Assembly: GCA_904830895.1 (NCBI GenBank)
Contig: LR882961.1
Span: forward strand, 1-48,498
Direction: 5' to 3'
DNA length: 48,498 nt
Origin: Planktothrix rubescens CCAP 1459/22
Lineage (GTDB): Bacteria > Cyanobacteriota > Cyanobacteriia > Cyanobacteriales > Microcoleaceae
Made by a program: the position numbers and the translations under genes. A model generated the notes under the pieces. It made no database searches. It saw only the letters and a list, made by a program, of their open reading frames with translations, and had not been told where the DNA came from. Below are positions 1 through 48,498 of this stretch, piece after piece (the stretch's first letter is position 1; the number at the start of each line of letters is the position of its first letter).

Positions 1-654
1 ATGGGAATAATTGCCTTAATCAATCAGAAGGGGGGGTCGGGAAAATCTACCTCCTCAGTGCATTTAGCTTATTGGCTTCAGGTCAAGAAAAACTATCGGG
101 TATTACTCGTAGATGCCGATGCTCAACGGTCAAGTTCTCAGTGGATTGCCGGGATGGAAAACCAGATTCCTTGTCAAGTGATTCAATCACCAGATGACAT
201 CCTAGAAAAGATTCCAGAGTTAATCAAAGATTACGATTACCTAGTTATTGACGGCCCGGCGAGTCTTTCCGAAGAAACCAGAGCTATTTTATTCCGATGT
301 GATTTAGCCGTAATTCCGGTGCAACCAACGGGTGTTGATTTACGGTCTGCCAGCGATGCCATGCGATTACTCAAACAGGCTCAGTCTGTGCGGGGGGGAT
401 TGCCCAAAGGTTTAGTTTTCCTAAGTCGGGCGGTGAAGAATACCAAACTCAAACAGGAGGCGATCGCCCTTTTATCTCAAATCCCCGATGCTAAATTTTT
501 AAAACCCATCATTCACCAAAAACAAGCCATCGCCGATACTTCCGGTCAATCACTAACTGTTTGGGACTTACCAGGACAAGCCGCCAGTGAAGCTGCTATC
601 GAATATGACCGATTATTTAAAGCCATCTTGAAACAATTGCCAGAGGGAGTATGA
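1..654 (+). CDS. parA: ParA-family partition ATPase
   Basis: Partition ATPase of the ParA/MinD superfamily, expected to bind ATP and non-specific DNA and to move plasmid copies apart. The deviant Walker A motif KGGSGKST sits at residues 10-17 with the signature lysine K10. Walker A' (VDADAQ) follows near residue 38 and Walker B (YLVIDGP) near residue 80. At 217 aa it is the short ParA form without an N-terminal HTH, so autoregulation probably depends on the RHH protein encoded next, whose start overlaps the stop in ATGA. The gene starts at base 1, so its ribosome binding site cannot be seen unless the molecule is circular. Family call is firm; the partition role rests on context. Confidence 0.93.
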   Translation: MGIIALINQKGGSGKSTSSVHLAYWLQVKKNYRVLLVDADAQRSSSQWIAGMENQIPCQVIQSPDDILEKIPELIKDYDYLVIDGPASLSEETRAILFRCDLAVIPVQPTGVDLRSASDAMRLLKQAQSVRGGLPKGLVFLSRAVKNTKLKQEAIALLSQIPDAKFLKPIIHQKQAIADTSGQSLTVWDLPGQAASEAAIEYDRLFKAILKQLPEGV

Positions 655-965
655 CCAATAAAAAACAAACCCGTAAACCCTTGAGTGATGCTTTAGCCCA
701 AGAATTTGTCTATGGAGAAAATTCAACTCCGGCGGTAACTCCCAAACCGATTGAAATTTCCGAACCCCAACCCATTCCCCAACCAGAAACAACATTTATG
801 GACAGATTACAAGTTCAACCCAAAGAAGGGACAAAACGCTTCACCGTCGATTTACCCGAATCCACCCATCGAAAATTATCAATGTTGGCGGCCAGGACAG
901 GACGAACCAAAGCGGAAATCGTCAGACTCCTATTAGATGAAGCATTAGAGAATGTTCAGGATTAA
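651..965 (+). CDS. Ribbon-helix-helix partition partner
   Basis: 104-aa protein. Residues 1-60 are polar, proline-rich and probably disordered. Residues 63-104 form a RHH (CopG/ParG-like) DNA-binding domain: a strand around KRFTVDLPES followed by two helices (STHRKLSMLAARTG and KAEIVRLLLDEAL). It overlaps parA by 4 bp, so the two are surely co-translated. Small RHH proteins next to short ParA ATPases usually bind the centromere and repress the operon, as ParG and Omega do. That role is inferred here. The 3' end overlaps the convergent rep gene by 4 bp. Confidence 0.82.
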   Translation: MTNKKQTRKPLSDALAQEFVYGENSTPAVTPKPIEISEPQPIPQPETTFMDRLQVQPKEGTKRFTVDLPESTHRKLSMLAARTGRTKAEIVRLLLDEALENVQD

Positions 966-3900
966 TTTAGGGCCTCATCGGTAGGAAAGAAACCCTCAAG
1001 AGTCCTGAAAATATCCTCCAGAATAGGCTGAGTTTGCAATTCCTCCGCCACCCATTGCAAAGCTTGGGGAATCTTCAATAGCTTCCTGAGTCGGGGTTTC
1101 CAATCGGTACAAGTGAACAGATTCCAGAATTGTGTCCAAAACCGTTTCAGCAATTCCGATTCTCCGGCCGGAGGTGCACTTTCTGATTCGGGAACATCAC
1201 TCACAACAACTTCTATATTATTTATAGACTGCGGTGTTCCCTCCTGTTCCCTGAGTAAATCCCGTTCTAACCAATGGTCAAAGATAGAGTAACGCCAGGT
1301 GGGACAATCAAAAGCATAAACTCGTTGCCTTGTCCCATCGGGTAACTTAATTTGGCGCACACATTTGAGAGGTAGACCAATTTTATTCCTCAACACATCC
1401 TGAACAATACGGATAGGAGAAGCTTTACTATCGGGACTAATCCCCAGATAATCCCTCATATCTCGACTGTAGGTAATCACCTTATCCGCAAACTCCAAAA
1501 TTTCCTCCGACTCCAAGGTAAACTCCGCATCAGGGTTAAGTAAATGTTCAACTCCTAATAGTTGCAACACCTGGACTTGTGCCGACAATAACTTAATATC
1601 CTGCAAACAAACTTTTCCTTCCCCTGCCTCCAACTGTTTCTGTAAATGGTGTTTATCCCGTTGATGAACTAAGTCAGGATGCAGTAAATAATAATGTAAC
1701 CGCAACTTAGGATAATCCCCCGCCATATCCCTCAACACCAACTCCGGCGAGACTTCCACCCCATAACGATAAGAAATCTCATAATGACGCTGTTGGGCTA
1801 AATCCTCTTTGGTTTTCTGGCGCTTACTTTTTAGTTCCTCATATTGATTTCGAGAAACCAAGAATTGAGCCGCAATAAACTTAGCATAACTATATTGGTT
1901 CTTATCCCTGGTTTCCGTCGCTTTCTCTAAGTGATTTTTGGCAGTTTGTTCTAAATGATGGAGTTTTTGAACCGTTCCTTTTAATTGTTCAGTGAACTCA
2001 GGAACCTCAGCTAAGGGGTCTAAAACTTCACCTAATAAACGCTCACATTCTAAAGAAGTTTTCTCAAATTCAGACAATTCAATAATATGTCCTTCCGCTT
2101 CTAATTCCCTGACTAAAGTATTTTTAAATTTCCATTGACCTGCATTAACCCGTGCAGCAAACTTAGCCCAGAATTTAGTATGTTTAGGAGTCAGTTGCTC
2201 ATCAAAATCTATAGATAACTCTAAATCAATTTCTTGCAGAATCTGGAGATTGCGTTTAAAAACCTTATTTTGAGTTGCCAATAAGGGTTTCCAATCAGTC
2301 TGGCGATTACCAATTTGACCACAACCATAGTTCGCCGCCCAAACATGACAAGGAACATTCAAATCTCGAACCCTTGCCAAAAATTGACAAGCATCTTTAA
2401 CATTAATTGCCCCTTGGAAAATCCCAAATATCGCTTGAAAATGATTAACTAAATCAATACTAACTCCCGTACCAATCGTGGGAGAAGTAATAACAACATC
2501 ATAATCTTTAATATGATTATTGATATCTTCCATACAGCCAAAAGCTTCATGGGTTTCATCAGCAACAGTTTCCGAATCAATCCGCAAAATCTTCAACTCA
2601 GGAAAAGACTCTCGTAATTGACTTTCAATATTAATACAAGAAAACTTCCCTTTAACCTTCTGACTATCTAAAACCATTAGAATCGGAGCTTTCCCTACGG
2701 ATTCATAGAGTTTAGTGATTAGATGGGACGGATTTGATTGATTATAAACAATAATTTTCCGTTGTTGATTATGTTTATATTCATTAACATAAACTTGAGG
2801 GATAATGTTCCCCCCAGCACAATCAATTAAATAATCAATAGCATAATCAGATAAATCCGCATCTTGAGCAACAACTAAACCATCAGAACCCAAAACCGTC
2901 TGCATTAATTCCATGAACATTCGGCATAAAATGGCTCGTTTATCTGTACAGGTTGAACTATTGAGTAAATGCCAGATAATTTGTTCAACTTCGTCTAAAA
3001 TAATAATAGCATCCTCCCATTCAGAGGGATTAAACTTAGCTTGACTTAGAGGATGTAAACTATCAATACATAAGCCAAAACCAAAGATAGAATCGTAGGG
3101 ATTTTCCTTCTGGTCTTCCACCCAGACTAACCCTAATCGCTTACAAATTGAACGCCCTAACTGAATCCGATGGCTAATTACTAGAACTTTCCGACCAATG
3201 CCCATTGCTCCTTCAATCAAAGGAATTAGATTCTCGGTTTTCCCTGTACCTTTTCCTGACTTAATACAAACTAATCCCTGTTCTGGGAATTGAAGCTCTA
3301 AATACCGACTATTAAGTTTAGTTACAGGATAAGTAATAGAATATTCCTTCTGATAATTCCAATACTCTGAATCCGTTGCTGCAATAAATAATTGGTCAAA
3401 TTGACCTTCACCATGATGGACAATAAAATCATCCACGCCTTTATCGGGGCCAGGTAAACTAATTATCCAAGCGGGACACTTCAAGGATTTTAAACATTGA
3501 CCGAGTTTCTGGATTTCCCGATTAACTGCAATTTGGGTAGTCCGTTTCCGGTCATGGTCAAAACAAATATAGAATGGTCGTCTATTAGCAAACCGTTCTA
3601 GTTCAGGGAGTAGGAAACTCCGCAGTTTCAAACCATTGCTATCTCGTTCAACTCGTACCCCCCCGGTGATACCAGGTAAACCAATGGCCACATAACCAGC
3701 AGTTAATAAAGCCCCCGCTTTTTTAGCCCCTTCACAAATCGTAATGGGAATATTATTCTCTAGTACCCAGTCCCAAAACCCAATATCTTCCTCAGACAGA
3801 AGCGAGTCCAGTAAACTATCGTATCCCTGGAGTAAATGCGCCGGGGAAATATTGAAGGGAAGCTGTAAATGATGTTGTAGACGTTGTGAATATTCTTGGC

Positions 3901-4327
3901 CATAGCCATGTTTGAGAGCAATCTTTAGACCAATATTCCAAGATACCGAGAGTTGAAAGATACTGGTGGGGACTTTTGGGGGATGTTCATATTTGATGAC
4001 CTTAGATTTGCCATCATGTCGAGGTTGGTCAGGTTTAAAACAGCCCCATTGTCCTAGACCCTGACAAAACCAGCCCCCCAATTCCAAGTGTCCATAGGTG
4101 GTTAGGAGGGGAGAACTAACTCTGCCGCTGTTGAGTCGCTTGAGTTGTGGCGAATAAAATAAATACTCGGCGGGTTGATATCCTTCTAGGCTAACAACGT
4201 TTAGACCAATGATATTTTGATGGACTCCAGAGCCTTGCCATTCAATAAAATGCGGTTCCTTGAGAAAATCAGGAGAAAAAGTTGAATAAACGCTTGCAGT
4301 ATGCCCTGATTGTGCTAATATATCCAT
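962..4327 (-). CDS. Plasmid replication protein, CyRepA1-like primase/helicase
   Basis: 1121-aa protein with the architecture of the cyanobacterial CyRepA1 plasmid replication family. Residues about 170-315 form a DUF3854/Toprim-like region (ICEG at 197-200, then FDHD at 256-259), expected to act in priming. A superfamily-2-like helicase core follows: Walker A SGKGTGKT at 357-364, Walker B ILDEVEQ around 443-449, a motif resembling SPTIGTGVS and an arginine-finger-like QFLARVRD. The C-terminal 300 residues are helical and unassigned. It is convergent with the parA operon and is preceded by two inverted repeats in its leader. It should act at the plasmid origin, with the iterons at 5044-5150 as the obvious candidate. 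The family call comes from motif pattern only. Confidence 0.85.
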   Translation of the reverse strand: MDILAQSGHTASVYSTFSPDFLKEPHFIEWQGSGVHQNIIGLNVVSLEGYQPAEYLFYSPQLKRLNSGRVSSPLLTTYGHLELGGWFCQGLGQWGCFKPDQPRHDGKSKVIKYEHPPKVPTSIFQLSVSWNIGLKIALKHGYGQEYSQRLQHHLQLPFNISPAHLLQGYDSLLDSLLSEEDIGFWDWVLENNIPITICEGAKKAGALLTAGYVAIGLPGITGGVRVERDSNGLKLRSFLLPELERFANRRPFYICFDHDRKRTTQIAVNREIQKLGQCLKSLKCPAWIISLPGPDKGVDDFIVHHGEGQFDQLFIAATDSEYWNYQKEYSITYPVTKLNSRYLELQFPEQGLVCIKSGKGTGKTENLIPLIEGAMGIGRKVLVISHRIQLGRSICKRLGLVWVEDQKENPYDSIFGFGLCIDSLHPLSQAKFNPSEWEDAIIILDEVEQIIWHLLNSSTCTDKRAILCRMFMELMQTVLGSDGLVVAQDADLSDYAIDYLIDCAGGNIIPQVYVNEYKHNQQRKIIVYNQSNPSHLITKLYESVGKAPILMVLDSQKVKGKFSCINIESQLRESFPELKILRIDSETVADETHEAFGCMEDINNHIKDYDVVITSPTIGTGVSIDLVNHFQAIFGIFQGAINVKDACQFLARVRDLNVPCHVWAANYGCGQIGNRQTDWKPLLATQNKVFKRNLQILQEIDLELSIDFDEQLTPKHTKFWAKFAARVNAGQWKFKNTLVRELEAEGHIIELSEFEKTSLECERLLGEVLDPLAEVPEFTEQLKGTVQKLHHLEQTAKNHLEKATETRDKNQYSYAKFIAAQFLVSRNQYEELKSKRQKTKEDLAQQRHYEISYRYGVEVSPELVLRDMAGDYPKLRLHYYLLHPDLVHQRDKHHLQKQLEAGEGKVCLQDIKLLSAQVQVLQLLGVEHLLNPDAEFTLESEEILEFADKVITYSRDMRDYLGISPDSKASPIRIVQDVLRNKIGLPLKCVRQIKLPDGTRQRVYAFDCPTWRYSIFDHWLERDLLREQEGTPQSINNIEVVVSDVPESESAPPAGESELLKRFWTQFWNLFTCTDWKPRLRKLLKIPQALQWVAEELQTQPILEDIFRTLEGFFPTDEALN

Positions 4328-4338
4328 AAGTTTATGAA

Positions 4339-4414
4339 AGGGTTTCTACAAAACCCTGGTTGAATAACTAACTATCACCCGCAGAATCCTTGCCAAAAGT
4401 TCCTGTGGGTGATA
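4339..4414 (-). promoter_or_regulatory. Two hairpins in the rep leader
   Basis: The 226-bp leader of the replication gene holds two inverted repeats. AGGGTTT (4339-4345) pairs with AAACCCT (4351-4357) over a 5-nt loop, about 12 bases before the start codon, where it could mask the ribosome binding site. TATCACCCGCAG (4373-4384) pairs with CTGTGGGTGATA (4403-4414) with one G-U type mismatch. They may control rep expression by attenuation, a translational switch or an operator. The structures are visible; the function is inferred. Confidence 0.5.
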
Positions 4415-4553
4415 ATCATTTAAGCCTAAATAAGTACAAAAAGCAATCAATTTCGGTAACATTTAACAAATCTCTCCTGAGAAACTCAATCTCGCCATCA
4501 GAAAGGATTGGATTTAAAGCCCAAAGCATTAGCCCGTCAGGATTATCTAAGTC

Positions 4554-5015
4554 CTAGCAGTTTGGACGGCCATTAAAATACCTCCCGCAATACCCCGACT
4601 CCCTAACCCCATATTGAATCAAATAATCTTCATAAGTTTTGACCCGTTTAGGTGGTGAAACCAAGCGGTAATTAGGAGCAAATCTATCACGGTCAAGGCA
4701 ACCGGAGCCGCCGTTATTCTGTAAGCAAAACCAAGCATCTGATCCTTCCTCAATAACAATAAGTTTCTGTGGCTTCTTAGTAATCACTAGGGGCGGTTCC
4801 GATGGTTGTGTTAATTTCTGATTACTGATACCGGGGTTAGGTTGTTCCATTGTGGGTAACTTGGTGATAGTTTGACGACTATTAACTACATGAATAATTC
4901 CCCCAATCAAACTAACTGTGATGGTAGCGATCGCAATCCCTTTTAGGAGTATCAATTTAGGAGGTTTATTCTCATCCAGTATTGAAGCTGTCGGAGTAAT
5001 ATTAATTGTTTGCAT
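4554..5015 (-). CDS. Single-pass membrane protein, unknown function
   Basis: 153-aa protein not recognised as any family. A hydrophobic segment near residues 22-42 (around KGIAIATITVSLIGG) should anchor it with the C-terminus outside. The C-terminal half contains four cysteines (LQNNGGSGCLD, SGYCGR and the terminal PNC), which could form disulfides in the periplasm. The start at MQTINITP (5015) is chosen because the longer reading frame up to 5171 runs through the GTCGTA/TACGAC repeats and would give an arginine-rich low-complexity leader. It lies last in the minus-strand operon before rep. Confidence 0.6.
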   Translation of the reverse strand: MQTINITPTASILDENKPPKLILLKGIAIATITVSLIGGIIHVVNSRQTITKLPTMEQPNPGISNQKLTQPSEPPLVITKKPQKLIVIEEGSDAWFCLQNNGGSGCLDRDRFAPNYRLVSPPKRVKTYEDYLIQYGVRESGYCGRYFNGRPNC

Positions 5016-5043
5016 AACTTTGTCCGGGTTAGTTAATAAAACT

Positions 5044-5150
5044 GTCGTAGTGTCGTAGCGTCGTAGGTGTCGTAAGGTTATAGAAGCCCCCCTGTACTGC
5101 CCTTTACGACGGGTTACGACGGGGTTACGACGGTTACGACAGGTTACGAC
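5044..5150. repeat. Facing iteron arrays, candidate origin or partition site
   Basis: Four copies of GTCGTA (starting 5044, 5052, 5060, 5069; spacing 8-9 bp) are followed, after a 30-bp G+C-rich centre, by five copies of its reverse complement TACGAC (starting 5105, 5115, 5126, 5135, 5145; spacing 9-11 bp). The right array has the core GGTTACGAC repeated at about one helical turn, so a protein would bind on one face of the helix. The arrays occupy the only real gap in the operon and run 7 bp into the 3' end of the ATPase gene. This is the best candidate in the window for a Rep-binding origin or a centromere. Confidence 0.75.
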
Positions 5151-6595
5151 GGGGTAGGAGCTTCTAACCAAATTGTTTCCCCCTCAGTTGTCATCAACAA
5201 ATATCCTTTATCAGCAATAAAACGGCAAGCATTGAGATAGTTTTGCTTAGTCCATCTCTCACCATCACTTGAAATTGTCAAACCTTTTAACATCTCGTTT
5301 AACTTAACCTTCCCCCCTTGTTTGCCTACCCATCTAACTATTTTGGCTTGCTCTATAGATAGGTTGGGATAATTAGGGTCTAAGGGGGGTTTATCAAAAT
5401 TAAATCGGGGTAAATGTGGTTCAGGTTTTGAAGGTTGACGGGGTTGATAATCCTCATCAAAGTCTTCTGATTGTTCCGATTCAAAGACCGGAATTGATGA
5501 TTTATCAAGGAATCTAGGCTGTATCAAATTAGCAGGTGCATTACCTTTTTTCTTGTATTGAGCATGGTGCTTATGGGTGGGATGTTCTGCTATCTGGAGA
5601 GGGTTTGAACCGCTAATTACAGCCGAATAAGCTGTATCTTTAATGTGTAAAAATCTAGGGTCATCATGTTTCCATTTATTGTCGATTTCTCCCCTAGCAG
5701 AAGCACCACAGAGTATTAGTAAAAAGTTGTTCCTAAACTTCCCGTCAATGCCTATGGCTTCTGTATTGTGGCTTTGCATAAGCCCCAACAAACAGATATC
5801 AAACTTCCGGGCGTTAGAAAGTTTGCGGATGGCATAGATAAAGGTATTTCTGCGTTTTTGTTTACCAGGCAAGGGGCTAATGGTATCCAGTTGTTCTAAC
5901 TCACTCAGAGTATCGTTGATTTCGTCAAGGCAGACAATTATCGGGTGTCCGTCTTGATGTTTTCGGCGCTCAATTTCCTCAATTAACCAGCAGAGAACTT
6001 GATAAATTACCTGAACATCGGACTCGATACGGGGGAATCCCATCTGTTGCCAGATGATATTTTTTTGTTGGTGAATGTCAAGTACAATCACTTCCGCAGG
6101 GGTAACGGCGGTTAATTTCCCAACAATAAAACCAGCAGCGAGTGAAGTCTTGGCACTGCCGGAGTTCCCCCCAACTAATATTCCAGAAGCTTCATCGGCT
6201 AAATCATCCCAGTTGTAGAAGTCCAACTGCTCAGGGTTTTGACCTAACTGCATTTGATAGTATTGGTTGTAAATATCAGGAGTTGGCGGCATGGGAGAAG
6301 GTGGGAACAAGATATTTTGAACAGTTTGGATTTCCGCCACTTGATACAAGCCAAATATTTCCTCTTGAGTGTCCCGGCGGATAATTGACCTTTCCTCCTC
6401 CTTTAGTCCTTTAATTGCCGTGGCGATCGCCCCCACCCCAAATAACCCCGCACAACCTGAAGCATAAAACCGAGAAGGGTTAAGTCCGGGGTTGACAACT
6501 GACCAACTCAGGGCAACAACACCACCCCCGCAACAAATCAGGGAACTAACTGCCGATTCATGATCCTCTAACCATGTCAAAAACCCCATCCCCAA
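5144..6595 (-). CDS. FtsK/VirD4-like membrane-anchored ATPase
   Basis: 483-aa P-loop ATPase. The N-terminus has two hydrophobic stretches (about 14-33 and 45-62), suggesting membrane anchoring. The ATPase core has Walker A GGNSGSAKTS near residue 141 and Walker B PIIVCLDEI near residue 218, and between them the VIVLDIHQQKN segment typical of FtsK/HerA/TraD translocases. Residues about 408-480 resemble a winged helix (LSIEQAKIVRWVGKQGG onward) that could read DNA, like FtsK gamma. Likely role is DNA pumping or coupling in plasmid transfer or segregation. No relaxase is visible in the window. It overlaps the upstream small membrane gene by 19 bp. Confidence 0.65.
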   Translation of the reverse strand: MGMGFLTWLEDHESAVSSLICCGGGVVALSWSVVNPGLNPSRFYASGCAGLFGVGAIATAIKGLKEEERSIIRRDTQEEIFGLYQVAEIQTVQNILFPPSPMPPTPDIYNQYYQMQLGQNPEQLDFYNWDDLADEASGILVGGNSGSAKTSLAAGFIVGKLTAVTPAEVIVLDIHQQKNIIWQQMGFPRIESDVQVIYQVLCWLIEEIERRKHQDGHPIIVCLDEINDTLSELEQLDTISPLPGKQKRRNTFIYAIRKLSNARKFDICLLGLMQSHNTEAIGIDGKFRNNFLLILCGASARGEIDNKWKHDDPRFLHIKDTAYSAVISGSNPLQIAEHPTHKHHAQYKKKGNAPANLIQPRFLDKSSIPVFESEQSEDFDEDYQPRQPSKPEPHLPRFNFDKPPLDPNYPNLSIEQAKIVRWVGKQGGKVKLNEMLKGLTISSDGERWTKQNYLNACRFIADKGYLLMTTEGETIWLEAPTPS

Positions 6596-6849
6596 ATCAC
6601 CCCCAGAAAGGAACTAATTAAAATAATTACGATTACGGTTAACCATGTTGGCGATGACGTTGCAAACTGTCCACTATAAACCTGTCTAGCAACTGCGGTA
6701 CAGGCAATAATTGACCCGACAATGATAATAAAAAAACCTGACCAATATAGCCAGATAAAGTTAGGAATAGAGCGAGTTATTAAAGTTAAGAACTGCCAAC
6801 CCCCAACACTTAATAACCCCGTCCCAAAGTAGAGACTAAATCGAGACAT
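6577..6849 (-). CDS. Small three-helix membrane protein
   Basis: 90-aa hydrophobic protein with about three predicted membrane segments (roughly 8-24, 30-54 and 68-88). It is not recognised. Its stop overlaps the start of the FtsK/VirD4-like ATPase, and its start abuts the stop of the gene before it, so it is translationally coupled in the operon. A membrane partner for the ATPase is a reasonable inference. Confidence 0.6.
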   Translation of the reverse strand: MSRFSLYFGTGLLSVGGWQFLTLITRSIPNFIWLYWSGFFIIIVGSIIACTAVARQVYSGQFATSSPTWLTVIVIILISSFLGVIWGWGF

Positions 6850-7383
6850 CTAACCTCCTCTCAAGCGTTCCTTACGCTCTTGTATTCGTGCTTTTTGTTG
6901 TTCTAGTTGTTGTTGCAGTTGTCGGGCTTCTGCTTCCCTGAGAGCGATGTTTTTCTGATACTCAACAGCTATTTTATCCATATCAGAATTAAGTTTTTGA
7001 TTAGCTGCATATTGGGCAAAATTCCCCCCGGCAACCTTGGGAATAGTTTTAGTTACAGTCCCGACTAATTTGGCTTCTGTTCTACTAAAAGCTCCTAATT
7101 CCTTTCCGTACTCCTTAGACAATTTCTCGTAACCTTCAAGGGTTTTGTGCATGGCTTTGAGAGTTTCTAAATCATCTTTAGAAATCATCCATCCCCTTGA
7201 TTCCCACTCTCTTAAAATGTCAGCAGAAGTAGCAATATAAACCCCGTTCTGAGGGCGGTAATCAGGGGTGATAAGGTTTTGTGGGATAGGTGAAATATCC
7301 CCTTTAATGGCTATTTTAGGGTCGGTAGCAGTATCATTTTTACCACCGCCAAATATTCTGCCAATGGCATCAAAAATTCCCAT
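6850..7383 (-). CDS. Coiled-coil protein, unknown function
   Basis: 177-aa protein. The N-terminus (MGIFDAIGRIFGGGK) is a short amphipathic, glycine-rich segment. Residues 45-70 contain an ILREWESRGW motif. Residues 128-177 form a strongly charged Q/E/R-rich helix likely to be coiled coil, ending in RKERLRGG. No family recognised. The gene ends one base before the next start codon in the operon. It may be a cytoplasmic component of the same assembly as the ATPase. Confidence 0.55.
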   Translation of the reverse strand: MGIFDAIGRIFGGGKNDTATDPKIAIKGDISPIPQNLITPDYRPQNGVYIATSADILREWESRGWMISKDDLETLKAMHKTLEGYEKLSKEYGKELGAFSRTEAKLVGTVTKTIPKVAGGNFAQYAANQKLNSDMDKIAVEYQKNIALREAEARQLQQQLEQQKARIQERKERLRGG

Positions 7384-7384
7384 A

Positions 7385-7489
7385 TTAAAACCCTCCCAAA
7401 CACTGCATAACTAAACCGTCATATTGATTGGATGATATGCTCTCAAGTTGTCGTAGGATGCGCTGTAATCGTGATATAATCGCTTTCAT
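7385..7489 (-). CDS. Small ORF, 34 aa
   Basis: An overlooked reading frame, MKAIISRLQRILRQLESISS onward, ending LVMQCLGGF. It is preceded by a good Shine-Dalgarno AAGGA seven bases before the ATG, and its stop lies 1 bp before the downstream start codon, a spacing typical of coupled genes. The first 20 residues form an amphipathic basic helix. It may be a real microprotein or a translated leader that couples ribosomes into the coiled-coil gene. Seen directly; expression unproven. Confidence 0.45.
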   Translation of the reverse strand: MKAIISRLQRILRQLESISSNQYDGLVMQCLGGF

Positions 7490-7521
7490 AATTAATCCTT
7501 CGTGATGGTTGGATTTATTAG

Positions 7522-7553
7522 AGAGACGGCTTTCTAGCAGGATTACCGTCTCT
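7522..7553. terminator. Hairpin between operon halves
   Basis: AGAGACGG (7522-7529) and CCGTCTCT (7546-7553) form a perfect 8-bp stem with a 16-nt loop. On the plus strand it is followed by TTTTAATT, which looks like a weak intrinsic terminator. On the minus strand the following bases are only A/T-rich. It separates the two upstream hypothetical genes from the small ORF and ATPase genes, so it may adjust expression between them. Confidence 0.45.
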
Positions 7554-7563
7554 TTTAATTGGT

Positions 7564-8322
7564 TTATTTGCTGTTGGAGGCTTTCGATTTCAGTCCGACT
7601 AAATCCAGTTTCTTTTGCCGAACTGTTGACGCTTTCTGACTGCTTTGTTGGTTGGTTGTTGCCTTTTTTCCCAAGTCCTTTATCAGTTCGTTTGGGCGTT
7701 CCTTTCCCCGTTTTCCCAGTTCCTCAATCCGTTGGTGAATTAAGTTTTGGAAGTCTTCAGCTAACAAATTTTGCAACCCAACAACCTGGTTAATTCCCTC
7801 GATTTGTCCCTGTAATAAAGTCTTGGCAAACTCGATATTTCCGGCATCTGCAAGGGCTTGAGCATTGTCTCGTTGTTGTCGGATATATTCATCAATCAAG
7901 CCACCGGATAAACCCCCAACGGCCCCGATATGGTTCACCATGTTTTCTGCCACAGGGTTACTGAGAGCGAGTTCCTTGAGCGCTGCAAAATCACTACGGG
8001 TCACAGCTTCTCGTTCTAGTCCCAACTCCTGAACAAGTGCTAAGGCATTTTCCCCTAACTCATTCTCGATTTCTTCCCAGTCGATAAAGTCCTCTGAGTC
8101 TTCAATACTGAAGCTTTCCGGTGTTGATTCCGGTTTGGTTCCCTTGAGTGTTTGGGGTTTAGTTCCGGTTAGGTGATTGGCGATCGCATCCCCCCAACTT
8201 TCCTCAACTTCTGATGGATTTAAGCCAAGTTGTTTTATGGCAATTAGTAATTCAGTTTCACCAATTTTAAGCGACTTTGCTAAGTTTTGCATTGTCGATT
8301 TTTGTTTCGGTTGTGCAGACAT
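7564..8322 (-). CDS. Hypothetical acidic protein
   Basis: 252-aa protein without a family I recognise. The N-terminus (residues 10-45, around IKQLGLNPSEVEESWGDAIANHL) could be a small helical DNA- or protein-binding module. The middle is acidic (EDSEDFIDWEEIENELGE). The C-terminus is lysine-rich and probably disordered. A second ATG at 8292 is possible and would halve the overlap with the upstream gene, which ends at 8267. Operon position suggests it works with the ATPase cluster. Confidence 0.5.
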   Translation of the reverse strand: MSAQPKQKSTMQNLAKSLKIGETELLIAIKQLGLNPSEVEESWGDAIANHLTGTKPQTLKGTKPESTPESFSIEDSEDFIDWEEIENELGENALALVQELGLEREAVTRSDFAALKELALSNPVAENMVNHIGAVGGLSGGLIDEYIRQQRDNAQALADAGNIEFAKTLLQGQIEGINQVVGLQNLLAEDFQNLIHQRIEELGKRGKERPNELIKDLGKKATTNQQSSQKASTVRQKKLDLVGLKSKASNSK

Positions 8323-8674
8323 TTTCCAATTCCTCTAAGTATTTTTTGATGGTCAATGATTGAGAATTGTTAACAATAAAATCCTCGATTATGTCCGGTC
8401 GTGGTGCTGATTTGCATTGTTTTTTATCATGTTCATCAATGCGTTCAATACACCAGACAACATAATCACAGTAGGCTTTACGAGGTTTGTAGAACTTCCA
8501 AAAACTGTCAACATGAGTAATCAAAAGGTTGACCCATGTTCTGAGTGTTTGTGCCTTCCGTTTCAATCGAGAAGTTAAATCTTTTTGGGAAGTGTACAAA
8601 CTGTTCTCGGTTCGATTCTTGTAAAGCCTAACCCGTTCATTGTTTGGGATAATTTCTGGGTTAATTGCTGTCAT
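8267..8674 (-). CDS. Hypothetical basic protein, first gene of the operon
   Basis: 135-aa basic protein, unrecognised. Residues about 30-75 contain paired tryptophan, tyrosine and lysine positions (KAQTLRTWVNLLITHVDSFW) followed by KPRKAYCDYVVWCIERIDEHDKK. A nucleic-acid-binding role is possible but not supported by a named motif. It overlaps the next gene by 56 bp in another frame and is divergent from the RHH gene at 8961, so both are likely driven from the shared 286-bp intergenic region. Confidence 0.5.
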   Translation of the reverse strand: MTAINPEIIPNNERVRLYKNRTENSLYTSQKDLTSRLKRKAQTLRTWVNLLITHVDSFWKFYKPRKAYCDYVVWCIERIDEHDKKQCKSAPRPDIIEDFIVNNSQSLTIKKYLEELENVCTTETKIDNAKLSKVA

Positions 8675-8812
8675 TTTCCTTGGGATAATAAAGTGAATTA
8701 ATTGCTTTCCACAGTTGAGCCTCTTATTGTGAGGATGTGGCTAGGCTATTTAGTTTTCAAGGTTCAGGATAGGTGCTATAGCTCTTAGAATCCGCCCTGT
8801 GACTCTATCGGG

Positions 8813-8940
8813 AGTCCTAGCATGGAATGTTTTGGAGTGCTATAGATAATACAGTATATTCAGATATCTTAAATGTCAAGAAGTATCTGAATAGCTTGGA
8901 TACATTGCTTGGTATTCAGACATCGGTGATACTGAAGATA
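8813..8940. promoter_or_regulatory. Promoter with inverted operator sites
   Basis: Between the two divergent genes, ATTCAGATA (8858-8866) and its exact reverse complement TATCTGAAT (8884-8892) face each other. Partial copies follow: TATTCAGA at 8913 and ATACTGAAGATA at 8929. A promoter-like TATAGATAAT box lies at 8841-8850. This is the expected pattern for binding by the RHH protein encoded immediately downstream, giving autoregulation and perhaps control of the divergent operon. Confidence 0.55.
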
Positions 8941-8960
8941 TAAAGACATCGAGGTACATT

Positions 8961-9149
8961 GTGGAGAAGGAAAAGATTATCAGAGTTGACCTACCCGAAT
9001 CACTTCACCTTGACTTCAAGCTGAAATGCACAACCAAACAGGAGAACATGAAGGATAGGGTCAAAACCTTAATACAAGCTGATGTTAGTGCATGGAAAAA
9101 AGGAGAAGATTTGCTTATCGACAACATTATTGATGGTGGTAATTTCTAA
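8961..9149 (+). CDS. Small ribbon-helix-helix regulator
   Basis: 62-aa RHH protein. The strand IIRVDLPESL is followed by helix A (HLDFKLKCTTKQ) and helix B (MKDRVKTLIQADVSAW). This is the minimal CopG/ParG fold and resembles the C-terminal domain of the RHH partner of ParA at 651-965 (both have VDLPES). The upstream region has facing ATTCAGATA boxes, so it probably represses itself. It could be an antitoxin-like or copy-control repressor; no toxin gene is adjacent. Confidence 0.7.
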   Translation: MEKEKIIRVDLPESLHLDFKLKCTTKQENMKDRVKTLIQADVSAWKKGEDLLIDNIIDGGNF

Positions 9150-9186
9150 TTAAGGAGAAAAAACACAGCCATTTTTGCTTTGCCTA

Positions 9187-9221
9187 ACAATCCTCCGTAA
9201 TGGGGGATTGCGAATTGAAAC
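9187..9221 (+). repeat. Solitary CRISPR-repeat-like sequence
   Basis: A 35-nt segment starts with the stem CAATCCTCC-GTAAT-GGGGGATTG and ends in GCGAATTGAAAC. An internal palindrome plus the ATTGAAAC 3' terminus is the classic form of a cyanobacterial class 1 CRISPR repeat. No second copy or spacer is seen and there are no cas genes, so this is an isolated repeat-like element, not an array. It could also be the terminator of the RHH gene that ends at 9149. Confidence 0.4.
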
Positions 9222-9276
9222 AAACCTCTCAGGGGAGGTAATAGCTTCCTTTGGGTATCTTCTGAGTCCTATCTAG

Positions 9277-9422
9277 GGTTCTGCGAGGGGATGTTCTAGG
9301 GCGCTATAGAATCAATAATACATCAAAATTAAACAGAATGAATTATTTTGTTTATATTAGAATATCTTATGAGTCTCTAAGTGCTGATATAATGAGATTT
9401 GATGCTGATACGGGGTAAAAAT
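9277..9422 (+). promoter_or_regulatory. Second copy of the RHH promoter module
   Basis: The stretch containing TTCTAGGGCGCTATAGAA followed by TCAATAATA closely parallels TTTTGGAGTGCTATAGATAA at 8829-8848 upstream of the first RHH gene. Further downstream TAGAATATCTTATGAG and two ATGCTGATA/GTGCTGATA copies lie before the next start codon. The two modules look duplicated, with possible cross-regulation by the two RHH proteins. Confidence 0.45.
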
Positions 9423-9692
9423 ATGGTTGAACGGATCACAATTGATATAGAAGGGTTGCGAGGGCCGTTAGACAGGGTATGCGCTAGATATGAAAGGAGT
9501 CTCAGTCAGCAGATCAGGTATTTCATCCGTCAGGGGCTTGAGTCTGTGGGGGAACATGATGATGATGATGAAAATGCAAAAATATCACCGCCGGAGGACA
9601 TTCAGGTGATTATCAGAAAAGTTTTAACTGGGAAAAAATTAAATAATATTGAATCTGATAAATTAAAGAATTATTTTAATATTGATGACTAA
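9423..9692 (+). CDS. RHH-like acidic protein, possible antitoxin
   Basis: 89 aa from ATG 9423 (MVERITIDIEG), preceded by ACGGGG eight bases upstream; a longer start at 9399 is possible. ITIDIEG, then RGPLDRVCARYERSLSQQIRYFIRQGLESV, fits a divergent ribbon-helix-helix fold. The C-terminal half is acidic (DDDDEN) and likely flexible, as in antitoxins that wrap a toxin. It is followed 78 bp later by a GNAT-like protein, so an RHH-GNAT toxin-antitoxin pair of the TacAT/AtaRT type is conceivable. Confidence 0.5.
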   Translation: MVERITIDIEGLRGPLDRVCARYERSLSQQIRYFIRQGLESVGEHDDDDENAKISPPEDIQVIIRKVLTGKKLNNIESDKLKNYFNIDD

Positions 9693-9770
9693 TGAAGCGG
9701 GACTCTTAACTGCCAATTACTGCCAATTTCAACGAATAAAAACCATGATTTTCTGTTTAAATAAATGTGA

Positions 9771-10343
9771 ATGATGACACCCATTAAATCATTTAAGGTA
9801 TCCGTTTTAGCGCAAACTGGGACTCAACAAACAGCTTTACTAACTCCAGCAACAGAGGAAGATATGCCGACTGACTGGACATTTAACTGGCTATTGTTGT
9901 GGCAAGCAACGGACTTTGATTGTCAAAACATCGTTAAACTAATTTACGATAAACAGCTTTGGGGATTAGTTCGATATGGTGTTTATCCCTATTCTGATTC
10001 TGCCTCCCCAGAATTTCTGGAGATAGAACATCTGGAGACTAACCCAGTCAGTAGAGGACAACTCTCAGAACGTTTGATTGTACCCATAGGCAAATGGTTA
10101 ATCTGGTACGCTGTACAAGTGGGATTACAGTGTTGCTCAGGAACCGACACACTGATTGTGTTAGTGTCATTGGAAGATGCTATCAACTACTATAGAGATA
10201 TAATCCAAATGCAGTGTTTGGGGCCAACAACTATCGCTCCGGGAGAAGATGGATATGCGTTCAAATTTTCTAAGAAAGAAGCAAAAGCCTTCTGTTACAG
10301 ACAAGAAAATGAATGGGGAGTCCCAACTAGCCTCAACCTCTAA
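9771..10343 (+). CDS. GNAT-like acyltransferase-fold protein
   Basis: 190 aa. Its pattern fits a degenerate GNAT fold: WTFNWLLLW near residue 38, a strand FLEIEHLETNPVSRG near residue 83, a helix after LIVPIGKWLIWYAVQVGL, LIVLVSLEDAINYYRDIIQMQCLG near 127-150 and a C-terminal helix KKEAKAFCYR. The acetyl-CoA loop (Q/RxxGxG/A) is not clear, so catalytic ability is doubtful. It could be a cargo protein or the toxin of a pair with the RHH-like gene upstream. Start choice between 9771 and 9774 is open. Confidence 0.45.
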   Translation: MMTPIKSFKVSVLAQTGTQQTALLTPATEEDMPTDWTFNWLLLWQATDFDCQNIVKLIYDKQLWGLVRYGVYPYSDSASPEFLEIEHLETNPVSRGQLSERLIVPIGKWLIWYAVQVGLQCCSGTDTLIVLVSLEDAINYYRDIIQMQCLGPTTIAPGEDGYAFKFSKKEAKAFCYRQENEWGVPTSLNL

Positions 10344-10498
10344 TCAGGTTAGAGCAGGCACAACAAAAGTGATGACGCATTCTCAGCGACAAGCTTTTTG
10401 GGAAAATTCCAACTTAGGAAAATCTTTAGGTTTTTCTCATTCGGATGAACAAAATTAATCTAATTCAAGCATTTGGCCTATGGTAATACAATTTAGGA

Positions 10499-10998
10499 TC
10501 ATTTTTGAGCGTGAGTTTTTTTTAAAACAATACAAGTAACCGAAATATCTCTAAATAACCATAAACTATAACGCAGGGAATTAAGCCATCGTAGCGGCTG
10601 ATAAATTGGTAACAATAGTCGAATCATCATTACTATTAAATAGAGAAAAGGGGGTACAGATGTACACTGAATTAACTTGCCACCTTCAATAATTTCGCCG
10701 TGAACCATTTCCAATTCAGGAAAAAGTTGACACAATTGATTAATATTAGGACGAAATAGAGTATCAATAGGGTCTAAATGTAAAGGGAATTTATAACGCC
10801 GCAGTCTTGTTTTAGATCAGCGTGGATCACCAAATTACCCTTTTCTCTAGGAGATCTGAATAAATATTGATCTATCCAAGGTTGTTCTTTTTCTCGAAAA
10901 ATTTTGCTAGAACTCCCAAGATTTAAAAGAGGAAAAACGGTTTTTTCATCAAGAGAATTAATCATTTTTCCTAACCATTGTGCTTCTTCTCGTAACAT
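10499..10998 (-). pseudogene. Decayed class I SAM methyltransferase
   Basis: Two minus-strand fragments of one gene. The N-terminal piece (10774-10998, starting MLREEAQWLGKMINSLDE) has the conserved start LLNLGSSSKIFREKEQPWIDQYLF of a cyanobacterial methyltransferase-like family and stops after VINSLYI. The homologous reading resumes in another frame (FPLHLDPIDTLFRPNINQLCQLFPEL) and continues to about 10499. The piece that would follow the HADLKQ segment is missing, removing most of the SAM-binding domain. Deletion plus frameshift make it non-functional. Related genes sit in glycan and sugar-modification loci. Confidence 0.7.
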
Positions 10999-11091
10999 AA
11001 TATTTTTTGACGATTAAAATTTAAAGTTCTAATTTGTTAACCTTACAACCTCCTGAAATTATTTACACAAGGTTAGGCTCAAATTCAATAG

Positions 11092-11328
11092 TTACAACAA
11101 ATCATCCAAAAGATTCGTAATTTCTCCCTGAGCATTTTGGCGATTATCGTCATAGGCCATCAAGATATTCACATCATTATGGCGGCTAAGTTTCTGCACC
11201 CGGCGCACATCTCCCCCGGTGGCATCGAGGGCGGCGGTGATGGAACTATGGCGGACACGGTGGGGTGACATGGGTTTGGAAATCCCGGCTTTCTGGGAAA
11301 ACTTTCTGATCAAGTTAAATAAGTTCAA
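11092..11328 (-). pseudogene. C-terminal fragment of a tyrosine recombinase
   Basis: 78 codons matching the last 75 residues of the intact integrase at 16034-17008. It keeps the catalytic box MSPHRVRHSS, the second histidine KLSRH and the tyrosine in MAYDDNR, and ends TNLLDDLL versus TDLLADLV. The N-terminal DNA-binding half and the first catalytic arginine are gone. Homology stops at the repeat region beginning about 11330, so the truncation coincides with the left direct repeat. Confidence 0.85.
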
Positions 11329-11335
11329 ACATAAC

Positions 11336-11371
11336 GATTCTTATGCTATTCCTGCTATTCGTTATGCTATC
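11336..11371. repeat. Left imperfect direct repeat (att-like)
   Basis: GATTC followed by GCTATTCCTG, TATTCGTTATG and TATC matches 17816-17851 at about 31 of 36 positions, in the same orientation. It lies at the truncation point of the integrase fragment. With the right copy it delimits about 6.5 kb containing the ParB-like, AbiE, Uma2 and integrase genes. It could be an attachment site or a recombination scar. Confidence 0.5.
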
Positions 11372-11432
11372 CTTCTGCTATCCGTACTGAATCTTAAACG
11401 GCTTTAATATAACCTAGAGTTTCCTGCTCAAC

Positions 11433-12536
11433 TTGCCCTCACCTGATGTAAAAATCACCCTAACAACCGTAGACCCCAAAAGCCTCAAACCCCATCCCCG
11501 CTACCTCAAAATTTACGGTCAGATGAACATTGGGGAATTGGTCGAACAAATTCAATTGTCCAATTGGATTAACCCGATTTTAATTACACCCAAACAAGTC
11601 ATTATTAGCGGTCATCGACGCTGGCAAGTCGCCCTCCAATTAAACTGGGATAGCATTCCCGTTGAAATTCGAGCCTTTCCCAATCGACTGTCAGAACTTG
11701 AAGCCCTCCTGAGTGAAAATCTCGCCCGCTCCAAAACCCGTGAACAAAAAGTCCGAGAAGCTAACTCGTGGAAAGAAGTCGAATCGGCTCGCGCCAAACA
11801 ACGGCAAGAAGCCGGACTTAAAATTGATGAACCCGACAACCTTATGGATATATTTTCAGAAGGTCGGAAGGGAACCACCCGGGATTTAGTTGCTGCTAAG
11901 GTGGGTTTGGGTTCCGGTGTCACTTACACTAAAGCCGCCAAAGTGGTGACTCAAATTGACTGGGAAATCAAAGCCGGAAACGAAGAATGGGCTGATGCTT
12001 GGCGTTCAATTCTCAACACCGTCAGCATTCAAGCGGCTTATTCCTTACTGAAACTGCCTCGAAAACAACAAAAACAAATCTTAGATTTAATTGCTACAGG
12101 TCAAGCTCGGACTCCTAAAGAAGCTACCCTACTGCTCGCCGAAGAAGCCAGTCTTGATGACCCCCGCTTATTTGTATCGGGCGACTTTGCCGTTGTCAAC
12201 ATTGACCCGAACCTAACCTTTGCTCCCTCTGACAATCGCTGGAATGGGTATTGGGGAAGGGTGGAAGGCACAGGAACTTCTGGGTTGATTGGGCTGAACT
12301 TAGGCAGTGAAATGCTGCAATTTTACAGTCGAGATTTAGTAGAAATTGATGAGCCTAGTGATGAATTATTACAGGTCGCTTCCAAAGTGCTGCGACTGCG
12401 GAGTTTAGACTTAGATGAACTGGAAATCGCCTTGCTGGATGTGTTGCAACAGCGTGTAGAATTTACGCCTCGACAACTGCTGTATCTGGAATATTTGGAA
12501 AAAGTTTTAACGTTACCTCGGCTTTCTGGCTCTTAA
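11433..12536 (+). CDS. ParB/Spo0J-like nuclease-domain protein
   Basis: 367 aa from a TTG start; an in-frame stop at 11415-11417 rules out a much longer form. Residues 8-95 are a ParB N-terminal domain, with VDPKSLKPHPR, IGELVEQIQLSNWINPILIT and the CTP/phosphate-binding GHRRWQVAL signature near residue 58, then LSENLARSKTREQKVREA. The middle contains a possible HTH region (TTRDLVAAKVGLGSGVTY). The last 130 residues are unassigned. No parA is next to it and it lies in an integrase-bounded segment, so it is more likely an accessory or phage-type ParB than the partner of the parA at base 1. Confidence 0.75.
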   Translation: MPSPDVKITLTTVDPKSLKPHPRYLKIYGQMNIGELVEQIQLSNWINPILITPKQVIISGHRRWQVALQLNWDSIPVEIRAFPNRLSELEALLSENLARSKTREQKVREANSWKEVESARAKQRQEAGLKIDEPDNLMDIFSEGRKGTTRDLVAAKVGLGSGVTYTKAAKVVTQIDWEIKAGNEEWADAWRSILNTVSIQAAYSLLKLPRKQQKQILDLIATGQARTPKEATLLLAEEASLDDPRLFVSGDFAVVNIDPNLTFAPSDNRWNGYWGRVEGTGTSGLIGLNLGSEMLQFYSRDLVEIDEPSDELLQVASKVLRLRSLDLDELEIALLDVLQQRVEFTPRQLLYLEYLEKVLTLPRLSGS

Positions 12537-12728
12537 TTTCTCAACCCGTGTGAAAACAGCCTTCACCGAGAGAGGAAAGCTACATTGCTTGCGTAATAAT
12601 GATTAGGGAGAGTTAGGTTAAGATAATACCCATTCACTAAAGCCTAGTTTTTCATCCACAAAGAGTGCGCCAAAAGTGCGGAGTGCGGGGTGGAGAGTGG
12701 GTACTGGTGAGAGGTTTATCCTTTTTCC

Positions 12729-13409
12729 TTAAATAACCCTACCCAAACGTTCAATTAAATCAATTACTAAATCTTCCCGTTCCCCACTAGAAGCTGGCAA
12801 AAAAGTTAACACCGCTTCCTGTAGCTCTTCCCTATTTTCTCGAAACCAAGACCCCAGAAAAATCTTAACTTCACCTTGAATCTGATTAAATTCTTCTTCC
12901 AAGACCTGACAACCCTCTAACAAAATTACAATATCTTCTATATCCTTAGAAAACCGAAAATCTTTACCCCGTCCTAAAAAAGCCTCTACCTTACTAGCCA
13001 ATAAATAAACAGGAGAAAAAATATCAATGACTTGCCCACTGGGTAAATTATAGGCGATCGCATTCTTAATCCCCTCACCATACCAACGATTAGTGAACCC
13101 TAAAACCCCAGGTTCACAAGGCATAATATCTATTATTAAATCCTGATATTGCCACCGACATAACGGAGCATTTGGTTCTGTACATTCCTCTAAACCAACT
13201 TCTCGCAACCGTTCCGCCAAAGTATAATACTCAGACCTCGAAAAAATCTCTACCACGCAATCTACATCTAATGTGGGACGCAATTCATCCTGTAAAATCT
13301 CATCCAAATAAAGACAAATCGTAGCCCCACCCGTAAACACAAAACGCTCTGGTACAGCCGCCAAAACCTTCGCCACTCTTTCCAAATTCCTAATCTGAGG
13401 ATGAGTCAT
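12729..13409 (-). CDS. AbiEii-like nucleotidyltransferase toxin
   Basis: 226 aa with the nucleotidyltransferase signature TGGATICLYL followed by RPTLDVDCVV near residues 26-52; the GG and the DxD residues are the expected catalytic and metal ligands of the AbiEii/DUF1814 family. In studied homologues this enzyme transfers nucleotides to tRNA or other acceptors and arrests growth. The start overlaps the preceding gene by 20 bp, giving a typical antitoxin-toxin operon. Close to the family's usual minimal length, with no sign of damage. Confidence 0.75.
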   Translation of the reverse strand: MTHPQIRNLERVAKVLAAVPERFVFTGGATICLYLDEILQDELRPTLDVDCVVEIFSRSEYYTLAERLREVGLEECTEPNAPLCRWQYQDLIIDIMPCEPGVLGFTNRWYGEGIKNAIAYNLPSGQVIDIFSPVYLLASKVEAFLGRGKDFRFSKDIEDIVILLEGCQVLEEEFNQIQGEVKIFLGSWFRENREELQEAVLTFLPASSGEREDLVIDLIERLGRVI

Positions 13410-13914
13410 ACAGCCTCTTTTTTAACTCTACTGCGGCTAATTCCTGTTCTCGCACCTTACCCACCCGTAAACTATCCACCAAACACAATAACTCATAAAA
13501 TAAAGGATCATCCCCCACAACTTCCGGCACAGAGCGATATAAAGGTGTAATTTCCTGACCCTTGCTCTTCCCTTGAGCAAAAGGCCATACATAAGGATTT
13601 TGATCATCGACCATCAACAACCCCTTCAAGGGTTCCGCAGAATGAGCCGTGGGTATACCCCGTACCAATGCCCCAGGATAAGCCGGAAAAACGTATTTTA
13701 AACCATGTATAAGATATTCCTCCACAGCCCCTTTTAACACTTTTCTTCTTTTGCTGTTATACAAATGGCACTGTTCACAACGCTGTAAAGCCTCATACAC
13801 GACAGAAGCACTGGTCTTTAAACTTTTTGCCAAGTCATCATAAGTCCACATCGAATCTAAACAGTGAACTTTGAGCAAGATGACGATATCTTGAGGTTTT
13901 TGAGCCGATTTCAT
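13390..13914 (-). CDS. AbiEi-type winged-helix antitoxin
   Basis: 174 aa. Residues 8-60 form a winged helix-turn-helix (DIVILLKVHCLDSMWTYDDL, then AKSLKTSASVVYEALQRCEQ). The C-terminal part has the SAEPLKGLLMVDDQNPYVWP region seen in proteins paired with AbiEii-like transferases. It would neutralise the downstream toxin and repress the operon. The 20-bp overlap suggests coupled translation. The upstream 155 bp to the next gene contain only A+T-rich promoter-like sequence. Confidence 0.65.
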   Translation of the reverse strand: MKSAQKPQDIVILLKVHCLDSMWTYDDLAKSLKTSASVVYEALQRCEQCHLYNSKRRKVLKGAVEEYLIHGLKYVFPAYPGALVRGIPTAHSAEPLKGLLMVDDQNPYVWPFAQGKSKGQEITPLYRSVPEVVGDDPLFYELLCLVDSLRVGKVREQELAAVELKKRLYDSSSD

Positions 13915-14070
13915 TCAGGAGCTAGTTAGCAATGTTCTTTATTCATGAATTACGAATAAAACTATTATAGCTTAAATGATTTCACTTGAAATTGGCTTTT
14001 GAATGGGGAATGAAAATCAATCATAATATCTGAAGTGGGTACACCCATCTCGACATTATCTCATTCAGGA

Positions 14071-14466
14071 TTAATCGTTTTGAGTCTGCAAATAGGCACT
14101 TAGATGTTCCAAAGAGTCAAAATCAAGGACAGCTATACTTAAGTCTTCAAGTTGTTCAATCGATAGTGCCTCCACCTGGGCTTGTATCTCTGGCGGTAGC
14201 CCATTTGCGAGCAAAGAAAAATCTTGTAATTTATGGTAGAGTTGATTAAGAATAATAGCCAGAGTCGCTTCTTTACGAACAGTAAGCCTCGTTTGAGTAA
14301 TCAACGCTTTGAGATCGCCATTGAAGGAAATCTCTTGGGCAGCAATACTCGCCTCTTCAACAATCCTATTGCCCAGACGAATATTATGGCAAGCATCCCA
14401 CTCCGTTTCTGCCGTCAACTCGATTTCATAATGGACAACAATCCAATAGCGTTTCAACTCACTCAT
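14071..14466 (-). CDS. DUF4351-like protein
   Basis: 131 aa. The C-terminal part, from KEATLAIILNQLYHKL through ALSIEQLEDLSIAVLDF to LEHLSAYL, matches the pattern of DUF4351, a helical domain usually found at the C-terminus of Rpn/PD-(D/E)XK transposase-like nucleases in cyanobacteria. The nuclease domain itself is absent; the N-terminal 60 residues (MSELKRYWIVVHYEIEL) are something else. It may be a truncated or stand-alone regulator. It is divergent from the Uma2-like gene with only 44 bp between start codons. Confidence 0.55.
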   Translation of the reverse strand: MSELKRYWIVVHYEIELTAETEWDACHNIRLGNRIVEEASIAAQEISFNGDLKALITQTRLTVRKEATLAIILNQLYHKLQDFSLLANGLPPEIQAQVEALSIEQLEDLSIAVLDFDSLEHLSAYLQTQND

Positions 14467-14510
14467 ACAACTTCACAATTTCAAGGGTTTATATTCAAGG
14501 AGATGTGGCA

Positions 14511-15914
14511 ATGACATCAAACCTGTTCAACGAATTTATCGACGCCGGCCCAGAAGCCAAACTAGAATTGATTGAATCCAAGCTAATCGTCGGTAATACC
14601 CTAGTTGGCAGCCGTCTGCTACTCAAACAAATTCTCACCGGATGGGGAGCGCGGGCCGCCATCGCCCTAGCCCCCAGACAACAATGGCTAGAAGCTCTCC
14701 GTCTTACCTATAATGCGCCGATTCCAATTGGATTAAACAGTACAGAAACCATCGCCACCACCTTACAAACCTGGGCGGCTAGTTTCCCCTACCAACCCGA
14801 AGACCTACTACCCGGTTCAAGAGGAGAAGAAAACCATCACAATCCCATCCGCAGTTATATCAGCCACTCTTTCTGGGAAATCGCAGAAATACTAGGAGGA
14901 CAATCATTCAGCCGCGATTTTGTCATGCGTCTGGGCAACAATGGCTTCACCCCAGACATCCTATTATTTATAGGGCCACCGCGCAATACACTTAGAGAAT
15001 ACTACCTGGAAGGGCCAGCCGAAAGTGTCATCGAAATACTGCGACCCGGACATGAATACACAGACCGCATCATCAAACGAGACTATTACGCCGCAGGTGG
15101 AGTGCCAGAGTACGTCATTCTCAATCCGGCCCAAAAAGAAATCGAATTTTGGCGCTTATTCAACGGAAAATACGAGCGAATGGCTCCTGACGCATCAGGA
15201 TGCTACCGACCGCAAAGCGTACCGGGGTTAGTTTTTGCCCCCAACAATCTGTGGAGAGAAGATGAAGACTGGTATAGCTGGCCCCACGACCCGCCAGTTG
15301 TTTATATTGAAGACACCCAGCAAGAAGGTCGAAGACTGCGAGCGGTAGAGAATGGTTTGGGTTGGGGATGTTTACCATTTAATCCCCAATTGCAGTTAGA
15401 GCCAGTACCGATTTCTTTTGAACAATACATTGCTTGGTGTCCAGAAGCCAAGTTTGAGTTCTGGGATGGGAAACCTCAAATTGGCAGTAAAGAAGGCATT
15501 CGTAACTTGATTGGGATGTTACTGATGACCTTTGGTTTAGCAGATGCTTTAAAGGTCTTGTCGCCCGTTGAGTGGGTAACAGCGTTATTAGAAACAGAAA
15601 CTCTGAACTGGCAAGATGCCCAACGGAAAGCGGTTTGGTGGGATTTGGCTCGTCAAGCTGCTACCCTATTGCGTTCTAAATATGGGGTAACTCGGTTGGG
15701 AGTCATTGGAGATTTAGTCAAACCTGAGCCCTTAAATTTTTGGTCTGAAATTACGCTAGTTGTTTGGGATTTACCCGGGAGGAAAGATTACGAGATTTAC
15801 CAGGATTTGTCTAATTTGAGCAAGGAACCTGAGATTAACTTAATTGAGGCAGATAGCAAGTATGCTACGCTGGCTCAACAGCAGGGGATTTCTCAATCTC
15901 TGGTTGAGATTTAG
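14511..15914 (+). CDS. Uma2-like (DUF820) nuclease-fold protein, extended
   Basis: 467 aa from ATG 14511, chosen because AGGAG lies eight bases upstream. The central region has the Uma2 core of the PD-(D/E)XK fold: FTPDILLF, then ESVIEIL, then the conserved YYAAGGVPEYVILNPAQKEIE. Unlike ordinary Uma2 proteins (about 190 aa), it has a long N-terminal extension and a C-terminal region starting at FEQYIAWCPEAKFEFWDGKP that looks like the start of a second, degenerate copy. Function of Uma2 proteins in cyanobacteria is not settled; nuclease activity is inferred from fold. Confidence 0.7.
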   Translation: MTSNLFNEFIDAGPEAKLELIESKLIVGNTLVGSRLLLKQILTGWGARAAIALAPRQQWLEALRLTYNAPIPIGLNSTETIATTLQTWAASFPYQPEDLLPGSRGEENHHNPIRSYISHSFWEIAEILGGQSFSRDFVMRLGNNGFTPDILLFIGPPRNTLREYYLEGPAESVIEILRPGHEYTDRIIKRDYYAAGGVPEYVILNPAQKEIEFWRLFNGKYERMAPDASGCYRPQSVPGLVFAPNNLWREDEDWYSWPHDPPVVYIEDTQQEGRRLRAVENGLGWGCLPFNPQLQLEPVPISFEQYIAWCPEAKFEFWDGKPQIGSKEGIRNLIGMLLMTFGLADALKVLSPVEWVTALLETETLNWQDAQRKAVWWDLARQAATLLRSKYGVTRLGVIGDLVKPEPLNFWSEITLVVWDLPGRKDYEIYQDLSNLSKEPEINLIEADSKYATLAQQQGISQSLVEI

Positions 15915-16033
15915 TTCCCGTCGATTTCTTGTGTAAGTGTTTGACCAGGAAATTGGGATAAAATCAAACCTAGATCCTATTTTTGTATTCCTCAACTTTA
16001 TCTCAATCGCACTCCGCACTCTTGATAGCCCCT

Positions 16034-17008
16034 ATGAACACCCTCCCGTCTAATTCTGCTGTTGAAATTGTTCCGGCTTCTGTTGTGGGGACATTAGCTG
16101 AACGCAATGTGATGGAGGATTTATTAGCTACAAAGCGTTCTGAGAATACCCGTAAAGCTTATAATCGGGATTTGAAGGATTTCTTTTGGGCGATCGCTCA
16201 AACTGAACCTACCGCCGAGTTGGTGATTGAGTTTTTACAGTTATCCAAGGAACAAGCCTTAAGTTTGGTATTAGGTTATAAGCAACAATTGTTATCTAAA
16301 AAGTTATCAGAAGCGACGGTAAATCGACGTTTAGCCGCGATTAAAGCGTTGGTTGCATTCGCTTATCGGATTGGGCAATGTGGTTGGACATTGGCGGAAT
16401 TAAAGGGGGAAAAGGTTAAGACTTATCGGGATACCACAGGAATTTCCCCGGTAGCGTTTAAGAGGATGTTACAAATTCCCAATCGTCGCATACTTAAGGG
16501 CAAACGAGATTATGCGCTATTAAGGTTGTTATGGGATAATGTCCTACGGCGGGAGGAGGTCTGTCAAGTCAATCTTGAGGATTTGGATTTGGAGGGGAAG
16601 ACACTCAAGATTTTGGGTAAGGGTAAGGGAACGCAGAAGGAAGCGGTAACGTTATCAAAGCCAACGGTGGAAGCTCTACAAGATTGGTTGCTGGCTAGAC
16701 GAGAATTAAAACGGTCTAAACCTTTGTTTATTGCCTTGGATAGAGCGAGTTATGGACATCGGCTGACGGGGACGGGGGTTTATAAGATTGTTAGTCAAAT
16801 TGCACGGGAAGCTGGGATTAATAAGCCGTTATCGCCTCACCGAATTCGTCATTCGGGGATAACGGCGGCATTGGAAGCAACGAATGGGGATGTGCGGAAG
16901 GTGCAGAAATTGAGTCGCCATTCGGATTTGAATACGTTGATGATTTATGACGATAATCGGAAAAATCAGCAGGGGGAAGTCACCGATTTATTAGCGGATT
17001 TGGTTTGA
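16034..17008 (+). CDS. Tyrosine recombinase/integrase
   Basis: 324 aa from ATG 16034; a TTG start at 15983 is possible but adds only non-homologous residues. The N-terminal SAM-like core-binding domain (SENTRKAYNRDLKDF) is followed by the catalytic domain, with the arginine in VLRREEV, the lysine in LGKGKGTQKE, the HRIRH box, the histidine in KLSRHSD and the tyrosine in MIYDDNR. All catalytic residues are present, so it should be active. XerC/D-like with a short C-terminus. Its truncated relative lies at 11092-11328 on the other strand, and att-like repeats lie beyond both. Confidence 0.93.
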   Translation: MNTLPSNSAVEIVPASVVGTLAERNVMEDLLATKRSENTRKAYNRDLKDFFWAIAQTEPTAELVIEFLQLSKEQALSLVLGYKQQLLSKKLSEATVNRRLAAIKALVAFAYRIGQCGWTLAELKGEKVKTYRDTTGISPVAFKRMLQIPNRRILKGKRDYALLRLLWDNVLRREEVCQVNLEDLDLEGKTLKILGKGKGTQKEAVTLSKPTVEALQDWLLARRELKRSKPLFIALDRASYGHRLTGTGVYKIVSQIAREAGINKPLSPHRIRHSGITAALEATNGDVRKVQKLSRHSDLNTLMIYDDNRKNQQGEVTDLLADLV

Positions 17009-17115
17009 TAGGTTGACATTTTATTAAATATGGCGATCGCAGAAGAAGCTGAAAAACGAGAACCTCAAATTATTTGTTCTTTAGGATTATTTGAATCAAA
17101 GGATTAATGATTACC

Positions 17116-17682
17116 ATGACATCAGTTCAATTAACTACAAATTTTTCCCTAGAAGAGTTCCTGCAATTGCCGGAAACTCAACCCGCTTGCGAGTACATTG
17201 ACGGTCAAATTTATCAAAAACCAATGCCCCAAGGAAAACACAGTATTCTGCAAACTCGCTTAGTAACCCTTATTAATCAAGTTGGTGAACCGCAGCAATT
17301 AATTTATGGACTTACAGAATTACGATGCACGTTTGCAGGGCGTTCTCTTGTCCCAGATCTTGCTGTATTCGAGTGGTCGCGCATTCCTGTTGATGAAGAT
17401 GGAGAAATTTCAAACCGAGTGGAAATTGCCCCAGATTGGATCATTGAAATTCTGTCCCCCGAACAGTCTCCAAACCGCGTGATTAACAAGATTATTTTCT
17501 CTCTTAAACAGGGGACAAAGTTAGGTTGGTTCATTGACCCAGATGATAAATCGGTGATGGTTTTTCAACCCAATCAATTACCAGAAGTTAAATATGATGC
17601 CGATATTTTACCTGTTCTCAGTGTGATAGAAAGTTGGCAAATTTCAGCAGCCGATGTTTTGGGGTTGTTAAAATTTCAATAA
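17116..17682 (+). CDS. Uma2 family nuclease-fold protein
   Basis: 188 aa from ATG 17116 (an upstream ATG at 17107 is only 3 bases from AAAGGA, too close). Full Uma2 domain: FSLEEFLQLPETQPACEYID, the metal-binding SLVPDLAVF and the IIEILSPEQS motif, then LGWFIDPDDKSVMVF. Length is standard for the family and no residue is missing. Cyanobacterial genomes carry dozens of these, often near mobile elements. The biological role is unresolved. Confidence 0.85.
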   Translation: MTSVQLTTNFSLEEFLQLPETQPACEYIDGQIYQKPMPQGKHSILQTRLVTLINQVGEPQQLIYGLTELRCTFAGRSLVPDLAVFEWSRIPVDEDGEISNRVEIAPDWIIEILSPEQSPNRVINKIIFSLKQGTKLGWFIDPDDKSVMVFQPNQLPEVKYDADILPVLSVIESWQISAADVLGLLKFQ

Positions 17683-17721
17683 AGATTTTCTTGTCCTTTT
17701 CTTTAATTGACTCAATTTAAA

Positions 17722-17802
17722 ATGATGAATTTTACCGATCAAACTTTCATAATCACGGGTGCATCTGCGGGGATTGGAAAGACTGTTTTCCTTGAACAAT
17801 GA
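17722..17802 (+). pseudogene. N-terminal stub of an SDR dehydrogenase
   Basis: 26 codons starting MMNFTDQTFIITGASAGIGK. The TGASAGIG motif is the Rossmann cofactor-binding loop of short-chain dehydrogenases. Homology ends after GIGK and a stop follows six codons later, 14 bp before the right direct repeat. The gene was cut at or near that repeat. The rest of this gene is not visible in the window. Confidence 0.7.
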
Positions 17803-17815
17803 GTCCAGACATATT

Positions 17816-17890
17816 GATTCAATTGCTATTCCTGTTATTCGTTATGTTATCTGTTATTGATTACGTTATCTGTTTTGTTATTCATTACCT
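17816..17890. repeat. Right imperfect direct repeat with internal repeats
   Basis: The copy of the repeat at 11336 (GATTC, GCTATTCCTG, TATTCGTTATG, TATC) is followed by further degenerate units of GTTATCTGTTATT (17843, 17867). It lies at the breakpoint of the SDR stub. From here to 18094 no gene is seen; the sequence is A+T-rich. Confidence 0.5.
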
Positions 17891-18094
17891 CAACGGGTCA
17901 ATAAAAAACTACACTGTAGGAAAGGATTGAGGGGAAACATCAATAAATATCAAAGCCTTAATAAAAATTAATAAATCTGTCCATGAGTTTAAATCGTTAT
18001 TATCAGTTTATCCAGATTAATTTTTAAAAGTTACCTATTTTTATACTATGATTTAGCAACGCTAGATTATCTAACGTTGCTGATTTAGCTGAAT

Positions 18095-18337
18095 TTATTC
18101 TTCGCAATTAGTAAATCTTAGAGTATCCCCCCAATTACCTATCTCCCAAGTGCCATTATAACCCTCTTCACCATAACCCTTAAAGCCTTTATCTGTCTTG
18201 GAAGCCATGCCAGAAGTTTGATTGGGGTCATCGGCTGTACCGCTAATCTCTATTACACGAATATCAAACTGAGTAATCGAACCATATTGGTTTATTTGGT
18301 CTTGCATCTGATTTATGTCATTTTCAGCACTGTCCAT
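18095..18337 (-). CDS. Small hypothetical protein
   Basis: 80-aa acidic protein not recognised. It starts MDSAENDINQMQDQINQYGS, has a SGTADDPNQTSG stretch and ends in aromatic/glycine-rich sequence (GYNGTWEIGNWGDTLRF). The composition suggests a small beta-rich domain. It is isolated, downstream of the Ssl1498-like gene on the same strand. Expression is uncertain. Confidence 0.35.
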   Translation of the reverse strand: MDSAENDINQMQDQINQYGSITQFDIRVIEISGTADDPNQTSGMASKTDKGFKGYGEEGYNGTWEIGNWGDTLRFTNCEE

Positions 18338-18542
18338 AATAAATTATTCCTAATCTGGGTGAACCATATATAGCATATCAGAAAATTTAGTGGCTTTGTG
18401 TAGTAGTTGCCACCTGGCTTACCATCGTAGAAGTCGTGGAAATATCTCACCTGGGCAGTTATATTTGGATTTAAAACTACCCTAAAATACGGAAAAACCA
18501 CCCCGGATGAGGCAGTTCAAAGAATTGTGATAGCCCATGATT

Positions 18543-18707
18543 TTAGGCAGCAAAAGCAATCAGGATTAGGGAAGTCAACAGAAGGACAGCAGCAGAGGCT
18601 TGAAGTGCATAGCGACTTTGCTGTTCGGGTGAGGGGTATTCGGCAAAATAAAGTTTGGGTTCGGTGGCGTAGTTATTTAGGATGCCATTTTCGTTGGTGG
18701 TTCTCAT
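18543..18707 (-). CDS. Ssl1498-family light-harvesting-like small membrane protein
   Basis: 54-aa protein MRTTNENGILNNYATEPKLY with one C-terminal membrane helix (AAVLLLTSLILIAFAA). The N-terminal pattern of LNNYATEPKLY followed by a short linker and one hydrophobic helix is that of the small Ssl1498 light-harvesting-like family found across cyanobacteria. A strong Shine-Dalgarno AAGGA lies 8 bases before the ATG. The gene is shorter than the usual ORF cutoff and sits opposite a longer spurious frame. It identifies the host as a cyanobacterium. A photosynthesis-linked role is inferred from the family. Confidence 0.75.
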   Translation of the reverse strand: MRTTNENGILNNYATEPKLYFAEYPSPEQQSRYALQASAAVLLLTSLILIAFAA

Positions 18708-19047
18708 GGTGGTTTTCCTTGAATTTGCTTGTGTATGTAAATAAATGTAACGGAATGTTAAGGATTATTACAGTGACTTGACTCAAAAACCGAGGTGATG
18801 TTTGTCACAGGGAATTTTTGAATAATCTATTGGTAAAGGGGAGTTGACTGCAAAAATCAAGGCAGTGTTTAATTAAAACCTAGCTGTAAGTACCAGAATA
18901 AGAGAAACCTCACTTATAAGTTTAATTAAAATCAGGTTCTCAAGGAATCCTTTAGATTAAGGTAAAGTTTAGCCAATACATTAATAACCCAACTGAAAGC
19001 CAATAAAGATAAGAGTTTTGACCTAAAGGTTTTATTATTCTTGACCC
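18708..19047. other. Gene-free promoter region
   Basis: 340 bp between divergent genes. It should contain the promoter of the Ssl1498-like gene (minus) and of the gene fragment at 19048 (plus). It is A+T-rich; no repeats, REP elements or clear hairpins are seen. Confidence 0.4.
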
Positions 19048-19212
19048 ATGAGTGAATCAGCAAAACCTGGATCTATTGTGATTTGTCGGCAACGGCAATG
19101 GGTGGTATTGCCTTCTGATAATTCCGAAGTTGTTCGGTTACAGCCCCTGAATGGTAACGAAGAACAAATTTTAGTATTTAATATTTATGACAAGCTGAAA
19201 GGGATAGAAGTG
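19048..19212 (+). pseudogene. N-terminal fragment of a SNF2-type helicase
   Basis: About 50 codons (MSESAKPGSIVICRQRQWVV, then LPSDNSEVVRLQPLNGNEEQ) resemble the start of defence-associated SNF2 helicases (PGS-x-V-x-CR-x-R-x-WVVLPS...RPL-G-x-EE). The frame then runs directly into an unrelated signal-peptide protein, so the helicase body has been lost. It sits just before the DUF499 gene and may be the relic of a helicase that once headed this defence operon. The family link comes from the motif pattern and needs a profile search. Confidence 0.5.
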
Positions 19213-19839
19213 ATGTTACGCAAAATTTTGGTTTTTTTAGTTTTTTTTACTGTTATATTTTCTACGGTTTTTTGTGAATATTCTTCGGCTAAATCTTCAG
19301 AATTAAATGATTGTAATTATAGGGATAAAAATAATTATGAATTTTCCTCATTAGAACAAAGTGACTATTATGTAATCAGAGAAATATTGTCAGTTAGTGA
19401 CTTAGCCAATGACTCTACCGATCAGTTGAAAATTCTTTCCTCAACACCGCTAGGATTAGTGACTAAGATAGCAGCTAACGTAACAAAAGGTGTAATATAT
19501 ATTGAAGATTGGACACATACTGACAAAGAAATTGAACAAAGAATCAATCAAGTATTAAGTTCACCGAAATTAACTAACATTGCCCATGATTCAGAGTTAT
19601 ATGAGAAATTTGAACAATACGTTAAAACGAGCTTACGAGAATGGATACCAGACCGAGATTATCCGGGAATTGGTTATCTACCGAAAAAATTTTTATATGA
19701 TCAATGTCTGGGAGAACAAGACATAACTAAATATTGGCCCGAAGCCACAAAACGACAACAAGCAGAATACATCGCTGTGAATTTTGATGAATTAGTTTTG
19801 AACTATGAATTGTTTTGGAATAATCTAAATTCTAATTAG
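19213..19839 (+). CDS. Secreted or periplasmic hypothetical protein
   Basis: 208 aa if translation starts at the internal ATG 19213. The N-terminus MLRKILVFLVFFTVIFSTVF is a strong signal peptide or anchor, followed by mature sequence with CEYSSAKSSELNDC. No family recognised; the body is mixed helical and acidic with IPDRDYPGIGYLPKKFLYDQ near the end. The upstream 50 codons in the same frame come from another gene, so the apparent 263-aa protein is a chimera. An insertion placed this gene between helicase remnant and DUF499 gene. Confidence 0.45.
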   Translation: MLRKILVFLVFFTVIFSTVFCEYSSAKSSELNDCNYRDKNNYEFSSLEQSDYYVIREILSVSDLANDSTDQLKILSSTPLGLVTKIAANVTKGVIYIEDWTHTDKEIEQRINQVLSSPKLTNIAHDSELYEKFEQYVKTSLREWIPDRDYPGIGYLPKKFLYDQCLGEQDITKYWPEATKRQQAEYIAVNFDELVLNYELFWNNLNSN

Positions 19840-19862
19840 TTGCTACTATATTATTAAAAACG

Positions 19863-22800
19863 ATGCTTGCCTCTATTTTTGACACCTGTGACCCCAGAGC
19901 CGAAATTTTATCCGGTGATTTATCCCTGGATGTATTTGCCGCCAAATTGCGGTTAGTCGTCGAAGGAAAAGCACCCCAGGTTTATCAAGATGCCCATGCC
20001 TTTTTTGCCAATACCTTCCCCACCGATGGCATTAAAACCTTAATTCGGGAAGTCTTTGGACGCTTAAACGGCATCACCTCCGGTTCCCCCGTCATTCGCT
20101 TAGAAACCAGTTTCGGCGGCGGAAAAACCCATGATGAAATTGCCCTTTGGCATATTTGTAAACAAGGCAGACATATCCAAGGATTAGAACGCTTCGCCGA
20201 TGTTCATGTTATTCCTGACTATTCCGTACAAGTTGCCGCCGTTGATGGTAAAGATTTAGATCCCGTAAATGGGGTGTTTCATGCAGAAACCGGAATTACA
20301 ACCTATACCCTTTGGGGAGAAATTGCCTATCAAATTGGAGGTATTGAAGGGTATTCTTTATTAAAAGGTTCCGATACCAGTGGCATCAGTCCAGGGACTT
20401 CTGTACTAGAACGGTTAATCAATGGCAACCCCACCGTTATTATCTTAGATGAAATTGCCCGTTATTTAAGATCTGCTAAAGCCAAATTAATTGGCAATAG
20501 TGATTTATCAGAACAAGTTGTTGCCTTTTTATTTTCCTTAATGGATTTAGCGGGAGCTTGTAATCATTTAGTCTTTGTTTATTCTTTAGCCTCCGCTTCC
20601 GATACCTTTGCTGAAGAAACCTTCGATTTACAAGAATTAATCCATGCTTCGGCGCGACAAGAACGGGTTTTAAGTCCCTCTACCGATATTGAAATTTATA
20701 ATATTGTCAAACAACGAATTTTTAATCGAGTTGATGATCATGCAGCCGAACAAGCCGCTTCCGAATATTTAGCTTCCTATCGAGGAAGTCGGGTGAATTT
20801 ACCGGATGGTTGTAAAGATTCCAGTTATGTTACCGCCCTGACGAATAGTTACCCATTCCATCCCGAACTGTTTAATTTATTAACAAAAAAAATTGCTTCT
20901 ATTTCTGACTTCCAAAAAACCAGAGGCGCACTGCGGTTATTGGCGTTAGTGGTTCAATATTTATGGAATCAAAATCAGGAGTATATTCCCTTAATTCATA
21001 CCCATCATATCCCCATTGGATTAAATTCAGAGATCACCAATGAATTAACCTCAAAATTACAACGTCAGCAAATGTATCCCCCCATTGGGGCTGATATTTA
21101 TAACCCGGATGGTAGACCTGCTTATGCCCAAGTTCAAGATGAACAATGGCTTATCGCTGGAAAGCCGCCCTTTTCTAGTTGGGTCGCCCGAACCATATTT
21201 TTACACTCTTTAACCCAGGGAATTTCCTCCGGTATTCGTCAAGCCGAATTAAACTTATCCTTATTAACTCCAGGGTTAGAAATTGGATTTGTACAAAAAG
21301 CTTTAGACCAATTAATTAAAGTGGCTTGGTATTTAGATTATGACCCCATTACTTTTATTTCTCGATTTAAAGAAGAACCTTCGATTAATAAAATTATTAC
21401 CGAAGAAAAGGAACAAATCGGACAGTCTCAAGCTAAAGAAGAATTAAGAAACCGTCGAGATACGATTTTTGCCACTCGACATTTTACCTTAATTTCTAGT
21501 CCCGAAACTCCGACAGAAGTAGATGATAAACCGGATAATATTGCCTTATGCTTAATTGATTTTGATGAAGCAACCGTTCGCAGTTCTACGGATGCTGTCC
21601 CTGATTTAGTGGAACGAATTTTTAATAATACCGGAGAAGCAGGTAAATTTAGAATCTACAGAAATCGGTTATTATTTTTAGTGGCAAATGAACAAGAATT
21701 ACACCGAGCTATTGATTTAGCCAGAGAATATATCGCCATTAAAATTATTCTTAAAAGTCAAAACCGTTTAGATGATTTATCGGAACTGCAAAAGAAAGAA
21801 TTGAAAGCTAGAGAAGGGGTTAGGGATTTAGACGTTAGAATTGCTTTAACAAATACCTATCGCCATTTATTTTATGCTATGGTTGACACGGTAAAAGCTC
21901 CAAAAGGCTTGATGCACTATACCTTACCGTCTCATGATTCTAGTATTGTTAAAGGTAAAAATAATCAACAGGATGTAATTTTAAAAGCCTTAAAAGATTG
22001 TACCAAAATTCGTTCAGAAGAAGCGAATGCTTTTGCACCTGCTTATATTTTACAAAAAGTTTGGCCGTCAGGATTAGATTCTTGGACAACAAAAGCCTTT
22101 CGAGATGAATTTGCCAAAAACCTGAATTTGAATCTTTTATTAGATGCGGAAGTTGCCAAATTACGGGAGACCATTCGACGGGGTTTACAGGAAGGACAAT
22201 GGGATTTAAAAATCGGAGAACGGCTGTATATTAAAACCGATGATAGCCCCCTAACGCCCCCAGACACCCTGGAATTTTCTGATCGCATGGTGTTATATCG
22301 ACGGGGAATTTTACAGCCTCCTGAACCTAAAATTATTGAGCTAAATGCCCAATTAATGCCCTCTACAGAAGCCCTAAAACCTGTGCGGTTACGGTGGAAA
22401 GCTAAAGGGGCGGTTACGGTACAGTTATATCAAGATGGGGGGTTAATTCCGGGGGAGTTTCGCCCCTCTGATGAATATGAAACCCAAATTGATCAAACAA
22501 CTTTATTTCGGTTAGTTGTTGACTACGGAAATGGGGAAATACAGGAGAAGGAAACAACGGTAAAACTGGTGGCGGGAACTAATTTAACGGTTAAAAATGG
22601 GGGCGGAATTTATGGCGTTGAAACCGTTGAAATTCCAACAATTTTTGATTATCAATCGCCGATCATTGAATTAGAAGGAACGGTGAACAGTGTTTTTACT
22701 AAGTTAATGGATTCCTGTAGCGACCGTAAAGTTCAAAGCATTGAATCCTTAGAAATTATGGTGAGTCAGTTTGTGGATTATCGGAAATTGGGAACTGCAA

Positions 22801-23093
22801 TTTCTTTATTAAGTCGGTTTAAATTACAGATTGACCAACGGGCTACTATTCAAGTGGGAGATCAATTTGTTCGAGTAGAATACCAAGGGCCAGTCAAAGG
22901 ATTTCAACCGTTTTTTACTCCTTTAAATGCACTCTTGAATAGTTCTGATGTCCAAGGAAATATTAGTTTTAAATTAACGATAGAATTTCAACCTGCGATT
23001 TTACCACACGGGACAGAACTCAATCAAATTCAACAACAATTAAATCGCAACCCCGTTGACCGTTTAAATTTAACCGCAAAGGTTAATTATTAA
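19863..23093 (+). CDS. DUF499 AAA+-like ATPase (Hma-type defence)
   Basis: 1076-aa P-loop ATPase of the DUF499 family, related in layout to the BREX/Pgl ATPases. Walker A is SFGGGKTH at 83-90 and Walker B is VIILDEIARYL around 192-202. The long C-terminal part contains beta-rich modules. DUF499 proteins co-occur with DUF1156 methyltransferases and PLD/SNF2 helicases in defence islands (the combination catalogued as Hma: helicase, methylase, ATPase), and both partners follow here. The reading frame is intact over its full length, in contrast to the helicase. It probably senses or remodels DNA together with the methylase. Confidence 0.85.
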   Translation: MLASIFDTCDPRAEILSGDLSLDVFAAKLRLVVEGKAPQVYQDAHAFFANTFPTDGIKTLIREVFGRLNGITSGSPVIRLETSFGGGKTHDEIALWHICKQGRHIQGLERFADVHVIPDYSVQVAAVDGKDLDPVNGVFHAETGITTYTLWGEIAYQIGGIEGYSLLKGSDTSGISPGTSVLERLINGNPTVIILDEIARYLRSAKAKLIGNSDLSEQVVAFLFSLMDLAGACNHLVFVYSLASASDTFAEETFDLQELIHASARQERVLSPSTDIEIYNIVKQRIFNRVDDHAAEQAASEYLASYRGSRVNLPDGCKDSSYVTALTNSYPFHPELFNLLTKKIASISDFQKTRGALRLLALVVQYLWNQNQEYIPLIHTHHIPIGLNSEITNELTSKLQRQQMYPPIGADIYNPDGRPAYAQVQDEQWLIAGKPPFSSWVARTIFLHSLTQGISSGIRQAELNLSLLTPGLEIGFVQKALDQLIKVAWYLDYDPITFISRFKEEPSINKIITEEKEQIGQSQAKEELRNRRDTIFATRHFTLISSPETPTEVDDKPDNIALCLIDFDEATVRSSTDAVPDLVERIFNNTGEAGKFRIYRNRLLFLVANEQELHRAIDLAREYIAIKIILKSQNRLDDLSELQKKELKAREGVRDLDVRIALTNTYRHLFYAMVDTVKAPKGLMHYTLPSHDSSIVKGKNNQQDVILKALKDCTKIRSEEANAFAPAYILQKVWPSGLDSWTTKAFRDEFAKNLNLNLLLDAEVAKLRETIRRGLQEGQWDLKIGERLYIKTDDSPLTPPDTLEFSDRMVLYRRGILQPPEPKIIELNAQLMPSTEALKPVRLRWKAKGAVTVQLYQDGGLIPGEFRPSDEYETQIDQTTLFRLVVDYGNGEIQEKETTVKLVAGTNLTVKNGGGIYGVETVEIPTIFDYQSPIIELEGTVNSVFTKLMDSCSDRKVQSIESLEIMVSQFVDYRKLGTAISLLSRFKLQIDQRATIQVGDQFVRVEYQGPVKGFQPFFTPLNALLNSSDVQGNISFKLTIEFQPAILPHGTELNQIQQQLNRNPVDRLNLTAKVNY

Positions 23094-23165
23094 TGGTTGA
23101 ATCTAAATCAATGATATAATAAATTCATGTAATCCTAATTTTGTTTTAAATTGAATTCATGAATT

Positions 23166-23597
23166 ATGCAGGAGTTTCAGTTGCGGGTTGTTCCTTTGGA
23201 TAATAATAATTTTGCCTTAGAATTATACCAATGTGCTTATAAAAAAGCTGGAGAAAAGAAACGACCCGCAGCGAAACGAGTGGGACGGTTAAAGGGCAAT
23301 AACTTAATTCAATCTCGACAATTAATTTATACTGCCTTAAAAACCAATCAATATGACCCTAAAACCTTATCTTATAAACGACAAACTCCTTATATTTTAT
23401 CAGAAGAATCAGGGGTAATGTTAGCGATTTTATTTCAAGCGTTGCAACCGTTATCTAAACCCGAACGCATTGCCAATATTACCGATGGCGTTATGGCAAT
23501 GAGTAATGAAGAAGCGCATTATTGGTTTGCTAAAATAGCAAATGGGAAACGTTCAACCGCATTAAAGGCGTTACGGGTATTATTAGGGGATAGTTAA
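23166..23597 (+). CDS. Small accessory protein of the defence cluster
   Basis: 143 aa, basic. The first part (MQEFQLRVVPLDNNNFALEL) is strand-rich, with KKAGEKKRPAAKRVGRLKG giving a positively charged patch; the second part is helical with SNEEAHYWFAKI and STALKALRVLLGDS. I do not recognise it with certainty; similar short genes lie between DUF499 and DUF1156 genes in related islands. It follows the ATPase after 72 bp on the same strand. Confidence 0.5.
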   Translation: MQEFQLRVVPLDNNNFALELYQCAYKKAGEKKRPAAKRVGRLKGNNLIQSRQLIYTALKTNQYDPKTLSYKRQTPYILSEESGVMLAILFQALQPLSKPERIANITDGVMAMSNEEAHYWFAKIANGKRSTALKALRVLLGDS

Positions 23598-23612
23598 CCT
23601 CCCATATTAATT

Positions 23613-23852
23613 ATGACTTCTACAATAGCTTTACAAAATATTGCGGTTTCTTTACCTGTTTTTACGGACGTGGAACAGAAGGAACGATTTTTATTTGTTT
23701 TGGGTGCGTTAACCGCGAGGGTGATTAGTTTGAGGAAAGCGGCGGAAGTGATGAATTTGGATGAAGCGGGATTATTACAAATTTTAGATTTATTAGGAAT
23801 CGAATTTTCCTATTTAAAAGATGAAGATATTCAACGAGAAAAAAACTGGTAA
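23613..23852 (+). CDS. UPF0175-like HTH protein
   Basis: 79 aa. The C-terminal part (SLRKAAEVMNLDEAGLLQIL, then DLLGIEFSYLKDEDIQRE) fits the UPF0175 pattern: a helix-turn-helix followed by a conserved GI-x-x-x-x-L-x-x-E-x-x-x-x-E ending. Members often act as antitoxin-like regulators next to PIN-domain (DUF3368) toxins, but no toxin gene follows here. It begins 15 bp after the accessory gene and may regulate the defence operon. Confidence 0.55.
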   Translation: MTSTIALQNIAVSLPVFTDVEQKERFLFVLGALTARVISLRKAAEVMNLDEAGLLQILDLLGIEFSYLKDEDIQREKNW

Positions 23853-23890
23853 ATGCTAAACTACAATTAAATCCAATTTTATTCTAATGG

Positions 23891-23981
23891 AGTGCGAGTG
23901 TCCTCACTCGCTAAAAATCATCCCTATCTCTGAAGAAATCCCTATCTCTGAAGATAATTAGCGAACGGGGACGTTCGCACT
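23891..23981. repeat. REP pair A with short tandem repeat
   Basis: A REP palindrome (AGTGCGAGTG-TCCT-CACTCGCT, 23891-23912) faces an inverted REP (TTAGCGAACG-GGGA-CGTTCGCACT, 23958-23981). Between them CCCTATCTCTGAAG is repeated twice. This is the same organisation as the four other REP pairs in the window and lies in the gap before the methyltransferase gene. Confidence 0.8.
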
Positions 23982-24119
23982 ACGGGTTAAAATTCTGATT
24001 AAATTAATCAACCATTATTGCCTATAATAGAATAAGCGATCGCTAACCGTAAACTATTCATTAACTTCTAACCATTCCCTCTTAAACTGATAACTGTTAA
24101 TTGATTACTGATAACTGAT

Positions 24120-27100
24120 ATGTCCCAACCCCCAAGACCTGCGGTTTTTATTGAAAAAATTATGCCTGTCAAACTCCTGAATGAACAGGTATATTTTGAA
24201 CATGGGGGAAATCCGTTTAAGGGGTTGCATCGCTGGTATTCTCGTAAACCTTTATCGTTTTCGCGGGCGTCGGTTTTGGCTTCTATTTTACCTGCGGATA
24301 TTGATATCAAGGAATTTGAACTATTATTAGGATTAAACCCCGGAGTCGAAACCAAACTGTATAAAACTCCCCCGACTTCTGCGATTATTAAAAAGGTTCA
24401 AGATTATTGTGAACAAACCTGGGGAACTCGCACGCCGACGATTTTAGATGCCTTTGCGGGGGGTGGAAGTATCCCCTTTGAGGCGGCAAGATATGGGTTG
24501 AATGTATTAGCTTCTGACTTAAATCCGGTGGCAGTGGTGACGATGAAAGCGGCGATGGAATATCCCTTAAAATTTGGGCCGGATTTACAGGAAGACATTG
24601 ATAAATGGGTGCAATGGGTAGGAGATGAAGCGGAAAAAAGGTTGGCTGAATTCTTCCCGTCTTTACCCGGAGAAACGGTACAAAATTATTTATGGGCGCA
24701 TACGGTTGTTTGTCCGAATTGTCAATCTGTTGTGCCTTTAAGTCCGAATTGGTGGTTATATAAACGCCCTGAAAAGCAAAATTTACATAAATGGTGTGCG
24801 GTTAAACCTATTCCCAACCTTGAACAAAAACGGGTTGATTTTGAATTAATTAAAGGAAAAAAAGGCAAAGGGTCTACAATTGTTTATAAACCGAATCAAA
24901 ATCCTCCCGCAGTGCGAGCGTCCCGCTCGCTAAATACCCCAAATATTAACGCTAATCCAGATCAGATTAGCGATTCTTTAAAGGATGATAATGATTATAA
25001 GAATAATAAGGATGATAATGATTATAAGAATAATAAGGATGATAATGATTATAATGGGGTTAGCGAACAGGACGTTCGCACTGCGGCGGATAATGATGAT
25101 AATAAAATTAGCGAACGGGACGTTCGCACTGCGGCGGATAATATTGAATTGGAATATGATCCTGATACGACAACAACCATTAGCCGAGGTGTTGGTAAAT
25201 GTCCGAATTGTGGAAATGTGATTGATGATGACGTGATTAAATCTCAAGCACAAAATGGAAATTTTGGTTATCAACTTTATGCAGTTGCTTATAAAAAAGG
25301 TAAGGGAAGTTTAGAGTTTAGAATTCCTGAATCTATAGATTTTGATGGCATTGATAAAGCCGAAAATTATATTAATCAAAAATTACTCGATTTTAATAGT
25401 AATGATATTTTGCCTAAAGTAGATATTATTTTTGGAGAGAAAACAAAAGAATTAATTAGATATGGAATGGATACCTGGGATAAATTATTTAACCCCCGTC
25501 AACTTCTAACCCTTGTTACCTACGTTGAAATTATTAATGAAGCTAAAGCGTTAATACAAGTTGAATATGAATGGGAAAAAGTAGAAGCAGTTAGCACTTA
25601 TTTGGCTTTAGTATTAGATAGGTGTGCTGATAAAAATTGTAGATTATCTTATTGGCAATCTTCAAGAGCAATGGCTCATGCTTATTCAGTACAACACGCA
25701 TTAAATTTAATGTGGAATTATCCAGAAATTAATGGTGCAGGTGAATTATGGTATTGGTGTGCTGATGCTTTTGCCTCAGACTATAAAAATTTATGTTCAT
25801 TATTCGGGACAAAACCCCATTCTACAGGTTTATCAGGAATCGAAAAATACGACCCTAAAACCATTCAAATTAATTCCGCATCTGCCGATAGTTTATATCA
25901 TATTTCAGATCATTCCGTAGATGCAATTATTACCGACCCGCCCTATTATTCCACAATTCAATATGCAGAATTATCAGATTTTTTCTATGTTTGGCAAAAA
26001 CGCACATTAGGCAATATTTTCCCTGATTTATTCTTTAATGAACTCACCGACAAAGACCGAGAAGCCGTTGCTAACCCCTCCCGGTTTAGAAATATGGGAG
26101 AAAACCCCGAAAAACTCGCTAACCAAGATTATGAAGCCAAAATGGCCCTCGCCTTTGGCGAATATTACCGCGTGTTGCGACCCGACGGCGTAATGACCGT
26201 CCAATTTAACCATAAAGACCCCGGAGCCTGGGATGTCCTCGCCAAATCCTTAATTGATGCAGGCTTTGAAATCACCGCATCCTGGGCCGTCAGTACCGAA
26301 AACCCCCAAAACCTGCACCAAGCCCAGAAAAACTCGGTTTCCAGTACAGTTTTATTAGTCTGTCGTAAACGCGACCCCAACGCCGAACAAGCTTGGTGGG
26401 ATGACCTGCGCCGAGAAGTCGCCAACCTCGTCGAAAGCCGCGCCCCGGAATTTGAAGCCAATGATATCACCGGAATTGACCTGTATTTAAGCGCCTTTGG
26501 CCCCGCTTTAAATGTGTTCAGTCGCTCCTATCCCATCCTCGACAGTAGCGGGGAGGAAGTCCGACCCGAACAGGCCTTTGAAGCCGCCCGCAAAGCCATT
26601 GCTAACTATCGTTTTCGTAAATTAGTCGAAACAGATACCGCCGGATTTGATGCCCTCACCCAATGGTATTTGCTGGCTTGGGATGCCTTCGCCGCCCGTG
26701 AATTTCCTTTTGATGAAGCCCGACAATTAGCATTAGCCATTGGCGGTTTTAATGTCGCAGATTTGGCAAAAGTTCATAAATTAATTGACTCTGCTAGTGG
26801 AACTTGTAAACTATTAACGCCGCAACAACGGTTTAAAAAACGAGCCTTTTCTGTTAACCCCTCGGAATTTGCTTTAACTTATTTAGTCGATGGTTTACAC
26901 GCGGTTATTGCTATTTATGAAGAAGAAGACGTTACCTCCGTGCGTCGGTTTATGGAAGTAACCGGGTTAGTTAGTAATGATTTGTTTATGAGAACGATAG
27001 AAGTGGCGTTAAAGGTTATTCCCCGTATTGGAGACGAGAAAAAATGCCTGATTGAGCAAAAAGTGTTATTAGATTTATGGTTAGCGATGGATGAAATTAA

Positions 27101-27167
27101 GGGAAAAGTTAAGATTTATGATCAATTAGAGTTACCTTTAGGACAATTGAGTTTGGATTTTGAGTAA
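24120..27167 (+). CDS. DUF1156 DNA adenine-type methyltransferase with in-frame insertion
   Basis: 1015 aa. The N-terminal DUF1156 region (FEHGGNPFKGLHRWYSRKPL) is followed by SAM motif I FAGGGSIPFE at 112-121 and acidic SDLNP near 132. A zinc ribbon follows with CPNC at 198-201 and 361-364, and catalytic motif IV is DPPYY at 606-610, the form expected for amino-methyltransferases. Residues 263-341 are foreign: two kinds of translated REP palindromes and three copies of DDNDYKNNK lie between the two halves of the zinc ribbon, exactly 237 bp, so the frame survives. Methylation probably marks self DNA in the Hma-like system. The part from about 26030 to 26700 is more G+C-rich than the rest. Confidence 0.87.
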   Translation: MSQPPRPAVFIEKIMPVKLLNEQVYFEHGGNPFKGLHRWYSRKPLSFSRASVLASILPADIDIKEFELLLGLNPGVETKLYKTPPTSAIIKKVQDYCEQTWGTRTPTILDAFAGGGSIPFEAARYGLNVLASDLNPVAVVTMKAAMEYPLKFGPDLQEDIDKWVQWVGDEAEKRLAEFFPSLPGETVQNYLWAHTVVCPNCQSVVPLSPNWWLYKRPEKQNLHKWCAVKPIPNLEQKRVDFELIKGKKGKGSTIVYKPNQNPPAVRASRSLNTPNINANPDQISDSLKDDNDYKNNKDDNDYKNNKDDNDYNGVSEQDVRTAADNDDNKISERDVRTAADNIELEYDPDTTTTISRGVGKCPNCGNVIDDDVIKSQAQNGNFGYQLYAVAYKKGKGSLEFRIPESIDFDGIDKAENYINQKLLDFNSNDILPKVDIIFGEKTKELIRYGMDTWDKLFNPRQLLTLVTYVEIINEAKALIQVEYEWEKVEAVSTYLALVLDRCADKNCRLSYWQSSRAMAHAYSVQHALNLMWNYPEINGAGELWYWCADAFASDYKNLCSLFGTKPHSTGLSGIEKYDPKTIQINSASADSLYHISDHSVDAIITDPPYYSTIQYAELSDFFYVWQKRTLGNIFPDLFFNELTDKDREAVANPSRFRNMGENPEKLANQDYEAKMALAFGEYYRVLRPDGVMTVQFNHKDPGAWDVLAKSLIDAGFEITASWAVSTENPQNLHQAQKNSVSSTVLLVCRKRDPNAEQAWWDDLRREVANLVESRAPEFEANDITGIDLYLSAFGPALNVFSRSYPILDSSGEEVRPEQAFEAARKAIANYRFRKLVETDTAGFDALTQWYLLAWDAFAAREFPFDEARQLALAIGGFNVADLAKVHKLIDSASGTCKLLTPQQRFKKRAFSVNPSEFALTYLVDGLHAVIAIYEEEDVTSVRRFMEVTGLVSNDLFMRTIEVALKVIPRIGDEKKCLIEQKVLLDLWLAMDEIKGKVKIYDQLELPLGQLSLDFE
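24906..25142 (+). repeat. REP/minisatellite insertion inside the methyltransferase gene
   Basis: Left REP AGTGCGAGCG-TCC-CGCTCGCT (24911-24931), three 27-bp units (GGATGATAATGATTATAAG plus AATAATAA, about 24985-25055), then two inverted REPs (about 25060-25082 and 25109-25130) each followed by CGGCGGATAAT. Length 237 bp is a multiple of three and no frame contains a stop in the gene's sense. It translates to AVRASRSLN ... DDNDYKNNK x3 ... SERDVRTAADN. Confidence 0.85.
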
Positions 27168-27179
27168 GGTTAAAAACGT

Positions 27180-27491
27180 AGTGCGAGCGTCCTCGCTCGC
27201 TATAGCAGTACGTTTAATTCGCTCGCTAACCCATTCCTCATCATAGAATTAGGTAAAGTTTCTATAGAATTAGGGAAGGTTTTTATAGAATTAGGGAAGG
27301 TTTTTATAGAATTAGGGAAGGTTTTTATGGAATTAGGGAAGGTTTTTATGGAATTAGGGAAGGTTTTTATGGAATTAGGGAAGGTTTTTATGGAATTAGG
27401 GAAGGTTTTTATGGAATTAGGGAAGGTTTTTATGGAATTAGGGAAGGTTTTTATGGAATTAGGGATATTAGCGAACGGGGACGTTCGCACT
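27180..27491. repeat. REP pair C enclosing a 21-bp minisatellite
   Basis: REP 27180-27202 (AGTGCGAGCG-TCCT-CGCTCGCT) and inverted REP 27468-27491 enclose about ten copies of a 21-bp unit (GAATTAGGGAAGGTTTTTAT plus G or A) between about 27246 and 27466. Since 21 is divisible by three, several frames stay open and give NSIKTFP or MELGKVF heptads; these are not genes. The early units end in ATAG and the later ones in ATGG, so the array grew from one side. Confidence 0.88.
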
Positions 27492-27562
27492 GCTAGGATG
27501 ATGAATTTAATGGGTTAGAGAATGATAAAATTAAAAGATGTATTAATTTTATAAGATGATTC

Positions 27563-28012
27563 ATGGCTTATAAAAAACCTCGACCTCGTTTAGAAATTCC
27601 AGGGGGAATTTATTTTATTACATTCGCTACTTGGGAAAGATTAGAATTAACCCCAGAAGCTCGAAAAGTTGTTTTAGAAAGTTGCCTATTTTTTAATCAA
27701 CAAAGATATGAACTTTTTGCTGTTGTTATTATGCTAGATCATGTTCATTTATTAATCAAACCTTTTCCTAAACCAGAAGGACAATATTGGAAAATAGGCA
27801 TGATTTTAAAAACCATTAAAGGGTATAGTTCCCATAATATCCCAACTGTTATGAAACATATTGGTAAAATTTGGCAAGATGGACGTTATGATGAATTAAT
27901 TAGAAATTCAGAGCATTTTCGTCAAGTTTGGGAATATATTCGACAAAACCCCGTCAAAGCTGGATTATCAAATACTCCCGAAGATTACGAATTTTTATGG
28001 GAACAATTTTAA
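27563..28012 (+). CDS. REP-associated tyrosine transposase (RAYT)
   Basis: 149-aa Y1 transposase of the IS200-like RAYT group. The HUH motif is in MLDHVHLLIKP near residue 58 and the catalytic tyrosine lies in the C-terminal helix region (DGRYDELIRNSEHFRQVWEY, ending IRQNPVKAGL). The length is typical and the frame intact. It is flanked by REP pairs C (upstream) and D (downstream), as expected of a RAYT with its cognate REPs. Such enzymes nick and join single-stranded REP DNA and are the likely source of all REPs in this region. Confidence 0.9.
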   Translation: MAYKKPRPRLEIPGGIYFITFATWERLELTPEARKVVLESCLFFNQQRYELFAVVIMLDHVHLLIKPFPKPEGQYWKIGMILKTIKGYSSHNIPTVMKHIGKIWQDGRYDELIRNSEHFRQVWEYIRQNPVKAGLSNTPEDYEFLWEQF

Positions 28013-28112
28013 AACTCAACCGTAGCAATTGATTTAATAAAAAATAATATTATTATAAACTTATAATAAAGGCGAATGAGAATAGACTGAGATCAGTTTT
28101 TCATTCCTGAGA

Positions 28113-28214
28113 TCAGCGAACGGGGACGTTCGCACTACAAATAAATCTTTTATCGGTTAAAATGCGATCGCATTCTTAAAAGGAGAACAGCAGTGCGAGC
28201 GTCCTCGCTCGCTA
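28113..28214. repeat. REP pair D downstream of the RAYT gene
   Basis: Inverted REP at 28113-28136 (CAGCGAACG-GGGA-CGTTCGCACT) and direct REP at 28192-28214 lie tail to tail, the opposite order from pairs A and C. The 55-bp interior has no tandem repeat but contains a HIP1 octamer GCGATCGC at 28164. Confidence 0.8.
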
Positions 28215-28300
28215 ACCCATCAAATTTCCTCATCTAATTTAAAGCGATTTAAGTTAGAAAACTTGTGTTAAAATGAGATCTAACCTTATCTGGATAAACG

Positions 28301-28522
28301 ATGAGCCAAACACTTAATATCAGTGGGTTAAAACCTGAACAAATTGAACAAATTCAAGCCATCATTGAAGCCTTTAAAGCTAAAAATCAACTCGATAATT
28401 TAGCTAAATCCCAACCCAATCTCAATAATACTAACCCAGACCAGATCGATATTTTAACAGAAAATCCGCTCAAAGTTAATGGCTTTTTGAGACGTGAAGA
28501 AATTTATGAACGTCAATCATGA
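28301..28522 (+). CDS. Putative antitoxin of a PIN module
   Basis: 73-aa protein. The N-terminal helix (LNISGLKPEQIEQIQAIIEA) could dimerise or bind DNA, and the polar C-terminus ends in KVNGFLRREEIYERQS, a segment typical for toxin wrapping. It is 6 bp upstream of a PIN-domain gene. In related cyanobacterial loci such pairs are VapBC-like. DNA-binding fold not certain. Confidence 0.6.
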   Translation: MSQTLNISGLKPEQIEQIQAIIEAFKAKNQLDNLAKSQPNLNNTNPDQIDILTENPLKVNGFLRREEIYERQS

Positions 28523-28528
28523 GGTAAA

Positions 28529-28952
28529 ATGCAACTTAACTTTATTGATACTAATATTTGGCTTTATCGGTTGTTTGATGACCAACGGATAGAAGCTCAA
28601 GAAAGAGAAAGAAAGCAAAATATTGCTATTTCTATTACAAACCAATCTAACCTTATGATTAGTACCCAGGTCATTAATGAGATTTCGGTCAATTTAATTA
28701 AAAAAGCTAAGTTTGATGAAAATCAATTAAAGCGGTTATTCAATCTCTTTATAATCGCTGCCAAGTTTTAGAATTTAGCTTAACTATTCTGGAATCTGCG
28801 TCTGATTTACGTCTGAATTATAACCTTTCATTTTGGGATAGTTTAATTGTTGCTAGTGCTTTATCCGGGGGTGGAAACACTTTGTATTCAGAAGATATGC
28901 AAAATGGTTTAATCATTTCTCAACAACTCACGATTATTAATCCATTCGCTTG
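28529..28952 (+). pseudogene. PIN-domain ribonuclease toxin, frameshifted
   Basis: The first frame gives MQLNFIDTNIWLYRLF, with the first PIN aspartate in FIDTN, and runs to a stop at 28771. The true continuation is in another frame from about 28730: IQSLYNRCQVLEFSL, then LNYNLSFWDSLIVASALSGG and LYSEDMQNG, which carry the remaining acidic residues (WDSLI, SEDMQ). It ends at 28952. One single-base indel near 28725-28745 separates the halves. The toxin is probably inactive, which would leave the antitoxin without a partner. Confidence 0.75.
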
Positions 28953-29024
28953 AAGTTGTAGTAATCCATTTAGAATTATTAAATTAAAAATCATCAGTTA
29001 ATATTACTGTTGCGGGACATATCA

Positions 29025-32000
29025 ATGCAAATTGCTTCCACCTTTCAAAACCGTTCATGGTTAATAAGCTATTCTAGTAATGAAAATAACCCCATTGCGG
29101 ACTTTTATATTCCCGCCCTAGAATGCGCTATCCAATATGACCGTAAATCAGGATTTTTTAATAGCGCAATCTTGAGTAAAGTTGCACGGGGACTGGGGGC
29201 AATGCTTTATAACCAAGGGAAAATTCGCTTAATTATGGGCTGTCAATTTTCCCCCCAAGATTTAGATGCTATTCAACAAGGTTACGCCCTCCGAGATGCC
29301 TTAACATTCCGCTTAGAAACCGAATTAACTCATCCTGAAACCTTTGTTCAACTCCAACATTTTGAAATCCTCAGTTGGTTAATTGCCCATCAATATTTAG
29401 AAATAAAAATTGCCATTCCCTTAAAATCCAACGGACTCCCAGAAGAAGCTAAAACTCAACTTGATTATCACCATATTTTTCATGAAAAAGTTGGGATATT
29501 TACCGATAAACAAGGAGATATTATTGCCTTTAGTGGGTCAAATAATGAATCTTTAAGCGGTTGGGAAAGTAATATTGAATCCTTTCATATTTATTGTTCT
29601 TGGGAAGGGGGGCGAGAATTAGAACGAGTTCAAGAAGAACAATTTAGATTTGAACAACTGTGGCATCAATTAAGCCCGAATGTTCGTGTCTTTGATATTC
29701 CAGAAGCCGTTGAGCAAAAATTACTTCAATACACCCCAACTACCCGCCCCAGTTGGAATCAACAAACCGAATTTGATACCCGACCTATTCCACAAAATCA
29801 TCAAATTCCAGCAGTGGGAGCGTCTCGCTCCCTAAATAAATAAAAATCATGATCCTATAAATACATAAAAACAATGCTCCTATCAATGAATTAAATCCTG
29901 ATTCTATCAATGAATTAAATCCTGATTCTATCAATGAATTAAATCCTGATTATAATGATAAAAACAATGATTTTATAAATGATAAAAAAGTTGAATTGGA
30001 AAATATTAGCGAACGTCCCGTTCGCACCTGCTTTAAATTTAAAAGAAGAAAAAGAAGCCTTTGAAATTCTATTTAATTTACATCAAACATCCCGGTTGTT
30101 TTAGATTATTGTTTAAAATCCATTCCCATTTTCCCCCTGGCCCCCATCAAATTAAAATTCTCCGTCGCGTTGCCCCAAACCTTTCCTAAAAGTTTCCTCA
30201 TTGCCGATGAAGTCGGGTTAGGAAAAACCATTGAAACCGGATTAATTTTAAGATATTTATTAATTAGTCCAAAAAGCCAAACGGATTTTAATTTTAGCCC
30301 CCGCCAGTATTCAACCCCAATGGCATGAAGAACTTCGCGAAAAATTTAATCTGCATTTCTGGAGTTATAGCAAAGGCGAACTGATACCCCCAAAAATGCC
30401 CCTTTAACTCCCAGTAACCAACCCTCAACTAATATTTGGAACTCTCAAAACTTAATTTTAGCGTCTTCCCATTTAGTCCCGTCGGTCTGACCGAATGCAG
30501 GAATTATTAGAAGCCGAACCTTGGGATTTAATTGTTTTAGATGAAGCCCATCCATGCCCGTCGCAAAAGCCCTCAAAACCGCAAAGAAACCCCTAATTCT
30601 CTGCTTCAGTTAATGCAAAAATTACGAGATAGAACCAAATCTTTAATGTTATTATCGGCAACCCCGATGCAAATTGACACGATTGAAATTTTTGATTTAC
30701 TCCATCTCTTAGGATTAAAAGGACATTGGCAATATGGGGATAATTTCTGTAATTTATTTTAGCACATTATCAGAAACACCCAACAAAAATATTTTAGACT
30801 TTTGGCAACAAATGGCCGTTGATTATTTAAAACAAGGGGGGTCTCCTTGTCCGCAATTCCAACAGTATTTAGAAACAAAACATCGTTTCTCGCTTATGAA
30901 CTAGAAGATGTTTGGCAAAAAGGGATAAAATTGATTAACCCTAAACACTATTTAGATTAATCCCAACTTTATCAATACTTCTAAACACTATTTAACCGTT
31001 AATACCCCCCTCAAAGATTTAATGTTTCGTCCATACCCGTGATACCCTCCGCCAAGTATTATCGTCGCGGGATTTTAGACCAAGATATTGCCCAACGCCT
31101 CGTTCAAGGATAACGCCATTACCTTAGAAAAAATCGAGAAATCCCCCTTTATCGCGCTGTGAGTGAGTATGTTCGTCATTTCTATATATTTAGCCCAAAA
31201 AGAAAATCAAAAAGCTCTGGGTTTATTATGACCCTCTACCGTAAACGCCTCACCAGTTCCTTTTATGCCATTCGAGAATCCCTACAAAGACGCTTAGACG
31301 GGATTAATATTACCCCGGATGATTTAGGGGATTTAGACGACGCAGACGACCCATTATCGAGGGATTAGAACCTGATCTTATTCCGGCTGACCCCGAAGAA
31401 ATTGCCTATTTACAAGATTTTATTACAGCAATTTGATCATACCGGAGAAGATAGTAAACTTTCCCATTGTATTAATATATTGGCGACAGGAATTAAGTCA
31501 ACGGGGAAAGCGCGGATTATTTTTACTCAATATACCGACACAATGGATTATCTCCGACAAACATTACAACAATTATATGGATCTCAAATTGCCTGTTATT
31601 CCAGGACGGGGTGGGGAACTGTATCAAAATTCAAACTGGAAAATTGTACCCCAAAGAACAAATTAAACACCAGTTTCGGGCGGGAGAAATTAAAGTTTTA
31701 TTGTGTACCGAGTCGGCATCAGAAGGATTAAATTTACAAACCTGTGGGGTGTTAATTAATTATGATATGCCTTGGAACCCGATGCGAGTGGAACAGCGAA
31801 TTGGACGCTTAGACCGCATTGGTCAACGTTATCAAACCGTGAGAATTCATAACTTTTATTATGATGGAACTGTTGAGGCAAAAGTGTATCGAAAACTCAG
31901 GGATAGAATTGATGCCTTTCAAACGGTTGTCGGAAATTTACAACCAATATTAGCGCAAGTTCCTACTTTTATTGAAAAAGCGGTTATGAGTGCTGACCCG

Positions 32001-32324
32001 GAAGAAGAAGGGGTACTGTTAGCGGATTTTGAACAAGTCTTAGAAACTCCTCCCTTGCGTCCTTCTTTAGATGAAATGGTGGCAATGGATGTAGAAGCCG
32101 ATTTATTAGAAATTCGTCAGCCCTTACCTTCAACACCCTTGACTGCTGAAAGTTTAGAAGAACTGTTGACGCGATCGCAAATTCTTAAAACTTTGGGATT
32201 TTATTTTGAAAAACGAGAACCGAAAATTTGGAAACTAAGGTTTAAAAATCAAACCTATTCGGTAACATTTTACCCGGAAATCTTTGATGAACAGCCCTCC
32301 CCTTCAATTTATGAGTTTTGGTAA
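29025..32324 (+). pseudogene. PLD-nuclease/SNF2 helicase of the Hma-like system, broken
   Basis: The first part (29025-29843) is intact: a PLD-like domain with HEKVGIFTDKQGDIIAFSGS (HxK plus GSxN). It is then hit by a REP insertion and ends in translated REP (AVGASRSLNK). Helicase motifs reappear in changing frames: motif I ADEVGLGKTIETG near 30205, DEAH near 30540, LLSATPMQ near 30655, IIFTQYTDTMDYLRQ near 31520, and motifs V-VI ASEGLNLQT and QRIGRLDRIGQ near 31715-31825. The last frame (31611-32324) reaches the natural C-terminus. At least seven indels are needed. Neighbouring long genes are intact, so real decay is more likely than poor sequence. Confidence 0.85.
29813..30027. repeat. REP pair E with 24-bp minisatellite inside the helicase gene
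   Basis: REP 29813-29835 (AGTGGGAGCG-TCT-CGCTCCCT, a compensated variant that keeps the stem) and inverted REP 30006-30027 (TAGCGAACG-TCC-CGTTCGCAC) enclose three copies of TCTATCAATGAATTAAATCC plus TGAT around 29880-29955. The pair introduces stops in the helicase frame, unlike the in-frame pair in the methyltransferase. Confidence 0.8.
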
Positions 32325-32387
32325 TCCCTTGTTGGAATTTATTTTTCTGCAATTAGAATCATTGTTTGGTGAAACATTTCTGTGAAA

Positions 32388-34061
32388 TTAATCTAAATAT
32401 AAACAGAATAGATAATTCAACTCACACATAAACTCAGGACAAAGGTTGATAAATTTCTCTAGACCTACACGGTCGTCCGATTTTACATAAGCTACTAAAC
32501 CGTCCTCTATCTCTTCTATACTCCTCCTGTCTATGATCTCTCCAGCCGTTAAGAAATAAACGTCTGATGAATATTCAAACCCCATTGAATTCATGATCAA
32601 AAATTCTGTTAACCCGGCAAAAGGACTTAGGCCAGTCTGAAATGTAGTAAAGTATAAAAAAAGATCATCTATTTGAGATTCTTCTAACAACTGCTGAACA
32701 TTTTTTCTTGTGCCATTCCACTTAATTTTACCAACATAAACTTCAGAAGTATTGTCGGGATCATCAAAGTGAATTTGAAGAATATAGTTTGGCATAAACA
32801 AAAGAGGATTGCTTGCGTCAAACTTTCTGTAGTTGTACATATAGTATAAAGTTTTTAATAAACCTTCTCCTGAATTATATATATCGATAAATAGCTCGTA
32901 TTCCTTGCCACTCATTTTCATTTTCAATTCAGAAAAAATAAATTTGAGATGATTAAGCCAAGTATTATCAAGCTCACAGCCGTACAAATATTGGTAAGAG
33001 TTCTCTTCAATTTCCGAAAGGCGAAGTTTAAATTTTGAATTAGAGTAATTGTGATACTGTGTAAATCCTTTACCCTTAGTTCCTTTTATTTCTGATAGTA
33101 AGATACTGTCTCTTGCAAGTCTCGGATCATCAAAAAATATACCTTCACGGGCAATGCTACTAATTTTCCATTCTTTGGCTTCTATTAGGGATAAGAATTG
33201 ATCAGGATAACTCGCTTCTAAAGTATCATAATTGTTAGGTCTAATATGGCTTAGGATTGCCTGTTCAAGTAAATGCAATAGCTCAGATTCATCTTCCAAA
33301 AATTCTTCGGCTTCTTCTATATCATCTTCCTGCTCTAAACTTAAAAGAATGCTTTTTAGTTTTATTTTTTCATATCTCTGAAAAGCAAAATAAATACCAT
33401 GTGGATATATAATGTTTTTCTTATCTCCTAAATAACTCATTTCTAATAATACAAAATCTTCTATTCCTATACGTTTAATTGTTTCCCTTAATTGCTCTAA
33501 CTCTTGATGTATACAATCGTTGTTTTCATATAAAAATATCATGTGATTGTGGGAAATATTTCTAGGTAATACCTCTTCTAAAGGTTTAACAAATTCCTTC
33601 TTAATAGGCTTATTTGTTGAGTCAATTTGAATCTTAAATCCTTCCAAATGATATGGAATTATTTTATGCAATTCTGAGAAGGTAACTATTAGTTCATCCC
33701 AATCTGTTGAGACTATACAAATTCTAATTTCAGTCTCTTTGACTTTCAGTTGCTGTTTAAGCAAGCCTGCGTACTTAAGAATTTCGTGAATAGCCTCTCT
33801 AGCTGTCTGATTAGATCTCTTGATCTCTATAATTACGAAGTGCTGGTAAGAATCTTCAGCCAGGATATCAATAAAACCTTTTGTTCCAAATGAGTTCTTA
33901 AGAGGAAACTCCTTTTTGATTAATATAAAGTCCTTTGAAAGGAAGGTTAAGTCTGAGGCAAGAAAATCTCTAATCTGCGCTTCTACTTGGCTCATCTGCT
34001 CATTACTCTTTAGTGGAAACTTGGAACAGCAATCATTCACTATTATAAGCTCACTGTCCAA
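32388..34061 (-). CDS. NucS/DUF91-like nuclease-domain protein
   Basis: 557 aa. Residues 28-110 form a PD-(D/E)XK nuclease of the NucS C-terminal (DUF91) pattern: GTKGFIDILAED with D65, FVIIEIKR with E79 and K81, then TAREAIHEILKYAGLLK. The remaining 440 residues are unassigned, with an acidic stretch around DDIEEAEEFLEDESELL. It is convergent with the broken helicase and may be an extra defence nuclease in the island. The gene is A+T-rich and intact. Family of the C-terminal part unknown. Confidence 0.65.
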   Translation of the reverse strand: MDSELIIVNDCCSKFPLKSNEQMSQVEAQIRDFLASDLTFLSKDFILIKKEFPLKNSFGTKGFIDILAEDSYQHFVIIEIKRSNQTAREAIHEILKYAGLLKQQLKVKETEIRICIVSTDWDELIVTFSELHKIIPYHLEGFKIQIDSTNKPIKKEFVKPLEEVLPRNISHNHMIFLYENNDCIHQELEQLRETIKRIGIEDFVLLEMSYLGDKKNIIYPHGIYFAFQRYEKIKLKSILLSLEQEDDIEEAEEFLEDESELLHLLEQAILSHIRPNNYDTLEASYPDQFLSLIEAKEWKISSIAREGIFFDDPRLARDSILLSEIKGTKGKGFTQYHNYSNSKFKLRLSEIEENSYQYLYGCELDNTWLNHLKFIFSELKMKMSGKEYELFIDIYNSGEGLLKTLYYMYNYRKFDASNPLLFMPNYILQIHFDDPDNTSEVYVGKIKWNGTRKNVQQLLEESQIDDLFLYFTTFQTGLSPFAGLTEFLIMNSMGFEYSSDVYFLTAGEIIDRRSIEEIEDGLVAYVKSDDRVGLEKFINLCPEFMCELNYLFCLYLD

Positions 34062-34127
34062 AACCTATGCTGTAATTTGGTTTTAGCCAAGCGCGTAAGT
34101 TTCTGCACGATTGCTACTCAAACCTTT

Positions 34128-34430
34128 CTACTCAGATGCAGCTTCCTGGGGGTCTTTCGGTTTTTTCTCAAACACTTGAATTGCGGGGTCAGCCAAGACA
34201 AAGCCATCGGGAGTAGCTTCTCCCAGCTTCCCAGCAATCGCCGCCACCCACATCGGATAATTCGCTTGCGCTTCCTCTAGTTTTTTGAACATTTTCGGCT
34301 TCACTGTGAGCGTGAAGATTCTGCCATCACAGTCAACAGTAAATTGCTTCCAGTTATTCTCAACGGTCTGAACATCCGTTGGAAATTCTGTAATTTTAAG
34401 GGTTAATTCCAGCTTCCCTGTAACTGCCAT
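34128..34430 (-). CDS. FinO-like small protein
   Basis: 100 aa. MAVTGKLELTLKITEFPTDV, then VKPKMFKKLEEAQANYPMWV and AAIAGKLGEATPDGFVLADP, match what I recall of cyanobacterial proteins annotated as fertility-inhibition FinO-like. In proteobacteria FinO/ProQ proteins bind RNA hairpins and control plasmid transfer; whether this family shares that activity is not shown. The C-terminus is charged (EKKPKDPQEA). Short direct repeats (GCGTAAGTTTCTG at 34092 and 34500) lie on both sides. Confidence 0.5.
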   Translation of the reverse strand: MAVTGKLELTLKITEFPTDVQTVENNWKQFTVDCDGRIFTLTVKPKMFKKLEEAQANYPMWVAAIAGKLGEATPDGFVLADPAIQVFEKKPKDPQEAASE

Positions 34431-34875
34431 ATCTTAAGATGATCAACACCATCCCGATTGTAAACCCAAACGTGAGTAACGCTTTCCATTAATTCCTTAG
34501 CGTAAGTTTCTGTTCGACTGCTCACTTCACCCCGTTGACATTATTGCAGTTACGGCTCGTCGCTACAGCCATAAAGCTGTTTCAGAGGAAAGTTTGCAAA
34601 GACACGCCTCCATATGTTATAATTGCTGATTATTCGGCAATGACAATAAGTGACCGGAATACGGGACGTCATGCTACATAACAGTTTTCAAGTCAGTAAG
34701 GTACAGCATTTAGCGGAAAAGGGAAAGGGAAAGAGGGAACAGAAAAATCGTGTACCTCACCCGGACACAAACTGCTATAGCTGGGACAGATAAATGCTAC
34801 AAAGAGAGATTTTAAAGCGCGCCAACGCTCTCTGAGGAACCCGTCAAAATCAAATAGACTCAAGGACATTGAAGT
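34431..34875. other. Gene-free region
   Basis: 445 bp without a supported gene. It contains a second copy of GCGTAAGTTTCTG near 34500 and a TATAAT-like box near 34617. It is the boundary between the defence island and the biosynthetic cluster and should hold the promoter of the dioxygenase at 34876. No strong hairpin found. Confidence 0.4.
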
Positions 34876-35763
34876 ATGAAACCAATCCCAGCACAGGCAA
34901 TTACTGTAAACTCATCTCTTGAAGTTAAAACAACTTCACACTCAAAAGAATCATTTCTACCTACCTTTAATGAAAAAGGTTATTATCTGCTTCCCGGTAT
35001 TCTAAGTCCAGAGAGAGTATTAGAAATTCGGAAATTTTTAGAAGAAAAGTTTAATGAAAAGTTTCAGGACGAAGACCTGATACGCGATGACACTATTCCC
35101 GATCACTTATGTCTATATCCCGAGCTAATTGATACATTTATTAACGATCAATTGCTTGAAGTCATAAAATCCATAGTTGGTGATGATTTTGTTTTATTAT
35201 CAGTGTCATGCATCAGAAATAGTTTTAAAGTCCTTCATACCGACTTGACCACAGCGGAAGGCGTGGGGGCCCAGTTTTTTTTGAGACCGGATTTCAACGC
35301 GATTACAATTGGAATTTACCTCCAGGATTGCAACGATGAAGGAGGAGGTTTATTTGTGGTACCGGGAAGCCATAAAAAAAGAGATCCCCTTGTAAAGCAA
35401 CGACAGCTTGCCAAAGGCATTGGTGTGCCGGTATTTGCAAAAATTATGCGTAAAATGACTGGCGGGAGATTCCCTAAATATGAAGACTATTCCATCTTTG
35501 AAAAAGAAGGAATTAACCTTCCGAGCAAGGCGGGAGATGCTGTTGTTTTTGATATGCGTATTTTACATCGAGGCTCTAAAGCGGTCGCGAAGAGAGAAAC
35601 AACAAAATTTGCACTGTTTTACCACATTTCTGCATCTGGGCAGAGCTGTGATGAGCATATAGAATTCCTTTTCTCCGAGCATGGTCATCCATATCTAAGA
35701 GAGCCAAGAAATCCTGAAATCATCAAAAAAGCAGCTCAAAATGCGGGATTTACAGCTATTTAG
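34876..35763 (+). CDS. PhyH-family Fe(II)/2-oxoglutarate dioxygenase
   Basis: 295 aa of the phytanoyl-CoA dioxygenase family. The iron ligands are H121 and D123 (LHTDLT) and the distal H231 (ILHRGS), with the substrate loop GLFVVPGSHKKRD near 158-170. All three ligands are present, so hydroxylase or related oxidative activity is expected. Less G+C-rich than the downstream genes of the cluster. Substrate unknown; neighbours suggest an amino-acid or amino-alcohol-type small molecule. Confidence 0.82.
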   Translation: MKPIPAQAITVNSSLEVKTTSHSKESFLPTFNEKGYYLLPGILSPERVLEIRKFLEEKFNEKFQDEDLIRDDTIPDHLCLYPELIDTFINDQLLEVIKSIVGDDFVLLSVSCIRNSFKVLHTDLTTAEGVGAQFFLRPDFNAITIGIYLQDCNDEGGGLFVVPGSHKKRDPLVKQRQLAKGIGVPVFAKIMRKMTGGRFPKYEDYSIFEKEGINLPSKAGDAVVFDMRILHRGSKAVAKRETTKFALFYHISASGQSCDEHIEFLFSEHGHPYLREPRNPEIIKKAAQNAGFTAI

Positions 35764-36020
35764 ATTATCCCCGTATGGGCGTGGATCAGAGCATTCTCAA
35801 TGAGAACCTTGCATCAGCGAAAGACGTGACTTGATGTTAGGGTTGGCAGAGATAAGTTCTAGGAAACAGAATTCAGAAGTTTGCCAACACTTTCTTATAA
35901 ATTATTTTTAAAGAACTATGATAAAAAACTGTCTTTCAATGTTTCATCTGAAAAGTAGCAACTGATCCAATTGTTGGTGTATGATATAAGATTAACAAAA
36001 GTGTAAGGGAATACTTTCGT

Positions 36021-36776
36021 ATGACAAGCAAAATAGCGATCGTCACTGGTGCTGGTAGCGGCATAGGTCGCGCCTGTGCCCTTGCCCTGTTAGAAAATGG
36101 TTGGTCTGTAGCGCTCGCTGGAAGGCGCAAGCACGCCCTAGAGGAGACTGCAAAACTCGCCCTAGAGGCGACTGAGCGAGCCTTCCCTGTCTCGACAGAT
36201 ATCGGCAACCCCGATTCAGTTGCGGCGCTGTTCGCGGCGGTAAAGCAGCGGTTCGGTCGGCTCGACTTCCTATTCAACAATGCTGGCGACAATGCCCCAA
36301 GCGTGCCCCTTGAGGAATTAGCCTATGAAGACTGGGCACGGGTAGTGCAGACTAATCTAACTGGCACCTTCCTCTGCGCTCAGCAAGCATTCCGGGTGAT
36401 GAAATCACAGTCACCGATGGGTGGACGCATCGTCAATAATGGCGCACTCTCAGCACATATGCCGCGACCGGATTCGATTGCTTTTACTACGACTAAGACT
36501 GCGATCACTGGACTCACTCGTTCGCTCTCGCTCGACGGTAGAAAATACGACATCGCCTGTGGACAGCTCGACATCAGTAACACTACGATTCCTACAGATC
36601 AGCCAACTCCCCCGCACGCAGCGAAGCAAGCGGATGGAACGTTTCAAGTGGAGCCGTCTATGGATATCAAGCATGTTGCAGAGACGGTTGTAATGATGGC
36701 GAATATGCCACTCGATACAAATTTTCAGTTTGTCACGTTGATTCCAACTAAAGTTCCCTACATCGGTCGAGGATAG
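36021..36776 (+). CDS. Short-chain dehydrogenase with altered active site
   Basis: 251-aa SDR. The cofactor loop TGAGSGIG is at 10-17, NNAG at 86-89 and N112 is in TNLTG. The active site differs from the rule: the expected serine 13 residues before the tyrosine is A142 (NNGALSAH), and the catalytic tyrosine is F155 (AFTTTK); only K159 remains. Most SDRs of this subgroup would read NGS...YTATK. The enzyme may have lost redox activity or use another mechanism. The frame is intact and it is in the biosynthetic cluster, preceded by a promoter-like TATGATATAAG near 35980. Confidence 0.85.
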
Positions 36777-37302
36777 TAATTGAATGGGTGCAAAGGTGAA
36801 ACCTCTGTGTGTGGCTAAACTGCAAAATCTTTGGTTCAAAACATAATTCGTGATCGCCATATCAACGATTTCCCGATTTCTTTATTTCTTCTGATATCCT
36901 CCTACTTCACAAAGCTGTTCATAAATTTCATTAGAATAGTTTGCCAGCTTAAAGCTATAATCAAACATCGCCTTTTGAAATTAATGATTGAGTCAAATAT
37001 CCCTCTTTTGTCACTCTCCGAGTATAATGAATAGAAGAATTAAAAAATTAAACTCTATAAAGTAGGTGTGGCAATGGATGTAGAATTACAAATCCTGAAG
37101 CATTTGGCAAGAGAGGCTCGGCCAACAGTTGCCATCATAGATGAATATTGTGCCGAATATAAAGACTAAGGAATGGAAAAGTAATAACTTGATGAATTAT
37201 TAGATATAATGGAGTATAGCCACTGATGGCAGATTTTACAAAAATTGAGAGAACCGGGCAACGGATTTTTCGATTAAATGACACAGCTTGACCTGAAAAC
37301 CC
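36777..37302 (+). other. Insertion-sequence debris region
   Basis: 526 bp between the SDR and the fused dioxygenase. Apart from the transposase stub at 37074 there is no gene. The sequence is A+T-rich, unlike the genes on both sides, as expected from IS remnants. The junction with the dioxygenase is described under that gene. Confidence 0.5.
37074..37169 (+). pseudogene. N-terminal stub of a transposase (IS701-like)
   Basis: 31 codons (MDVELQILKHLAREARPTVA then IIDEYCAEYKD) resemble the first residues of IS701-type transposases, in which EYC-x-x-Y-x-x-L-F follows. A stop comes directly after KD. Assignment to IS701 is from memory of the pattern and is tentative. Confidence 0.4.
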
Positions 37303-37545
37303 ATGTTTTATTCTAGTTCAATTCAGGAAGAAATGAAGAAGTTTTATAACTCTTTATCAGAAAAGGATAAAAGAAGATATGCAGCGATAGAGGCTCAAAA
37401 ATTGGGATGGGGAGGAATTAGTTATATCATCAAACTGTTGGGTTGTACTCGAAACACAATCGTCCGAGGAATAAAAGAGTTAGAAGAACTGGATGAACCG
37501 ACGATTAATGATGATGGATATGTCAAGCGAAAAGCACAAAAAAAG
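37303..37545 (+). mobile_element. ISAzo13-like transposase N-terminus fused to next domain
   Basis: About 80 codons (QEEMKKFYNSLSEKDKRRYA, AAIEAQKLGWGGISYI, CTRNTIVRGIKELEEL) match the N-terminal HTH region of ISAzo13-family transposases. The usual continuation with a glycine-rich GGGRK segment is missing; the frame passes into the PhyH domain instead. A+T-rich, in contrast to the sequence after about 37600. Confidence 0.75.
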
Positions 37546-38496
37546 CAAACAACAGGAATTAATAAAGATCGAAATGCTCAATTTGAAAATATTGCTAGAC
37601 TCGATAGCCTGTATGACGTATCATCGTTGCTGACTTCCCTGGTAGCCGAACCACTAAACGCCACACAGCTCAGCGCATTTGCCGATCGCGGATATCTCGT
37701 GCTGTCATCGTTTCTGCCAAGCGAGCTGGTAGCAACACTAAAGCCAGAGGTTGACCGTTGGGTGGATGGGGGGTTGCGCGATGAGGCGACGGCATACTGC
37801 CTCAAGGGGCTGCGCCAACCACCGCCAGTGATGGAACTGGAACTGGGCGAACATGGCTGGCTGATCGGATATCCTCCACTGATGGCGATACTCGCCCAAC
37901 TGATGGGGCCAATTTTTGCCTTTCATCACCTGCACAGCAGCCGCCACGATTCTGGTTCTGCTGACAAAAACTGGCACCACGACTACGAGCAGTATCCGCA
38001 GACTAACCGCTCACATATGATGGTTCACGTCTTCCACTACCTGGACGGCCTCAACGGTACGATAGGTGACCTAGTGGTACTGCCCGGTTCGCAACAAATT
38101 GTTGCCGAAAAGAATGCCCTTAGTCGCTTCGGCGCTATGCCGCTGCCTGGTGAAGTCGCGATCGAAAACTTGCCGCCCGGATCGACAGTCATTATCCACT
38201 CGGGGGTGTTCCACGCCCGGCGCGCCAAGGCAGGTGGTGAGGGACAGCCACGCTACCTTATAGATTGTGCATACTGTCAAGGCGGGGTGCGCTGGCCTGT
38301 GGTCAAGCCCTACTGGCAGCAGATGCTTGCTCGTGCTCGTGCCCTAGGCTTAGACCGCGGTCAGTGGCACGATCTGTTCGCTGAACGACATTTCTATGAC
38401 CCCTACGATCAAATGGTGCCATTTAAGCAAATAAACCAAGGCAGTTTATTGGAACGGCTGATGCCCGCTCTGATGGAGCAGGCGCGGCGGGGGTAA
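37303..38496 (+). CDS. Transposase HTH-PhyH dioxygenase fusion
   Basis: 397 aa. Residues 1-80 are the ISAzo13 N-terminus (HTH); residues about 100-397 are a PhyH-family dioxygenase with H225 and D227 (WHHDYE), distal H304 (GVFHARR) and GDLVVLPGSQQ near 255-265. There is no ATG between the two parts in this frame until M177, well inside the enzyme, so the dioxygenase must either be translated from the transposase start or from a non-ATG codon. Base composition shifts sharply at the joint near 37600. The dioxygenase itself looks complete. It differs from the first PhyH protein and probably acts on another carbon. Confidence 0.8.
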   Translation: MFYSSSIQEEMKKFYNSLSEKDKRRYAAIEAQKLGWGGISYIIKLLGCTRNTIVRGIKELEELDEPTINDDGYVKRKAQKKQTTGINKDRNAQFENIARLDSLYDVSSLLTSLVAEPLNATQLSAFADRGYLVLSSFLPSELVATLKPEVDRWVDGGLRDEATAYCLKGLRQPPPVMELELGEHGWLIGYPPLMAILAQLMGPIFAFHHLHSSRHDSGSADKNWHHDYEQYPQTNRSHMMVHVFHYLDGLNGTIGDLVVLPGSQQIVAEKNALSRFGAMPLPGEVAIENLPPGSTVIIHSGVFHARRAKAGGEGQPRYLIDCAYCQGGVRWPVVKPYWQQMLARARALGLDRGQWHDLFAERHFYDPYDQMVPFKQINQGSLLERLMPALMEQARRG

Positions 38497-38551
38497 AAGC
38501 TTTGTGCAAACACCTTACTATTTCGGCGCAAGAGTCTTTTGGAGCCTGAGT

Positions 38552-39091
38552 ATGAAAATTGTGATGAAAGTAGAGTTTGACGAGGTACTGGCGCAGTTTC
38601 GCTCAGAGCATCATGCAGACAGAGAGCACGAAGCCAACACAAATCGGCAAGCAGAGGAGATATTAGTGTGTGCTGATGTACAGTTGCGTCAGTGGAGCAA
38701 GGTTTTTTTAGGGCGGCAAGATATTTTGCGGGTTACTTTGCCCTGGCATATTAGTGAAGGCGGGAACATCAAGCTCATTCCCAAATCCGGGCTGACTGTA
38801 GAGCAAGCTGTAGAAAAGCTTTCCAGTATGAAAGATCGGTATGCAAAAGAGAGTCCTGTCTGCTGGAACAAGATATGGAGAACCGATCGCACCCAATTCC
38901 TGCCGATTTTTTTATCCACTAAAGCAATTACCGCCCCATACTATGCAGGCTATACAGAACTCGATATAACCGAAGGACTGGTGCATCTCGACGGCTTGCA
39001 CCGGATGATCGCTTGGGAATTGAATGGATTACTAACGGATAACGCGCAGGTAGAAGCATACGTGGCAGGTAACTTATCGTTCTATGTATAA
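38552..39091 (+). CDS. Conserved small protein, DUF6309-like
   Basis: 179 aa from ATG 38552; an upstream start at 38504 is possible. MKIVMKVEFDEVLAQFRSEH and LPWHISEGGNIKLIPKSGLT are followed by a C-terminal HLDGLHRMIAWELNG segment that recalls the GxHR phosphate-binding motif of ParB/sulfiredoxin-like folds. I associate the pattern with DUF6309 proteins in biosynthetic clusters, but this is tentative. It overlaps the phosphatase gene by 8 bp (ATGTATAA), so the two are translationally coupled. Confidence 0.5.
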   Translation: MKIVMKVEFDEVLAQFRSEHHADREHEANTNRQAEEILVCADVQLRQWSKVFLGRQDILRVTLPWHISEGGNIKLIPKSGLTVEQAVEKLSSMKDRYAKESPVCWNKIWRTDRTQFLPIFLSTKAITAPYYAGYTELDITEGLVHLDGLHRMIAWELNGLLTDNAQVEAYVAGNLSFYV

Positions 39092-39797
39092 CCTCAAATC
39101 CTTATGCCCAACTGAACGTAACATCGGTGATGGAACTTGGGACATTTTCTGTGACTTTGATGGCACGATCTCCCTTGCTGATATCACCGATACACTGCTT
39201 GAGAGCTTCGCTACCTCGGCTTGGCAAGAAATCGAGCAGGCGTGGCAAGCGGGAGCGATTGGCTCGCGCGAGTGTCTAGCCCGCCAGATCCCTTTGCTCG
39301 ATATGTCACGCAGCGATCTCGACCTGCACCTCGACGCGCTCGCGATCGACGCTGATTTCCCCGCCTTTGTTGCAGAAGCACAGGGGCGAGGACATAAAAT
39401 CACCGTAGTCAGCGATGGGCTAGACTATGCCATCCGGCGTATCCTGGCACGTTACGAGCTAAGCTCCATCTCTATAGTCGCTAATAGCTTACAGCAGCAG
39501 GGTGAACGAGCTTGGCAACTCACTTTTCCGAATTTCAACGCTAACTGCCTGGTCGCATCTGGAAATTGCAAGTGCGCCACCGTGGATCAGATCCAGAGCT
39601 ACACCACGAGCAATCGGCGATCGCTACTGATCGGTGACGGCACTTCGGACTTCTGCGCCGCACAGAAGGTCGATTTTGTCTTTGCCAAGCACAAGCTGAT
39701 TGACCACTGCACCCAGCGCAACCTGCCGCACTTCACGATCCAAGGCTTTGCCGATGCACGGCACTTGCTTGAGAAACTCGACCGCATGGTATACTGA
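39084..39797 (+). CDS. HAD-superfamily phosphatase (MtnX/SerB-like)
   Basis: 237 aa. Motif I is FCDFDGTIS with nucleophile D24 and acid D26, motif II is VVSDG near 112 and motif IV is GDGTSDFCAA near 185-194. It is of the HAD-IB type that includes phosphoserine and MtnX phosphatases. It likely removes phosphate from an intermediate of the cluster before or after transamination, as SerB does in a serine-like route. It overlaps the preceding gene, and the aminotransferase follows after 47 bp. Confidence 0.82.
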   Translation: MYNLKSLCPTERNIGDGTWDIFCDFDGTISLADITDTLLESFATSAWQEIEQAWQAGAIGSRECLARQIPLLDMSRSDLDLHLDALAIDADFPAFVAEAQGRGHKITVVSDGLDYAIRRILARYELSSISIVANSLQQQGERAWQLTFPNFNANCLVASGNCKCATVDQIQSYTTSNRRSLLIGDGTSDFCAAQKVDFVFAKHKLIDHCTQRNLPHFTIQGFADARHLLEKLDRMVY

Positions 39798-39844
39798 AAC
39801 ACACTACTTTAGGCTGACATTTATACAACGGAGACACCATAGCT

Positions 39845-41230
39845 ATGGCTGATGCCCTGACAGAACAAGATCTGCTTGCGCTAGAGGCGCAATACTGCTC
39901 CCATGGCGACACCGTTCATTATCAAAACCCCCCCAAAATATTCAGTCGCTGTGAAGGCAGCTATATGTATGACGAGTCAGGCCAAGCCTTCCTAGATTTG
40001 CAAATGTGGTACTCGGCAGTCAGTTTCGGCTACGCCAATCCACGTCTCAACGATGCAATGAAACGTCAGCTTGATACGTTACCCCAAGTCACAAGCCAGT
40101 ATCTACATAAGGAGAAAATAGAACTCGCAGCAGCTCTGGCACAGAATGTCGAGCGAACCTTTGGCATGAAGGGGCGCGTACATTTCAATGTTGGTGGCTC
40201 TCAGGCGGTCGAGGACTCGCTAAAACTCGTGCGGAATGCGTCCAACGGCAAGAGTCTGATGTTCGCCTTCGAGGGTGGCTATCACGGTCGGACGCTCGGT
40301 GCCTCAGCGATCACGTCGAGCTACCGCTACCGGAGGCGTTACGGTCATTTCGGCGATCGAGCGCAGTTTGTTCCCTTTCCCTACTGTTTCCGTTGCCCCT
40401 ACGGTAAAAAGCAGGAGGACTGCGGGTTGTACTGTGTCGATCAATTTGAGCGGCTGTTCGACTCTGAATATTATGGTGTCTGGGATACCAAAGCGGGAGA
40501 AGCAGAATATGCTGCCTTCTATGTGGAAGCGATTCAGGGAACGGGTGGCTATGTCATCCCACCTGCGGGGTATTTTGAGAAACTCAAGCAAGTGCTCGAT
40601 GCCCGCAAAATACTGTTAATTGATGACGAGATTCAGATGGGCTTTTACCGAGCAGGTAGGTTCTGGTCAATTGAGAATTTTAACGTAAAACCGGACGTGA
40701 TTGTTTTTGGTAAGGCAATCACTAACGGTCTCAATCCCCTAGCCGGAATCTGGGCCCGCGAGGAACTGATCAACCCAGAAGTATTCCCGCCCGGTTCAAC
40801 ACATTCGACTTTTTCGTCCAACCCGCTCGGCACCGCTGTAGCCCTAGAGACGGTTCGGATGCTTGAAGCAAAGGACTACCACTCCATGACTATGGAAAAG
40901 GGCGCTTACTTCCTGGCGGGATTGAAAGATTTGAAGCAGAGGCACGCGATCGTGGGTGATGTAGATGGTTTAGGTCTCGCTCTGCGGATCGAAATCTGTG
41001 CGGCAGAGGACAGCTTTACACCCGATAAAGCAATGGTCGATAAAATGTGCGACATGGCCATGAGCGGGACACTGGAGGCACGAGGCCGCTTCTACGGACT
41101 CATACTCGATATCGGTGGCTACCACAAGAACGTGATTACGCTCGCACCATCTCTGGAGATCAGCTACGACGAAATCGATCTGGCGCTTGAACTCCTTGAG
41201 TGCCTCTTCACCCGCTGCACCAAAGTCTGA
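39845..41230 (+). CDS. Class III PLP aminotransferase
   Basis: 461 aa of the ornithine/GABA aminotransferase group. PLP lysine K290 is in VIVFGKAITNG, the cofactor aspartate in LLIDDEIQMGF (260-261), and the phosphate region in NVGGSQAVEDS near 115-125. A cysteine cluster CFRCPYGKKQEDCGLYC at 181-197 may bind a metal, as in archaeal-type GABA transaminases. GGAG lies about ten bases upstream of the ATG. Expected to swap an amino group on a ketone or aldehyde made by the dioxygenases and SDR of this cluster. Confidence 0.88.
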   Translation: MADALTEQDLLALEAQYCSHGDTVHYQNPPKIFSRCEGSYMYDESGQAFLDLQMWYSAVSFGYANPRLNDAMKRQLDTLPQVTSQYLHKEKIELAAALAQNVERTFGMKGRVHFNVGGSQAVEDSLKLVRNASNGKSLMFAFEGGYHGRTLGASAITSSYRYRRRYGHFGDRAQFVPFPYCFRCPYGKKQEDCGLYCVDQFERLFDSEYYGVWDTKAGEAEYAAFYVEAIQGTGGYVIPPAGYFEKLKQVLDARKILLIDDEIQMGFYRAGRFWSIENFNVKPDVIVFGKAITNGLNPLAGIWAREELINPEVFPPGSTHSTFSSNPLGTAVALETVRMLEAKDYHSMTMEKGAYFLAGLKDLKQRHAIVGDVDGLGLALRIEICAAEDSFTPDKAMVDKMCDMAMSGTLEARGRFYGLILDIGGYHKNVITLAPSLEISYDEIDLALELLECLFTRCTKV

Positions 41231-41248
41231 ACGGGAGGAGAAGAATAA

Positions 41249-41312
41249 CCCGAAAGCCTGCCCTGATACATTAGAATTCTCCAGAAAAGCAAGTCTTGAA
41301 CAGGCTTTCGGG
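41249..41312 (+). terminator. Long-loop inverted repeat after the aminotransferase
   Basis: CCCGAAAGCCTG (41249-41260) and CAGGCTTTCGGG (41301-41312) are a perfect 12-bp inverted repeat with 40 bases between. No U-run follows, so it is either a poor terminator or the remains of a tiny MITE. It lies 19 bp after the stop codon and 18 bp before the IS5 element. Confidence 0.5.
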
Positions 41313-41329
41313 CTTGCTCCACAATAATA

Positions 41330-42358
41330 GAACTCTTGCAAAATAATTTTATGGTATTATGGTAAGTTTTGCTCAATTTCATAAAATCCTAGAGACTAAC
41401 CATTCTTCACAAACTTTTGCTAAAAACTCCATAAAATGGTAAAAATTGAAAGTGAATTTAGACAATAACTCTGCGATGAACACTCAATTTTATCTAAATT
41501 TGAAACCTCATGAATTTAAACGAAGATTTGGTGTCAAGATTCAAACCTTCCAAAAAATGGTTAATGCCATAGAGCAGTTCAGGTTAGAACATCCTAAAGA
41601 TAGAAGAGGACGTCACACCCTGCTGACTCTCCAAGAGCAAGTTTTAGTAGCCTTGGAGTATTGGCGAGAATACAGAACATATTTTCATATTGGGACAAAT
41701 TGGGGAGTATCAGAATCAACTATTTGCCGAATTGTTGCTAATATTGAATCAACTTTAATGAAAACAGGAAAGTTTCGGATTCCGGGAAAGAAAGCATTAA
41801 TTCAAGATTCTGGCTACCCCGAAATCGTAGTGATGGATGTCACGGAAACGGCTATTGAAAGACCGAAAAAAAAACAGAAAAAATGTTACTCAGGAAAGAA
41901 AAAACATCACACGCTCAAAATTCAGTTAGTAATTGATCAAGAAACTAAACAGATTATTTGTACAGATTTTGGACAAGGACATTGCCACGATTTCAGCTTA
42001 TTCAAAAAAAGCAAAATTCATTTTCACCCCCAAACTGATAGTTTACAAGATAGTGGCTATCAAGGGATTAAGGATTATCACTTGAATAGCTATGTACCCA
42101 AAAAGAAACCCAAAAATGGCAATCTTTCGGTCTTAGAAAAAGACTATAATCTAGCTTTGGCTCATCAACGAATTGTGATTGAACACGTTAATCGGAGCCT
42201 CAAAATTTTCAGGATCTTATCGAGTCGTTATCGAAATCGTCGTCGCCGTTATGGTCTTCGTTGTAATTTGTTGTCAGCCATTTATAATTATGAGTTGACA
42301 CTCTTAGTCTGAAAGTGAAAATTTTTTATTATAGCATAGATTTTTTTTGCAAGAGGTC
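41330..42358 (+). mobile_element. IS5-family insertion sequence, complete
   Basis: Terminal inverted repeats GAACTCTTGCAAAA (41330-41343) and the complement of TTTTGCAAGAGGTC (42345-42358) differ at one position. TA stands on both sides (41328-41329 and 42359-42360), consistent with a TA target duplication as in the IS427 branch. Length 1029 bp with a single transposase gene. The element looks intact. Confidence 0.85.
41476..42312 (+). CDS. IS5-family transposase (DDE_Tnp_4 type)
   Basis: 278 aa from ATG 41476 (MNTQFYLNLKPHEFKRRFGV); weaker TTG/GTG starts are at 41446 and 41452. The N-terminal HTH region runs to WGVSESTICRIVANIEST. DDE residues: the first aspartate in EIVVMDVTET, the second in SLQDSGYQGI and the glutamate in HQRIVIEHVNRSLKIFRILS. 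All parts are present, so the element should be autonomous. Confidence 0.9.
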   Translation: MNTQFYLNLKPHEFKRRFGVKIQTFQKMVNAIEQFRLEHPKDRRGRHTLLTLQEQVLVALEYWREYRTYFHIGTNWGVSESTICRIVANIESTLMKTGKFRIPGKKALIQDSGYPEIVVMDVTETAIERPKKKQKKCYSGKKKHHTLKIQLVIDQETKQIICTDFGQGHCHDFSLFKKSKIHFHPQTDSLQDSGYQGIKDYHLNSYVPKKKPKNGNLSVLEKDYNLALAHQRIVIEHVNRSLKIFRILSSRYRNRRRRYGLRCNLLSAIYNYELTLLV

Positions 42359-42407
42359 TAATTATAACTGCTCGCATCATGTTTTTAGAAAAGGGTAAAT
42401 AGATGAA

Positions 42408-42833
42408 TCAGGACTTACGCAAGCACACTATATATAGGGCTTGCTGAAAAAGTAACAGAAAAGGAACAGAATGATTTACCACCCAACGAAGTTGATGAAC
42501 AATTTGAATTAATAATTCCACTAAACTATCCGTAATTTCTTGTTTTCTTTGCCAACAGAAGGCTGCCATGAGAGTGTAACGAATCGACTGAGGATGGCGA
42601 CGTAATTCCCTAGGCGGTTCCGTTGAAGCTCGTTGTCGATAGTGCTGGACAATTTTCGGGGAAGTCTGAGTAAATAAATGCTCTGGTAATTCTAATTGCC
42701 GAATTGTTTCTAACTTGTCAATTTCTTTGAGTAAGCTATCTGTAGCGAACTGCAAACATAAACGTTTCAAACCGCAAACAAGGAAATTTTCAAACCACAT
42801 TAACTGCAAATAAGAGGGGTCTCGAACCCACAA
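42408..42833 (-). pseudogene. Tn3-family transposase fragment
   Basis: About 82 codons (42489-42734) match the N-terminal DUF4158 domain region of Tn3 transposases: ELPEHLFTQTSPKIVQHYRQ, then RELRRHPQSIRYTLMAAFCW and QEITDSLVELLIQIVHQL. The frame then passes into unrelated sequence with IS-end-like AGGGCTTGCTGAAAAAG and CAGGACTTACGCAAG motifs (42411-42455), and at the other end into a tandem repeat. Both ends of the transposase are missing. The Tn3 ancestry may explain the nearby 304-bp miniature elements. Confidence 0.8.
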
Positions 42834-42912
42834 TCACTGCAAATGAAACCACATTATTTGCAAACAAACCACAATCACTGCAAATGAAACCACATTAATT
42901 GCAAATAAGCTG
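42745..42912 (-). repeat. Degenerate tandem repeat TTTGCA(G)...GTGG
   Basis: Read on the minus strand, a unit of about 21 bp (ATTTGCAGTGATTGTGGTTT) recurs some five to seven times with variation between 42912 and 42745, interrupted by GGTTCGAGACCCCTC. It precedes the Tn3 transposase fragment. It may be a minisatellite, or an array of recombinase sites. Confidence 0.6.
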
Positions 42913-42954
42913 TAACCATTGCAGAGGTTGGATTACAGCATTTGTCGCCTCCAG

Positions 42955-43147
42955 AGTGTCCAATTTATACGAACCAATTAGTCAAACACTTATGCCCGAA
43001 CAATGTGGTTTAATCTGAACGATATCCGTCCAATAAAATTATGAATTAGGTTTTTGGGAGCAAGTATCGCCAACCTGTTTCCCTTGCTTAGTAAAGATTA
43101 TGAAGTGTCGTTTTGGGTTTTGGTAATCATCTAAAAATTTGGACACT
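42955..43147. repeat. Possible degenerate miniature element
   Basis: AGTGTCCAATTT (42955-42966) and AAATTTGGACACT (43135-43147) form an imperfect inverted repeat enclosing 168 bp without a gene. It directly precedes the first 304-bp element. Its GTGTCC ends resemble the GGGACACTTT part of that element's termini. Low certainty. Confidence 0.3.
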
Positions 43148-43185
43148 TTCATTCCCTAAGCGTTTATTAATCCCAAAACCATACA

Positions 43186-43489
43186 GGGTAGCCACCGAGA
43201 TACGTGCAAAATGGGACACTTTGTAAAATTTTGTAACGTTGATGTTTAAAATCCACGATTTTACGTTGTTTCAACACTGAATTCCGGGTGTCCTCTTTTG
43301 TAAAACATCCCCAAAAAAGGTCATAAATGGGCAAGTTTGAAAGACTGAATAGTGTTAACAGTGGATTTGAGTATCCAAAAACTAGAATGTTTCAGTACCA
43401 TTTTTGGGCAAGTTTTTAAATCATTAAAAGACATTTTGCAATATTTGTTTACAAAGTGTCCCATTTTGCACGTATCTCGGCGGCTACCC
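43186..43489 (+). mobile_element. 304-bp miniature inverted-repeat element, copy 1
   Basis: Begins GGGTAGCCACCGAGATACGT and ends in the complement, with terminal inverted repeats of 42 bp differing at one position (A/G at base 9). The termini contain GCAAAATGGGACACTTTGTA. The interior has no gene. By eye, copy 2 at 48116-48419 is identical in reverse orientation and of equal length. Its right end supplies the last 13 codons of the truncated SDR gene. The size and long G-starting TIRs fit Tn3-derived miniature elements (TIMEs). Confidence 0.92.
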
Positions 43490-43946
43490 TAGCAAGAGCG
43501 GCTTTAGTTGTTGAGTATGAGGGAATATTTGACGGAATAATTTCATGGATTGATGATATATTGACAATAATACCAGGAATTTGATGTTCAATCCAGAAAC
43601 GAACGGTTGCCTGTGATAAAAACATTGGTGCAGCAAGATTAGTCAACCACGTTTTTTCAAGAATTTCAGGAGTTGTTTCTAAAAATGAGGACTTAAACTG
43701 ACAACCGGCGTTATTAATTAAAATATTAGGTCGAAATGATGTCAGTAAATCAGGAAAATCCTTATCCCAGAAATTTTTTTCTGAAATATCTGCTGTTACT
43801 AAAATAATATTCTCCTGTTGCGGTTGGGCTAACCAGTTTTTATCAATAGCTAAAACCTGATATCCCTTGCCAAGAAAATTTTCAACTATCGCTGAACCAA
43901 TTCCTCGTGCTGCTCCAGTAACAATTGCTTTTGTTTTGGTATCCAT
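43449..43946 (-). pseudogene. SDR dehydrogenase truncated by miniature element
   Basis: 165 codons. The cofactor motif TGAARGIG is at 10-17, NNAG near 78, and YSTTKAALAR near 143-152 carries the catalytic tyrosine and lysine. After R152 the frame enters the 304-bp element (VAAEIRAKWDTL) and stops. SDRs of this class are about 240-260 aa, so roughly the last 90 residues, including part of the substrate-binding region, are lost. Probably inactive. It was likely part of a larger glycan or metabolite operon. Confidence 0.85.
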
Positions 43947-43970
43947 CTGATATGTTCTCCTCTAGTTAAA

Positions 43971-45050
43971 CTAGACTTTCAAAATTTGTTGATATAGTTT
44001 AATTAATTGTTCAGTAATTTTTTTATTATCATAATAATTTTCTATGAATTTACGACCTGCTTTACCCATTTCTATCCGTGATCTTGGATTTTCAATTAGA
44101 TAGTTTAATTTCGCCGCTAAAGCATCCACATCTTTTTCAGCAACTAGAAAGCCCGATGTTCCATCTAACACTCCATCAGGAATACCATTATGAATCGTGG
44201 ATAAGACAGGTAGCCCTGTAGCTTGAGCTTCTTGCAAAACTAGCCCCTGACCCTCTTGGTCTCCATTAGCAGCAGTTACACTTGCCAAAATGAAGATATG
44301 AGCATTATAATAAAAATCTATAATTTCATCTTGGTTCATCCATCCTAGTAGTTTAACTTGATTAGAAAGACCTAGTTCTTGAATTAATTTTTGAATTGAT
44401 TCACGTAGATAACCATCACCAATAATGTTATATTCAAGTTTAGGGTAGTTAGAGATTGTTTTAGCCACAGCTTTTAGAGAATATTCAATTCCTTTCTTTT
44501 CTACTAATCTAGCAACTGTAAGAACTTTTATAGGTTCGTCTGAGCGGGTTTTTCTTGGGTAAAAACTGTACTTTAAAGTATCAATACCAATGGGTAGCTT
44601 AATTATTTTGTCCTTTGGACAACCTAGTGCTAAAGCCTTGTCAACTATAAAAGAAGATATGCCTATAAAGCAATCACCTATTTGAAAGAGGTGCTGATAA
44701 ATGTCATTACCAAATTTTAGAGGATATAAAGTTACATCAAACCCGTAAAAACTTGTAATTAACTTTCCCTGAAGTCTACCAAGTTCTAACAGTCTTAGTC
44801 CATCTAAGCCATAAGGTCCAAAATGACAATGAATAATATCATAGGTTTGTTTTTCTGGTTTAAATGGAGCATAATAAGTTCTCTCAAGTAGACCATATCT
44901 ATATATATCAGGGTGTATCTTAGGCTCATTCCTAGAATGCCTTGCATATATATCGACCTGATAGCCATGCTGAATTAAGCCTATGATTTGATTGACAATA
45001 AAGGTTTCCGATAAAGCAGGAAAATCTCCTACTACAAAAGCAATTTTCAT
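43971..45050 (-). CDS. GT4-family glycosyltransferase
   Basis: 359 aa, GT-B fold. The N-terminus MKIAFVVGDFPALSETFIVN is typical of WcaL/AmsK-like exopolysaccharide transferases. The nucleotide-sugar site lies in the C-terminal half: VARLVEKKGIEYSLKA near 190 and EGQGLVLQEAQATGLPVLST near 275. Intact. It should transfer a sugar to a lipid-linked or exported glycan. The truncated SDR gene follows 24 bp downstream on the same strand. Confidence 0.88.
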   Translation of the reverse strand: MKIAFVVGDFPALSETFIVNQIIGLIQHGYQVDIYARHSRNEPKIHPDIYRYGLLERTYYAPFKPEKQTYDIIHCHFGPYGLDGLRLLELGRLQGKLITSFYGFDVTLYPLKFGNDIYQHLFQIGDCFIGISSFIVDKALALGCPKDKIIKLPIGIDTLKYSFYPRKTRSDEPIKVLTVARLVEKKGIEYSLKAVAKTISNYPKLEYNIIGDGYLRESIQKLIQELGLSNQVKLLGWMNQDEIIDFYYNAHIFILASVTAANGDQEGQGLVLQEAQATGLPVLSTIHNGIPDGVLDGTSGFLVAEKDVDALAAKLNYLIENPRSRIEMGKAGRKFIENYYDNKKITEQLIKLYQQILKV

Positions 45051-45090
45051 GGTAGAGAATTAGACATTGACAAAATTAGTTTACTGGATT

Positions 45091-45119
45091 GGGGTAGCAG
45101 CGTAAAGCGGGACACTTTG
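45091..45119 (+). repeat. Solo terminus related to the miniature elements
   Basis: GGGGTAGCAGCGTAAAGCGG followed by GACACTTTG shares the GGGTAGC start and GGGACACTTTG end with the 304-bp element termini but differs in the middle. No second end is visible. It lies between the divergent glycosyltransferase and epimerase genes. It may be a relic of a related transposon. The reading frame 45117-45320 that follows has no recognised function. Confidence 0.45.
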
Positions 45120-45320
45120 ATCTGGTTCTTGGATAGTGAAAATGGCTGTAAGGCTTACTCTGTAGGACGAAAGCTAAAACCCTTTCAGGATAAGCTGTCC
45201 CGCATTAAGTTGATACCCCTGGATTGTTTCCCCTATCCCATCAGAAAAAACGCGCTCGAAGTCTTAGCCATTTATAATATAATAAGAAAAGAACTGTTTA
45301 CAAGAACGTTAAGGAAACAA

Positions 45321-46253
45321 ATGAAAGCATTAGTCACAGGAGGCGCAGGGTTTATAGGTTCTCATTTAGTTAAACACTTAGTAGCCGAAAATATTAAGAC
45401 TAAAGTCTATGATAACTTATATTCGGGGCACTTAGAAAATCTAACGTCTGTCCAAAATAAAATTGAATTTATTTACGGAGATATTTGCGATAAAAAACAC
45501 TTATTAAGCGCAATGCAGGACGTAGATTGTGTATTTCACCAAGCAGCTTTAGTTTCCGTTCCTCAATCAACTTTGAATCTCCAACTAACTCAACAAATTA
45601 ATATTTTGGGAACATTAAATGTCTTAGAAACTGCCCTCAAAGCTGACGTTCGGCGCATTGTTATTGCTTCAAGTTGTGCTATCTATGGAGATTGCTATCA
45701 ACCACCTTTAAAAGAGGACTTAGCTTCTATGCCAAAATCTCCTTATGCAGTTAGTAAAGTAGCCACAGAAGCTTGGGGTGAAACTTTTTATCATACTTAT
45801 GGTCTAGAAACCATATCCTTAAGATATTTTAATGTTTACGGAGTTGGACAAAGGGCTGACTCAGAATATGCAGCTGTTATTCCAAAATTTATTAATTGCT
45901 ACCGCAACAAACAAAGACCTAAAATTTATGGCGACGGACAGCAAAGTCGTGATTTTATATCAGTTAGTGATGTGGTACAAGCCAACATTGCTGCTGCTAC
46001 CATCTCTAGTAAAATTTTAAATAAGCATCGTATTTTTAATGTATGTACGGGGATAGCTACCAATTTATTAGAACTACTACAATTAATTTCCGAAAAATTT
46101 GGATATTGTCTCGAACCAGAATTTTTAGATATAAGGAGGGGGGATATTCAAGCATCTTGGGGAGATATTACTAGAGCGTCAGTTAACCTAAACTTTTCTG
46201 TCAAGGAAACACTATCTGAAAAAGTTTCCTCAGTAATTGATCGTATTAATTAG
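45321..46253 (+). CDS. NAD-dependent sugar epimerase/dehydratase (GalE-like)
   Basis: 310 aa from ATG 45321 (MKALVTGGAGFIGSHLVKHL), preceded by AAGGAA; the longer frame from 45117 adds unrelated residues from transposon debris. Extended SDR: GGAGFIGSH binds NAD, SSCAIYGD carries the catalytic serine region, YAVSK holds the tyrosine and lysine, and RYFNVYG is the conserved sugar-site loop. Likely UDP-sugar 4-epimerase or a related nucleotide-sugar enzyme supplying the glycosyltransferases nearby. Confidence 0.88.
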   Translation: MKALVTGGAGFIGSHLVKHLVAENIKTKVYDNLYSGHLENLTSVQNKIEFIYGDICDKKHLLSAMQDVDCVFHQAALVSVPQSTLNLQLTQQINILGTLNVLETALKADVRRIVIASSCAIYGDCYQPPLKEDLASMPKSPYAVSKVATEAWGETFYHTYGLETISLRYFNVYGVGQRADSEYAAVIPKFINCYRNKQRPKIYGDGQQSRDFISVSDVVQANIAAATISSKILNKHRIFNVCTGIATNLLELLQLISEKFGYCLEPEFLDIRRGDIQASWGDITRASVNLNFSVKETLSEKVSSVIDRIN

Positions 46254-46299
46254 ATGGCTAATTTGATTATTTGAGTCATGCTAACAGCAAATATTAAAA

Positions 46300-47019
46300 T
46301 TAAGTATTTTTTGGAAAAAACTTTCTATACAAGTGAGCTAGATCAAGGTAAGTTCCGCCACCCCATCCCAACAAGTAACGTAAGCGTTCTTGAGAATAAA
46401 GCTGTTCATTAACGCAGAGCCTAGGTAAAATATAGCGATTACTCTTTATTTTAAGAGAGATAGCTGTAACAGAAAAAGCAGCATCATAACCAGCTATTTT
46501 TACAAGGTTTGAAATTTCTAAATTAGTCTTACCAAATGGATAAACAAAGTACCGTATAGGAACTTGTAACTCATTTTGTAACCGCTCACGACTTTCAAGT
46601 ATTTCCCTATTTACATCTTCTAAAGACATTTTGGTTAAATCTCTATGAGTTAAAGCATGAGAAGCAATTTCTAGATTTGAATAATCTGCCAGCAGATTGG
46701 ATATTGTAGTCAAATCTAATACTTTGCCTGTAAGTCCTTGATGTAGTGGTGATTCAGGTAAAGCCAATACAGACCAAAGAACAGGAATATTTTGCTCTAA
46801 TAACCAAATAATTGCTTTCAAACTACTTTCTAATCCATCATCAAAAGTAATAGCAAGAGATGGATGCAAATCATTTACTTGTATAATATTTGCTACTGAA
46901 GTGATTTGATAGTTTAAAGTCTTTATCCAATTTATTTGACGTTCAAAGAGCGACCAAGATACATTACAGTATAATTGATCTTCACCGATACCATGATAAC
47001 AAAGAATAATTCTGTCCAT
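46300..47019 (-). CDS. Polysaccharide deacetylase (NodB/CE4-like)
   Basis: 239 aa from ATG 47019; the longer frame to 47082 overlaps the preceding gene and is less likely. CE4 motifs: YHGIG at the start, TFDDG (motif 1) near 75, SHALTH (motif 2, zinc histidines) near 122 and FVYPFGKTN (motif 3) near 158. No signal peptide, so it may act on cytoplasmic lipid-linked sugars. Follows the glycosyltransferase by 32 bp on the same strand. Confidence 0.82.
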   Translation of the reverse strand: MDRIILCYHGIGEDQLYCNVSWSLFERQINWIKTLNYQITSVANIIQVNDLHPSLAITFDDGLESSLKAIIWLLEQNIPVLWSVLALPESPLHQGLTGKVLDLTTISNLLADYSNLEIASHALTHRDLTKMSLEDVNREILESRERLQNELQVPIRYFVYPFGKTNLEISNLVKIAGYDAAFSVTAISLKIKSNRYILPRLCVNEQLYSQERLRYLLGWGGGTYLDLAHLYRKFFPKNT

Positions 47020-47051
47020 AATATTTATTAATAAACTTTCAAAATTAGTTT

Positions 47052-48149
47052 TCAATAATTTGATAAAAAGTTCTTCATACAATTTTCTAATGTTTCAAGA
47101 GAGTAATATTTTTCAACATACTTACGGCCTGATTGACTAAGATTTAAAACCAGTTCTGGTTCATTGTTCAATCTAATAAGCTGTTCAGCAAATTCTGAAA
47201 CATTATTAGCTAACAATAAATGCTCATTAGCTTGTATATCTACTAATCCTTCAATGGAAAGAGAAGTAGCAATTACAGGAACTCCCATAGCCAAGCATTG
47301 TAAAATTTTATTTTTTACACCTGCACCTGAACGTAAAGGACATAAAAAGACATTCCATGAATACACTACATCAGATAAATTTGGGACATAACCTATTATT
47401 CTCAAGCCTAAACTCTGTAATTTTAACAATCGTTTTGATGGAAACAAACCAACTATTTCACATTCTAATAAGGGAAACTTCTGTTTTAGATATGGGTAAA
47501 TATCAGTTCCTAACCAGTAAGCGGCATCTTCATTGGTCGAAGCCGAAAAAATGCCGAAAAAACCAATTTTGATTGAATTAGACCAAGAAGAAGGTGCTTG
47601 ATACTGAAATTTATCTAAATCTACTACATTAGGAATAACTTTTATTGTCCCTGAATCTAATTTAGCTGATTTTTCAATGTAAGAGCTATCTAGTTCTGAA
47701 CAAACAACCATTCGATAGGATTGAGCGATTTGTTTTTCATAGTTACTGAGTATTTTACTTTCATAATTGTTAATTATTGCCCTAAAGCCATAAAAATTTA
47801 GCTGACATAATCGTTCATAATAGAGTCCCATAGAATCTGTCCCATCAATAACTTTATCATTTTCAAAGTGTTTAGCATATTGAGCCATTCTTAATCTTTT
47901 GATGTAAATTAAATCAAAATTTTCTGATGCTAATTGAGAAACTACTCGATGAAACTCTGGAAAATCACAATAAGCAGAACGTAATGAAGACTGTTTAAAT
48001 AAGGCTAGGAAACAGGAAATATAAGACCATGTTTTGGGAGCATTAATTCCTATCGCTTTTTGACATAAATCAGAAATTTTGGCTAAATCCTCTGCTTCAT
48101 ATTTATTGGTTACTAGGGTAGCCGCCGAGATACGTGCAAAATGGGACAC
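47052..48149 (-). pseudogene. GT4 glycosyltransferase, N-terminus replaced by miniature element
   Basis: 365 codons; the first 11 (MSHFARISAAT) are encoded inside the 304-bp element. The real protein begins within LVTNKYEAEDL and has lost its first N-terminal strand and glycine-rich loop, so the acceptor domain is incomplete. The C-terminal donor domain is intact: IKIGFFGIFSASTNEDAAYW, PLRSGAGVKNKILQCLAMGV and PVIATSLSIEGL. It may be expressed from the element but is probably impaired. Original length likely about 400 aa. Confidence 0.8.
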
Positions 48150-48419
48150 TTTGTAAACAAATATTGCAAAATGTCTTTTAATGATTTAAAAACTTGCCCA
48201 AAAATGGTACTGAAACATTCTAGTTTTTGGATACTCAAATCCACTGTTAACACTATTCAGTCTTTCAAACTTGCCCATTTATGACCTTTTTTGGGGATGT
48301 TTTACAAAAGAGGACACCCGGAATTCAGTGTTGAAACAACGTAAAATCGTGGATTTTAAACATCAACGTTACAAAATTTTACAAAGTGTCCCATTTTGCA
48401 CGTATCTCGGTGGCTACCC
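48116..48419 (-). mobile_element. 304-bp miniature inverted-repeat element, copy 2
   Basis: Reverse-orientation copy of 43186-43489. I compared the two by eye and saw no difference. It starts GGGTAGCCGCCGAGATACGT on the plus strand and ends GTATCTCGGTGGCTACCC. It disrupts the 5' end of the glycosyltransferase gene. Confidence 0.92.
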
Positions 48420-48466
48420 AGAATCTTACTGAATCCTGCAAACTGTAATAAAATACTTAATTAATG

Positions 48467-48498
48467 CAGTAAGTAAGTAAATCAGTAAGTAAATCAGT
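48467..48498. repeat. Short direct repeats at the window end
   Basis: CAGTAAGTAAGTAAAT, CAGTAAGTAAAT and CAGT follow one another up to the last base. If the molecule is circular these lie immediately before the parA start codon, the usual place for an operator or centromere of a ParA-RHH system. Confidence 0.5.

Follow-up and report, generated by a model that had tools for sequence, protein, structure and literature searches.

Nezha and other cyanobacterial MITEs are miniature inverted-repeat elements. They are like the elements reported here by description, although the excerpts of PMC10969869 do not call them Tn3-derived. Anabaena sp. 90 is reported to have 147 complete or partial MITEs (PMC3542288, in excerpt), some of which may belong to the family described below. 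The TIMEs of Pseudomonas measure 262 bp, end in 38-bp repeats of Tn3 type and make duplications of 5-6 bp, and pairs of them, direct or inverted, mobilise the DNA between them as TIME-COMPs (PMC4133298, in excerpt). In Enterobacteriaceae, TIME244 and IS101 are miniature Tn3 elements, mostly plasmid-borne, that bound composites; their resolution site is putative in TIME244 and functional in IS101 (PMC13367494, in excerpt). For cyanobacteria, we found no Tn3-derived miniature elements or composites in the open-licence literature searched.

The window analysed here is the whole of a 48,498-bp contig, probably a plasmid, from the five-contig genome of Planktothrix rubescens CCAP 1459/22. Near its right end lie two inverted copies of a 304-bp element, with the following parts.

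43186..43489, + strand: left Tn3-type miniature element (TIME), 304/304 against the reverse complement of the right copy
43186..43227, + strand: 42-bp terminal inverted repeat, outer end of the left element, 94% identical over 48-49 bp to both ends of a 4.04-kb Tn3 transposon (L031)
43327..43414, + strand: putative recombination site of the left element, with two direct repeats, ATGGGCAAGTT at 43327-43337 and TTGGGCAAGTT at 43404-43414, spaced by 77 bp
43448..43489, - strand: 42-bp terminal inverted repeat, inner end of the left element
48116..48419, - strand: right Tn3-type miniature element, inverted, 304/304 against the left copy
48116..48157, + strand: 42-bp terminal inverted repeat, inner end of the right element
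48191..48278, - strand: putative recombination site of the right element, of the same sequence as the left one and in opposite orientation
48378..48419, - strand: 42-bp terminal inverted repeat, outer end of the right element

A sequence-only reading had described identical, inverted copies with 42-bp terminal repeats, and so we found them: 43186-43489 and 48116-48419 align with 0 mismatches in 304, and the 42-bp ends of each element differ from one another at one base (98%). These are the only full-length copies found in the five contigs. Another genome, G002, holds three full-length relatives at 97% identity, and relatives occur singly at many unrelated places, also on other cyanobacterial plasmids. 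The phage collection searched gave no match to the element, and an Rfam search of 42300-48498 gave none at gathering score.

The reading had also assigned the termini to the Tn3 family, where a full transposon with the same ends might be expected. Such a transposon is present in L031, from a genome of the same genus, at 4858-8896. It codes for a 1026-aa TnpA (PF01526, E 6.4e-148; NF033527, E 4.7e-217) and for a tyrosine recombinase of 213 aa. The NCBIfam models that fit the recombinase best are those of tyrosine-type DNA invertases, at E 2.7e-51 and with scores under the model cut-offs. The 304-bp element has its terminal inverted repeats in common with this transposon, which codes for a Tn3 TnpA. 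TIMEs are under about 500 bp, lack a transposase gene and have Tn3-type ends; at 304 bp, with 42-bp ends and no ORF of at least 60 aa wholly inside, the window copies are, judged from their sequence, non-autonomous Tn3-family miniature elements of this kind. By comparison with L031, they keep both 42-bp ends and the putative recombination site and lack the transposase and recombinase genes, and we infer that the element was derived from its parent transposon by deletion. They differ from the Pseudomonas TIMEs in length, in their longer ends, in their cyanobacterial host and in the missing duplication around the pair (PMC4133298, in excerpt).

The interior sets them further apart from the Pseudomonas elements as excerpted in PMC4133298, since we trace it to a putative tyrosine-recombinase recombination site. 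Among 19 aligned element copies, the two site repeats are both present in 17 and are spaced by 77 bp in 15. In L031 and L076 the same repeats, equally spaced, lie upstream beside the tyrosine-recombinase gene, and in L182 they recur upstream of that gene at 77-bp spacing with 1-2 mismatches; they are absent upstream of six more distant recombinase genes. We call the site putative because the call is drawn from position, repeat and spacing. Its counterpart in L031 lies beside a gene of tyrosine-recombinase type, whereas the TIME244 and IS101 sites match serine-resolvase res (PMC13367494, in excerpt). The arrangement also resembles TnpI-irs of Tn4430 and Tn5401, which likewise join a Tn3-family TnpA to a tyrosine recombinase and a nearby site with direct repeats. 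However, L031 has a divergent gene order and a short recombinase, the likeness to TnpI is one of description, and a TnpI-type irs comprises an inverted-repeat core, IR1-IR2, together with DR1-DR2, whereas the window elements were compared by their direct repeats (PMC7157771, in excerpt). A Nostoc TCL26-01 relative of the element is 69% identical over 114 bp (E 8e-6) to the Calothrix Tn3 stretch between recombinase and tnpA. It is the relatives in Nostoc and Calothrix that give this longer match; that of the window copy to the Tn3 recombination region covers only 19-20 bp (E 0.004 and 0.015).

The segment between the elements and the DNA around it carry the following features.

42408..42833, - strand: fragment of a Tn3-family transposase from another lineage (NF033527, E 3.3e-20, well short of the model's full-length cut-off)
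43490..43946, - strand: SDR gene, 3' end lost, ORF continuing about 13 codons into the left element (PF00106, E 1.7e-23)
43971..45050, - strand: glycosyltransferase (Glycos_transf_1), 359 aa, apparently intact (PF00534, E 5.6e-38)
45091..45219, strand not assigned: a different, 129-bp miniature element, read from the sequence
45321..46253, + strand: NAD-dependent sugar epimerase/dehydratase, 310 aa (PF01370, E 4.6e-55)
46300..47082, - strand: polysaccharide deacetylase, start uncertain (PF01522, E 6.3e-14)
47052..48115, - strand: glycosyltransferase, 5' end lost, present ORF starting in the right element (GTG at 48149; PF13692, E 4.5e-17)
48420..48498, + strand: DNA from upstream of parA, immediately abutting the right element at its outer end
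1..654, + strand: ParA-like partition ATPase gene, from its ORF and plasmid matches, which on a circular contig would adjoin the pair

The fragment at 42408-42833 had been noted as lying 0.35 kb from the pair. It is real and ends 352 bp from the left copy, with no Pfam match. As a source of transposase for the pair we reject it, its lineage being another one: by tblastn it shows no similarity to the L031 TnpA (best E 7.5). Neither cognate enzyme was found in the strain's five contigs, where the best candidates are 26% identical for TnpA and 24% for the recombinase, and for this reason the pair looks stranded in this strain. A small replicon carrying both enzymes could have been lost from the genome.

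Both outermost genes were said to be cut by the elements, and comparison with relatives agrees. At the left, alignments with SDRs of solved structure break off near query residue 153, in proteins of about 250 residues; this point corresponds to residue 159 of the 282-residue chain in the best match and of the 244-residue chain in the third. At the right, the L097 relative of the glycosyltransferase is longer at its N terminus, with about 37 to 57 extra residues, counted from its first Met and from the stop before that Met respectively, ahead of the point of the element junction. Phase variation of an edge gene is disfavoured because both are truncated. The uninterrupted SDR-to-GT locus that the reading proposed to look for elsewhere did not appear in our searches. 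A DNA search of 59 family genomes, 10 of them from the genus, with the best 5 candidates per genome, did not reveal it; nor did a glycosyltransferase protein search of 291 class genomes, with the best 7 or fewer candidates in each. The latter gave some match in 200 of the 291, and among the candidates scored the best non-self match by E-value was 29% identical, partial ones reaching 36%. In genome_contigs there was no uncut locus either, and one 36% glycosyltransferase relative, in an Oscillospiraceae MAG. The arrangement that the reading had named as refuting it, two elements at unrelated sites of one uncut glycan locus, was likewise not found in these searches. As no uninterrupted locus was found, movement of glycan genes by the pair is only inferred.

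Across the right junction point, parA-upstream sequence runs unbroken in 8 of 10 related sequences compared, two of them from the same genome. In 6 of those 8 we compared the DNA further upstream, which in the window is not adjacent to parA. To the left of the pair, 42834-43185 contains no ORF of at least 60 aa, and among the matches listed for the left outer flank no related sequence reaches the junction.

Duplication of 5 bp at the target, a mark of the Tn3 family, is perfect at 4 of 20 full-length family copies (shuffle mean 0.345, P about 0.0001) and missing at the other 16. The count leaves out L074, which is truncated and badly aligned, and takes as copies without duplication L070 and L073, with one degenerate end each, L065, with an insertion, and L063 and L064, whose right-end flanks were read by eye; the 20 rows are not all independent, as the two window rows are identical and so are the three G002 rows. 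Neither window copy has a target duplication, and we saw none of 5 bp at the full L031 transposon. A TAAAA flank common to two of the G002 copies is too weak for use. Flank pairings were compared by hand, except for single copies and outer ends, which were scripted. The outer ends of the window pair (ATACA / AGAAT) and its reciprocal arc (TACTA / TAGCA) show no direct repeat, and the flanks expected of inversion by intramolecular transposition do not fit the pair. G262, another genome of the same order, holds a second inverted pair of the family, 2 mismatches apart, with TTACA / TTACA at its outer ends, a 5-bp direct repeat around the whole unit.

The sequence-only reading had taken the window pair for a TIME-type composite. 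What stands of this is the Tn3-type ends, the inverted layout and two TIMEs bounding DNA free of transposition genes; what does not is the direct repeat around the whole unit, which the G262 pair has and the window pair lacks, and the broken edge genes, the Tn3 fragment of another lineage and the missing cognate enzymes also weigh against it. We consider that the window pair was probably assembled by rearrangement and deletion and is now stranded. The layout is that of a TIME composite around a captured fragment of a glycan locus, with no sign of arrival as a whole unit. Were both enzymes supplied in trans, the element should transpose replicatively and resolve cointegrates. Replicative transposition within or between plasmids would most likely have joined the right outer end to the parA-upstream region; DNA formerly beside parA would have been lost in that step, and similar breaks would have truncated the SDR and glycosyltransferase genes. 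Adjacent deletion by transposition leaves no direct repeat. The step is read from one junction, and copies on two plasmids that recombined with each other would leave the same picture. Such an exchange of arms, in which single insertions in separate plasmids traded their flanks by homologous or site-specific recombination, is a tentative possibility that overlaps with assembly by rearrangement and deletion, so that the chances of the two are not exclusive. It would account for the mismatched flanks at 16 of 20 copies of a family that does make duplications, and the site repeats in 17 of 19 copies speak for it; those copies would also be explained by duplications lost to mutation or deletion, no partner molecule was recognised, none of the left-flank matches listed reaching the junction, and the genome yielded no close recombinase relative.

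That a true composite moved into the plasmid as one unit, its direct repeat later lost through rearrangement at the left edge, is improbable: the TIME-COMP layout (PMC4133298, PMC13367494, both in excerpt) and the TTACA-flanked pair in G262 argue for it, and the unlike outer flanks, the truncated edge genes and the failure to find the unit at a second location argue against. Two unrelated insertions into a glycan locus already on the plasmid, with no role in moving it, would suit elements that occur singly at many sites, but on the far side of the elements the missing parts of the edge genes do not follow. The parA-upstream DNA on the right already disfavours this account, which the left flank, with no ORF of at least 60 aa, and the lack of a duplication at either copy make very unlikely. 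An assembly artefact joining unrelated pieces at the repeat is scarcely credible, even with an identical repeat at the segment ends, as 304 bp is short for the long-read assembly that five contigs suggest and there are only two full copies to confuse.

With these pairs, the range of TIMEs and TIME composites comes to include cyanobacteria; of the two composites, that of G262 bears a target duplication and that of the window does not. The putative tyrosine-recombinase site offers a testable account both of the conserved interior that this element of about 300 bp shares across genera and of the mismatched flanks at many copies, and with it a possible explanation of how plasmids become mosaics in bloom-forming genera, Planktothrix among them. 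A broader proposal, which we regard as rather unlikely, is that one old miniature Tn3 lineage spread through Nostocales and Planktothrix plasmids as a portable site for FimB/FimE-like tyrosine recombinases, fusing and shuffling plasmids, and that the inverted copies here let the glycan cassette flip whenever a recombinase enters the cell.

The 129-bp element inside the segment is flanked by the direct repeat TGGATT (45085-45090 / 45220-45225) and, among the 10 genus genomes, occurs only here. By eye, its ends resemble Tn3 ends.

The window, all of contig C4 (48,498 bp) in a five-contig genome of 5.70 Mb (G000), starts with a ParA-like gene. Two 304-bp elements bracket its glycan genes:

43186–43489, + strand: left 304-bp element, exact reverse complement of the right copy
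45091–45219: separate 129-bp element, ends Tn3-like in appearance, between perfect TGGATT repeats
48116–48419, − strand: right 304-bp element, exact reverse complement of the left copy
Cargo, left to right: truncated SDR; glycosyltransferase; epimerase; polysaccharide deacetylase; truncated glycosyltransferase

The sequence-only reading had described identical inverted copies with 42-bp terminal repeats that cut the edge genes (SDR left, glycosyltransferase right), and this holds: the copies differ at 0 of 304 bases, both have the 42-bp ends, and both edge genes are truncated. They are the only full-length copies found in G000, where contig C3 has a 41-bp match to the element end.

Element matches occur in 5 of the 10 genus genomes, G000 counted. 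One relative, G002, has three full copies (97%) and also two element-type ends about 4 kb apart (C143 11857–15895, or 4858–8896 of excised locus L031). They bound a complete Tn3-family transposon, the full-length relative with the same termini that the sequence-only reading had proposed seeking. It encodes a 1026-aa TnpA (PF01526, E 6.4e-148; NF033527, E 4.7e-217) and, divergent from tnpA, a 213-aa tyrosine recombinase (PF00589, E 1.7e-44). In NCBIfam this recombinase scores highest, though below curated cut-offs, against two models of tyrosine-type DNA invertases (E 2.7e-51 and 4.2e-51), presumably FimB/FimE. A Calothrix NIES-4101 plasmid encodes a TnpA 93% identical to that of L031, with transposon ends of the same kind. 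The 304-bp element is accordingly a miniature element of Tn3 type. Perfect 5-bp direct repeats, a Tn3 signature, flank 4 of 20 full-length copies (AAATA, TAAAC, GTATA, TATTA); shuffled flanks gave a mean of 0.345 duplications, and only about 1 shuffle in 10,000 yielded as many as four. Inspection of flanks found no such duplication at the other 16 copies or at the full transposon in L031.

Among plasmid records, 32 of 72,556 match the element, and in 13 of these the match covers 80% or more of it. Matches also occur in at least 23 of 291 class genomes (G000 counted; best two candidates per genome scored). One match, in G235 (positions 10–296, 66%), lies at 4.78 Mb of its contig and is thus probably chromosomal; the family also occurs outside plasmids. 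In G001, assigned to the same species as G000, half copies occur on NIES-204 plasmids (G001:C2:80501–80650 and G001:C3:38524–38706), the former 26 bp past sequence matching the parA region of the window.

We aligned 19 copies: 14 from plasmids (of 15 fetched from the 32 matching records), the two of the window and three of G002. Interiors of Nostocales copies are 61–74% identical to the window copy. Common to the interiors are two direct repeats, (A/T)TGGGCAAGTT, with GGCAAG cores 77 bp apart in 15 rows (one with an extra core between) and 76 bp apart in two; in two rows one core is altered or cut off. The cores are likewise 77 bp apart in L031. In the Calothrix Tn3 (L076) and a Geminocystis locus (L182; recombinase gene 69% identical to that of L076), the repeats lie upstream of the recombinase gene at the same spacing, with 1–2 mismatches in L182. 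They were found in the 230 bp upstream of none of six further recombinase genes, 46–62% identical (L181, L183–L187; up to 2 mismatches). The recombinase–tnpA intergenic stretch of the Calothrix Tn3 is matched at 69% by positions 121–233 of the copies in Nostoc TCL26-01 (E 8e-6) and Calothrix NIES-4101 (E 3.5e-4), and by the window copy over no more than 19–20 bp. From position, repeat and spacing, we infer a putative recombination site of the close recombinase lineage.

TnpA matches occur in 4 of the 10 genus genomes and are full-length and close only in G002. G000 offers at best a 26%-identical stretch on C1 and, on C2, a remnant of 60 residues (53%); its best recombinase match is 24%. With no full-length close TnpA found and so distant a recombinase, this strain probably cannot mobilise the pair at present. 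Outside G002, the ten genomes hold one good near-full-length recombinase match (58%), in G007. There, a Tn3-type locus (L139, G007:C23:194970–197479) joins a recombinase with 58% identity to the L031 enzyme to a TnpA only 27% identical over the matched part, so Tn3 lineages may have exchanged recombinases. Relatives of the L031 recombinase (L031 4940–5581) adjoin transposase genes of Tn3 type on plasmids of TIOX110, NIES-3756 and Gloeothece; in cyanobacterial Tn3-family transposons, TnpA is accompanied by a short tyrosine recombinase resembling invertases. The three major resolvase types known, according to PMC7157771, are TnpR, TnpI and TnpS+TnpT.

The inverted Tn3-type pair round cargo, which the sequence-only reading took for a composite transposon, stands; no direct repeat encloses the whole unit. 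The flanks read ATACA/left copy/TAGCA and TACTA/right copy/AGAAT, and their pairings gave no direct repeat for either copy, for the unit as a whole or for the reciprocal arc. Compared by hand, they also differ from what inversion through intramolecular transposition would leave. The right outer end meets parA-upstream DNA at AGAAT, a point across which that sequence is continuous in 8 of 10 related sequences: three of NIES-204, two of G000 itself (on C2 and C3) and three of other P. agardhii plasmids (in four of the eight the parA link presumes a circular record; the remaining two, G003 and G009, have diverged too far or are not long enough to judge). For six of the eight, 1.8–5.0 kb further upstream gave no match adjoining the pair; only short repeats and a 525-bp stretch at window 13090–13614 (two of six) match. 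Because relatives are continuous there and their upstream DNA is absent beside the pair, the right junction, on these alignments, is a replacement of DNA and not a simple insertion. Adjacent deletion by replicative transposition would create such a junction and leave no direct repeat; copy-to-copy exchange between two plasmids would equally do so. Left of the pair, a 240-bp stretch (42737–42975) recurs at about 72–99% in many cyanobacterial plasmids and may be a res site of another Tn3-type element; in locus L179 and the plasmid of L064, genes of the recombinase family lie about 100 bp away from it.

On contig C27 of G262, two inverted 305-bp elements, 2 mismatches apart, are each bordered on the outside immediately by TTACA. 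Composites of this family can therefore transpose, and the window pair bears no sign of having done so. The two largest ORFs between the G262 elements (508 and 419 aa) resemble a Dyp-type peroxidase and a lipoxygenase. Such miniature elements (TIMEs) and their composites (TIME-COMPs) are described in Pseudomonas (PMC4133298) and Enterobacteriaceae (PMC13367494). In the latter source, tet(A) between inverted TIME244 copies occurs in both orientations (52 and 62 replicons), ascribed to resolvase. By analogy, a tyrosine recombinase could invert the window's cargo. Among 59 family genomes searched by DNA (best five candidates each), we found no second strain with the glycan cassette in which to compare orientation.

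The same search found matches to the 4.6-kb cargo segment in 13 genomes, G000 counted. The uninterrupted SDR-to-glycosyltransferase locus sought elsewhere was not among them: the other 12 match in pieces only, the best of those scored being 539 bp at 74% inside the left glycosyltransferase. The right glycosyltransferase has some match in 200 of 291 class genomes, the best by E-value bar itself 29% identical (up to seven candidates scored per genome), and a single relative (36%) in genome_contigs. Among the ten genus genomes, the 129-bp element occurs in G000 only.

Elsewhere in the window, ORFs at 34876–41230 resemble two proteins of phytanoyl-CoA-dioxygenase type together with an SDR, an aminotransferase and a HAD phosphatase, and may form a small biosynthetic cluster. 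At 19863–32324, ORFs of large-ATPase, DNA-methylase and helicase-like type resemble a defence island. Near 27270–27454, a 17-bp string is repeated every 21 bp.
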